From a virus, in IMG/VR virus record IMGVR_UViG_3300027721_001267, positions 1-41,675 of that record: a stretch of 41,675 bases of DNA. One strand, written 5' to 3'. Shown one piece after another: positions 1 to 41,675 of this stretch (positions within the stretch are counted from its first letter, which is position 1; each line of letters starts with the position of its first letter). The position numbers were made by a program, and so were the translations under genes. The notes beneath the pieces were generated by a model. The model was not told where the DNA came from, did not search any database, and saw only the letters and a list, made by a program, of their open reading frames with translations.

Positions 1-390
1 CTGGATATGCTTGCGTATAATACTAGAGACAATACCTACGAAATTTACGATTATAAGACAAACAAAGATATTAGACGTACAAGCAATTACAACAAGTATA
101 TGCTCTCTCCTTTAGAACATCTCTTTGAGTGTGAATATAGTACATACAGTCTTCAGTTAAGTATATACAAGTATTTTATTGAAAAATATACTTCTATTGA
201 AATTAGTAAGCTTAATGTTATTTGGTTTAACCAAAGAAACGATAACTATGAAGTTATTGACTTAGCATATTTAGGAGAAGAAGTTGAATTGATTCTTAAT
301 GACTTTTTAATCAATAAGCTTGATAAGATTAAAGTAAATAAAGAGGCTGCAGATATAAAAAAAAGGGAAATAGCAGAAGGAACTAAATAA
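1..390 (+). CDS. PD-(D/E)XK nuclease, C-terminal part (5' end outside window)
   Basis: The reading frame is open from base 1, so the gene begins upstream of the window. The visible part starts Leu-Asp, then about eleven residues later has IYDYKTNK. This D...(D/E)xK arrangement is the catalytic core of RecB/Cas4-like PD-(D/E)XK nucleases. It is followed by a helix with YSLQLSIYKYFIE, matching the QxxxY motif of the same family. Such nucleases act on DNA ends in phage recombination or host DNA breakdown; which applies here cannot be told. The last 84 bases overlap the convergent membrane-protein gene. The family call is fairly sure; the exact role is not. Confidence 0.75.
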   Translation: MDMLAYNTRDNTYEIYDYKTNKDIRRTSNYNKYMLSPLEHLFECEYSTYSLQLSIYKYFIEKYTSIEISKLNVIWFNQRNDNYEVIDLAYLGEEVELILNDFLINKLDKIKVNKEAADIKKREIAEGTK

Positions 391-663
391 AACACCTACT
401 AATATACTTAACCACAGCGTTAAGCATAACGGACAAGTTACTAGTTTAAGCAAGAACCCTTTAAACCTATTTTTTATACCGTTCTTATAAGTTACATACA
501 AAAACTGCGGAAAGCTTAAATTAGTAGTTAAATTATAGTTTATAACTAGCTGTTTGTAAACATTAAAAAGTTTACAATAATCAATAAAAGCGTCGGTCTT
601 AAACCAAATAATAAGAATACTTACGATTAACGTAATTATATTAAAGAAATACAACATATTCAC
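307..663 (-). CDS. small membrane protein with CPLC motif
   Basis: A 118-residue protein with three hydrophobic segments, roughly residues 3-20, 79-95 and 97-114. A Cys-Pro-Leu-Cys motif at residues 77-80 sits at the start of the second segment, as in small phage and bacterial membrane proteins of unknown function that carry CPxC before a helix. The start is GTG at 663. It has TAATAT exactly six bases upstream and no ribosome site, a pattern seen at many genes here. It is the only gene in the 391-687 stretch. Its tail overlaps the upstream nuclease gene by 84 bases in the opposite direction, which lowers confidence a little. Function unknown. Confidence 0.6.
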   Translation of the reverse strand: MNMLYFFNIITLIVSILIIWFKTDAFIDYCKLFNVYKQLVINYNLTTNLSFPQFLYVTYKNGIKNRFKGFLLKLVTCPLCLTLWLSILVGVLFSSFCYFPFFYICSLFIYFNLIKLID

Positions 664-670
664 ATAAATA
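663..670 (+). promoter_or_regulatory. possible T4-type late promoter (CATAAATA)
   Basis: CATAAATA matches seven of eight bases of the T4 late consensus TATAAATA. It lies 17 bases before the ATG at 688, which encodes a candidate capsid-targeted protein. A gp55-like late sigma factor is encoded in this window at 12771. A sigma70-like TATTAT at 671-676 is an alternative. Confidence 0.35.
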
Positions 671-675
671 TATTA
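670..675 (-). promoter_or_regulatory. -10 element (TAATAT) six bases before the GTG of the membrane-protein gene
   Basis: Minus-strand TAATAT ends exactly six bases before the GTG at 663. An overlapping TATAAT is at 677-672. No good -35 is visible. The transcript would start on or next to the start codon. Confidence 0.4.
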
Positions 676-687
676 TACAAGAATTAT

Positions 688-1152
688 ATGAACTTCGACA
701 AACTTTTTAATCAGGTATTTTTAACTGAAGCTGACGACTATATTCCTTCTTCTGCCGAAGATAGTGTCGATACCGATCTCAACAGCGACGTTGAAGACTC
801 ACCTGCTGATTCTTCAGAAGGTACTCCTCTTCCTCAAAATTACGAAACTGAGCCTGCCCCCGTTGGTGCACCAGCTGGAGATGCAGGTTCCTTAAAAGAA
901 CAGATTAGAAAGCTCGACGATTTCGCTGAAGCATTAAACGGTGTTGATGGTGAATCTCTTCAGCAGTTAGTTAATGATATGGACAGACCTGGAAGTTTAT
1001 TTCAAGGTATTTCTAGAGAAACGTCTCCTGAGATTATCCGTATTGCCGGGCAAATTGCTGAGTTATCTGAAATCATTAAGGGGTTTGTTATTAATTCCGC
1101 TAAGCGCTCTAGGGATATAGCTGCTGGGGCTGCTGCTGGAAATCAGCGATAA
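688..1152 (+). CDS. acidic small protein with capsid-targeting-like N-terminus
   Basis: A 154-residue protein with no recognised fold. Residues 1-15 form an amphipathic stretch with Phe3, Leu6 and Phe7, ending Leu12-Thr-Glu14 before Ala15. This resembles the N-terminal capsid-targeting peptide of T4 internal proteins and the (L/I)xE cleavage site of the gp21 prohead protease. Residues 16-65 are rich in Asp, Glu, Ser and Pro and are probably disordered; the C-terminal half is predicted helical. The same N-terminal pattern recurs in several minus-strand genes. Encapsidation is an inference. The gene is followed 18 bases later by the primase. Confidence 0.7.
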   Translation: MNFDKLFNQVFLTEADDYIPSSAEDSVDTDLNSDVEDSPADSSEGTPLPQNYETEPAPVGAPAGDAGSLKEQIRKLDDFAEALNGVDGESLQQLVNDMDRPGSLFQGISRETSPEIIRIAGQIAELSEIIKGFVINSAKRSRDIAAGAAAGNQR

Positions 1153-1158
1153 AGAGTG

Positions 1159-1164
1159 TATAAT
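1159..1164 (+). promoter_or_regulatory. -10 element (TATAAT) six bases before primase GTG
   Basis: A perfect TATAAT, preceded directly by TG, ends six bases before the GTG start of the primase. No clear -35 is seen (TGGAAA lies 16 bases upstream). The transcription start would fall at the start codon. Confidence 0.5.
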
Positions 1165-1170
1165 TGAGAG

Positions 1171-2181
1171 GTGGAAGGACTACCTCAAGATTACGTAATT
1201 CAGAATCTATATAGCTTTTGTAAGCGCCCTACATACAAAAAGTATCAAGGTACCTACAACGCTGAGTGCTGTATTTGTCACGAAGGATCTTCTGCAGGTA
1301 GTAAGCGGAGATTATTTTACTTTCCAAGTGAAAGATATTTTTACTGTTTTAACTGTAGCCGCTCGTGGTCAGAATTAAATTGGATTCAAGAGGTTACTGG
1401 TAAGAGTTATCACGAGGTATTAAGAGATTCTAAAGCATTTGATGGAGCCGTAAATTTAGTAACAATGCTTTCTGCTACAGAAGATAAAAAAGAATATACA
1501 GTTTCTACTATCCCTGAAGATAGCGTTGATCTAACAGATAGTAACCAGTGTGATTATTATAAGGGGACAACTCAATATAAGATACTCAAACGTGCACTAG
1601 ATTACTGTAGTAAGAGAAAGCTTTTTACAGCTATAAATCGTCCTAATTCTCTTTATGTATCGTTTACTGACTACGTACACAAAAACAGACTTATTATACC
1701 GTTTTATTCAGATAGTAATAAAATCGAATCTTATCAGAGTAGAAGCTTAACAGGTGACGATTATCCAAAGTATCTTACCAAGCTTGGCGATAAGTGCTTA
1801 TATGGGGAGAATAATATTGATTTATCTATACCTTATGTTTTTGTATTTGAAGGCCCGATCGACTCTATGTTCGTAAAGAACGGAGTAGCTATTGGTGGCT
1901 CAACATTAACCGAAAAGCAAGAAACATTTTTAAATAAATGCTTTGGTCAAGAAATTATTTACGTTTACGACAACGATAAAGATAATAAAGAAATGGATAA
2001 GAAAGTAAGGAGTCTTATTGATAAAAATAAAAAGGTCTTTATATGGCCTAAAGAACTACAAAAATTTAAAGATATAAATGAAATTTGCTGTCAATTAGAT
2101 ATAAACGAATTTCCTTATAAGTTTATTGTAGACAATTCATTTACCGGTATTGAAGCTAGAATGAAGTTTAAAGTGCTCTAA
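1171..2181 (+). CDS. DNA primase (T4 gp61 / DnaG type)
   Basis: A 336-residue primase that makes RNA primers for lagging-strand synthesis together with the gp41 helicase (encoded at 39330); T4 gp61 is of similar length. The N-terminus has a zinc ribbon: C33xxC36 with His37, then C59xxC62, typical of CHC2-type primases. Around residue 225 is the TOPRIM glutamate motif FEGPIDSM, and near residue 268 the TOPRIM acidic motif YDNDKD. The GTG start follows TATAAT by six bases; GAGAGG just before it is only loosely Shine-Dalgarno-like. The 3' end overlaps the convergent gene at 2168 by 14 bases. Confidence 0.9.
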   Translation: MEGLPQDYVIQNLYSFCKRPTYKKYQGTYNAECCICHEGSSAGSKRRLFYFPSERYFYCFNCSRSWSELNWIQEVTGKSYHEVLRDSKAFDGAVNLVTMLSATEDKKEYTVSTIPEDSVDLTDSNQCDYYKGTTQYKILKRALDYCSKRKLFTAINRPNSLYVSFTDYVHKNRLIIPFYSDSNKIESYQSRSLTGDDYPKYLTKLGDKCLYGENNIDLSIPYVFVFEGPIDSMFVKNGVAIGGSTLTEKQETFLNKCFGQEIIYVYDNDKDNKEMDKKVRSLIDKNKKVFIWPKELQKFKDINEICCQLDINEFPYKFIVDNSFTGIEARMKFKVL

Positions 2182-2404
2182 TACAAAAATTAACAGCCTT
2201 TAAGAATTTGTCTCTATAATTTCTGATAGGCTGAGGAGATTCAGTTTCGTTTTCTTTAAGGGTTTGAAGACGGGAAAATTCTTTCTTTAAAGCTGTTTGA
2301 AATTCTTCACTGAACTGAATCTGCTTAGGGTATCGAACTCTTGTAACGAATTTCATCGTTGATGGATAAAAGCTTTCTACAATAGAGTCAAATTTAGCTT
2401 TCAT
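2168..2404 (-). CDS. small hypothetical protein with capsid-targeting-like N-terminus
   Basis: A 78-residue basic protein. Its start, MKAKFDSIVESFYPS, resembles the N-terminus of the next gene upstream (MKSNFNNLVESVINES), suggesting a shared targeting peptide. It lacks the clear (L/I)xE cleavage triplet of its neighbours. It is last in the minus-strand block: its start is four bases after the stop of the gene at 2408, and its end overlaps the convergent primase by 14 bases. No known domain. Confidence 0.6.
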   Translation of the reverse strand: MKAKFDSIVESFYPSTMKFVTRVRYPKQIQFSEEFQTALKKEFSRLQTLKENETESPQPIRNYRDKFLKAVNFCIRAL

Positions 2405-2407
2405 ATT

Positions 2408-2776
2408 TTAGAACTTACTTAATGTACTAGATACATTGCTTAAACCGCTTGCTAAACCAGATATGGCAGTAGCTACACGGCTACCTAAGGATGGTATTTC
2501 GCCTATATTTGCTCTCACAGCTGTAGCTAGTACAGTAAACTCTTGCCATACTCTCGGCGCCTTTCCCTGACCTTTTAATTCGTATATTGACTTTATAGGT
2601 ACGAGTGTATTAGGTGTTACTGCAGCCTGTGGTGTAGGTACTGCTCCTGTACTTGCCCCTGTACTTACTCCTGTACCGTACGGATTATTTGCACTACTAT
2701 TTACACCTCTACCTAAATTTAATGCAGGAGACTCATTAATTACACTTTCAACTAAATTATTAAAATTACTTTTCAT
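2408..2776 (-). CDS. small low-complexity protein with capsid-targeting-like N-terminus
   Basis: A 122-residue protein. Residues 1-16 carry Phe5, Leu8, Val9 and Ile13-Asn-Glu15 before Ser16, fitting the (L/I)xE prohead-protease site. Residues 20-60 are low complexity (Gly, Ser, Thr, Ala, Pro). The C-terminal 40 residues look like an amphipathic helix rich in Ala, Ser and Leu. It starts three bases after the stop of the gene at 2780; the GGAGG seen upstream is part of that gene's last codons but is well placed. Function unknown; an internal head protein is suggested by the N-terminus only. Confidence 0.65.
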   Translation of the reverse strand: MKSNFNNLVESVINESPALNLGRGVNSSANNPYGTGVSTGASTGAVPTPQAAVTPNTLVPIKSIYELKGQGKAPRVWQEFTVLATAVRANIGEIPSLGSRVATAISGLASGLSNVSSTLSKF

Positions 2777-2779
2777 ATA

Positions 2780-3559
2780 TTATTTACCTCCGACAAATTT
2801 AACATAAAGTTGCTTAAAGTATATACCTGCCGGTGTATTAGCTTTTTCATTACCGGCAAATAATTCAAGATTTTTTTCAAGCTCTTGTTCATCTTTTATG
2901 TTAAGCTGTTTTATATAAAAATTACTATTTTTCATTACCTCACTTCTAAAATATAATAATAGATCTAAAGCTATATTATAAATACTTGTCATTATATATC
3001 TATTTTGAGTAAAATTTTTATTGACACTTAACGGGTATTGAATAATTTGCTTACTTAAATTTACGTCATATCCTTTTTGACTAGTAAGTAATTTTGTAAT
3101 TGCCTCCAGCGGAGATAAGTTTTTATACGGCTCTGCATTTATTTCATTTCTCGAATCGTAGCTTGTTATTGCTTTAATAACATCTGTATTACTTACAACC
3201 CAGGTATCCCTTGTAAGAGACTTTACAGCTAATGCTCTATCTTTATTTTTTGTTGGAGTACCTTTTTCTCCCCATCCTGGAGATAAAAAATCTTCTAAAG
3301 AGTCCGGTTTTTTATTACCAAATTTAGTATTTCTTATAAAATCAATAATACGATCATACTCTAAGTATGGTTGTATTGCTGTCGGACTTATATAACTACC
3401 CGTAGCTAACGTATAGATTTGTCTTAGTTTTTCTAAACTTAAAATCGGTGTATTAAACAGTTCTTTCTGCTTATTAAGCACAGGTGATATCCATGAAGTA
3501 TCAAGTGTATTGATTGCTTCTGTAATACAACTTAGTGTAATTTTCTTAAAATCTAACAT
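2780..3559 (-). CDS. hypothetical protein with capsid-targeting-like N-terminus
   Basis: A 259-residue protein with no recognised domain. The first 15 residues, ending Ile12-Thr-Glu14 before Ala15, match the targeting and cleavage pattern described for the gene at 688. The rest looks globular and mainly helical, with many Lys, Asn and Ile and no membrane segment. It has its own promoter region: a perfect T4 late motif TATAAATA ten bases upstream, and a sigma70-like TTTACA-17-TAATAT ending six bases before the ATG. It probably leads the 3559-2168 transcription unit, three genes that all share the N-terminal motif. Confidence 0.7.
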   Translation of the reverse strand: MLDFKKITLSCITEAINTLDTSWISPVLNKQKELFNTPILSLEKLRQIYTLATGSYISPTAIQPYLEYDRIIDFIRNTKFGNKKPDSLEDFLSPGWGEKGTPTKNKDRALAVKSLTRDTWVVSNTDVIKAITSYDSRNEINAEPYKNLSPLEAITKLLTSQKGYDVNLSKQIIQYPLSVNKNFTQNRYIMTSIYNIALDLLLYFRSEVMKNSNFYIKQLNIKDEQELEKNLELFAGNEKANTPAGIYFKQLYVKFVGGK

Positions 3560-3560
3560 A

Positions 3561-3581
3561 ACTGTATATTATTTATACAGT
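3561..3581. repeat. perfect 8-bp inverted repeat, 5-base loop
   Basis: ACTGTATA, five bases, then TATACAGT. The arms flank and overlap the -10 region of the 3559 gene, so the site could be an operator or an RNA hairpin. It has no U-tract, so a terminator is less likely. Confidence 0.5.
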
Positions 3582-3594
3582 TATTCGGTGTAAA
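3566..3594 (-). promoter_or_regulatory. sigma70-like promoter TTTACA-17-TAATAT
   Basis: On the minus strand TTTACA (3594-3589) and TAATAT (3571-3566) are 17 bases apart. The -10 ends six bases before the ATG at 3559, so the mRNA would be leaderless. It overlaps the late motif and a perfect inverted repeat. Confidence 0.45.
3570..3577 (-). promoter_or_regulatory. T4-type late promoter TATAAATA
   Basis: A perfect match to the T4 late -10 octamer on the minus strand, ten bases before the ATG of a candidate head protein. The window encodes a gp55-like late sigma factor, so late transcription of this unit is plausible. Confidence 0.45.
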
Positions 3595-4213
3595 TTAAAG
3601 ATGGAGTATCTTCTCCGTAGTGCTTACCGTTTGGTTGAATATAGAGCTTAATTAATTCTAATCGTAAATCTGGTGGACCTTCAAGAGATATAATAGCAGG
3701 GCAGTCTTCTCTAGGAAAGAATACTGCATCCCCTTTTTCGTAAGCTCTTACTAAGGCACCAAAAATGTTATCAATTTCTTCCCTGTATACCGGATCAATA
3801 TCTCTACCTTTACGCTCTTCAAGCTTAAACTCCGGTCTTAATGGAAGATAAAAAATTACGTCAAAGCTCTTAAGAGTCTCCTGTACAAGAAACTTTGTTG
3901 TAGTGATAAAGTCGTCACTTACCTTGCCCTTAGCATTCAACCAGATACTATAAACAATATTATCTAATACACAACGATCAAAAACGATGTTTTCATCTCC
4001 GGAAGCACAGGCTAATTGTGCTTCATCAATTAATGCATCGAGAATAAGACGCTGACTACTTTCATCCCCTTTTTGATTTAATTTAACCTTCTTTTCAGAA
4101 ATAATGTCTCTGTACGTCCTTTCCGGGCGCCTATACATTGGCCAATTATTTAAAAATTTTTCAATTAATGTAGTCTTGCCATTACATTGAGTTCCTACAA
4201 AAGCTATCTTCAT
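3581..4213 (-). CDS. P-loop nucleotide/NadR-type kinase, paralogue A
   Basis: A 210-residue ATPase. The P-loop G7TQCNGKT14 is at the very N-terminus. A second motif, VFDRCVLDNIVYS near residue 85, and an IFYLPLRPEF strand fit the deoxynucleotide-kinase or NadR-kinase-like AAA_28 family. It starts one base after QueE and is the last gene of the QueD-QueE operon. A paralogue at 36301 (P-loop GAHSQGKT, YDRCALDGYAYS) sits between the formyltransferase and QueF. Being placed in both deazaguanine clusters suggests, but does not prove, a role in handling modified guanine nucleotides or nucleosides. The substrate is unknown. Confidence 0.8.
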   Translation of the reverse strand: MKIAFVGTQCNGKTTLIEKFLNNWPMYRRPERTYRDIISEKKVKLNQKGDESSQRLILDALIDEAQLACASGDENIVFDRCVLDNIVYSIWLNAKGKVSDDFITTTKFLVQETLKSFDVIFYLPLRPEFKLEERKGRDIDPVYREEIDNIFGALVRAYEKGDAVFFPREDCPAIISLEGPPDLRLELIKLYIQPNGKHYGEDTPSLIYTE

Positions 4214-4214
4214 A

Positions 4215-4973
4215 TTATACTTTAAGGGCTCTATTCCAAATCAGCAACTGCAATCTTGGACTAAAATTAACGTGCATAGCCTTAGCATATTCAGCTACTG
4301 CAGGTGCCTTTTCTACGTGCTCTTCTCGAGATCCACAGCAAGGCATAAACCAGATACGATTCAGAGGTACATTAATACCTTCCTTATCTTCAACATACTT
4401 ACGCCAAATTTCATCAATATCTTCTGATCGATTAATTACAAACTTAAATCCTGATTTATTCTTTACGTGCCATTTTAATGCATCAGGCTTATAGGTCTTT
4501 TCTTCAGGATCTCCGTTTGAGGTGAGCTTGGGAGAAGTAGTGAACGTGGCTCTAAAGGTACCTATCCACGCATCATCAGGAATTAATGTAGCATTAGTTT
4601 CAAAGTCTATACGAGGTAAAAAGTCGTATTTAACACTAAAGGCAGTAATAAATTTAAGAAGCTGCTTCTCCTGAATAATTGGTTCACCCCCTGTGATTTT
4701 TAAAATAGCCTTGTTACGAAGATGTTCAATATAGTTATTATCTTCCATTAGTTGAAAGATTTCATCAAATGTCATCTTATTCTTTACAGACCAGGAGATA
4801 AAAGAATCGCATCCATTAGGAGAATCCTCTGAAGCAAACCCTTTACAGGTGAGATTGCACATTGACATGCGCATAAAGACTGAGGGCATACCTACATACT
4901 CTCCCTCCCCTTCAATAGTGTAAAATATCTTATCATCAGATAAGAATAATGTTTCAGTATCAGTTTTAATCAT
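4215..4973 (-). CDS. queE: QueE, 7-carboxy-7-deazaguanine synthase (radical SAM)
   Basis: Converts 6-carboxytetrahydropterin to 7-carboxy-7-deazaguanine, the ring-forming step of preQ0/preQ1 synthesis. It has the QueE start signature FYTIEGEGEYVGMPSVF, a cysteine cluster MCNLTC...GCDS and the SAM motif TGGEP. The cluster spacing is Cys-x3-Cys-x11-Cys rather than Cys-x3-Cys-x2-Cys, an insertion in the loop before CDS. I place the start at ATG 4973, one base after the QueD stop and shortly before the IEGEGE motif. In-frame ATGs at 5006 and 5021 would overlap QueD; the one at 5006 has GAGG nine bases upstream, so it remains possible. It lies between QueD and a P-loop kinase. Confidence 0.9.
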   Translation of the reverse strand: MIKTDTETLFLSDDKIFYTIEGEGEYVGMPSVFMRMSMCNLTCKGFASEDSPNGCDSFISWSVKNKMTFDEIFQLMEDNNYIEHLRNKAILKITGGEPIIQEKQLLKFITAFSVKYDFLPRIDFETNATLIPDDAWIGTFRATFTTSPKLTSNGDPEEKTYKPDALKWHVKNKSGFKFVINRSEDIDEIWRKYVEDKEGINVPLNRIWFMPCCGSREEHVEKAPAVAEYAKAMHVNFSPRLQLLIWNRALKV

Positions 4974-4974
4974 A

Positions 4975-5427
4975 TTATTCAAAATAAATTGCTGAGTTGT
5001 TTTCATGTTCAAAGACCTCAACCATATCTACCCAGCATCGGCCGTTAGTCTTAAGTTTAATAAATTCATCCGCAGTGTGATAACACCACTCTGCTGTTTT
5101 TTCAATACCTACCGCCTCCATAATTCTAAGCTGACAGCCTCTCTGATTATTGAGCTCTTGCCAAAAGGGAAGGAGCGGGTCGTCTTGAGCTACACAAAGA
5201 GTGTGATCAAACTGTTCGGTAAGCTTCGATTTAAGCGGTTTAAGACCACCAAAATCCACCATCCAGTTCTTATCATCAAGCTCTTTACCAGCAAAAAAGA
5301 ATTTCGCCTTAAGTTGATAACCGTGAATGAATTGACAATGACTATGAGTAGCTCTCCATTGACGGAAAGCACATGACCCTAGCTCAATTACTTTTGTACT
5401 CTGCCAGTTTGGTTGTTTATTATTCAT
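4975..5427 (-). CDS. queD: QueD, 6-carboxy-5,6,7,8-tetrahydropterin synthase
   Basis: A 150-residue T-fold enzyme that converts 7,8-dihydroneopterin triphosphate to 6-carboxytetrahydropterin, supplying QueE. Visible family motifs are the HCQFIHGYQLKAKFFF strand with zinc-binding histidines, MVDFGGLK, FDHTL, and the C-terminal VEVFEHENNSAIYF. The first Cys-containing motif, ELGSCAFRQWRATHSHC, fits the PTPS/QueD active site. Its start overlaps the stop of the upstream gene at 5424 by four bases (ATGA), and QueE follows directly. The pathway entry enzyme FolE is not in the window. Confidence 0.92.
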   Translation of the reverse strand: MNNKQPNWQSTKVIELGSCAFRQWRATHSHCQFIHGYQLKAKFFFAGKELDDKNWMVDFGGLKPLKSKLTEQFDHTLCVAQDDPLLPFWQELNNQRGCQLRIMEAVGIEKTAEWCYHTADEFIKLKTNGRCWVDMVEVFEHENNSAIYFE

Positions 5428-5723
5428 GCTTTTTCTAAATTTAATGTCTTTATAAGCTTTTTAAAGCTTTTAATTAAATCTTTTGACCAATTATCTTCAT
5501 AGTTTTGTTCTTCGTAAAAACATATCTTACTTAGCTCAACATCATCTTCACATACCTGTTTAAGTTCTTTTGCTAAGTCAATCATTTCAGTAAAATCCTT
5601 TTCCTCCCATTCTGCTCCAATATTAACAGATGAGGAAAAAAGAAGAGCTTCAATAATATGATTAATCTTCTTTTTATCGAGAGTTAAATTTACTGAGCTT
5701 GTATCGTTGTTTGTAGTGCTCAT
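5424..5723 (-). CDS. hypothetical protein, first gene of que operon
   Basis: A 99-residue acidic, helical protein with no recognised domain. It leads the operon hypothetical-QueD-QueE-kinase; its stop overlaps the QueD start by four bases, so co-expression with QueD is likely. It has the best-formed minus-strand promoter in the window just upstream (TTGAAC-16-TAATAT, then six bases and ATG). No signal peptide or membrane segment. Confidence 0.75.
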   Translation of the reverse strand: MSTTNNDTSSVNLTLDKKKINHIIEALLFSSSVNIGAEWEEKDFTEMIDLAKELKQVCEDDVELSKICFYEEQNYEDNWSKDLIKSFKKLIKTLNLEKA

Positions 5724-5729
5724 ACAAAC

Positions 5730-5757
5730 ATATTATAATAACTCTTGATTAGTTCAA
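5730..5757 (-). promoter_or_regulatory. promoter TTGAAC-16-TAATAT for the queD-queE operon
   Basis: Minus strand: TTGAAC (5757-5752), sixteen bases, TAATAT (5735-5730), six bases, ATG at 5723. An overlapping TATAAT is at 5737-5732. The predicted start of transcription coincides with the start codon. Confidence 0.55.
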
Positions 5758-7305
5758 CTATTTACCGAGCTTGTTAACAAATAAGTTGTATATATTTTGA
5801 TCTGGATGACCTATAACATCAATTATAATACGCTGACGCTTCTTTTCATCAGCACTTTTAAATTCCTGCCTTAGCTCTGTAGCTCCCATACATTTTTTCC
5901 CGTCAATATCAAAAGTAAATGTACCTGGTGCATATACGTAACCGTGACCACCCTTTTCATTAAAAGGTATCATCTGATTAATATCTTTATAAGGCTGAAA
6001 GTAAGACTTGTTACCACTTTTAGTTTCTTTAAATGAAAACCTTGGATTTGTTTCCATATCTTTTTTACCGACCAGGTATATTACCTTGTCAATATCAGGA
6101 TTATAGTGCTGAAGTATTTCAACAGGGGTGTAGGGGTTAACAGTTTGAACGATTTCATCAGCAGGTACACCTGCGGCAATCATAATTTGCTTTTTTTCTT
6201 CAAAGCTAAAGGGGTATTTTTCAGGCTCTTTTAAGGCCGACTTGCTTGTATTGCTTGCTGTAGCTATATAGAATTTAGCAGATGGAAATTCGTGCTTAGC
6301 TTTTTCGTAATAGAATAAATGCCCTTTATGAAAGGGTTGAAATCTGCCAGGGAATATTACAATTAGTTTGTATGGATGATTTTGCTCGGATTCAGTAAAA
6401 AATTGTGAAAATGATTTATGTTTATTAAACAAAGGTTTGATGAAAGATTCTGATAATTTTTGAGTAACAAGCTTTATTGCTCGTTCTTTATTTGTACCTT
6501 TAGGTGTACCTACTTCACCTGACTTAACACTCACCATACCTTTAAAGATTCCTGCCACACGTTTCTTTGATCTTGGATTTTTTAATTTATTATTAATTTC
6601 GTCTAATAGTTCTTCAAATGTAGCGTCTAAATTAAAATTTTGAAGTAATTTTTCAACTAAGCTCCAGTCAGCAGATCCCCAAATTATTTCCCTAGAAATT
6701 TCTTTAAAGTTTTCTAATTTAACTTTTCTTAAAGAGAGATTAACTGAACTTAAATTGAATTCATATTCTTCTCCCTCTTGAAGAGACTGTAAATTAAAAA
6801 TACCTAGTCTACGAAATACATTTTTAGAATCTTCTTCTAGAAGTACCGTCTTAACAAGACCTATGAGAAGACCTTGCTTCTCAGCAGGTAGATCTAAAAA
6901 CATATTTTTAAAATTATGTTCTTCTTGAGATAGAGCAATAATATTATCAACTTGAATATATTGACCAGGTTGACCGGTAATAGGGAATAAAACCGATATT
7001 AACTCTCCTGAGTTATAATATTTTCTACCTGCATATTTAGGGCTTTTAAAAGGTACAATAAGACTAGAAGGTAAGGAAGTTACTGAATCAATAATACGTT
7101 GTTTAACTTCTTGCTTACTGTCTCCTTTAAAGGAGGTAATAATATCTAAATCACCAAAGTCAGCCTTGGCACCTGTCTTTATACTACCTGATAGAGTAGC
7201 ATTAAGGAAGCCGGGTATCTTTTCAAGTACACGTTTAGTAAAATCGTTGAATGTAGATTGAACATCCTCTCTTTTAATGCGATTACCTCCTGCTACTCCA
7301 CTCAT
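5758..7305 (-). CDS. fused nucleotidyltransferase and cytidylyltransferase-like (NMNAT-type) protein
   Basis: A 515-residue two-domain protein. Residues 1-290 resemble a Pol-beta-type nucleotidyltransferase: G40S41 then D52xD54, with a possible third acid in QVD120. Residues about 313-515 are a HIGH-superfamily adenylyl/cytidylyltransferase domain: IFPGRFQPFHKGH with H326xGH329, and near the end CMGATELRQEF, which resembles the GMSASKMR motif of cytidylyltransferase-like proteins of T4-like cyanophages. Between the domains, residues 298-306 read SFSQFFTES, which looks like an embedded capsid-targeting N-terminus and may mark the fusion point. The start overlaps the related gene at 7302 by four bases. 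Substrates are unknown; an NMN adenylyltransferase role is possible but unproven. Confidence 0.8.
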   Translation of the reverse strand: MSGVAGGNRIKREDVQSTFNDFTKRVLEKIPGFLNATLSGSIKTGAKADFGDLDIITSFKGDSKQEVKQRIIDSVTSLPSSLIVPFKSPKYAGRKYYNSGELISVLFPITGQPGQYIQVDNIIALSQEEHNFKNMFLDLPAEKQGLLIGLVKTVLLEEDSKNVFRRLGIFNLQSLQEGEEYEFNLSSVNLSLRKVKLENFKEISREIIWGSADWSLVEKLLQNFNLDATFEELLDEINNKLKNPRSKKRVAGIFKGMVSVKSGEVGTPKGTNKERAIKLVTQKLSESFIKPLFNKHKSFSQFFTESEQNHPYKLIVIFPGRFQPFHKGHLFYYEKAKHEFPSAKFYIATASNTSKSALKEPEKYPFSFEEKKQIMIAAGVPADEIVQTVNPYTPVEILQHYNPDIDKVIYLVGKKDMETNPRFSFKETKSGNKSYFQPYKDINQMIPFNEKGGHGYVYAPGTFTFDIDGKKCMGATELRQEFKSADEKKRQRIIIDVIGHPDQNIYNLFVNKLGK

Positions 7306-8261
7306 ATTTTATATTTGGTTAAGTTAGAATCTTCGGGTAAGAATTTACCTTTTAAACCTAAACGCTGTTGATTGTCTATCCAATATTGCTGAAGATCATC
7401 TGGTATATCAGCTCTTGTACTGTCGAGAATTTTAAGATATGTATCGTAAACAGCATTAAGATCTTCTTCATTAAGATCCCGCTTAAGAACATCTATTAAT
7501 GTAAAATAATCCCCTACTGTATTTTGATCAAGCTTAATATTGTAAAGCTTATTTAAAAGTTCAATAGCTTGTTTAGGTGTTGAAGCTTCAATATTTTGAG
7601 TTTCTTTATTCTTAACTCCATAGTTGTGAGAAAATGTATAACCTTTATGAGAGAAGAGAGAGACAAGAAGCTGGGTACGATGAAGGCCTTTTACGTTGCC
7701 TTTATAGGAGGCGGAGTGATAGGCAAATTCTAGCCAATCAACATCTCCGACGTTTATATCAATTTGAACCTTTTTATCTAACTGATTACCTGAAGTGTCA
7801 TATTGAGGAAATTGACAGAATAAAGCTCCGGCAGCGCTCCCCTTAACATCGGTTACAATATCGGTGTTAGATGCAACGATTTTTTCGGCTATAGCAACAA
7901 TAACAGCTCTTTTAGTTAATTGTTCATCGGTTGCTGTTTTAGCTTTTTTCTTAAAAACAGTAAACAGTTCATCAATTCTATTCTTATCTAGACCCCAATC
8001 ATCAATATTGTGAAATGATTTTTCAGATAGAGCTAAATCAATATCTCCAGATACTTCCTTTTTACCGACAGATCCTAAAGTACGTATACCTTCAAAGTGA
8101 AGTCTTGCAGCAGGAAATATAGTTTCAAATTGTTTGAAAAACTCCTTCATAGTAGGAGTTATATCTTCTCTCTTAATAGGAGAAGAAGCTTCAAAAACGT
8201 TACCTCCTTCACTTAATAGTGAAGCTGTTTTAAAATAACTACTAAAAGAAGATTTGTACAT
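7302..8261 (-). CDS. Pol-beta-type nucleotidyltransferase with capsid-targeting-like N-terminus
   Basis: A 319-residue protein related to the N-terminal domain of the next gene: both have GGN...IKREDI/V before the catalytic domain. The active-site pattern is LGSVGKKEVSGDIDLAL (GS...DxD) with a third acid in the strand KVQIDINVGD. The first 19 residues (Phe6, Tyr9, Phe10, ending Leu16-Ser-Glu18 before Gly19) fit the targeting peptide with an LxE cleavage site, so the enzyme may be packaged and injected. It overlaps the downstream gene by four bases (ATGA). Substrate unknown: it could modify a protein, tRNA or small molecule. Confidence 0.75.
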   Translation of the reverse strand: MYKSSFSSYFKTASLLSEGGNVFEASSPIKREDITPTMKEFFKQFETIFPAARLHFEGIRTLGSVGKKEVSGDIDLALSEKSFHNIDDWGLDKNRIDELFTVFKKKAKTATDEQLTKRAVIVAIAEKIVASNTDIVTDVKGSAAGALFCQFPQYDTSGNQLDKKVQIDINVGDVDWLEFAYHSASYKGNVKGLHRTQLLVSLFSHKGYTFSHNYGVKNKETQNIEASTPKQAIELLNKLYNIKLDQNTVGDYFTLIDVLKRDLNEEDLNAVYDTYLKILDSTRADIPDDLQQYWIDNQQRLGLKGKFLPEDSNLTKYKI

Positions 8262-8268
8262 TACCCTA

Positions 8269-8637
8269 TTACTTAAGAGTAAGTAGGTACTTTAATCTAT
8301 TGATAACCGCCATTATCTCATCCCTAATGTTAAGGCAATCAGAATCCTTAACAGGATCGAGCTCCTCAGCGTAACCAGTAACGAGATAATCAGTAAATTC
8401 TTCTAGTATTGACTGTATATCAATATCACCTTTATTAACTAAACCGAGATCAACAGGGGAGTTAAATATAATCTTGCCATACTTTCCTTGATGAACCTCA
8501 ACAACATTATCAATCAAACCATCTAAGTCCTCATATGCTTTACCTAAAGCCTTGTGTTCACCAAAAAGATTAGCCTGCCAGTGAAGAATTCTTAACTGAT
8601 TTTGTAACTTTATAAGATTAGTAACCTGCTTTTCCAT
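8269..8637 (-). CDS. ferritin/Dps-like four-helix protein (DUF5856-like)
   Basis: A 122-residue helical protein. The stretch NQLRILHWQANLFGEHKALGKAYEDLDGLIDNVVEVHQG resembles the first two helices of a Dps/ferritin-like bundle as seen in phage DUF5856 proteins (named from memory of the family). The His, Glu and Asp residues in those helices could bind metal, but no complete ferroxidase centre can be assigned. It starts one base after the stop of the gene at 8639 and is separated by seven bases from the next gene. Confidence 0.65.
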   Translation of the reverse strand: MEKQVTNLIKLQNQLRILHWQANLFGEHKALGKAYEDLDGLIDNVVEVHQGKYGKIIFNSPVDLGLVNKGDIDIQSILEEFTDYLVTGYAEELDPVKDSDCLNIRDEIMAVINRLKYLLTLK

Positions 8638-8638
8638 G

Positions 8639-8998
8639 TTACTTGTTAGTAAGAGATTTAATAAATCCGTTAATTACATTTTGATGATTAGGATCAGCTA
8701 AAATTTTAGCTACTTCCTCCGATGTCTTAGTTCCAGCTAGGGCCCGCATAGTTTGAGCTGCTTTAGGATCTGTCGAGGTAGAAGACTTGTTGGCAGGATT
8801 AGGAGTACCTGTCTTAGGTTGCTGTTGATTGGAGGGGTTATTAGCGTTGGCAGGATTAGGAGCACCAGTTACATTATTGTTAGCTGTTGGAGCAGGAGCA
8901 GTGGAGGGAGTACCGTTAGAGGTGGTAGGAGTACCGTTGGGAGGTGTAACACCGAGGGTTTCCCAGAGAGCATTTAAAGTATTTTCGAATTTAGACAT
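8639..8998 (-). CDS. Pro/Asn/Thr-rich low-complexity protein with capsid-targeting-like N-terminus
   Basis: A 119-residue protein in three parts: residues 1-14 (Phe4, Leu8, Leu11-Trp-Glu13 before Thr14) resembling a targeting peptide with an LxE site; residues 18-75, a disordered region of repeated GTPTT, GTPST, GAPNPAN and GTPNPAN units; and a C-terminal helical domain of about 40 residues. The repeats are also visible in the DNA. TAAATA lies six bases before the ATG. Function unknown; an internal head or linker protein is a guess from the N-terminus and context. Confidence 0.65.
   Translation of the reverse strand: MSKFENTLNALWETLGVTPPNGTPTTSNGTPSTAPAPTANNNVTGAPNPANANNPSNQQQPKTGTPNPANKSSTSTDPKAAQTMRALAGTKTSEEVAKILADPNHQNVINGFIKSLTNK
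8790..8866. repeat. imperfect direct repeats inside the low-complexity gene
   Basis: The unit ttggcaggattaggag occurs at 8790 and again at 8847, coding for the Pro-Asn-Pro-Ala-Asn repeats. A shorter pair, ggagtaccgtt, follows at about 8907 and 8928. These are sites where slippage could change gene length. Confidence 0.6.
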
Positions 8999-9004
8999 AT
9001 AAAG

Positions 9005-9012
9005 TATTTAAG
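9005..9012 (-). promoter_or_regulatory. possible promoter element CTTAAATA
   Basis: Minus-strand CTTAAATA ends six bases before the ATG at 8998. The identical octamer lies before the start at 10807. It is a six-of-eight match to the T4 late motif and could equally be a sigma70 -10 (TAAATA). Confidence 0.35.
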
Positions 9013-9059
9013 CTCTTTTAGAGTACATTTGTAAGGGGCCGTAAAGGCTTTTAATACAT

Positions 9060-9542
9060 TTATTCACCTGTACTAGTAAAATCAACTGATCCAGATGAAA
9101 AATGTTTAATTTTTTTAAACCCCTTTATAAAACTATATAGCTGATTTTTATTTGCAAAATTATTTAACTTCTTACCTACTGTTTTTGATTTGTTTATAGC
9201 ACTAACAACAGCTGTTTCAACATCTGGAGAAGTAAATGAGCTACATTTACACCAAGGTAATGGTAATACTCTTAATACTTTATCGAGTTTACTGTTCGTA
9301 AAGGGAATACCTTTAGGTATATCATATACTACCAAAGCTTTAGGATACCTGCTTGGACATTTTTGATATACTGAACAAAACTTTTCTAGGCAATAATGAT
9401 AAAAAAACTTTTTAACATCTAAAGACTTTAATGAAATATTGTATTTTTTACAAATATTTAATGTTTCTTTAATTGCTTCTATTAAAAGAGGTTGAAAATC
9501 AATGGCACAAACTCTGCTGCCATTATATTCCTTATAATTCAT
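9060..9542 (-). CDS. hypothetical protein
   Basis: A 160-residue basic, cysteine-containing protein (Cys at about 12, 31, 51, 56, 62, 98 and 100). I recognise no family. No membrane segment or signal peptide is visible. It starts one base after the stop of the zinc-ribbon gene at 9544, so it is probably co-transcribed with it. 61 bases separate its stop from the next gene downstream. Confidence 0.65.
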   Translation of the reverse strand: MNYKEYNGSRVCAIDFQPLLIEAIKETLNICKKYNISLKSLDVKKFFYHYCLEKFCSVYQKCPSRYPKALVVYDIPKGIPFTNSKLDKVLRVLPLPWCKCSSFTSPDVETAVVSAINKSKTVGKKLNNFANKNQLYSFIKGFKKIKHFSSGSVDFTSTGE

Positions 9543-9543
9543 A

Positions 9544-10143
9544 CTATTGTAGTATTGTTTCTACTTGTTCTAATGTAAGTCCGTCTCTCAAGGCATTATC
9601 TGTAACTTCGTGGAGCTGTTTATATATATTGTTTATTTGCTCCTCGTAGTTTAAGATTTGTTTGTGATTTTCTTTATTATAGTTTAAATTATTTTTATTT
9701 TCAAGCGTTAAAGTATGATTCATTAAATCTAACTTTGACCCTAAATATTTTTTAATTTTTAAAATACTACGTATACCTGGAGAAAATGATGCTTTTTCCT
9801 GAACTGTAACAGGTTCCTTTATCTTATTTCCTTCATCGTCTATTATACCGCATTTATAAGCTTCAAACTCTCTATAATCTTTATTCAAATTATGAAGTAG
9901 AAATTTATTTGTTATAGATTCATTGAACATACTGTTATAATCAATACCGTGCATGTGAATGTTATTAAAAGGATTTATCTTACACCCTTTACCGTAGTTG
10001 GTAGATCCACAATAGGAGCACTTCTTTGCATCATCTGGATGAAAGTGTACACCCTTAGGACCGTATCTGCAACCCTTACCGTAACTGGTAGATTGACAGT
10101 AGAGACATCTACTTACCCCTATTTTTTTAACTTCATTTAACAT
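9544..10143 (-). CDS. protein with two tandem Cys/His zinc ribbons
   Basis: A 199-residue protein. Residues 13-35 and 42-65 are two copies of one motif: C-x2-C-x-S-T-x-Y-G-K-G-C, then a Pro and an H-x-H pair (C13, C16, C25, H33, H35; C42, C45, C54, H63, H65). Each copy could bind one zinc. Similar doubled motifs occur in other T4-like phages, to my memory without a known role. After residue 75 the protein is charged and probably coiled-coil. It lies eight bases after the GIY-YIG gene. Nucleic-acid or protein binding is possible. Confidence 0.7.
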   Translation of the reverse strand: MLNEVKKIGVSRCLYCQSTSYGKGCRYGPKGVHFHPDDAKKCSYCGSTNYGKGCKINPFNNIHMHGIDYNSMFNESITNKFLLHNLNKDYREFEAYKCGIIDDEGNKIKEPVTVQEKASFSPGIRSILKIKKYLGSKLDLMNHTLTLENKNNLNYNKENHKQILNYEEQINNIYKQLHEVTDNALRDGLTLEQVETILQ

Positions 10144-10151
10144 ATTGCTGT

Positions 10152-10568
10152 TTATTTATTTAATACACTTTTAGGAGGCCGACCTATACGAAGGTTCAAA
10201 ATACCGTTATAATAGTCACTTCTTAGTAAAACTTCTCTACCTATCTGTTCTTTGGCTTCTTCGTATGCCAGTTCCCACTTTGAACCGCAGGTTCTTAGAA
10301 TCTCAAATCTGAAATTCTCTTTTCCAATTTTAACAATATCATTATTTAAATCAACTGAGGAACTTGTATAAATTTTCCAATCAGATTCTTTATATTCTAT
10401 ACGCTTGTTTTTCTTACCTTTTAACGGTTTACGTTTAAACTTTGATATACACTGCTTCTTACCTATATATTTTTTATTATTTGTTAGATTTGTTATCAAA
10501 TAAATGAAGCCAAAAATTTCCTCCGAAATTTCAACTCCTTCAGTTAAAATCCAATGACCTGTTTCCAT
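10152..10568 (-). CDS. GIY-YIG family endonuclease (Seg-like)
   Basis: A 138-residue protein with the GIY-YIG fold start: GFIYLITN at residues 20-27 (in place of GIY) and KYIGKKQC at 33-40. It then has the phage-typical SDWKIYTSSS and a C-terminal EEAKEQIGREVLLRSDYYN with the conserved Glu region. Such small nucleases are often mobile, cutting DNA that lacks them. The start overlaps the stop of the gene at 10568 (TAATG), so it sits inside the minus-strand operon. No group I intron or split gene is visible around it. Confidence 0.8.
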   Translation of the reverse strand: METGHWILTEGVEISEEIFGFIYLITNLTNNKKYIGKKQCISKFKRKPLKGKKNKRIEYKESDWKIYTSSSVDLNNDIVKIGKENFRFEILRTCGSKWELAYEEAKEQIGREVLLRSDYYNGILNLRIGRPPKSVLNK

Positions 10569-10807
10569 TAACGCCTTTTACGTTTACGGGACTTTACCTT
10601 CTTACCATAAATTGAAGTTGGAATCTTACTCCTTTTTATCATTTTTCCCAATACTTTAGGAACTATCGCAGATCCCTTAGCGTAATTATCTCCTGAAAAT
10701 TGTGTAGAGGTAGAAGTTACCCCGGACCCTAGAACACTATCTGCTCCTCCTGCTACATTTCCGTTCTCTTGTAAAACTTCTACAACTATACTCTCGATGT
10801 TTATCAC
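10568..10807 (-). CDS. small basic-tailed protein with capsid-targeting-like N-terminus
   Basis: A 79-residue protein. Residues 1-14 (Ile4, Ile7, Leu12-Gln-Glu14 before Asn15) resemble the capsid-targeting peptide with an LxE protease site. The middle is Gly/Ser/Thr-rich, with YAKGSAIVPKVLGK, a stretch resembling small head-associated proteins of other T4-like phages. The tail, KKVKSRKRKRR, is strongly basic and could bind packaged DNA. The start is GTG at 10807, the first gene of the long minus-strand block, diverging from uvsY. CTTAAATA lies five bases upstream. An internal, DNA-binding head protein is a reasonable inference. Confidence 0.65.
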   Translation of the reverse strand: MINIESIVVEVLQENGNVAGGADSVLGSGVTSTSTQFSGDNYAKGSAIVPKVLGKMIKRSKIPTSIYGKKVKSRKRKRR

Positions 10808-10820
10808 ATTATTATTTAAG

Positions 10821-10834
10821 TTGCCTTATGGCAA
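10821..10834. repeat. small inverted repeat TTGCC-TTAT-GGCAA
   Basis: Five-base perfect arms with a four-base loop, in the 47-base divergent gap between the gene at 10807 and uvsY. It covers the presumed -35 of uvsY, so it could be an operator. Confidence 0.35.
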
Positions 10835-10848
10835 TAATCTGTTAAAAT
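10821..10848 (+). promoter_or_regulatory. promoter TTGCCT-16-TAAAAT for uvsY-uvsW
   Basis: TTGCCT (10821-10826), sixteen bases, TAAAAT (10843-10848), six bases, then ATG. No Shine-Dalgarno is present. Confidence 0.5.
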
Positions 10849-10854
10849 GGGTTT

Positions 10855-11277
10855 ATGTCAGTAAACCCTGAAGACAGTAAAGAATCTCTTTTTGAAAAAT
10901 ATAATGAAGAGATTAAAAAATACGTAGCCGTGGACGAGTTCAACATGAAGCAGATTCAGATGGACTTGCCAGGTGCTCGACATTATTGGGTAGGAAGGTT
11001 AATGTTTCATAAACAAGAAATCAATAAACTCAAAAAACTTCGAAAACAAGCCGTAGATAAAATAGCTGATCGAATACAAGCAGAATTACCTATAGGTGCT
11101 AGCTCTAGAACAAGAGAGATGGCTGCAGATAATCATCCTACAGTACAAAAAATAGATGATATGATTGCAGAAAATGAAATGCTTGTTGAATATCTATCTA
11201 AAATTGAGTCAAACTTTAGAAGTATAAGTTATGATATTAAAAACTTAATTGAGATAGTAAAACTCGAAACCACTTAA
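10855..11277 (+). CDS. uvsY: UvsY-like recombination mediator
   Basis: A 140-residue helical protein, close to T4 UvsY (137). UvsY loads the UvsX recombinase onto gp32-coated single-stranded DNA. Family features are the early VAVDEFNMKQIQMDLPGARHYW region, a central Lys/Arg-rich helix (EINKLKKLRKQAVDKIADR), and a C-terminal helix for multimerisation. The start is set by a promoter that ends six bases upstream. The stop overlaps the ATG of uvsW (TAATG), the uvsY-uvsW order of T4. The UvsX partner is at 38233. Confidence 0.85.
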   Translation: MSVNPEDSKESLFEKYNEEIKKYVAVDEFNMKQIQMDLPGARHYWVGRLMFHKQEINKLKKLRKQAVDKIADRIQAELPIGASSRTREMAADNHPTVQKIDDMIAENEMLVEYLSKIESNFRSISYDIKNLIEIVKLETT

Positions 11278-12734
11278 TGTTAGAAGTAACTATAGATTAT
11301 GATTTAGGTAGAAAAAAAGGTATTCTAATAACTGAATATCTCTCAAATATTCGAGAACACTTTTCTGTAGAGGATAAAAATCAAAACTTTAAAAGAAGAT
11401 TTACTGTAGGGTATAGACCTTCAGCTAGACAATACGCAATAACTCCGCAAGGTAGATTTGAACCTAGATTAGTTTATACAATTTTAGAATACCTACAAAC
11501 ATTAGAGATACCTCTTAAAGTAGAGTTAACAGATAAATTTAAAGAATTTATGTACTCTCCAGGTCTAGGAGATGAAGATGATGATATTGTTTCCCTGGGC
11601 ATGTCTTTAAGAGACTATCAATATGAAACAGTAAAAGCAGCTTTAAAAAATAAAAGCGGAGTAATAATCTTACCAACGTCAGCTGGTAAGACATTTGTTA
11701 TGGCTACGATAGTTAGATCTATTCAACGTCAACGTGATAATGCTAAAACCTTAATACTAGTACCCGATATTCAATTAGTTACACAATCTTATTCAGACTT
11801 TATTGAATATGGAATACCTGAAAGTGAAATAACTAAATGGACAGGTAGTTATGAACCTGACCCTAACGCTTCTATAGTAATAGCTAATATACAAATTTTA
11901 CAATCTGAAAAACAAGATTTATCTCTACTTAAAGATATTAAATTATTAATCATTGATGAAGTTCATAAGCTCAAACACGGAAACAAAGTTAATAAAATTG
12001 TAGATCAAATAACAGCTAAGTATCGCTTTGGACTTACTGGAACTATACCTGATAATAAGATTGATGAATGGAATATTTTAGGAAAGCTTGGTAAGATAAT
12101 CTATAAAAAACAATCAATTGATCTTAGAGAGCAAAATTATATTTCTCAAGTTCATGTTGCTGTATTAAAAGTTACATATAAAGATCTTCCAAAGTTTACT
12201 AAACCGAGCGGAACAGCTCCAACAGCAGGGTATGAAGAGGAAATACAATTCTTACAAACAAATATTTTTAGAAATAATTTGATTACTAAAATTGTAAATA
12301 GTGTAGATAAAAATACACTTATCATGGTTGATAGAATCGCCCATGGAGAAGAACTACTAAGAGTACTTTCGCTCAATACAAAAAAGAAAGTATATTTTGT
12401 TCACGGAGATGTAGAGATTGAAGAAAGAGAAAATATACGCAAACTTATGGAAGAAGAGAATGATGTAATTTGCGTAGCTATATCTAAAATTTTTAGTACA
12501 GGTATTAACATTAAAAATCTTCATAATATTGTTTTTGCAGCCATAGGTAAAGCAAAAATTAAAATTATTCAATCTATAGGTAGAAGTTTACGTAAACATG
12601 CCAGTAAAAAGAGAGCAACTATTTTTGATATAGGAGATAACTTACGCTACGGTAACTCTCACTTAGCTGAGCGTTTAGAACTATATAACGAAGAGCAAAT
12701 ACCGTATAATATTACAGAAATAAATCAGAGTTGA
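11277..12734 (+). CDS. uvsW: UvsW-like SF2 helicase
   Basis: A 485-residue helicase (T4 UvsW is about 500). It unwinds branched DNA and R-loops, driving branch migration and the switch from origin- to recombination-dependent replication. Motifs in order: Q-like LRDYQ near residue 121, Walker A LPTSAGKT at 132-139, DEVH at 227-230, motif III LTGT at 253-256, then a C-terminal RecA domain with VHGDVE, STGINI and QSIGRSLR (motif VI). The N-terminal 110 residues match the UvsW DNA-binding domain position. Translation is coupled to uvsY by TAATG. Confidence 0.93.
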   Translation: MLEVTIDYDLGRKKGILITEYLSNIREHFSVEDKNQNFKRRFTVGYRPSARQYAITPQGRFEPRLVYTILEYLQTLEIPLKVELTDKFKEFMYSPGLGDEDDDIVSLGMSLRDYQYETVKAALKNKSGVIILPTSAGKTFVMATIVRSIQRQRDNAKTLILVPDIQLVTQSYSDFIEYGIPESEITKWTGSYEPDPNASIVIANIQILQSEKQDLSLLKDIKLLIIDEVHKLKHGNKVNKIVDQITAKYRFGLTGTIPDNKIDEWNILGKLGKIIYKKQSIDLREQNYISQVHVAVLKVTYKDLPKFTKPSGTAPTAGYEEEIQFLQTNIFRNNLITKIVNSVDKNTLIMVDRIAHGEELLRVLSLNTKKKVYFVHGDVEIEERENIRKLMEEENDVICVAISKIFSTGINIKNLHNIVFAAIGKAKIKIIQSIGRSLRKHASKKRATIFDIGDNLRYGNSHLAERLELYNEEQIPYNITEINQS

Positions 12735-12758
12735 TTTAATATTGTTATATACTATTAT
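12731..12758 (+). promoter_or_regulatory. promoter TTGATT-16-TATTAT before the late sigma gene
   Basis: TTGATT at 12731, sixteen bases, TATTAT at 12753, then twelve bases to ATG. The same -35, spacer and -10 are found before gene 46 (27811-27838). A leader of about five bases is predicted. Confidence 0.55.
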
Positions 12759-12770
12759 AAACAATACTTT

Positions 12771-13337
12771 ATGGCCAACAAAAAAACAAAAGATGAAGAA
12801 TTTTTTATGGATGATTTATCAGCCGTATTAGACGAAGCTTTACCAAAGCCAAGATCAACAAAAAGAGTTCGACGAACTAAAGAAGAACTAAAGCCAAACT
12901 ACGTCGATCCTATTTACATGGAAGTTTGTATCAAAAAGTATTACGAAACAGGAGACTTAAATGACGAGTTAGCTGATATGATTCAAAAAATAGGCACACG
13001 TCTAGGTTACGCTCAAAACTTTATTAACTACTCTTATAAGACAGAGATGATAGGTGATGCTATTATTAAAATGATTACCGCTCTTACAAGACATCGATAT
13101 AAGTGTGATGCAGGCTTTAATCCTTTCTCATATTTTACTAAAGTAGCTTATAGAGCTTTTCAAAATAGAATTAAAAAAGAAAAGAAAGAGCACGATACTA
13201 TTCATCGTTATCAAAACGAAGTATATAGTCTTTTAGAAGAATCAGGTCAATTACCTTATCAAAAGAATACACATCTTGAGGATGAAGGTAATAGTTCTTA
13301 TTATGATGATAATAACGTAGTTGTTAGCGATGATTAA
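12771..13337 (+). CDS. 55: late transcription sigma factor, gp55-like
   Basis: A 188-residue protein, almost the length of T4 gp55 (185). gp55 directs host RNA polymerase to TATAAATA late promoters together with gp33 and the gp45 clamp. The diagnostic part is FNPFSYFTKVAYRAFQNRIKKEKK (residues about 115-138), corresponding to sigma region 2 of the gp55 family. The N-terminus is charged, with a basic stretch (STKRVRRTKEELK); the C-terminus is acidic. The gene sits between uvsW and gp47 as in marine T4-like phages. The next gene starts eight bases before its stop. Confidence 0.88.
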   Translation: MANKKTKDEEFFMDDLSAVLDEALPKPRSTKRVRRTKEELKPNYVDPIYMEVCIKKYYETGDLNDELADMIQKIGTRLGYAQNFINYSYKTEMIGDAIIKMITALTRHRYKCDAGFNPFSYFTKVAYRAFQNRIKKEKKEHDTIHRYQNEVYSLLEESGQLPYQKNTHLEDEGNSSYYDDNNVVVSDD

Positions 13338-14394
13338 TTTTAACAGTAATAAAGTAGCTTTTATTAGTGATATACACTTAGGTGTTCATCAAGACTCTGC
13401 TACATGGCACAATATAGCTATAAAATTCGCCTATTGGTTAGATAGTTCTTTAAAAGATAGGAATATTAAAGATATTGTTATTGCTGGAGATATATTTCAC
13501 AATAGGCATGAAATAGGAGTTAATACAATTCATGCTGCTCATAAGTTCTTTGATATTTTAAAGGATTATAATATTGTAGCTATAACAGGTAATCACGATT
13601 GTTATTATAAAGACAAGTCAGATGTTAATTCAATTTCAATTCTCAACGGTTATAAAAATATAACAGTATTTCAAGAACTGAGAACTTGTATTATTGACGG
13701 TAAGACTTGGACGTTTTGTCCGTGGGGGGTAACAATAGATAAGATTCCAAAGAGTGATATAATTGTAGGTCATTTTGAAATTACTCACTTCAGAATGAAT
13801 CAACACAAAATTTGTGATCACGGTATGAAAACCGTTCAGCTACTCGATAAAAGTAAATTTGTTATTTCCGGTCATTTTCATTATAGAGATCACAGAACAT
13901 ATCCTGAGGGAGGAAGCATTCTTTATCTAGGCTCACCTTACGAGTTAGATTTCGGTGATAGAGATCATGCTAAAGGTGTATCAATTTTAGATACCGATAC
14001 ATTCGAGGTTGAGCTTATAGAAAATAATGTAACACCGAAGCATGTTAAAATTAAAATATCTGACTTAACCGAAGGTAAGGTAAAGCTAGAAGATCTATCT
14101 CCAATTATATCTAATAATTTTGTAGATTTTAGTATTGATAAGAATGTTAATACACAAGCTGTTGATTTACTCTTATCTAAGTTTAATCAACACAAACCAC
14201 TTCACGTTAGGACAAATTATAATATTTTTGAAAACGTTCAGCTATCAGCCACTGACGTAGATAATTTTAGTATCGATGTTGAAACAGCTCTTCATGAGTT
14301 TGTTGAATTATTAGATACGCAAGTAAACAAAAAAGAGATTCTTGATAAGTGTTTAGATCTCTATAAACTATCCCTTGTAACAAATGAGCAATAA
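13330..14394 (+). CDS. 47: gp47-like recombination nuclease subunit (SbcD/Mre11 type)
   Basis: A 354-residue metallophosphoesterase that with gp46 resects DNA ends to start recombination. Phosphoesterase motifs: SDIHLG (D14, H16), GDIFH (D54), GNHD (87-90), GHFE, and SGHFHYRD. I use ATG 13330, which overlaps the gp55 stop by eight bases; a TTG at 13321 is less likely. In T4 the partner gene 46 is adjacent, but here it is at 27845, 13.4 kb away, beyond a block of glycan genes. The first of those overlaps the end of this gene by eleven bases. Confidence 0.93.
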   Translation: MINFNSNKVAFISDIHLGVHQDSATWHNIAIKFAYWLDSSLKDRNIKDIVIAGDIFHNRHEIGVNTIHAAHKFFDILKDYNIVAITGNHDCYYKDKSDVNSISILNGYKNITVFQELRTCIIDGKTWTFCPWGVTIDKIPKSDIIVGHFEITHFRMNQHKICDHGMKTVQLLDKSKFVISGHFHYRDHRTYPEGGSILYLGSPYELDFGDRDHAKGVSILDTDTFEVELIENNVTPKHVKIKISDLTEGKVKLEDLSPIISNNFVDFSIDKNVNTQAVDLLLSKFNQHKPLHVRTNYNIFENVQLSATDVDNFSIDVETALHEFVELLDTQVNKKEILDKCLDLYKLSLVTNEQ

Positions 14395-15187
14395 AATTGG
14401 TGTAGGTATTATAACTTGTAATCGAACGAAGTATCTTCGCCGCTTACTTGTATCTCTTGTACAGTGTGAAAATATAATTGATGAGTTAGTAGTGGTTAAT
14501 GATGGAGAACCAATTAATGATTTTGACTTGAGTCAAGGAGAGTGGATAGAAAATAAAGTAAACTTAGGAGTAGGTAAATCAAAAAATTTAGCTTTTAAAC
14601 ATTTACTTGAAAATAAATGCGATTATATTTTTTTATTAGAAGATGATATTATTATTAAAGATAAAGAAGTTTTTAACAAATACATAGAAGCATCTAAGTT
14701 ATCAGGCATTCAGCATTTTAATTTTGCTTTTCACGGCAGTGATAATTACCTACCCAATGGTGCCCCTGCTGAAAGACTAAGAGTAGAATATAGTAAAGAT
14801 GTAGCTGTTTGCTTTTATCCTAATGTGTACGGTGCTTTTAGCTTCTATACTAAAGAGTGTCTAGATAATGTAGGACTAATGGACGAGGAGTACTATAACG
14901 CGGTAGAACACATAGATCATACATATGAGGTATATTTAAAAGGAATGACATCTCCTTTTAGGTGGTTTGCTGATATAGCTGATAGCGAAAAGTATATTGA
15001 AGAGCTTGATCGCAATCACGAGCAAAGCACTATTAGAAAAGATCAAAGTTGGATTTTAAACTTTCATAAAGCAGCTGATAGATTTAAACAAAAACATAAT
15101 ATAGACATAAGAAACCCTTACGAGAAACAAGCAACAATACAGGAAGTAATAGAGTACATTAAGGAAATTAAAAAACGGTATAAATAA
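14384..15187 (+). CDS. GT-A glycosyltransferase (GT2-like), tandem copy 1
   Basis: A 267-residue transferase. The start GVGIITCNRTKYLRRLLVSL is the first nucleotide-sugar-binding strand of GT2-type enzymes, and FLLEDDIIIKD (residues about 84-94) is the metal-binding DxD region. The later FRWFADIAD motif is shared with the gene at 15973, so the two are tandem paralogues. No membrane segment is present, so it acts in the cytoplasm. The acceptor is unknown. It is the first gene of the glycan island, overlapping gene 47 by eleven bases, which points to transcription from the uvsY-47 unit. Confidence 0.85.
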   Translation: MSNKIGVGIITCNRTKYLRRLLVSLVQCENIIDELVVVNDGEPINDFDLSQGEWIENKVNLGVGKSKNLAFKHLLENKCDYIFLLEDDIIIKDKEVFNKYIEASKLSGIQHFNFAFHGSDNYLPNGAPAERLRVEYSKDVAVCFYPNVYGAFSFYTKECLDNVGLMDEEYYNAVEHIDHTYEVYLKGMTSPFRWFADIADSEKYIEELDRNHEQSTIRKDQSWILNFHKAADRFKQKHNIDIRNPYEKQATIQEVIEYIKEIKKRYK

Positions 15188-15194
15188 TAATGCC

Positions 15195-15986
15195 GTGAAT
15201 AACGTAGACCGTAATTTGTTAAAAACATGTTTAAATTGTAACTCTTCACTTAAAAGTAGACGAGTAAATTTTTGTAAACCGCCTTCATATTGTAGGTACG
15301 AATATCAACTAAAACAAAGAGATTTAAAAGCATATAATATATTATCTAATAAAGATAGTAATTTTTATTACCTAATAGGTCTAATTTGTACTGACGGTAC
15401 CCTTAGATACCCTAAAGACGATAAACTTAAAAATATTGGATACTCTTTTTCAATAAGTATCAATATAAACGATATTGAAACTATTAATAGTTTACAAAAT
15501 TTATTTGGCGGTAAAATAACAACAAGAAAAGACAATACTGTTAATTGGTATATTAGTAATAAAAAATTTGTGGAATATTTGTTAAATGTAGTCGGTTTAA
15601 CAAGCAATAAAACATATAGTTTAAATGTTTCAAAATGGTTTGAAAGTCTCGAACAGGGGTTTAAAATAGATTTCTTAAGAGGTGTTATAGATGGTGACGG
15701 CTCTATAAAAATTTTTAATAAACATTTTCGTACATTTAATATATGTACTGCATCAGAATCTTTTAAAGATATGATTGTTAGTTTTTTAACAACTTATTAT
15801 TCTGACAATGTTAAAGTTGAAAAAAATAAAAGTAGAAACTATTATTATATAAGATATAATGGTAGATATATGATCGATTTATTAAACGATATATATAATA
15901 ATCTTAGTAAGAAAATATACTTAAAACGCAAGTATAATACTTTTATAGAAATTAAAAATTTTTTTAATACGTATGGAAAAAAATAA
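15195..15986 (+). CDS. LAGLIDADG homing endonuclease, free-standing
   Basis: A 263-residue single-chain enzyme with two LAGLIDADG motifs: LIGLICTDG at residues 60-68 (catalytic Asp67) and LRGVIDGDG at 161-169 (catalytic Asp168). An N-terminal zinc-ribbon-like Cys set (C12, C15, C27, C33) may add DNA binding. It starts with GTG; an ATG at 15190 is followed at once by a stop. It lies exactly between two paralogous glycosyltransferases, eight bases after the first and overlapping the second by 14 bases. By eye it is even more AT-rich than its neighbours, in keeping with recent arrival. No intron or intein is seen around it. Confidence 0.9.
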   Translation: MNNVDRNLLKTCLNCNSSLKSRRVNFCKPPSYCRYEYQLKQRDLKAYNILSNKDSNFYYLIGLICTDGTLRYPKDDKLKNIGYSFSISININDIETINSLQNLFGGKITTRKDNTVNWYISNKKFVEYLLNVVGLTSNKTYSLNVSKWFESLEQGFKIDFLRGVIDGDGSIKIFNKHFRTFNICTASESFKDMIVSFLTTYYSDNVKVEKNKSRNYYYIRYNGRYMIDLLNDIYNNLSKKIYLKRKYNTFIEIKNFFNTYGKK

Positions 15987-16761
15987 AATAGGTGTAGGTA
16001 TTGTAACATATAACTCAGAGGATTACTTTAAATCTCTTTATGAGACCCTTCCTCTTGCTAAAATTAATGAATTAGTAGTTGTTAATGGTGGTAATCATTA
16101 TCGTGAGAATTACGCCTGTCATTGGATTCAGCATAACACGAATTGCTACCCTGCTATTTGTAGAAATGATGCTGTTAATTTTTTAATAAACAGAGGATGT
16201 GAGCACATCTTTCTTATCGAAGATGATATGATTATTAAAGATCCGAATATTTTTGAAAAATATATTAAAGCGTCTGAAGCATCCGGGTTAAAGTATTTTT
16301 CTTATGTTAGTACGTCTTGGGAATCGGGAGAACCAGGTAATAGAACACCTCGTCTAACTATAGAATATACACCTGAAGTTAGTATTTCATTTTATAAGAA
16401 TATGTGTAACGAATTTACATATCATCATTATACAGCTTTTGAGGATACAGGGCTTTATGATACTCAATTTAGAGATCCGTTTGATATTGATATGGCTTAT
16501 CGTGAATCTCTACAAGGTCATGCAGCACCTTTTTGGTGGTTTGCTGATGTTACGGGTTCAGACGATTTAATCTGTAATAATCCAGTAGCTGTTAGCCGCT
16601 TACAGGGAGAAAGACCGGATGGATCTAGAGCTCAACGGATAGAAGAACAGTGGAAGTTGTTTATAGCCAAACACGGTACTTTTGTAGGAGAAATACCTGA
16701 TATTACTAAAGACAAAGCTCTTCAGCGTCTTATTATGAGAGGAAAGAATTACGGTAAATGA
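15973..16761 (+). CDS. GT-A glycosyltransferase (GT2-like), tandem copy 2
   Basis: A 262-residue paralogue of the gene at 14384: NKIGVGIVTYNSEDYFKSLYE start, HIFLIEDDMIIKDPNIFEKYIKASEASG (DxD region near residue 80), and PFWWFADVTGSDD. Paralogy is clear from matching order and spacing. The acceptor is unknown. It overlaps the homing endonuclease end by 14 bases, and its stop overlaps the next start (ATGA), so it is translated as part of the chain. Confidence 0.85.
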   Translation: MEKNKIGVGIVTYNSEDYFKSLYETLPLAKINELVVVNGGNHYRENYACHWIQHNTNCYPAICRNDAVNFLINRGCEHIFLIEDDMIIKDPNIFEKYIKASEASGLKYFSYVSTSWESGEPGNRTPRLTIEYTPEVSISFYKNMCNEFTYHHYTAFEDTGLYDTQFRDPFDIDMAYRESLQGHAAPFWWFADVTGSDDLICNNPVAVSRLQGERPDGSRAQRIEEQWKLFIAKHGTFVGEIPDITKDKALQRLIMRGKNYGK

Positions 16762-17558
16762 AAATAGTTATAGGTATAAACACATTTAAAAAGGACTCTG
16801 ATCTTAATAACAGAGAAAGAATGTGTATAGATGCATTACATAAGTTAAAGCGTATGTATCCAGACAGTATAGAATTAGTAAATCTTACATTCACTGATGA
16901 AGATTTTGAATTACCGATGTTTACTAATAAGCATTGCTTACAGCAAATACCGACAAGTATAACCAATAAAAAAATACCTTTTGTTAACGAAATTTTTGAT
17001 CATCTAGCTGAAACAGATGCTGATTATTTTTTATTTGTTAATAACGATATTATAGTTTCCAACCGTTATATTAAAGCAGTACAAAGTAATCTTGAATATG
17101 ATTGTTTACCTGCTAGTAAATTACATTTTACAAAATTAGATTCTATTGACGATAATGATAGTGTACCAGAATCATTAAGTGTTCACGGCTTTGATGGTTT
17201 TGCCATCAAGTGTAGTTGGTGGAAGCAAAATAGAGATAAATTTAAACCAATGCTTTTGAGTAGAGCGTATTGGGATACATATTTTTATGCTAAATGCCAT
17301 TTATACGGTAAAAGTTTAACACTCAATAAACCACCTGCCGTTATATTTCATCTTGATCATGAAAGTACGTCAATGGATGGTGAACCTGGAAACACTTACA
17401 ATGAAAAAAATTTCATTGAAGATAAAGATCAATTACCTCAAAGATGGTTTTCATATGTACAAAATGTATTGCTAAAGAGGTCTTCTGAGAATAATATAAA
17501 GTGGTACGTTCCCTTTAATAATGAACAAGAAATCGAAAAAAAATATTTTACCTTATGA
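16758..17558 (+). CDS. GT-A type glycosyltransferase
   Basis: A 266-residue protein. The first strand is MKIVIGINTFKKDSD; the probable metal site is YFLFVNNDIIVSNRYIKA (residues about 94-111), where NND replaces DxD. Later come GFDGFAIKCSWW and an FHLDHES motif, as in GT2-like enzymes. No membrane segment. It is coupled at both ends by four-base ATGA overlaps. Donor and acceptor unknown. Confidence 0.75.
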   Translation: MKIVIGINTFKKDSDLNNRERMCIDALHKLKRMYPDSIELVNLTFTDEDFELPMFTNKHCLQQIPTSITNKKIPFVNEIFDHLAETDADYFLFVNNDIIVSNRYIKAVQSNLEYDCLPASKLHFTKLDSIDDNDSVPESLSVHGFDGFAIKCSWWKQNRDKFKPMLLSRAYWDTYFYAKCHLYGKSLTLNKPPAVIFHLDHESTSMDGEPGNTYNEKNFIEDKDQLPQRWFSYVQNVLLKRSSENNIKWYVPFNNEQEIEKKYFTL

Positions 17559-18349
17559 ATGTAGGAATTGCCTTAGCTTTAGATTATAAGAAAGAAGATA
17601 TTTTACCGTTTCTTAATAGTTACGAAAAAAACTCTTCTGGTATTTTATATCTTATAACAAATAATGTAGATCAGTATGTTAACTATAGCAAAATAAAAAC
17701 AATAGATATATTTGTTTTAGCTAAACAATATAATATTAATCTGTCTCGATTAACAGTTTTTAATCTCAAACCAGTATTATTTTATTTAGTTTTAAAAACA
17801 CTTAAAGGTAAATGTACAAACGCTTTATTAACTGATGTTGATATTGTTTTTCAACAGGATCCGTTTTCAATACTCGATGAAATTAAAACAGATTCATTTA
17901 TTGTTTGTGAAGAATGTGTTCTATATAAAGACAACGACACAAATACCACTTGGTTCAACGCAGGGTATCACGAAGAATATGAAAGTGTAAGGAATCAAAA
18001 AGTATTAAATTGCGGTGTTGCTATTGGTAGATATGATGCAGTACTTGATTATCAAAAACAAGTAGCAAAAGAATTAGAGCACATTTTAGCTGTTAGACCA
18101 TATTTTGCATATGATCAAGTTATTTTAAATGTATTAACATACTCTCGTAAAACACTTAATCCAACTATCTTACCGCATAATACACATTTTATATCACATA
18201 TGCACTTCTTAAAAGATGAAGATTTAACTAATTACCCCTTTAAGGACGGTATAATGCATTCCCCGAATAATAAACCGTATATTATTATACATCAATTTAA
18301 CGAAAACAAAATAATAAACGATTTTATTCACAACACTTGGAAGTACTAA
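17555..18349 (+). CDS. glycosyltransferase, nucleotide-diphospho-sugar transferase type
   Basis: A 264-residue protein with ALLTDVDIVFQQDPFSIL near residue 90 (DVD motif) and NCGVAIGR near residue 152, both typical of GT8/GT77-like nucleotide-diphospho-sugar transferases. A His-rich C-terminus (HFISHMHF, IIIHQF) could complete the metal site. It overlaps the previous gene by four bases and ends in TAATG with the next ATG. The sugar is not predictable. Confidence 0.75.
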   Translation: MNVGIALALDYKKEDILPFLNSYEKNSSGILYLITNNVDQYVNYSKIKTIDIFVLAKQYNINLSRLTVFNLKPVLFYLVLKTLKGKCTNALLTDVDIVFQQDPFSILDEIKTDSFIVCEECVLYKDNDTNTTWFNAGYHEEYESVRNQKVLNCGVAIGRYDAVLDYQKQVAKELEHILAVRPYFAYDQVILNVLTYSRKTLNPTILPHNTHFISHMHFLKDEDLTNYPFKDGIMHSPNNKPYIIIHQFNENKIINDFIHNTWKY

Positions 18350-19086
18350 TGTCAAAAAAAACTATATTAAATTTAGACGTCTGGGGAGGCTTAGGAGATA
18401 ATTTACAGTTATCAACAATACCTCGACGTTTTTTTGAAAAGTTTGGATACAACGGTGTTTATATTTCCAATAGCACTCCTTGGCGAAATGATGAAATAAA
18501 AAAACTTGTATGGGATAATAATCCCTATATAGCAGGATATACAGACAAGAAGGGTATTAATATAGCTGACAACGGACTCATTAGGTATGATGGTGTAACA
18601 CACTGGATAGCTAATATGGAAAAAATATACGGGTTCGATGCACCTCACGGCAAAGTACCAGAAATATATTACTCGTTTAATGATAAAGATACTTTTAATG
18701 TAAGTAATAAGGTGATTGTTGATATTACTAGTAGTAACGAAAACAACACAATGGATAAGCCGTATCATCGTCAAAAAATGAAAGAGTATTTTGACCGCTT
18801 AGAAGATCAGATAACAATAGTTAAGTTTAATAATTTAAAAAATAACAAAACGTTTATAGATTACACAAATGAAATTATTAACAATTCAGTTGAATATATT
18901 GATGTAAACAGCATTTATGAGTATTGTGAAATAATACGTAAATGTAAAAAATATATTTGTTCCTTTTCGGGAAATCATTGCCTAGCTGCAAGCATTAGAA
19001 ATAATTTAACTTGCTTTGCACCAGAGATGTATTACAATATGAAGTATTTTATTTTCGAGGGTAACTTTGAATATATATTAATTTAA
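18349..19086 (+). CDS. GT-B glycosyltransferase, heptosyltransferase-like (GT9)
   Basis: A 245-residue protein. WGGLGDNLQLSTIPRRFFEKFG near the start is the glycine-rich entry of GT9 (ADP-heptose:LPS) and related GT-B enzymes. The C-terminal ICSFSGNHCLAASIRNN corresponds to the donor-binding loop. It is shorter than bacterial GT9 enzymes (about 320-350). I use ATG 18349, which shares its A with the preceding TAA; a TTG at 18337 is less likely. Confidence 0.7.
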   Translation: MSKKTILNLDVWGGLGDNLQLSTIPRRFFEKFGYNGVYISNSTPWRNDEIKKLVWDNNPYIAGYTDKKGINIADNGLIRYDGVTHWIANMEKIYGFDAPHGKVPEIYYSFNDKDTFNVSNKVIVDITSSNENNTMDKPYHRQKMKEYFDRLEDQITIVKFNNLKNNKTFIDYTNEIINNSVEYIDVNSIYEYCEIIRKCKKYICSFSGNHCLAASIRNNLTCFAPEMYYNMKYFIFEGNFEYILI

Positions 19087-19087
19087 T

Positions 19088-19951
19088 ATGCAACCTATAT
19101 ATGTACATCTCGATCCGACAAATTTTCCCTTTAGTAAGGATTTAAGTTTTAGTAATTATACGTTTAATGAAATACCTGAATATGCAACTATAGGTTTTGA
19201 ACAAACAAAAAAATTACTAAAACGGGATCCTATTTTATTATCCAATAAAGATATAGTAGAGTTCGAGAACGATATTGTTAGTTTTTTTGATATTTGCAAA
19301 AAAGGTTTTCCATCCTTTTATAAGGATACTTTCTGGTTATTAACATTATTAAGACTTTATGTTGTAAACTTATATGTTAACAAACATAATATTACAAAGT
19401 TTATTCATTTAGAATACGATAATTTAATATATTCAGATTTATCTGTATTAGAACAACTATCATCCTCTGTTTATTTTACCCGAGTAGGACCCTGCATGAG
19501 TTCAGCAGGTTTTATGTATTGTAATAGTTTAGATCATTTTAATAAATTTATAGATAAAATAAAACAATTATTAAGTAAAGGAGAAAAATTTGTTAGACAA
19601 TTTACAGGGTATGATCATTTATCAGAAATGATATTAATTGATTTAATTTACGAGCATACAAAAAACGTAATAGATTATTTACCTATTTTACCATTTGGAA
19701 AAGGTAATGATAACTTTGATAAGTTACAAGTATTGTTTGACGGAGCCTCTTACGGTCAGTACATAGGAGGTACAAATAACGGAGATGGTAAAGGCTGGAC
19801 AGGGAGACACCACTACACAGGATGCGCTATACAAAATAATATTATTAAGGTTACGTATGATAAAGTACCGTATGTAACATTTAACGGTAAACAAATACCT
19901 ATACTAAATTTACATATTCATTCTAAAAAACTTAAAGATTATCTATGTTAA
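19088..19951 (+). CDS. putative glycosyltransferase (FDGASYGQY family)
   Basis: A 287-residue protein. FIHLEYDNLIYSDL near residue 107 is a DxD-like site (EYDN). FDGASYGQYIGGTNNGDG near residue 217 and LHIHSKKLKDYL at the end recur in phage and bacterial GT-A-like proteins of uncharacterised type. The two last features are the basis of the call. It starts one base after the previous stop and overlaps the next gene by seven bases. Confidence 0.6.
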   Translation: MQPIYVHLDPTNFPFSKDLSFSNYTFNEIPEYATIGFEQTKKLLKRDPILLSNKDIVEFENDIVSFFDICKKGFPSFYKDTFWLLTLLRLYVVNLYVNKHNITKFIHLEYDNLIYSDLSVLEQLSSSVYFTRVGPCMSSAGFMYCNSLDHFNKFIDKIKQLLSKGEKFVRQFTGYDHLSEMILIDLIYEHTKNVIDYLPILPFGKGNDNFDKLQVLFDGASYGQYIGGTNNGDGKGWTGRHHYTGCAIQNNIIKVTYDKVPYVTFNGKQIPILNLHIHSKKLKDYLC

Positions 19952-20721
19952 GAGAAGATATTATAACCGGTAACGCATTTAAAAATATCTGTGATGATTT
20001 TTTAGACGACGATAAAAAATATATCGATATCACAAAAAAACCTAAGATAATTTTCTTAAAAACAGATTGGATCGAACGGTTTAAACAAAAAGTACTACCA
20101 CTTATAGACTATAAGTTTAAACTTGTAACACATAATGCAGATCGACCTGCTATTTCAGGTAATTTAGATTTATTAGAAGATAATAGGCTTATTAAATGGT
20201 TTGGAATGAATGTTGACATATATCATTCTAAGTTACAACCTATACCTATAGGCATAGCCAACGAAAAATGGCCTCACGGAAATAAAGATGTTTTGTTAAA
20301 GGTTATAAATGAAAATAATGAGAAGAAAAAATTAGTATATTCTAATTTTGATATAACAACAAATTACGACAAAAGATATAATACTTTAAAAATAATAAGC
20401 ACTCATCCGTACATTGATTTTGAGAATACTAAATTAATTTTTGAGGACTATATAAGAAAGCTTAGTACATACAAGTATGTTATATCTCCACCAGGTAATA
20501 GTGTAGATTGTCATAGAATTTGGGAATCCATCTACCTGGGTGTTATACCTATTGTTGAGGAGCACTCTGCTTTAGAGTATTATAAAGATTTACCTATTTT
20601 ATTTGTTAAAACATTTAATGATGTTAACGAACAATTATTATATGATAGTTATCATACAGTAGTTGAAAAAAATAAAGAAAAATCTATAATTGAACATTAT
20701 AAGCAGCAAATTTTAATATGA
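19945..20721 (+). CDS. exostosin-like (GT47) glycosyltransferase
   Basis: A 258-residue protein. YKYVISPPGNSVDCHRIWESIYLGVIPIV (residues about 172-200) is the signature of the exostosin-like GT47 donor-binding domain. The upstream LQPIPIGIANEKWPHG also fits. No membrane anchor. Overlaps both neighbours (7 and 4 bases). Confidence 0.8.
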   Translation: MLREDIITGNAFKNICDDFLDDDKKYIDITKKPKIIFLKTDWIERFKQKVLPLIDYKFKLVTHNADRPAISGNLDLLEDNRLIKWFGMNVDIYHSKLQPIPIGIANEKWPHGNKDVLLKVINENNEKKKLVYSNFDITTNYDKRYNTLKIISTHPYIDFENTKLIFEDYIRKLSTYKYVISPPGNSVDCHRIWESIYLGVIPIVEEHSALEYYKDLPILFVKTFNDVNEQLLYDSYHTVVEKNKEKSIIEHYKQQILI

Positions 20722-21425
20722 TTAAAAGCAAATATAAAATATACGTTTGTCATTATCCCCCTTTAACAGCAAGAAAGAAGTATCTTGATTCTGTACTACC
20801 TACATTGGAAGTAGATTACGAATATTCAACTGAATATACTACATATAACCCTGAATACGATCATTTGTTTTCTTCTAAAAAAGAAGATTTTGATTTTAAA
20901 AATTCTTTTTCTCCTACCCCTTGCAACGATTTTAAATTTACAAATGCACTTAGAGCTTTATGTCTTGAGCATATTAACATTTACAAAAAAATAGAAGACG
21001 AAAATTTAGATTTTGGTATTGTTTTAGAAGATGATGCTGTTTTTGTTGACAACATTAAAGATAGACTCAATGAAACTATTTTAAATTTACCTGAAAATTG
21101 GGACGTAATATACCTTACTAATGGCTGCGAAAATAGGTGTGGTTCATTTCAACACGGTCGAGGAAATAATCCTACAATTAACAATTTTGTAAAAATGGAT
21201 ATACCATATTCTTGGACAGGTGGAGCATATATCATTAAAAAGGAAATTGCAAAACTCTACCGCAAGCATATTAGACCGGTTGTATTTCCACCAGATTTCG
21301 AATTAAATTATTTACAGGGTAGATTTAAAAGTAATGTTTATTGGTTAGAGGATCCCATAGTTTATGAAGGTTCTAACCCTGTATCAGGTAATTTATATAA
21401 ATACGGTTCAAGCGTTAACAGGTAA
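20718..21425 (+). CDS. GT25-type glycosyltransferase
   Basis: A 235-residue protein like the LPS-type GT25 family: KIYVCHYPPLTARKKYLDSVL start, GIVLEDDAVFVDNI near residue 98 (EDD metal motif), WDVIYLTNG and WTGGAYIIKKEIAKLY. All four come in the family's order. It starts in the last codons of the GT47 gene and ends directly before the next ATG. Confidence 0.82.
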   Translation: MIKSKYKIYVCHYPPLTARKKYLDSVLPTLEVDYEYSTEYTTYNPEYDHLFSSKKEDFDFKNSFSPTPCNDFKFTNALRALCLEHINIYKKIEDENLDFGIVLEDDAVFVDNIKDRLNETILNLPENWDVIYLTNGCENRCGSFQHGRGNNPTINNFVKMDIPYSWTGGAYIIKKEIAKLYRKHIRPVVFPPDFELNYLQGRFKSNVYWLEDPIVYEGSNPVSGNLYKYGSSVNR

Positions 21426-22223
21426 ATGAAACCTTTAATAACAACAAGGTTTTATCCTACAGATTATTTAAAAGAAATATTTGATACTCTCGATTTATGG
21501 TCGAATTGTATTAATAACAATAATAACTTTTCTTTTATTAAATTCGGAGACGGAGAATTATACTGCATGATGGGAGCTCCAGGTCAAAATTGCGATAAAC
21601 ATCCTTATTCACCTGAACTAGGTAATAAGCTTATTGATGCATGGAATTTTTTTAGTGATACAAACATTAAAAATATTTACATAGCTGAATGGGGGGATCA
21701 ACCAGGTTCCTTTGGTATGCCTCAATATGCCAGACCAGTACAAAATTTAAATAACCCTGTTTTTAGTTTTTTACAGCATATTTTAAGTCATAGACAACAT
21801 CATAATTTCAATTTTGTTAATTACGAAATATTAATGCATCATACCGTTTCTGAGCACAAATATAATTTTTTTAAATGTATAAAAGAAAGTAATCGTAAGA
21901 AAATTTTTGTTGGACCAGAAAGATTACATAGAGTACAACAATTTTTAAATATACACGTACATATACCTATACCGATTTTAAATTCTTTTGGTGCTTACGA
22001 TACTATACTCTCAAGATGTTTAGAAGAAACAGAAAACAATGCTATTTTTATTTTTTGTGGTAGTTTACCTTCAAAAAGTTTAATACACAAAATATTACAA
22101 AATAATTCAAACGTTACATGTTTAGATGCAGGTAGTAGTTTTGACCCTCTCTTTGTTGGAGGTACGAGAGAAGGTCAAATTAATACAGATATTTTATTAG
22201 CCTTTTATCAAGAAATTATATAA
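21426..22223 (+). CDS. GT-D fold glycosyltransferase (DUF1792-like)
   Basis: A 265-residue protein. SFIKFGDGELYCM (residues about 36-48) matches the R/KFGDGE motif of the GT-D family, which uses DxE to bind metal and sugar nucleotide. IFVGPERL and IFCGSLPSKSLIH later fit the same fold. It begins immediately after the preceding stop. Known relatives add sugars to glycoproteins or polysaccharides; the acceptor here is unknown. Confidence 0.72.
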   Translation: MKPLITTRFYPTDYLKEIFDTLDLWSNCINNNNNFSFIKFGDGELYCMMGAPGQNCDKHPYSPELGNKLIDAWNFFSDTNIKNIYIAEWGDQPGSFGMPQYARPVQNLNNPVFSFLQHILSHRQHHNFNFVNYEILMHHTVSEHKYNFFKCIKESNRKKIFVGPERLHRVQQFLNIHVHIPIPILNSFGAYDTILSRCLEETENNAIFIFCGSLPSKSLIHKILQNNSNVTCLDAGSSFDPLFVGGTREGQINTDILLAFYQEII

Positions 22224-22231
22224 CTATACAC

Positions 22232-22879
22232 ATGACAGAGTTTAATTTAATAACATTAATGCCGCTTATTGAGGAATCAATAAATTACCCTAGCAGCAGT
22301 AAGTATTCACCAGCAGGAAGAAGTTCTAGCGGGCTAGGCACGATACTGTTTGGGCTAATAACGACATTAAGATGTAAAAATATACTCGAAACAGGAACTG
22401 CATCAGGAGGGTCGGCATATCCGCTATTACTAGGTGCATATTTAACACAAGGAATTGTTACTTCTGTTGACAACGGAACTTTTCCAGTCAATAGACAATG
22501 GATAGATAATATACCTATTGAAAATATAAGTAAGCATGCCAGGTATATAGAATCTGATGCTATTTTATTTTTAAAAAATAGTAAAGAAATATACGATTTT
22601 ATTTTTATAGATGATTGGCATGAATATAATCATGTTTTAACAGAGCTAGAATATGCAAAAGAATTAATTTCACCTAACGGCGTTATTGCAATGCATGATG
22701 CAATGTATGGTAATTACGAGCCAAGATACAGAATGGATCATACGCCAGGAGGTGAGTTTGGATCAGGCGGAGTTTATAAGGCAATAAAGGATTTTGTTGC
22801 AAAATATCCTGAAGAATGGGAATACTGTACAATACCTGCAGACCACGGCTTAACTATCTTAAGAAAAATACAAAATTAA
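22232..22879 (+). CDS. class I SAM methyltransferase (Methyltransf_24 type)
   Basis: A 215-residue methyltransferase: motif I ILETGTASGGSAYPLLLGA (residues about 51-69), motif II VTSVDNG, and DFIFIDDWHEYNHVLTELEYA (motif IV, acidic) followed by GVIAMHDAMYG. This layout is that of class I methyltransferases found in polysaccharide loci, commonly acting on sugar hydroxyls. It lies eight bases after the GT-D gene. Confidence 0.8.
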   Translation: MTEFNLITLMPLIEESINYPSSSKYSPAGRSSSGLGTILFGLITTLRCKNILETGTASGGSAYPLLLGAYLTQGIVTSVDNGTFPVNRQWIDNIPIENISKHARYIESDAILFLKNSKEIYDFIFIDDWHEYNHVLTELEYAKELISPNGVIAMHDAMYGNYEPRYRMDHTPGGEFGSGGVYKAIKDFVAKYPEEWEYCTIPADHGLTILRKIQN

Positions 22880-22884
22880 TTTAT

Positions 22885-23739
22885 ATGTTTAATTATAAAT
22901 TTATTGTTGTTACAAGTCATACAACAAAGCATGTAACTTCTGCTTTTACTCATCTTTTCAATAGGTACGTCTCCCCAAAAGAAGAAGTATTGTTACTAGG
23001 TAATTACGAATATGGTTTAAACTTACCTGAAAATTTTTCTTATTTTAAAAGATGCGATGAAAATGAACCAATTAGTAATTGGACAAAAACTATTTATGAT
23101 TCTATTAAAGATATAAATACCGATTATTTTATTTTCGGTTTAGATGATTTTTTCCCAGTAAGATCTTTTAACTACGATATTTTTAATACTGTATTAGAGT
23201 ACATGGATAAAACACCTAATGCCGTTAGGTATGATTTTGGTCCTGGCATAGTATGCGATTATAAAACAAATTTAATAGATAAAAAAGATGACTTTGATAT
23301 TATTGAGCAGTGCCAAGGTGAGAATTATCGATGCTCTACTCAGTTTTCTATTTGGAAAAAAGATTTTCTTTTAACAAAATTATCTGTACCTAGATCTCCT
23401 TGGGATTTTGAAAATCAAGGATCAGAGGAAATGAGATATGATGGCAATCAGGTATTAGGTACAAATCGTAAATTTTGTTGGCATTGGATAGAGATGAGCG
23501 GAGTTAGCTCACGCGTACCCGGAAGAGTTAACGTTCTCGGAATCGATCTTAAAACAATACAAGAATTAATTGATTTAAAAATGCTTAACGAGCAAGATCT
23601 TCAATTTGGTTATTATGTCGGTAATGTACCCTATATTAATCACAAACACGATTTTAACTTTGATATTTTTAAACAGTATACAGGGGACAATCTTGAGTAT
23701 CAAAAACTTGATTTTAAATATAAACGCTATTATCAGTAA
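22885..23739 (+). CDS. putative glycosyltransferase
   Basis: A 284-residue protein starting MFNYKFIVVTSHTTKHVTSAFTHLF. The probable DxD region is DYFIFGLDDFFPVRSF near residue 88; NAVRYDFGPGIV and STQFSIWKKDFLL follow, as in uncharacterised GT-A-like proteins. The frame is open further upstream, but that would overlap the methyltransferase by 64 bases, so ATG 22885, five bases after its stop, is preferred. It ends the first part of the island: 39 bases with a promoter follow. Confidence 0.65.
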   Translation: MFNYKFIVVTSHTTKHVTSAFTHLFNRYVSPKEEVLLLGNYEYGLNLPENFSYFKRCDENEPISNWTKTIYDSIKDINTDYFIFGLDDFFPVRSFNYDIFNTVLEYMDKTPNAVRYDFGPGIVCDYKTNLIDKKDDFDIIEQCQGENYRCSTQFSIWKKDFLLTKLSVPRSPWDFENQGSEEMRYDGNQVLGTNRKFCWHWIEMSGVSSRVPGRVNVLGIDLKTIQELIDLKMLNEQDLQFGYYVGNVPYINHKHDFNFDIFKQYTGDNLEYQKLDFKYKRYYQ

Positions 23740-23740
23740 C

Positions 23741-23767
23741 TTGCAAATAATATAAACAATATATAAT
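23741..23767 (+). promoter_or_regulatory. promoter TTGCAA-15-TATAAT inside the glycan island
   Basis: TTGCAA at 23741, fifteen bases, TATAAT at 23762, eleven bases to ATG 23779. It would drive the second half of the island (sugar methyltransferase, dehydratase, nucleotidylyltransferase). Confidence 0.5.
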
Positions 23768-23778
23768 TACAACAATAT

Positions 23779-24531
23779 ATGAGCATTAAATTTACAGGTA
23801 ATTGGGCACCAGATAGTAGAGAGTGGAGAGATGTTTGTAATAGTATATCAAATGACTTAACAAGCTTTAAGAGTAACCCGGTATACATTAGAATAATAGC
23901 TAATGACTTAAGAGATGTAAATACTACTAAATTATTTTTTGATTATATTAAAAATACTTACCCTGAACTTTTTGATAAGCTAGACATTTTTAATACGAAC
24001 GACACTCTAGGTAAACCTAATGTGTTTAATATTGAAGGACATAATGTTTGCCCAGGTACATTAAGATTTGTAAAAGTGCTAGGTGATATTAAAAAATATA
24101 ACCCTAAATCTATTATTGAAATAGGTAGCGGTTACGGAGGTCAATGCAAAATAATTAAAGATTATTTAAATGTAGATTATACGTTAGTTGATTTACCTGA
24201 AAGTTTGTTAGTAGCTAAGTCTTATCTTAAACATTTTAACACAGACGCTACATTTGTAAGCAGTGAAGATATTACCTTAAACGATCAATATGATTTAGTT
24301 ATAAGTGATTATTGTATTTCAGAATTTGATCAAGAAGGTATGAATTTTTACATTGAACATGTTGTTAAAAAATGTAACAATGCATACTTCACAATAAACA
24401 ACGATCAGGCAAGTAGAGATCATCTATTAACAAAATTACGTGAAATATATAATGATGTAATTATCGTTCCTGAAGAACCGCGTACATCTGCTCATAGTAA
24501 CATTGTTGCCCTTTGCTCAAATAAGATATGA
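23779..24531 (+). CDS. sugar O-methyltransferase-like protein
   Basis: A 250-residue class I methyltransferase: SIIEIGSGYGGQCKIIKDYL (motif I, residues about 113-132), YTLVDLPESLLVAKSYL (acidic motif II) and YDLVISDYCISEFD (motif IV). This set, with the VDLPE sequence, is typical of putative sugar O-methyltransferases in polysaccharide clusters. It has its own promoter and overlaps the following dehydratase gene by four bases. Confidence 0.75.
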   Translation: MSIKFTGNWAPDSREWRDVCNSISNDLTSFKSNPVYIRIIANDLRDVNTTKLFFDYIKNTYPELFDKLDIFNTNDTLGKPNVFNIEGHNVCPGTLRFVKVLGDIKKYNPKSIIEIGSGYGGQCKIIKDYLNVDYTLVDLPESLLVAKSYLKHFNTDATFVSSEDITLNDQYDLVISDYCISEFDQEGMNFYIEHVVKKCNNAYFTINNDQASRDHLLTKLREIYNDVIIVPEEPRTSAHSNIVALCSNKI

Positions 24532-25469
24532 AAACAATTCTAATAACAGGCGGATCAGGGTTTTTAGGTAAAAATCTCGCCAAAGCGTTTAAATCTGATT
24601 ATAATGTAATATTAGGATCGAGAAACAATAAGCAAAATCTCGCCACTAAGCTTGAAACAGGATGTGAGGTAGTACCTCTTGATATTACAAATATCGAAAG
24701 TGTAAGAGATGCTGTTAATAGCTACAAGCCAGATATTATTATTCATGCTGCAGCAACAAAGTTTGTTGATCTATCTGAGGTATTTCCAAATGAGTGTGTT
24801 GATATTAATGTAGTAGGCTCTCAAAATGTAGCTCGTGTTGCTATCGATAAAGGAGTTTCAACTGTTATTGGTGTTTCAACCGATAAAGCAGCACCGCCTG
24901 TGCGTAACACATATGGTATGTCAAAAGCTATTATGGAGAGAATATTTTGCTCTCTTGATAGCAAACAATCTAATACAAGGTTTATGTGTGTTAGATACGG
25001 AAATGTAGTTTGGTCCACAGGTTCCGTTTTACCTATTTTTAAAAAAATGCATGAAGAAAATAATCACCTTGTTTCTACCGGTCCAGAAATGAGGAGATTT
25101 TTCTTTACTGTAAAAAATGCTGTATATCTTGTACAAACAGCACTAGCTAATATCGACAAATATCACGGCCAAGTTTTGTCAAGAGAGATGAAGTCAGCAA
25201 TGATGAGAGATATCTTAGATGTTATTGTAAAAAATAAAGGAGGTACTTGGGCTCCAGGAGAAACAAGACCTGGAGAAAGAAACGATGAATTTTTAATAGG
25301 GGAGCTAGAACTGCCGTATACTGAAAGTATTATTATTGATAATATCAAGCACTATTTAATTTCCTTTAATAATAAAAAAACTGAACCTTTACATGAAATT
25401 GTTTCATCGGAAAATGTAGAACATTTAACACAAGATGAAATTTTATCTCTAGTAAATGAAGAATGGTAA
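24528..25469 (+). CDS. UDP-GlcNAc 4,6-dehydratase-like SDR enzyme (CapD/PseB type)
   Basis: A 313-residue extended short-chain dehydrogenase. Its NAD-binding loop is GGSGFLG (residues 8-14). The active site has VSTDKAAPP and YGMSK (YxxxK), and MRRFFFTVKNAVYLV is the signature of CapD/PseB/FlaA1-type dehydratases. These make UDP-4-keto-6-deoxy sugars, the entry to rare amino or deoxy sugars. It overlaps the nucleotidylyltransferase gene by 14 bases. No membrane domain, unlike long FlaA1-type enzymes. Confidence 0.82.
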   Translation: MKTILITGGSGFLGKNLAKAFKSDYNVILGSRNNKQNLATKLETGCEVVPLDITNIESVRDAVNSYKPDIIIHAAATKFVDLSEVFPNECVDINVVGSQNVARVAIDKGVSTVIGVSTDKAAPPVRNTYGMSKAIMERIFCSLDSKQSNTRFMCVRYGNVVWSTGSVLPIFKKMHEENNHLVSTGPEMRRFFFTVKNAVYLVQTALANIDKYHGQVLSREMKSAMMRDILDVIVKNKGGTWAPGETRPGERNDEFLIGELELPYTESIIIDNIKHYLISFNNKKTEPLHEIVSSENVEHLTQDEILSLVNEEW

Positions 25470-26142
25470 ATTTAAAACAGCAGTAGTTTTAGCAGCAGGG
25501 AGAGGAGAGCGTTTAGACCCTATAACGAGAGTTGTACCTAAACCATTACTACCATTAAATGATAAGTGTTTAATTGATTTTACTCTTATTAATTTAAAAC
25601 ATGTATCAAATATCTTTGTTACAGTAGGTTATAAAAAAGATTTACTGACAAGTTATCTTTTTAACAAACACGACATATCAGGTGTTTTCGATACAAATCA
25701 AAAAGGTAATGCTTGGTGGATATATAATACACCTCTTCGTTTTTTAAACGAACCTATTATTGTCACAACATGTGATAATATCACTGAACTTAATTTAAAC
25801 AGTATATACAACGATTATATATCTCAAAATAGTCCTGCGTGCATGCTTGTGCCAACAACTCCTAAGCAAAATATAGATGGAGACTATATTTTTTATAATA
25901 AAGAAAATATAGTCAATAGCATAACCCGTACACAAAAAAACAATTCGTATGCCTCTGGTATACAAGTTTTAAACTTGTATAAAATTAATCAATTAACAAA
26001 AAAAACGCAATGCTTTTATGATGTGTGGAACAATTTAATAGAAAAGAAAAATTTAACTTGTTCAAACATTAACTTAAAAAAATGGTCAAGTATTGATACT
26101 ATTGAATGCTACAAGCAGTATTCAAAAATATCTTGCATTTAA
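25456..26142 (+). CDS. sugar-phosphate nucleotidylyltransferase
   Basis: A 228-residue protein with the NTP-transferase signature LAAGRGERLDPITRVVPKPLLPL (residues about 12-34): G-x-G-x-R-L for the NTP, and PKPLLP with the catalytic Lys. VTTCDNI near residue 98 is the metal-binding Asp. It makes an NDP-sugar from NTP and sugar-1-phosphate; the sugar cannot be told. With the two dehydratase/epimerase genes it forms the donor-synthesis part of the island. Confidence 0.82.
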   Translation: MKNGKFKTAVVLAAGRGERLDPITRVVPKPLLPLNDKCLIDFTLINLKHVSNIFVTVGYKKDLLTSYLFNKHDISGVFDTNQKGNAWWIYNTPLRFLNEPIIVTTCDNITELNLNSIYNDYISQNSPACMLVPTTPKQNIDGDYIFYNKENIVNSITRTQKNNSYASGIQVLNLYKINQLTKKTQCFYDVWNNLIEKKNLTCSNINLKKWSSIDTIECYKQYSKISCI

Positions 26143-26161
26143 AAGTAATATAAGTTAATTT
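26133..26161 (+). promoter_or_regulatory. weak promoter candidate TTGCAT-17-TAATTT
   Basis: TTGCAT at 26133, seventeen bases, TAATTT at 26156, seven bases before ATG 26169. It lies in the 26-base gap after the nucleotidylyltransferase; the -10 is a poor match. Confidence 0.3.
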
Positions 26162-26168
26162 ATATTTA

Positions 26169-27188
26169 ATGAAGATTATAATAACCGGTTCACTTGGTTT
26201 AGTTGGTATGGCTTCTTGTAAAAAGTACCTACAAGAAGGACATGAAGTAATAGGGGTAGATTGTAACGCCAGAGAAGAGTTTTTTGGAGATAAAGGTTCA
26301 ACAGCACATAAAGAAGTTAAACTGAAGGAACTAGGCAATTACAAGCATAATTGGGCAGATATTACTAATAAAGACGAAATTACAAAGGTGTTTAGAGAAG
26401 GTTTTGATACTGTTATTCATTGTGCAGCTCAACCAGCACATGACTGGGCCACAGATAATACAAGAAGAGATTTTGAAGTAAATACACTAGGAACTTTAAA
26501 TGTTTTAGAAGCTATCCGTCAATTTAATCTTGATGCACCCGTTATTCATGTGTCAACATCAAAGGTATATGGTGATAATCCAAATAGATTGCCTTTACAA
26601 AAATTTAACAAAAGATTAGACCTACCTACAGATCACGAAATTTATAAAGGTATACCTGAAACATTTAGTATTGATAATTGTCTTCATAGCTTTTTTGGAG
26701 TATCTAAAAGTGCAGGTGATTTATACGCCCAAGAGTACGGTAGGCATTTAGGTATGAAAGTAGGTATTTTTAGACCCGGTTGTATTACCGGTTCAGATCA
26801 CGAAGGAGTTCCCTTACACGGATTTCTTTCGTATCTATCAAAATGTATAAAAAACGGTACACAATATACAGTAATAGGTCACGACGGGTTACAGGTGAGA
26901 TGCAATATACATGCTGATGATCTAGTTAATGCGTTTGATTATTTTATTAAGGATCCTAGACCTGGAGAAGTCTACAATATGGGAGGCAGAGAATTAAGTG
27001 CATCAATGCTTGAGGCTATTGAAACCCTAGAAACGTTATCAGGTAAAAAATTAAACTGGGTATATAATAGCACATCACGTACAGGAGATCATCGCTGGTA
27101 TATATCTGATACCGATAAATTTAAAACTCACTATAATTGGAAACCTTTGAGATCTCTTACAAGCATATATCAAGAACTTTTAAATTAA
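26169..27188 (+). CDS. NAD-dependent nucleotide-sugar epimerase (CDP-paratose 2-epimerase-like)
   Basis: A 339-residue extended SDR. GSLGLVG (residues 7-13) is the NAD loop, followed by VIHCAAQPAHDW and VSTSKVYGDNPNRLP. The active-site region is HSFFGVSKSAGDLYAQEYGRHLGMKVGIFRPGCITG, the pattern of CDP-paratose/tyvelose epimerase relatives, where Phe stands in place of the usual YxxxK tyrosine (FGVSK). NIHADDLVNAFDYF follows. The Phe is common in this subgroup to my knowledge, so it is not by itself a sign of loss. Confidence 0.8.
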   Translation: MKIIITGSLGLVGMASCKKYLQEGHEVIGVDCNAREEFFGDKGSTAHKEVKLKELGNYKHNWADITNKDEITKVFREGFDTVIHCAAQPAHDWATDNTRRDFEVNTLGTLNVLEAIRQFNLDAPVIHVSTSKVYGDNPNRLPLQKFNKRLDLPTDHEIYKGIPETFSIDNCLHSFFGVSKSAGDLYAQEYGRHLGMKVGIFRPGCITGSDHEGVPLHGFLSYLSKCIKNGTQYTVIGHDGLQVRCNIHADDLVNAFDYFIKDPRPGEVYNMGGRELSASMLEAIETLETLSGKKLNWVYNSTSRTGDHRWYISDTDKFKTHYNWKPLRSLTSIYQELLN

Positions 27189-27189
27189 T

Positions 27190-27792
27190 ATGTCACAATA
27201 TAACATACCTCAAACAATATTAAACACTTTTGATCGACCTGGCTTTTATATCGAAGCAGGAGCATCGTCAGCTGTTGATCAGAGTAACACTTACACACTT
27301 GAGGTAAACGGTTGGACAGGCCTTCTTGTAGAACCTAGAACAGATCATAACGAGGAATATAAAAATATTCGACCCAATAGTATTGTAGAAAATTATGCAT
27401 TAGTCGATAAGAGTATTAACACGGCAACAATACCGTTTGGTCTTGACGGCCATATGTCAGGTGCATGCCCAGTACATATAAAACAAAAACCAGCTATATT
27501 AAACGTACCGTGCTGTACTTTAGATTCTTTACTTAAAAAACACAATCGTAGAGAGGTAGATTTCTTTTCTTTAGATGTAGAGGGATATGAGCATCAAGTT
27601 TTAGATGGTATAGATTTTGATTATTGTAAATTTAATATTTTATTAATCGAGGGTCATTGCGATTGGATGTATGATTTCTGTGATAAAAAAGAAGATTTTA
27701 GTTACATTGAAAAATACGGCTATAGATTAGATCACATGCCTGCCGCGGGTCAATATTTCTACGTACACTCAACGTTCAATTTTAAAAAGTAA
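27190..27792 (+). CDS. FkbM-family methyltransferase
   Basis: A 200-residue methyltransferase. GFYIEAGASSAVDQSNTYTLE...GWTGLLVEPR is the FkbM motif I region and VDFFSLDVEGYEHQVLDGIDF its conserved acidic motif. FkbM enzymes methylate sugar or polyketide hydroxyls. It ends the glycan island, starting one base after the epimerase stop and lying 52 bases before gene 46. Confidence 0.87.
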   Translation: MSQYNIPQTILNTFDRPGFYIEAGASSAVDQSNTYTLEVNGWTGLLVEPRTDHNEEYKNIRPNSIVENYALVDKSINTATIPFGLDGHMSGACPVHIKQKPAILNVPCCTLDSLLKKHNRREVDFFSLDVEGYEHQVLDGIDFDYCKFNILLIEGHCDWMYDFCDKKEDFSYIEKYGYRLDHMPAAGQYFYVHSTFNFKK

Positions 27793-27810
27793 TAAACATA
27801 TTAAATAGTG

Positions 27811-27838
27811 TTGATTCTTTGGAGGAAACGTATATTAT
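27811..27838 (+). promoter_or_regulatory. promoter TTGATT-16-TATTAT for gene 46
   Basis: TTGATT at 27811, sixteen bases, TATTAT at 27833, six bases, GTG at 27845. Identical core to the promoter of the late sigma gene (12731). The GGAGG at 27821-27825 lies inside the spacer, too far from the start for ribosome binding. Confidence 0.6.
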
Positions 27839-27844
27839 AGTAAT

Positions 27845-29638
27845 GTGCGTTTAGTCAGCTTTAAATCATTATCAATACGTAATTTTTTATCAGTAGGCGA
27901 TACACCTATTGTTATTAACTTTCAGGAAGGTATTAATGTAATTACCGGTATTAATTACGACAAGGAAGATTCAAAAAACGGAGTAGGTAAGTCTACCGTT
28001 ATTGATGCTTTATATTTCGCCCTTTTCGGTACAACTATTAGGGAGATCAACAAAGATCTTATTACTAATTCTTTTACTAAAAAGACATGCGAGGTAAAAT
28101 TAGAGCTTCAAATAGATAATAACGGCACTACAAACATTTATAATATTGCTAGAACACTTACCCCTACTAAGTGTTTCTTATCTAAAGATGGCGTTGATAT
28201 AACACATTCTACCCTTGCTAAGACAAACGAGTTTATTCAAAAACTACTCCGTTCAACAAGTAAAGTATTTCAAAACTCTGTCATTATGACTATCAATAAC
28301 ACTGTGCCGTTTATGGCACAAAGTAAAATTGATAAGCGTAAGTTTATTGAGAGTGTTCTAAATTTAGAAGCATTTTCAGAAATGCTATCCTTAACTCGTG
28401 AAGAATATAATCTTATAAAACGAGATTACGAAGTTTTGTATGCTAAGAATCAAACTGTTGAAAAAAGTTATACTACAAGTAAGAGTCAACTAGAACGATT
28501 TGAAGAAAATAAACAAAATAGAATTAAATCAATTGCAGATAGAATTGCTGAAAATGTTGTTAAGATAGATAATTTTACAAAACAGATAGTAACACTACCT
28601 GATAATATTGATAATCTTATTAGTGATAAACTTACAACTCTTAATAATGAATTAACCAGCATACAAAAAGATCGTAGAGAGGCGGATAGAGAAGTAACCA
28701 CTGTAAAAACAAACATTAGCTTATTAGAAAAACAGCTTAGAGAAATAGAGAAGGACGGAGCAAGCTGTACAACATGTAAGCGCCCGTTTCCTGAAGACGA
28801 TTTAAAGCATAAGGAGCAAAATAAAAAAGAAATTAACGATCAGCTCGAAACATTATCTAATGATAAATTTGCTGCAGAAGTTGTAGCAGAGAAATTTGAA
28901 ACATACGAAGATAATAAGAGAACAGAAATAAGAGCTATAGAAACAAAAAAAGAAGGAATTAATAAAGTAAAATCTACAAATGATGCTTTACAGACTAAAA
29001 TCGTATTTTTAACTGATAATAATAACGATTTACTTCAAGATCAGCAAAATATAACTTACGAGACAAATACAGAATTAGAACAAACTGTTCAAGAGCTTGA
29101 AACTGAGTATAATGATAATAAAGAAGAAATTAAAAATCTCGATAACGGATTATCAGTACTAGAGTGTGTTAAATTTGTTGTATCAGAAGAAGGTGTAAAA
29201 TCGTATATTGTTAAAAAAATTCTTAAAGTTCTTAACTCTAGACTTGCTTACTACTTACAGACTCTAGAGGCAAATTGTCTTTGTCAATTTAACGAATATT
29301 TTGATGAGACGATTACCGATGAAAAAGGAGGCGAAAAATCCTACTTTAATTTTAGTGGAGGAGAACGTAAACGTATTGATTTAGCATGCTTATTTGCTTT
29401 CTTAGATATTCGTAGAATGCAAGGAGATGTACACTTTAGCACTATTTTCTATGATGAGCTTTTAGATTCATCTCTAGATGATAAAGGTGTTGAACTTGTT
29501 GTTAATATTTTAAGAGAACGTGCAGAAAAACTTAATGAAAATAGTTATATTATTACTCACCGTGGGGTAGCCTTTACCGGTAAAGTAAATAATACGATTA
29601 TGCTGGAAAAAAGAAACAATTTTACATATTTAATATAA
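27845..29638 (+). CDS. 46: gp46-like recombination nuclease subunit (SbcC/Rad50 type)
   Basis: A 597-residue SMC-like ATPase, partner of gp47 in end resection (T4 gp46 is 560). Walker A NGVGKST is near residue 43; long coiled coils follow, and around residue 313 the zinc hook CTTC (CxxC) sits at their tip. The ABC signature FSGGERKR and Walker B IFYDELLDSSLD are near residues 500-550. The start is GTG, with a strong promoter ending six bases before it. It is separated from gene 47 by the glycan island. A glycosyltransferase gene follows one base after the stop. Confidence 0.94.
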   Translation: MRLVSFKSLSIRNFLSVGDTPIVINFQEGINVITGINYDKEDSKNGVGKSTVIDALYFALFGTTIREINKDLITNSFTKKTCEVKLELQIDNNGTTNIYNIARTLTPTKCFLSKDGVDITHSTLAKTNEFIQKLLRSTSKVFQNSVIMTINNTVPFMAQSKIDKRKFIESVLNLEAFSEMLSLTREEYNLIKRDYEVLYAKNQTVEKSYTTSKSQLERFEENKQNRIKSIADRIAENVVKIDNFTKQIVTLPDNIDNLISDKLTTLNNELTSIQKDRREADREVTTVKTNISLLEKQLREIEKDGASCTTCKRPFPEDDLKHKEQNKKEINDQLETLSNDKFAAEVVAEKFETYEDNKRTEIRAIETKKEGINKVKSTNDALQTKIVFLTDNNNDLLQDQQNITYETNTELEQTVQELETEYNDNKEEIKNLDNGLSVLECVKFVVSEEGVKSYIVKKILKVLNSRLAYYLQTLEANCLCQFNEYFDETITDEKGGEKSYFNFSGGERKRIDLACLFAFLDIRRMQGDVHFSTIFYDELLDSSLDDKGVELVVNILRERAEKLNENSYIITHRGVAFTGKVNNTIMLEKRNNFTYLI

Positions 29639-29639
29639 C

Positions 29640-30884
29640 ATGAGCAACTTAATCTCAAATCATTCGGGTATATCACACAATATTGGTGCACCTATCGGTT
29701 TACCACCAGGTATACCCAGCACTTGTCAGGTATTGCCTCTACCCCCTAGTGTAAATTTACCTCCACCAGAAATTCCAGGACAGGGTCTTCCTAGAGCAGT
29801 AAACTATCTAGCTGATTATGGTGGTTGCAGTTGGTATCGTTGTATGGCTCCTAACTTAATGCTTAACCTTTATAATAAGGCCGTGATAATTGAGTCAACA
29901 ACAATGGTTCTTGACCCCCGATATTATCAAGGTCTAGCTGCAGTAAAAATTCAGCGCCAAGCTACTCCTCAACAGAGAGAGTTTGTTAAGTTTCTTAAAG
30001 AGCTTTCTAAGGAGCATGGGTTTAAATTAATTTACGAAATTGATGATATTGTCTTTAGAGAAGATATTCCGGATTTTAATCGTAATAAAGACGCATTTAC
30101 TTCTGATGAGATCCGTAATAGTATTATGGACATTATGAACATGTGTGATGAAATTACTGTCACATGTCCGTTTATGCGGGATTACTTTAAGGAAAAGACC
30201 GGCAATAACAATGTCACTGTTATCCCTAATTATTTGCTTAAGTGGTGGTTTGATCGTTACTATAATATTAGTGACCTTGTAAAGGCGTATGATAAGAATC
30301 AAAGAAAGCCTATTATTTCGATCTTTGCTTCAGGTACCCACGTTGACGTAACAAATAGAACAGGTCAAAATGATGACTTTACAGCTGTTGTTAATGCTGT
30401 TATTAAGACACGCAAGAATTACAAATGGCAGTTCTACGGTTGCTACCCACTGCCGTTAAAGCCGTTTATTGATTCCGGAGAAATCTTGTTTAGAGATTGG
30501 ACTCAACTTCCAGACTTTCCTCAAGCAATGGCTAATTCAGGTACACAGCTTACCTTTGCTGCACTTCAGGATAATAACTTTAACAGAGCCAAGAGTAACA
30601 TTAAGCTTATTGAAGCCGGGGCACTAGGATTACCTTGCGTATGTCCTGATATGGTTACATATAAAGATGCTACTTTAAAGTACAAAACAGGAGATGAGTT
30701 TATAGATCAGATCAAATACGCTTTAAAGGATCACGATCGTTATACACGTATGTGTAAGGAAGCTCGTAGGTATTCTGAGAAGTTCTGGTTAGAAGATGAA
30801 AATAATCTCGGTAAACATCTCGAGGCTTATACAACACCTTTTGGCTCCCCGGATAGAAAATACCTTAAAGAGTGTAATCTGTAA
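29640..30884 (+). CDS. GT-B glycosyltransferase (GT4-like)
   Basis: A 414-residue protein. The first 50 residues are Pro/Gly-rich and probably disordered. Then come VNYLADYGGCSWYRC, KLIYEIDDIVF, VTVIPNYL and KSNIKLIEAGALGLPCVCPD. The last is the EX7E-like donor-binding segment of GT4-type GT-B enzymes (IEAGALGLP). It lies outside the island, between genes 46 and 43, one base after gene 46, so it is probably expressed with replication genes. That placement leaves open whether it acts on DNA, on host glycans or on virion proteins. Confidence 0.78.
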   Translation: MSNLISNHSGISHNIGAPIGLPPGIPSTCQVLPLPPSVNLPPPEIPGQGLPRAVNYLADYGGCSWYRCMAPNLMLNLYNKAVIIESTTMVLDPRYYQGLAAVKIQRQATPQQREFVKFLKELSKEHGFKLIYEIDDIVFREDIPDFNRNKDAFTSDEIRNSIMDIMNMCDEITVTCPFMRDYFKEKTGNNNVTVIPNYLLKWWFDRYYNISDLVKAYDKNQRKPIISIFASGTHVDVTNRTGQNDDFTAVVNAVIKTRKNYKWQFYGCYPLPLKPFIDSGEILFRDWTQLPDFPQAMANSGTQLTFAALQDNNFNRAKSNIKLIEAGALGLPCVCPDMVTYKDATLKYKTGDEFIDQIKYALKDHDRYTRMCKEARRYSEKFWLEDENNLGKHLEAYTTPFGSPDRKYLKECNL

Positions 30885-30889
30885 TTAGC

Positions 30890-30917
30890 TTGATCTATTT
30901 TACGAAGTGTATAGAAT
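30890..30917 (+). promoter_or_regulatory. promoter TTGATC-16-TAGAAT for gene 43
   Basis: TTGATC at 30890, sixteen bases, TAGAAT at 30912, six bases, GTG at 30924. No Shine-Dalgarno. A leaderless polymerase mRNA is predicted. Confidence 0.55.
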
Positions 30918-30923
30918 ATAGGT

Positions 30924-33467
30924 GTGTATAGAAACGCTTCCTATAATCCTAAAGAAGGTACTATATATCTTCGTACTTGGTCAGAAGACGGCGATCGTAT
31001 AGATACTGAAATACCGTTCTCTCCTTTCCTTTATACAGAAAAGGAAGGTGCTGAGGACGGTCTATCTATTTTTAAAACCCCTCTTAGAAAGCATATTTTT
31101 CGAAATTCATTCGAACGTAATAGATTTGTAGATGATACAAAGAATTCTCGGTTATTCGGTAACCTACCCGTAGATCAGCAGTTTCTTATTGAAGCTTTCA
31201 ATAGTGAGGTAGATAAAGTTGAGTTTAGTAAACATCCCTTAAAAGTATACTTTATCGATATTGAAACTTATTCTCCGAATGAGTTCCCTATACCTAAAAT
31301 AGCTAAAGATCCTGTAACTCTTATTACCATTCTCGACACTATTACAGGTAAAATTCACACCTGGGGGTTAAAGAATGATTATAAACCTACTCTAGATAAT
31401 GTTACGTATTATAAGTGTAAGGATGAAAGTGAGTTATTTGAGAGATTTGTAAACTTCTGGAAAAAGGACCCGCCAGATATTCTTACCGGTTGGAATACAG
31501 AACAGTTTGACGTTCCTTATATTATTAATCGTGCTAAAAACCTTTTAGGTGAAGAGTTTATTAAGCAGCTATCTCCTGTAAATCAGGTAACATACAGAGA
31601 AAGCTTTCAGAAGTTCGGTAAGGATATTGGTCGTTGGTATATTTCCGGGGTTAGCTGTTTAGATTACATGGAAATTTATAAAACATATTCTAAAGGAGAT
31701 AGAGAATCGTATTCACTTAATTATATTGCCGAATATGAACTCAACGAAGGTAAATTGGCCATTAACGCTACTAATCTTTCTAGTCTTGCAGATACTGATT
31801 GGAATAATTTTGTCGATTATAATATCCAAGATGTTGATCTATTACGTAAACTCGAAGACAAGCTCAACTACCTAAAAATTATTCGATTGCTTGCTTACAA
31901 AGGATGTACAAACTTTGAAAGAGCGTTAGGTAAAGTATCTATTGTAACAGGTGCAATGTCACTGCAAGCTCGTAAACAAGGCTTTGTTATTCCTACGTTT
32001 AAGAATGAAACTACACGAGAGGCGTTAGAAGGAGGTTACGTACGAGAGCCCGTTAGAGGCCTCAAAGATGCTATTGTAAGCTTTGACGTAAACTCTCTAT
32101 ATCCAAACGTTATTATAACTCTTAATATATCCTCTGAAACCAAGCTAGGTAGAATTGTTACAGGTGACGTTGATGTCGATAAAGAGATTGAAATTAAGCT
32201 TGTTAATGGAGGAATGTTTAAAATAGCTGTTAACAAACTTAAAGATTTTCTTAAAAAGGAAAACGTAGCTCTATCAAAAGCTGGTGTACTATATTCACAG
32301 AAATTTAAGGGTGTTTGTCCTAATTTGATTAATAGTATTTACGATGAACGTGTATACGCTCGTAAGCAAATGATCGATCTTAAGAAGACAAAGAAGAAGG
32401 ATAAGGAAACTACTGACGCTGTCCAATACTTCGATACCTTGCAGTACACCTTAAAGATTCTTCTTAACTCCATTTATGGGACGTTTGCCAATAAACATTC
32501 GGCGTTTATGGATATTGATAACGCTTCTTCAATTACTCTAACAGGGCAAGCTGTAGCAAAAGCAGGCGGTAACATTATTAATGAATACGCTAAAAATATC
32601 TTTAAAGTAGACGAATCGTTAATTTTAAGCGGTGATACAGACTCTCTTTACATTACTATTCAGCCTATTTTAGATAAACTTAATATACCCTTAACTATTG
32701 ACGGTATTATTAACCCTAAAGTTCACACGATTGTAGACTCTATTGATAAACATCTCGGTGAAAAGATTCTTGATTGGGCGCGGGAAGAGTTAAATTCTGC
32801 TGACCCACGCTTTGTCTTTAAGAGAGAGGCAATAGCAGATGTAGGTACATTCTTAATGAAGAAAAGATATATTCTTCATATTCTTGACGATGAAGGTGTA
32901 TCAACAAATAAATTTAAATATGTTGGTGTCGAGCTTGCTAGATCTACAACACCGAAACAGGTAAAAGCTATTATTCAAAAGACCATTGAAACTGCTTTCC
33001 TTACTAAGGATGTTAAGAAGACAAATGAGGTATTTAGAGAAGCATACGATCTATTTAAAAATTTAGATGTATCAGAAGCTTCTTTTAGGAGATCAGTAAA
33101 AGAGCCTGACAAATACTCAGCAGGTGCTACATTAAACAAATTTAATAAAGGTACACCCTGTCATGTTAAAGCAGCACTTGCTTACAATATACTTTTAGAG
33201 AAAATGAATTTACAAAATAAGTATGAGTTAATTCGTTCCGGTCAAAAGGTAAAGTATTTTTATGCTTCAAAAAATACTTATGGTTTAGATGCAATTGCTT
33301 TCGTAAGTGAATTTCCGAAAGAATTTAGAGATATTAAAATAGATTACGATAAAATGTTTGGTAAGATTGTAACACCTCCTATCGAAGCTGTGTACGATGC
33401 CATTGGATGGTACTTACCTATCATCGGTAAAGAAGTACAAACTGATTTATTTGAATTGTTTGCTTGA
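30924..33467 (+). CDS. 43: family B DNA polymerase (T4 gp43-like)
   Basis: The replicative polymerase with 3'-5' proofreading, 847 residues (T4 gp43 is 898). Exonuclease motifs: YFIDIETY (Asp112, Glu114), GWNTEQFDVPYI, and YNIQDVDLLRKL. Polymerase motifs: A, FDVNSLYPNVI near residue 388; B, KILLNSIYG near 512; C, GDTDS near 571; and a late KKRYI. All key acids are present. The GTG start follows a promoter by six bases. No intein or intron interrupts the gene. Confidence 0.96.
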   Translation: MYRNASYNPKEGTIYLRTWSEDGDRIDTEIPFSPFLYTEKEGAEDGLSIFKTPLRKHIFRNSFERNRFVDDTKNSRLFGNLPVDQQFLIEAFNSEVDKVEFSKHPLKVYFIDIETYSPNEFPIPKIAKDPVTLITILDTITGKIHTWGLKNDYKPTLDNVTYYKCKDESELFERFVNFWKKDPPDILTGWNTEQFDVPYIINRAKNLLGEEFIKQLSPVNQVTYRESFQKFGKDIGRWYISGVSCLDYMEIYKTYSKGDRESYSLNYIAEYELNEGKLAINATNLSSLADTDWNNFVDYNIQDVDLLRKLEDKLNYLKIIRLLAYKGCTNFERALGKVSIVTGAMSLQARKQGFVIPTFKNETTREALEGGYVREPVRGLKDAIVSFDVNSLYPNVIITLNISSETKLGRIVTGDVDVDKEIEIKLVNGGMFKIAVNKLKDFLKKENVALSKAGVLYSQKFKGVCPNLINSIYDERVYARKQMIDLKKTKKKDKETTDAVQYFDTLQYTLKILLNSIYGTFANKHSAFMDIDNASSITLTGQAVAKAGGNIINEYAKNIFKVDESLILSGDTDSLYITIQPILDKLNIPLTIDGIINPKVHTIVDSIDKHLGEKILDWAREELNSADPRFVFKREAIADVGTFLMKKRYILHILDDEGVSTNKFKYVGVELARSTTPKQVKAIIQKTIETAFLTKDVKKTNEVFREAYDLFKNLDVSEASFRRSVKEPDKYSAGATLNKFNKGTPCHVKAALAYNILLEKMNLQNKYELIRSGQKVKYFYASKNTYGLDAIAFVSEFPKEFRDIKIDYDKMFGKIVTPPIEAVYDAIGWYLPIIGKEVQTDLFELFA

Positions 33468-33490
33468 TTTATAATCAATCGTATTAATAA
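33464..33490 (+). promoter_or_regulatory. possible promoter TTGATT-15-TAATAA with embedded palindrome
   Basis: TTGATT overlaps the end of gene 43; TAATAA at 33485 is eight bases before ATG 33499. TTGATT-TAT-AATCAA (33464-33478) is a perfect six-base inverted repeat covering the -35, possibly an operator for the heme oxygenase unit. Confidence 0.35.
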
Positions 33491-33498
33491 TTGTAACT

Positions 33499-34077
33499 AT
33501 GAGCGAACTACAATTACGTCTAAAGGACGAAACAGCTGCACTTCACAGTGAATCTGAACAGCATCCCCTAATGCAATCTTTCGTTGACGGTTCCTTTAAA
33601 AAGGAGCATCTTCTGGAACTTTTAATCAACCTTTTACCTGTTTACCAAGTAGTAGAGCATCGTTTACTTTTAAAAGAAATCTTTAATACACCAGATCTTA
33701 AAAGAAGTACACAAATACAAAAAGATATTGATAATCTTATTCAAGATACAGGCATTACCAGTTTTAAAGTTAGAGAAATAACTGAAAATTGGGTTTCCTC
33801 ATCTTGGAGAAAGAATATATATGTATTAAAGGCTGATTTCTATCTTAGATGGTTAGCTGATTTTTACGGAGGAAGGGTACTTGCTAAGTCTCAAGCACCA
33901 TATAATGAAATGTATCAATCTACTGATCCTATGACGGTAATTACCACTGTTAGATATCTTTTAACTAAAGATACACCAGATACACTAAACGATAAAATCG
34001 TTAATGAAACAAAAAACTTTTTTAAATTTCATATTGATCTGTTTAACGAAATTTTATGGAGCAAGCCTCTTATCTAA
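33499..34077 (+). CDS. hemO: heme oxygenase
   Basis: A 192-residue heme oxygenase that opens heme to biliverdin IXalpha, iron and CO, using ferredoxin-type electrons. The start LRLKDETAALHSESEQHPLM carries the proximal haem ligand at His16. VYQVVEHRL matches the next helix, and YLRWLADFYGGRVLAK (residues 115-130) is the distal helix with Asp121 and Gly124-Gly125. Length is typical of bacterial and cyanophage enzymes. It overlaps the bilin reductase gene by 22 bases, so the two form a pathway pair: haem to biliverdin to a reduced bilin. Confidence 0.88.
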   Translation: MSELQLRLKDETAALHSESEQHPLMQSFVDGSFKKEHLLELLINLLPVYQVVEHRLLLKEIFNTPDLKRSTQIQKDIDNLIQDTGITSFKVREITENWVSSSWRKNIYVLKADFYLRWLADFYGGRVLAKSQAPYNEMYQSTDPMTVITTVRYLLTKDTPDTLNDKIVNETKNFFKFHIDLFNEILWSKPLI

Positions 34078-34706
34078 GGCAATATTTTGACCTCGTAACC
34101 CAAGACTTTAATAGTCTTTTAGGGTATTCAAAAACAGGGTCTAGTAATTTTACCAGGCCGAATTGGATTAATAATTTCTACGAGCATCATAATCCAGCAT
34201 TAAGACATGCTCACCTTCAGTATTATAAGACTGATAGAATAGGTATTGTACATCTTAATATTTTTCCGCATCCAACTATTGATTACCCTATACTAGGAGC
34301 AGATTTAATCGAAATTGGTGGTAAGATTACAGGTTTCTTTTTTGATGTAACTCCAATCGATAAAAATCAAATTATACAAAAAACACTTATACAATTTAAA
34401 AACTCATTAAAGTCACCTGAAAGGAAGCTTCCTGAATGGGCAAACTTTTTTAGCGATAATTTTATTTGCGTAACTCCACAAGAAAGTGAAATTGACTATA
34501 TTATGAGCAATTCTAGATATATTATAAGAGATTATCTTATTAACCTTAAGACTTACAAAGATAAATATAGTCTTAATATAAAGAAGCAAAACGATTACTG
34601 CAAAGGACAAAAGAAAAACGATAAAACATTTAAATCCTTAGCAGCTGATATCGGTGATAAAGAGGCTAAAGATTTTCTTAATAATTTTATGTTTCCTGAG
34701 CTTTAA
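34056..34706 (+). CDS. ferredoxin-dependent bilin reductase (PcyA/PcyX/PebS family)
   Basis: A 216-residue reductase of biliverdin. IVHLNIFPHPTIDYPILGADLIEI is the family core; His66 and Asp83 have the same spacing (17) as the catalytic His88 and Asp105 of PcyA. The C-terminal YCKGQKKNDKTFKSLAADIG holds Asp189, equivalent to the conserved NDKT Asp. PcyX, described from uncultured marine phage genomes next to a heme oxygenase, makes phycoerythrobilin and belongs to the PcyA side; retention of the His favours PcyX or PcyA over cyanophage PebS, which I recall having Asn there. The product is not certain. It is coupled to the heme oxygenase by a 22-base overlap. Confidence 0.85.
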   Translation: MEQASYLRQYFDLVTQDFNSLLGYSKTGSSNFTRPNWINNFYEHHNPALRHAHLQYYKTDRIGIVHLNIFPHPTIDYPILGADLIEIGGKITGFFFDVTPIDKNQIIQKTLIQFKNSLKSPERKLPEWANFFSDNFICVTPQESEIDYIMSNSRYIIRDYLINLKTYKDKYSLNIKKQNDYCKGQKKNDKTFKSLAADIGDKEAKDFLNNFMFPEL

Positions 34707-34908
34707 TTTCTTTAACAAACAACTGAATAATTTCAGCACCTTTAAACTTTAAAAACCGATCATTCTTTAAACAAAAATGTTCAAGAGCTTTCTGTATACA
34801 ATCACTTTTTGTTGCTGAGGCTGTGTTCCATAGGTACACAGGGCCCACTTTTATTACATGAACTATTCTTTTATGAATAAAATACTTGACATCTTTTGAA
34901 TTTGACAT
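34687..34908 (-). CDS. small hypothetical protein
   Basis: A 73-residue basic protein on the opposite strand, filling the gap between the bilin reductase and dpdA genes. I start it at ATG 34908 (MSNSKDVKYFIHKR); an earlier in-frame ATG at 34941 would run into dpdA. Its end overlaps the reductase by 20 bases. No domain recognised. The -35 of the dpdA promoter lies inside its first codons, so transcription of the two could interfere. Confidence 0.5.
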   Translation of the reverse strand: MSNSKDVKYFIHKRIVHVIKVGPVYLWNTASATKSDCIQKALEHFCLKNDRFLKFKGAEIIQLFVKEIKAQET

Positions 34909-34914
34909 TATTAT
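34886..34914 (+). promoter_or_regulatory. strong promoter TTGACA-17-TATTAT for the dpdA operon
   Basis: A perfect -35 TTGACA (34886), an ideal 17-base spacer and TATTAT (34909), then twelve bases to ATG 34927. This is the best sigma70 promoter in the window. Confidence 0.65.
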
Positions 34915-34926
34915 TGTACAATATTT

Positions 34927-35778
34927 ATGCTTATTAGTCACGAAACACCTATCAGTCTCCTAGATACCTCAAGAGGATATAACGATTACGATTACGCTCT
35001 AGTACACCTACTACCCGAACATCCAGAATATTATAGATTTTATAAAGATTCTGTATCTATGGGAAGACATGTATTGCTTGATAATAGTATCTTTGAACTA
35101 GGAGAAGCCTATGATTCTAAAGAGTTTGCATACTGGGTTAAAGAACTTCAACCGACTGAATATATTATACCTGACGTATTAGAGAGTACCGAAGGCACTA
35201 TTGAAAGCTTTAATAAATTTACAAGCGAGTACAATAACCTTCCAGGTAAAACAATAGGTGTTGTACAGGGTAAAACTTACAAAGAAATTGTAAAGTGTTA
35301 CAATTATATGTGTAAGAGAGTAAGTAAGATTGCTATATCTTTTGATTATTCATTTTATCTTAACGAATGGGATTCTTTTGAAGCTTTCGAACAAGAATTA
35401 GGTACATTACCTGAATGGGTGAAAGGCATGGAATTTAATAAATGGGTTAGATATACTCTGGGTAGAGCTGCTCTATTATATAGACTTTGTATTAGAGATA
35501 ACTATTTCGACTATACAAAAAAGCATCATTTACTAGGCTGTGCAACACCTTGGGAATTTAAACTTTACCCTGGTGAAAAGTTTTTTAACGGTATTGAAAC
35601 CATCGATACATCTAATCCTATTGTAGCAGCTATTCTTTATAAGAAGTATAATCCTACATACGGTCTCCATGAAAAGTGGTCAGTTAAACTCGTAGATTAT
35701 ATTGGTGCTAATATAACACGAGATCAGCTTGAATTAGCTTTTTACAATACATCTCTTTTTAGAAAGTTTTGTTCATGA
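34927..35778 (+). CDS. dpdA: DpdA-like DNA guanine transglycosylase
   Basis: A 283-residue TGT-fold enzyme, predicted to swap guanine in DNA for a 7-deazaguanine. TGT landmarks are in order: LLDNSIFELGE (Asp52, where tRNA-TGT has DSGGFQ), IIPDVLES (Asp83), GVVQGKTY (111-118, like GIVQGG), HHLLGCATPWEF (200-211, like HxLMGxGxPxD) and IDTSNP (Asp227, at the place of the nucleophilic Asp in FDCVxPTR). The RNA-specific and zinc-binding parts of bacterial TGT are not evident, and the protein is shorter. It is followed with a four-base overlap by the formyltransferase, and QueF lies two genes on. It seems closest to phage DpdA2 types, but I cannot assign the subfamily without alignment. Confidence 0.85.
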   Translation: MLISHETPISLLDTSRGYNDYDYALVHLLPEHPEYYRFYKDSVSMGRHVLLDNSIFELGEAYDSKEFAYWVKELQPTEYIIPDVLESTEGTIESFNKFTSEYNNLPGKTIGVVQGKTYKEIVKCYNYMCKRVSKIAISFDYSFYLNEWDSFEAFEQELGTLPEWVKGMEFNKWVRYTLGRAALLYRLCIRDNYFDYTKKHHLLGCATPWEFKLYPGEKFFNGIETIDTSNPIVAAILYKKYNPTYGLHEKWSVKLVDYIGANITRDQLELAFYNTSLFRKFCS

Positions 35779-36296
35779 GGACCTGGGTAACATTTTTCAG
35801 TCAGACTGGTTCTGAGATTTACAAGCTTTCAAATAGACTTGAAAGAGTACCTGATGTAATCATTACAAATAGTGAAAAGATTCGACCTGAAGTTGTAGAT
35901 AAGTTTGGAGATAGTATAGTTTACGTTAGCCCGAAACCTACAATAGAAGATTATCTTAGATTTATACCTGTTAATAGCTTAGTTACTCTTCACGGATGGC
36001 TTAGAATTATACCAGAAGAGATTTGTGATCGTTATGAAATTTACAATCTTCACCCTGCTAACCTATTTCATAACCCTGAACTAAAAGGAAAAGATCCACA
36101 AAAAATGGCTTATAACAAAAAACTTATATTTTCAGGTAATACTATTCATCGCTGTACAGCAGAGCTTGATGCAGGAGAGATACTTGAGCACAGTTATACT
36201 TCTATTGAAGGTTTAACACTTAGTGAAACTATTGCAACATTACATGAAGATGCTACAAATTTGTGGTATAGATTTTTAAAAAGGAGACTACAATAG
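35775..36296 (+). CDS. formyltransferase, probable preQ1-DNA formyltransferase (DpdN-like)
   Basis: A 173-residue protein of the PurN/formyl-transferase fold. The catalytic triad of glycinamide-ribonucleotide formyltransferase is present: Asn91 and His93 in YNLHPANLF, and Asp132 in TAELDAGEIL. No other purine-synthesis gene is near. Instead its ATG overlaps the dpdA stop (ATGA), with QueF two genes on. A dPreQ1 formyltransferase (DpdN) has been predicted for phages whose DNA contains 7-(formylamino)methyl-7-deazaguanine; this gene fits that role. A TTG at 35769 is an unlikely earlier start. Confidence 0.82.
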   Translation: MRTWVTFFSQTGSEIYKLSNRLERVPDVIITNSEKIRPEVVDKFGDSIVYVSPKPTIEDYLRFIPVNSLVTLHGWLRIIPEEICDRYEIYNLHPANLFHNPELKGKDPQKMAYNKKLIFSGNTIHRCTAELDAGEILEHSYTSIEGLTLSETIATLHEDATNLWYRFLKRRLQ

Positions 36297-36300
36297 ATAA

Positions 36301-36858
36301 ATGAAAATTGCTATTTCAGGCGCTCATAGTCAAGGTAAGACTACTCTTATAAACTATCTACAGAATCTAGGTAAATTAACAGAGTTTGATTTTATGACTT
36401 CTTTAACAAGAAGTATGCAAGATGCGGGGTATAATATTAATGAAGACGGGGATGAAGTAACTCAGCTTGCGATTATGGCTAAGCATTTTCAGAGACTTAG
36501 CTGTAAAAATGAGGTTATTTATGATCGTTGTGCTTTGGACGGTTATGCTTATTCTATGTCTCTAGTAAAAGATCTTAGAGTTTTAGATATTATTAGGGAT
36601 ATGTTTCTAGTAATGATTGATAGATACGATCTTATATTTTATGTTGTGCCGGAGTTAGATCTAGTAGAAGATGGTCAACGTACAGTCAATAAAGATTTCT
36701 TTGATAGTGTAGTGCAATCTTTCGATTGTATTATTAAATCATATGCAATACCTGTTGTAAGGCTTAGCGGTTCTGTAGAAGAACGTGCTAGACAATTCTT
36801 TTTAGCTTTACAGGATAAAGAGGTAGAAAAACACAACAATGAATTTTACGAATTATGA
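36301..36858 (+). CDS. P-loop nucleotide/NadR-type kinase, paralogue B
   Basis: A 185-residue ATPase: P-loop G7AHSQGKT14, VIYDRCALDGYAYS near residue 77 and LIFYVVPELDL near 117. It is related to the gene at 3581 by the same order of motifs. It starts four bases after the formyltransferase stop and overlaps QueF by four bases (ATGA). Its position inside the deazaguanine operon suggests a part in the modification, for example phosphorylating or salvaging a deazaguanine nucleoside. The substrate is not known. Confidence 0.78.
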   Translation: MKIAISGAHSQGKTTLINYLQNLGKLTEFDFMTSLTRSMQDAGYNINEDGDEVTQLAIMAKHFQRLSCKNEVIYDRCALDGYAYSMSLVKDLRVLDIIRDMFLVMIDRYDLIFYVVPELDLVEDGQRTVNKDFFDSVVQSFDCIIKSYAIPVVRLSGSVEERARQFFLALQDKEVEKHNNEFYEL

Positions 36859-37766
36859 GTACAACTAACATGAACGACATTGCATCGAAGTCTTTAGGAT
36901 CTTCAGCTTCGTATGCAGTATATACCGATACGTTTGATCCATCATTGCTTAACCCGATGCCTCGATCTTTAGCTCGAGATGATTGGAATATTAAATCAGA
37001 TAGCTTTGTAGGGTTTGATACCTGGCACTGTCATGAAGCAACATTTCTTCTTGATAGCGGAGTACCTGTAGCAGGAACTTTAAAGTATGTCTATTCAAGT
37101 GATTCAGAATTCATGGTTGAGTCAAAATCAGCTAAGCTTTATTGTAATTCGTTTGATATGTGTAAGATGGGTGAAACATACAATCAAGCTATTACTAATT
37201 ACGAAAATCAAATTAAAACAGATCTTGAGAATGTTCTTAAGACGCCTGTATCAGTTAAATTCTTCCGCTCAGGATGTGATGAAAACGCTACTGACCCTGT
37301 TCCTGGTTATGTAGATCTTACAGATAAGATTCATTTTAGTACAGAAATTACAGATTACGCTTCTAAGGAAGAACACCTTAAATTTTACTCTCTTGTAGAT
37401 GGTGAAGAGATTGTTGAGTGTAAGTATTTTACTAATGCTTTAAGGTCACGTTGTAGACATACAAAGCAGAAAGATACAGGTACTGCTTATATCCGTATTA
37501 TTACAAAAGGGTGCGAAGTTAACCCTGTTTCGCTTTTTAAACAAGTTGTATCTTTGAGAGAAGTTAATGAGTTTCATGAATTTTGTGCAGAAAAACTCTA
37601 TACGAGTATTATGAGTCATCCAGCAGTAATTGATTGCGCTGTAACACTTCTTTACGCACGTAGAGGATCTCTCGATATTAACCCAACTAGGGCAAGTAAA
37701 GCTGATCTTCTTCCATCTGTTCTTATTGATTCAAATATCTATACAAAAAAGGCAATGGGTCAATAA
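36855..37766 (+). CDS. queF: QueF, NADPH-dependent 7-cyano-7-deazaguanine (preQ0) reductase
   Basis: A 303-residue long-form QueF (E. coli type, 282), reducing preQ0 to preQ1. Visible motifs: FDPSLLNPMPRSLAR near the start; VESKSAKLYCNSF with Glu89 (the QueF-specific ESKS); LRSRCRHTKQKD with catalytic Cys200 and Asp207, seven apart as in E. coli Cys190/Asp197; and SLREVNEFHEFCAE with His241 and Glu242. ESKS and the Cys separate it from the related T-fold enzymes FolE and QueD. It is last in the dpdA-formyltransferase-kinase-queF operon. Confidence 0.93.
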   Translation: MSTTNMNDIASKSLGSSASYAVYTDTFDPSLLNPMPRSLARDDWNIKSDSFVGFDTWHCHEATFLLDSGVPVAGTLKYVYSSDSEFMVESKSAKLYCNSFDMCKMGETYNQAITNYENQIKTDLENVLKTPVSVKFFRSGCDENATDPVPGYVDLTDKIHFSTEITDYASKEEHLKFYSLVDGEEIVECKYFTNALRSRCRHTKQKDTGTAYIRIITKGCEVNPVSLFKQVVSLREVNEFHEFCAEKLYTSIMSHPAVIDCAVTLLYARRGSLDINPTRASKADLLPSVLIDSNIYTKKAMGQ

Positions 37767-37796
37767 GATTCACACTAGCACAAACCACAAAACCAA

Positions 37797-37807
37797 TATA
37801 ATATATT
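37797..37807 (+). promoter_or_regulatory. -10 elements (TATAAT / TATATT) before the 37814 gene
   Basis: TATAAT at 37797 (eleven bases to ATG) overlaps TATATT at 37802 (six bases to ATG). No -35 is recognisable. Confidence 0.4.
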
Positions 37808-37813
37808 AACGAT

Positions 37814-38197
37814 ATGAGCGAAACAACAAACAAAATCACAATCTTCTTTGATTCCGTAGGACGTACAATCCTCGGAGAGCGAGTTGATAGTGCAACTACA
37901 GATACAGTTCTTACTATTAAGAACCCAGCAGTTGTCCACATTATGCCTAATCAGCAGACAGGACAGCTTACTCTTCAGATCCTTCCTCTCTTCTTTAGAG
38001 AGTTCTTGGCTGACAAGTCCGAAGCTACGACTTGGAAGTATAATCGTTCACTCATTACCGAGTGCAATGATATTGCTTTTGACTTTAAGCTTCAGGCTCA
38101 GTATCAGCAGATCTTTAACCCTAGTCCAATTATCACTCCAGGAGGTGTCACACCAGCCGGTAAGGCTGATGTAGTTCGTCTTTTTGACGAAGAATAA
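37814..38197 (+). CDS. hypothetical protein upstream of uvsX
   Basis: A 127-residue protein, beta-rich at the start (KITIFFDSVGRTILGERV), then DTVLTIKNPAVVHIMPNQQTGQLTLQILPLFF. No family recognised. By eye it uses more C-ending codons (ttc, atc, ctc, cgt) than most neighbours, as strongly expressed phage genes often do. It lies between QueF and uvsX with a promoter on either side. A role in replication or recombination is possible from position alone. Confidence 0.75.
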   Translation: MSETTNKITIFFDSVGRTILGERVDSATTDTVLTIKNPAVVHIMPNQQTGQLTLQILPLFFREFLADKSEATTWKYNRSLITECNDIAFDFKLQAQYQQIFNPSPIITPGGVTPAGKADVVRLFDEE

Positions 38198-38226
38198 TTG
38201 GATTTAATAGAAGCAGCATCTAATAT
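38198..38226 (+). promoter_or_regulatory. promoter TTGGAT-17-TAATAT for uvsX
   Basis: TTGGAT at 38198, seventeen bases, TAATAT at 38221, six bases, ATG at 38233. No Shine-Dalgarno. Confidence 0.5.
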
Positions 38227-38232
38227 TGGTGT

Positions 38233-39330
38233 ATGGCAAAAAACGAACTCTCTCATTTAAAAGATATTTTTAAATCGGTCGATGACTTAAACCCAGACGC
38301 CGCAGTATTAGATGCTGCTACTCTATCAACAGCAGATGATTGGATTGATACAGGATCATATGCTCTAAATGCAATTATTTCAGGTTCCTTGTATAAAGGA
38401 ATTCCTGGAGGTCGTATTACAGGTTTTGCAGGACCTTCTATGGCAGGTAAGACTCTTATTATGAATAAGATTATGGCTAATGCTCAGAAGAAAGGATACA
38501 TTCCTGTTATCTGGGATTCAGAGGTAGCTGTAGATAAGAAGAGTGCAGAAGGTGCAGGTATGGATACCTCCCGTGTTAAATACTACCCTGTTGAAACAAT
38601 TGAGGATTGCCGTAATCAGATGTGTGCATTTCTCGATAATGTTATTAAAGCTGACAATCCTGATCTTAAGTTTATTATTGCTATCGATTCACTTGGCAAC
38701 TTAGCTAGTGCTAAGGAAGTTAAGGATACAGCAGCCGGTAAAGACGCAGCCGATGTCGGTCAGCGTGCTAAGGCAATTAAATCAATGATGCGTACCCTTA
38801 CCTATAAGGCTGCTAAGGCCAGGGTACCCGTCCTATTTAGTAATCACGTATATGAAGGCATGGAAATGTTCCCTACACTTGTTAAATCTCAGAGTGGTGG
38901 TAAGGGGCCGATTTATCTTGCTTCGGTTCTTGTACAACTTAGTACGAGGAATGAGAAGAGTAGTGAGAACCCAAATGAGCAGTCGGTAGCTATTGCACAT
39001 AATATCTCCGGAGTTACACTTGGTGCAATGACAGTAAAAAACCGCTTTGTACCGTCCTATCTTAAGACCGAGCTTTATCTTAACTTTAAATCAGGTCTTG
39101 ATAAACATACAGGTTTATTTGATATTGCTGAGGCTTTTGGTGTTATTGAGAAACCAGGACGTACAGTAATGTATAAGGGTGAAAGTCTTGGTTATAGAAA
39201 AGATCTTGAAAAAGATCCTAAATTCTGGGAAAAGATTATGCCAGAGCTTGAAGCTACTCTACAAGATAAGCTTTGCTACGGTACGAGTGAGGTAGTTGAT
39301 ATTGAAGAAGAAGTCGATAATATCGAATAA
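38233..39330 (+). CDS. uvsX: UvsX recombinase (RecA/Rad51 family)
   Basis: A 365-residue strand-exchange protein (T4 UvsX is 391). Walker A GPSMAGKT is at residues 67-74; PVIWDSEVAVD and FIIAIDSLGNL (Walker B) follow, then LFSNHVYEG and the DNA-binding loop QSGGKGPIYLASV. The C-terminus is acidic (EEEVDNIE), as in RecA-like proteins. It works with UvsY (10855). The stop overlaps the gp41 start (TAATG). Confidence 0.95.
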   Translation: MAKNELSHLKDIFKSVDDLNPDAAVLDAATLSTADDWIDTGSYALNAIISGSLYKGIPGGRITGFAGPSMAGKTLIMNKIMANAQKKGYIPVIWDSEVAVDKKSAEGAGMDTSRVKYYPVETIEDCRNQMCAFLDNVIKADNPDLKFIIAIDSLGNLASAKEVKDTAAGKDAADVGQRAKAIKSMMRTLTYKAAKARVPVLFSNHVYEGMEMFPTLVKSQSGGKGPIYLASVLVQLSTRNEKSSENPNEQSVAIAHNISGVTLGAMTVKNRFVPSYLKTELYLNFKSGLDKHTGLFDIAEAFGVIEKPGRTVMYKGESLGYRKDLEKDPKFWEKIMPELEATLQDKLCYGTSEVVDIEEEVDNIE

Positions 39331-40679
39331 TGTCCGCTACTACTCCTGGTAAGCTTGATCTCGATTATTACGAGAACATTATTCTTTTTAATTCTCTTCT
39401 TAGTCAAGAATATTTAGCTTCTATTATAGATCACGCAGATCCTTCTTACTTTAATGATAAAAGTATTCAAACAGTTTTTAAGTGTATTCTGGCGTTCTTT
39501 ACTGAGCGTGGAGCAGTGCCTTCAACTACTGAAATTAAGTCCAGACTCACAACAGACGAAGAAAGAAGATCATTTAACGAAGTAGTTACTCGCTTCAAGG
39601 AACTTGATACAAAGTTTAATAAAGAAGAGCTTCTTAATAATACAGAGAGGTTTTTAAAAGAGAGATGTCTTTATAAGACAATTGTTGATACAGCTGAAAA
39701 GTATTCTCAAGGTAAAGCTGATCCTGCTGAAATCTTAAAAGATTTTGAGAAAGCTTATAATATTAATCTTAGTGAAGATATGGGTCATTGGTACTTTGAA
39801 GAAGTTGATGAACATATTAAAGAACTCACTAAAGTTTATAGTGCTATTCCTACAGGCTGGAAATTTCTTGATGAAAAAATCGAGGGAGGCTTATTCCCTA
39901 AATCTCTTTATTGTTTAGTAGGACAAGTCAATATCGGTAAGAGTATCTTTTTAGGTAATATTGCTGCTAATATGGTAATGAAGAATAGAAATACACTTCT
40001 TGTATCTCTAGAGATGTCTGAGTTTATGTATGCTAAGAGAATTAGTGCACAACTTACCCAGATCCCTCATCATAGTCTTAAGATGTATACTGATGAACTT
40101 AAGGATCAGGTTAAACATATTGAACGTCAATTAGAGAGTAAATTAGTTATTAAGGAATATGCTCCAAAAACTATTTCAGTAAGAAATCTTGATGCGTATG
40201 TAGCTAAGCTTGCACATAAAGGGTTTAAACCAGAAGTAATTGTTATTGATTATATCAATCTTTTAAAGCCTTCTACAAAGAATCTTAACTCTTACGAATC
40301 AGTAAAAGAGATTGCTGAGCAATTAAGAGCTATGTCGTTTAAGTACAATATACCGATTGTTACAGCGTCTCAACTTAACCGCGGAGCTTTTAATACAGCT
40401 AGCCCAGGTATGGAAGGAATCTCTGAGAGTATTGGATTAGCTGCAACGTGTGATGTAATTTGCTCTTTGTGGCAAGAAGACGAAGATAAAGAATTAGGTA
40501 TTATTAATCTTGGTATGCAAAAGAATCGTTTTGGAGCTAACTTTGGTAGTTGCGCTTTTAGAGTAAAATACGAAACATTAACTCTTAACGAAGTTAATCC
40601 GGATCACTTTACAACTGATACACCTCAGCAAGCCGTTAGCGACGCTCAAAGCGCTCTTCAAAGTTTATCTGGTACTTGA
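39330..40679 (+). CDS. 41: gp41-like replicative DNA helicase (DnaB family)
   Basis: A 449-residue hexameric helicase (T4 gp41 is 475) that partners the primase at 1171. The N-terminal helical domain (residues 1-160) is followed by the RecA-like motor: TGWKFLDEKIEGGL, Walker A GQVNIGKS at 198-205, LLVSLEMSEFMYAKRI (motif 1a), VIVIDYINLL (Walker B) and TASQLNRGAF with DVICSLWQEDED. Coupled to uvsX by TAATG, the uvsX-41 order of T4-like phages. Confidence 0.95.
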   Translation: MSATTPGKLDLDYYENIILFNSLLSQEYLASIIDHADPSYFNDKSIQTVFKCILAFFTERGAVPSTTEIKSRLTTDEERRSFNEVVTRFKELDTKFNKEELLNNTERFLKERCLYKTIVDTAEKYSQGKADPAEILKDFEKAYNINLSEDMGHWYFEEVDEHIKELTKVYSAIPTGWKFLDEKIEGGLFPKSLYCLVGQVNIGKSIFLGNIAANMVMKNRNTLLVSLEMSEFMYAKRISAQLTQIPHHSLKMYTDELKDQVKHIERQLESKLVIKEYAPKTISVRNLDAYVAKLAHKGFKPEVIVIDYINLLKPSTKNLNSYESVKEIAEQLRAMSFKYNIPIVTASQLNRGAFNTASPGMEGISESIGLAATCDVICSLWQEDEDKELGIINLGMQKNRFGANFGSCAFRVKYETLTLNEVNPDHFTTDTPQQAVSDAQSALQSLSGT

Positions 40680-40704
40680 TAATTGTTATATTTTGTAGTA
40701 AATA
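40676..40704 (+). promoter_or_regulatory. promoter candidate TTGATA-17-TAAATA
   Basis: TTGATA overlaps the gp41 stop; TAAATA at 40699 lies eleven bases before ATG 40716. Confidence 0.35.
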
Positions 40705-40715
40705 AAGCTACATAT

Positions 40716-41030
40716 ATGTTCAATGAAAAGGTATTAGATGATTTCTTGCTAAAGAATGACCCGTTAAGGCAAATTTGTACAAAAGAGTATATACTTGGCG
40801 TATTTAAATTTGGTTCTTTTTTATCGATTTTACACAATAAAAGATTAAATCCGTCAGCTATATTTGTTTTAATTTTAGAAAACAAAGAGATAAGAGAATT
40901 ATTTGTAGAAGTTACACATTCAGAAAACGTTAAAGAATCTTTACTTGGCCTCTTGCAACTTTACCCGCCGCTACTAAATTCGAAGAATACTAAACGCTTA
41001 TTTAAAAAATCTATAACCGGTAAAAAGTGA
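40716..41030 (+). CDS. hypothetical protein downstream of gp41
   Basis: A 104-residue helical protein starting MFNEKVLDDFLLKND and ending with a basic tail (KNTKRLFKKSITGKK). No family recognised. The open frame extends 33 bases upstream, but only with a non-ATG start, so ATG 40716 is used. Its stop overlaps the next gene by four bases (GTGA). Confidence 0.65.
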   Translation: MFNEKVLDDFLLKNDPLRQICTKEYILGVFKFGSFLSILHNKRLNPSAIFVLILENKEIRELFVEVTHSENVKESLLGLLQLYPPLLNSKNTKRLFKKSITGKK

Positions 41031-41675
41031 CAGAATTAGAAAAACGCATTTATAATAAACATCTAGCAGTATCGCGCTCACTACGCAATAAGCCCTTTAA
41101 GTTAAAAGGCGATTTTACAGGGTTTGAGGAAACACCTAAATACCCTTCTATAAGAAGGCTTTGTACCTTCTTTAACAAATACCCAGATGTGGATATGGAT
41201 ACATACTTCATGGCTCCGTATAAACTATATTCTGACACCGATTACTTTGATTTAGCTTATTTTGCTTCTCCTAGAGCTATTAAAGCTTATACAACATATA
41301 AGAATCAGCTTCAACAGTTATCACCAGATAGACAACAACAAGAGGTAAAAGAATCGTTAATTTTTATTTCGAGATTTTGTCTCACAAATAAAATACAGCT
41401 TCATGATTATCCTACTTTTAGATTGAAAGGTATGGCTCCTGATTGGGTATATCATCTAAAAAATAATAAAATTAACCCATATTCTTTGATGGAATTTACA
41501 GGTATTTTTAATTATATAAATGAGATGCCCTTTGATGAAAGAGAACTTTTACTAGGTAGCTTTGGTAGAAACTATCTTGATTATAAATCACGCTATAATT
41601 CATCAAAAACATTAAAGCCTTTTCTTTCTGCAGCTACAGAAAAATTAAAACTTTTTATAGATAAGAACTTGACCT
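41027..41675 (+). CDS. hypothetical protein, 3' end outside window
   Basis: An open frame of 216 codons from GTG 41027 to the end of the window without a stop. Start: MTELEKRIYNKHLAVSRSLRNKPFK; later PSIRRLCTFFNKYPDVDMDTYF and SPRAIKAYTTYKNQLQQLSPD. It looks like a real, globular, helical protein. I recall similar proteins near gp41 in marine T4-like phages without an assigned function. The GTGA overlap with the preceding gene suggests coupled translation. Confidence 0.75.
   Translation, partial: MTELEKRIYNKHLAVSRSLRNKPFKLKGDFTGFEETPKYPSIRRLCTFFNKYPDVDMDTYFMAPYKLYSDTDYFDLAYFASPRAIKAYTTYKNQLQQLSPDRQQQEVKESLIFISRFCLTNKIQLHDYPTFRLKGMAPDWVYHLKNNKINPYSLMEFTGIFNYINEMPFDERELLLGSFGRNYLDYKSRYNSSKTLKPFLSAATEKLKLFIDKNLT

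Follow-up and report, generated by a model that had tools for sequence, protein, structure and literature searches.

A PurN-fold formyltransferase gene next to dpdA in a viral gene block is a predicted preQ1 formyltransferase (DpdN)

Results

Genes of the locus

The window, that is, the whole stretch of viral DNA that was analyzed (41,675 bases, a fragment), carries a block of genes on the plus strand and further genes of the 7-deazaguanine type on the minus strand, which were assigned as follows.

34927–35778, plus strand: dpdA, a 283-aa DNA-guanine transglycosylase-like protein with the TGT fold (model, tblastn, invariant Asp)
35775–36296, plus strand: candidate dpdN, a 173-aa PurN-fold N-formyltransferase (Pfam match, AlphaFold model, residue alignment, tree)
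36301–36858, plus strand: P-loop nucleoside/nucleotide kinase, AAA_28, phrog_2107 "thymidylate kinase" (family matches, conserved neighborhood)
36855–37766, plus strand: queF, a bimodular preQ0 nitrile reductase, which makes preQ1 (structure match, catalytic residues)
3581–4213, minus strand: second AAA_28/dNK-like kinase, next to queE-queD (family matches)
4215–5021, minus strand: QueE-like radical SAM protein, 7-carboxy-7-deazaguanine synthase (phrog_2076 QueE-like, 3.4e-41; NCBIfam QueE models below cut-off)
4975–5427, minus strand: QueD-like 6-carboxytetrahydropterin synthase (PTPS 7.4e-16; QueD 7.1e-9, below cut-off)

The start codon of the formyltransferase gene (ATG, 35775–35777) shares an ATGA with the dpdA stop codon (TGA, 35776–35778), as an earlier note on this DNA had read it. 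The "fusion" of which that note spoke is not one, however, since these are separate genes with a 4-bp overlap of a type that is common here; the kinase and queF also overlap by 4 bp, and the overlap was therefore discarded as special evidence. The proposed grouping with queF was borne out, with queF following the kinase, a gene between dpdN and queF that the note had not mentioned.

The dpdA product matched no Pfam or NCBIfam family. Its AlphaFold model (pLDDT 96.2) had as its sole PDB matches at E ≤ 0.001 TGT (7e-6) and 7ui4 (8e-5), the DNA preQ0 insertase DpdA, and the name dpdA is therefore appropriate. Residues D52, D83 and D227 are invariant in 52 homologues, as expected for the catalytic Asp of the TGT superfamily, and although the hhalign comparison with E. 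coli Tgt was weak (P 0.016), the GxVQG, HLLG and DTSNP motifs line up. By tblastn the protein is 43.5% identical to the DpdA of the Flavobacterium phage vB_FspM_immuto_2-6A (NC_055915; hereafter immuto) and 42–43% to that of CP220-like phages, and it shares 44% with the DpdA of CP220 itself; it is thus related to the DpdA proteins of Firehammervirus and Immutovirus. DpdA3 is the DpdA subfamily of complete replacement.

A PurN fold with a different substrate pocket

The product of 35775–36296 was matched by Pfam Formyl_trans_N above the curated cut-off (8.5e-9), and its AlphaFold2 model (mean pLDDT 96.0) found PurN structures as its top PDB folds, with TMq up to 0.84. The triad N91-x-H93...D132 aligns with N106/H108/D144 of E. 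coli and is invariant in 57 of 57 relatives, in agreement with the earlier description of a PurN-fold enzyme with a full Asn-His-Asp triad. Fold, formyl-transfer center and top family match (PurN/Formyl_trans_N) are thus those of E. coli and cyanophage PurN, and the immuto homologue is itself annotated as PurN. Read in this way, the gene would encode a glycinamide ribonucleotide (GAR) transformylase, an auxiliary gene boosting purine synthesis in the host, as annotated in immuto and in cyanophages.

The substrate pocket tells against this. PurN binds GAR by its phosphate and ribose through the residues N13 and E173. When 57 DpdN and 14 PurN sequences were compared in E. coli numbering, N and E were kept in all 14 PurN, whereas every DpdN had E or D for N13 and S or A for E173; in the DpdN signature, E14 and S/A160 stand in these places. 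The DpdN sequences add a largely conserved motif of their own, KGKDPQ. The candidate scored 34.5 bits with the NCBIfam PurN model, more than 100 bits below its curated equivalog cut-off of 150.1, and 23.2 bits with the Fmt model (cut-off 201.5). No Fmt-type C-terminal RNA-binding domain, nor any other extra domain, was found in the 173-aa protein; in Fmt this domain is the nucleic-acid-binding extension.

The phylogeny with PurN and Fmt that the earlier note had proposed placed DpdN in one clade with support 100/100, apart from PurN, cyanophage PurN, Fmt, PurU and ArnA. A scan of 84,980 bacterial and archaeal species genomes gave a single DpdN match, on a phage-like contig. The window ORFs that were scanned, which included only part of the short ones, contained no recognizable gene of purine synthesis, in line with what had been noted before, and it is dpdA that adjoins the gene instead. 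With the GAR residues replaced, the PurN and Fmt cut-offs missed and a clade of its own, 35775–36296 is not a purine-synthesis gene, and a role in boosting the purine supply is hardly credible.

The kinase, queF and the remaining pathway genes

The QueF product matched Vibrio QueF structures at 3e-53 and keeps Cys200, Asp207, His241-Glu242 and the ESKS motif, the features of a bimodular QueF, with an NCBIfam QueF score (168.5 bits) under the cut-off of 293. The closest solved relative of the adjacent kinase was weak (NadR-type, 0.0026). An AAA_28 "thymidylate kinase"-like protein was also seen in another viral locus (L100:6819-7361), and such proteins adjoin both dpdA/queF and queE/queD. The QueE-like gene was present in 13 of 14 related records, and FolE2 was located downstream in L004 and L006, which are close relatives. 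QueC was detected in related records of greater length, G003 among them, but not in the window, which is a fragment.

Elsewhere in the window, a heme oxygenase gene is followed by one for a ferredoxin-dependent bilin reductase (33499–34706; Pfam 1.6e-10 and 1.1e-19), an arrangement that is reminiscent of the paired pigment genes of viruses; homologous ORFs occupy this position in L004, whereas in L006 they do not. A long run of glycosyltransferase, sugar epimerase, nucleotidyltransferase and methyltransferase-like genes (12771–27792), with a LAGLIDADG endonuclease within it (15195–15986), suggests glycan synthesis by the phage.

The cassette in other viruses

The order dpdA-dpdN-kinase-queF was found in 51 of 51 sampled viral loci with enough flanking sequence, with DpdN identities down to about 42%. 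The earlier note had presented the case as a new one, but it is not rare: relatives of DpdN are encoded on at least 535 viral contigs, and immuto shares the four genes and their order, and has folE, queD and queE as well. The immuto DpdN is about 50% identical to that of the window, and immuto differs in the annotation of this homologue (phosphoribosylglycinamide formyltransferase), in having PolA rather than PolB, and in a small ORF between dpdA and dpdN.

A second sample was anchored on DpdA with CP220 as the lead sequence (57 loci). The kinase and queF were found without dpdN in 32 of these loci, and dpdN was present in 19; five loci, including CP220, had only the kinase, and one had none of the three genes. 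In 56 of the 57, a nucleoside/nucleotide-type kinase was located no further than 8 kb from DpdA, and the kinase is therefore the gene that accompanies this DpdA clade most constantly. Every dpdN locus of this sample was followed by queF (19/19, three at about 8 kb), as against 32 of 38 loci without dpdN, a link that within this sample alone is not statistically strong and is based on counts that ignore descent. At least three gains or losses of dpdN (five in the most economical history) have to be placed on the DpdA tree. Given these changes and the loci with queF and kinase alone, the cassette behaves as a core for making preQ1, to which dpdN adds a tailoring step that is optional.

Several variants of the cassette were also seen. 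In a phage from a Clostridiales bin (L214:786-2196), dpdA and dpdN overlap and a DNA polymerase A gene lies downstream; neither queF nor a kinase was found within 20 kb, and preQ1 would therefore need another source. At L077:2197-3126 and L079:7998-8927, DpdN is extended at its C terminus by about 130 aa that match phrog_1485; in L045, L046, L048, L050 and others, an ORF of its own near dpdN encodes a similar domain. In L077–L082, where the four genes lie in one frame with single stops between them, a polyprotein or recoding was considered and rejected, since each gene is an ORF with a start of its own and DpdN bears the C-terminal extension. The L045 cassette contains, around dpdN (L045:7427-9450), genes for a HIT-domain protein and for an ornithine cyclodeaminase-like one.

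A GNAT enzyme in the place of DpdN

In four loci, the gene between dpdA and the kinase encodes a GNAT acetyltransferase (assigned by Pfam and position):

L118:8798-9349, GNAT acetyltransferase
L146:8801-9346, GNAT acetyltransferase
L154:8801-9382, GNAT acetyltransferase
L220:617-1162, GNAT acetyltransferase

These proteins are of a 181-aa class, and the two tested scored above the Pfam cut-off. The gene overlaps dpdA by 4 bp in all four and the kinase by 4 bp in L118, L146 and L220, and queF follows each of these cassettes. All four GNAT matches in the viral collection occupy the dpdN slot, and none was found among named phages. In the simplest reading, the enzyme would acetylate the same amine, giving a predicted N-acetyl-preQ1 DNA; we know of no report of 7-(acetylamino)methyl-7-deazaguanine as a DNA base. 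Alternatively, the slot GNAT may be DpdM; DpdM is an already known methyltransferase.

Discussion

The best supported reading of the 35775–36296 product is DpdN, as first proposed in the earlier note, in view of the synteny with dpdA and queF, the conserved triad, the rewired GAR pocket and the virus-only clade. The position of the gene within a conserved guanine-replacement block makes formylation of an altered DNA base very probable. We infer the substrate and the donor: with good confidence, the enzyme would be a 10-formyltetrahydrofolate-dependent N-formyltransferase acting on the aminomethyl nitrogen of the preQ1-type 7-deazaguanine that replaces guanine in the phage DNA. The presence of a different acyltransferase, GNAT, in the same slot of four loci agrees with DpdN acting in this way, as does the lack of a match for dpdN and for queF in CP220, whose DpdA is related; CP220 is reported to carry a deazaguanine made without a preQ1 step.

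In the proposed pathway, GTP would be converted to preQ0 through FolE2 or FolE, QueD, QueE and QueC, and preQ0 to preQ1 by QueF. DpdA would then exchange guanine for the deazaguanine, and DpdN would formylate its amine before or after insertion to give fdPreQ1, which is presumed to occur in the virion DNA. 

Concerning the order of these steps, it is quite possible, though not the likelier course, that free preQ1 or its nucleotide is formylated first and that DpdA then inserts formyl-preQ1, in which case DpdN would not itself modify DNA. The single 173-aa domain, devoid of a nucleic-acid-binding extension, is consistent with this order, as are the small-molecule substrates of its PurN relatives and the use of the free base by bacterial QueF. 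The near-neutral pI of DpdN (median 6.1 in the viral loci sample) points the same way but is at most a hint, and was rejected as proof of a small-molecule substrate. By contrast, the name dPreQ1 formyltransferase denotes a nucleoside in DNA, and the coming and going of dpdN, at least three times on the DpdA tree, is most simply explained by a DpdA that inserts one and the same base with or without dpdN.

The constancy of the kinase would fit a different course, in which DpdA exchanges the base on a deoxynucleotide, the kinase raises the product towards the triphosphate, and the polymerase inserts it, giving complete replacement, with DpdN acting on the base or nucleotide. The kinase also adjoins DpdA in CP220, the DpdA proteins of this clade are acidic, with a median pI of 5.1, and T4-like phages have dedicated dNMP kinases for modified nucleotides. 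Nevertheless, this route is unlikely: the NadR-type match named above, the closest among solved structures, is a weak one for the kinase, and earlier findings point away from it, as Crippen and coworkers reportedly found no dADG phosphates in 2019, and Cui and coworkers are said to have inferred post-replicative insertion in 2023. Formylation by DpdN of preQ1 destined for, or already in, the DNA continues to be preferred.

The 2023 work of Cui et al., whose authors reportedly include workers on the immuto phage, is said to have described fdPreQ1 in phage DNA and to have predicted DpdN as a dPreQ1 formyltransferase. The present candidate is alike in being a predicted preQ1 formyltransferase linked to dpdA, and the signature residues, the kinase link and the abundance reported here may go beyond it. 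In the Campylobacter phage CP220 (Firehammervirus), a related DpdA is followed by a related kinase, as in the window, from which CP220 differs in having no match for dpdN or queF; the final base of the CP220 type is reported to be dADG. It has been shown that dPreQ1 occurs in phages with QueF homologues, in a study that leaves undecided whether QueF uses the free base, did not find DpdA in Campylobacter phages, and mentions dADG for them (Hutinet et al., 2019; PMC6884629). Complete replacement of dG by deazaguanine derivatives in firehammervirus is cited in PMC10273834. Near-complete replacement of dG is possible in the window phage as well, since its DpdA has relatives in Campylobacter phages for which full replacement of dG is reported.

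To the best of our knowledge, the GAR-pocket signature, the constancy of the P-loop kinase, the optional nature of dpdN with its three or more changes, and the GNAT in its slot are apparently new. In a proposal that we hold tentatively, as nearly an even call, the dpdA-kinase gap would be a swappable slot for acyl tailoring of preQ1, filled mostly by DpdN and in four loci by a GNAT that would yield the acetylated base, and the linked kinase would be an unrecognized part of the replacement machinery.

With a residue signature that separates it from PurN, DpdN passes from a predicted enzyme to a large family open to testing, and by this means hundreds of would-be viral purine-synthesis genes may be re-read as DNA-modification genes. 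Moreover, the conservation of the kinase and the GNAT exchange open direct experiments on how phages decorate the replaced guanine, a matter that bears on restriction evasion and on chemically tagged DNA.
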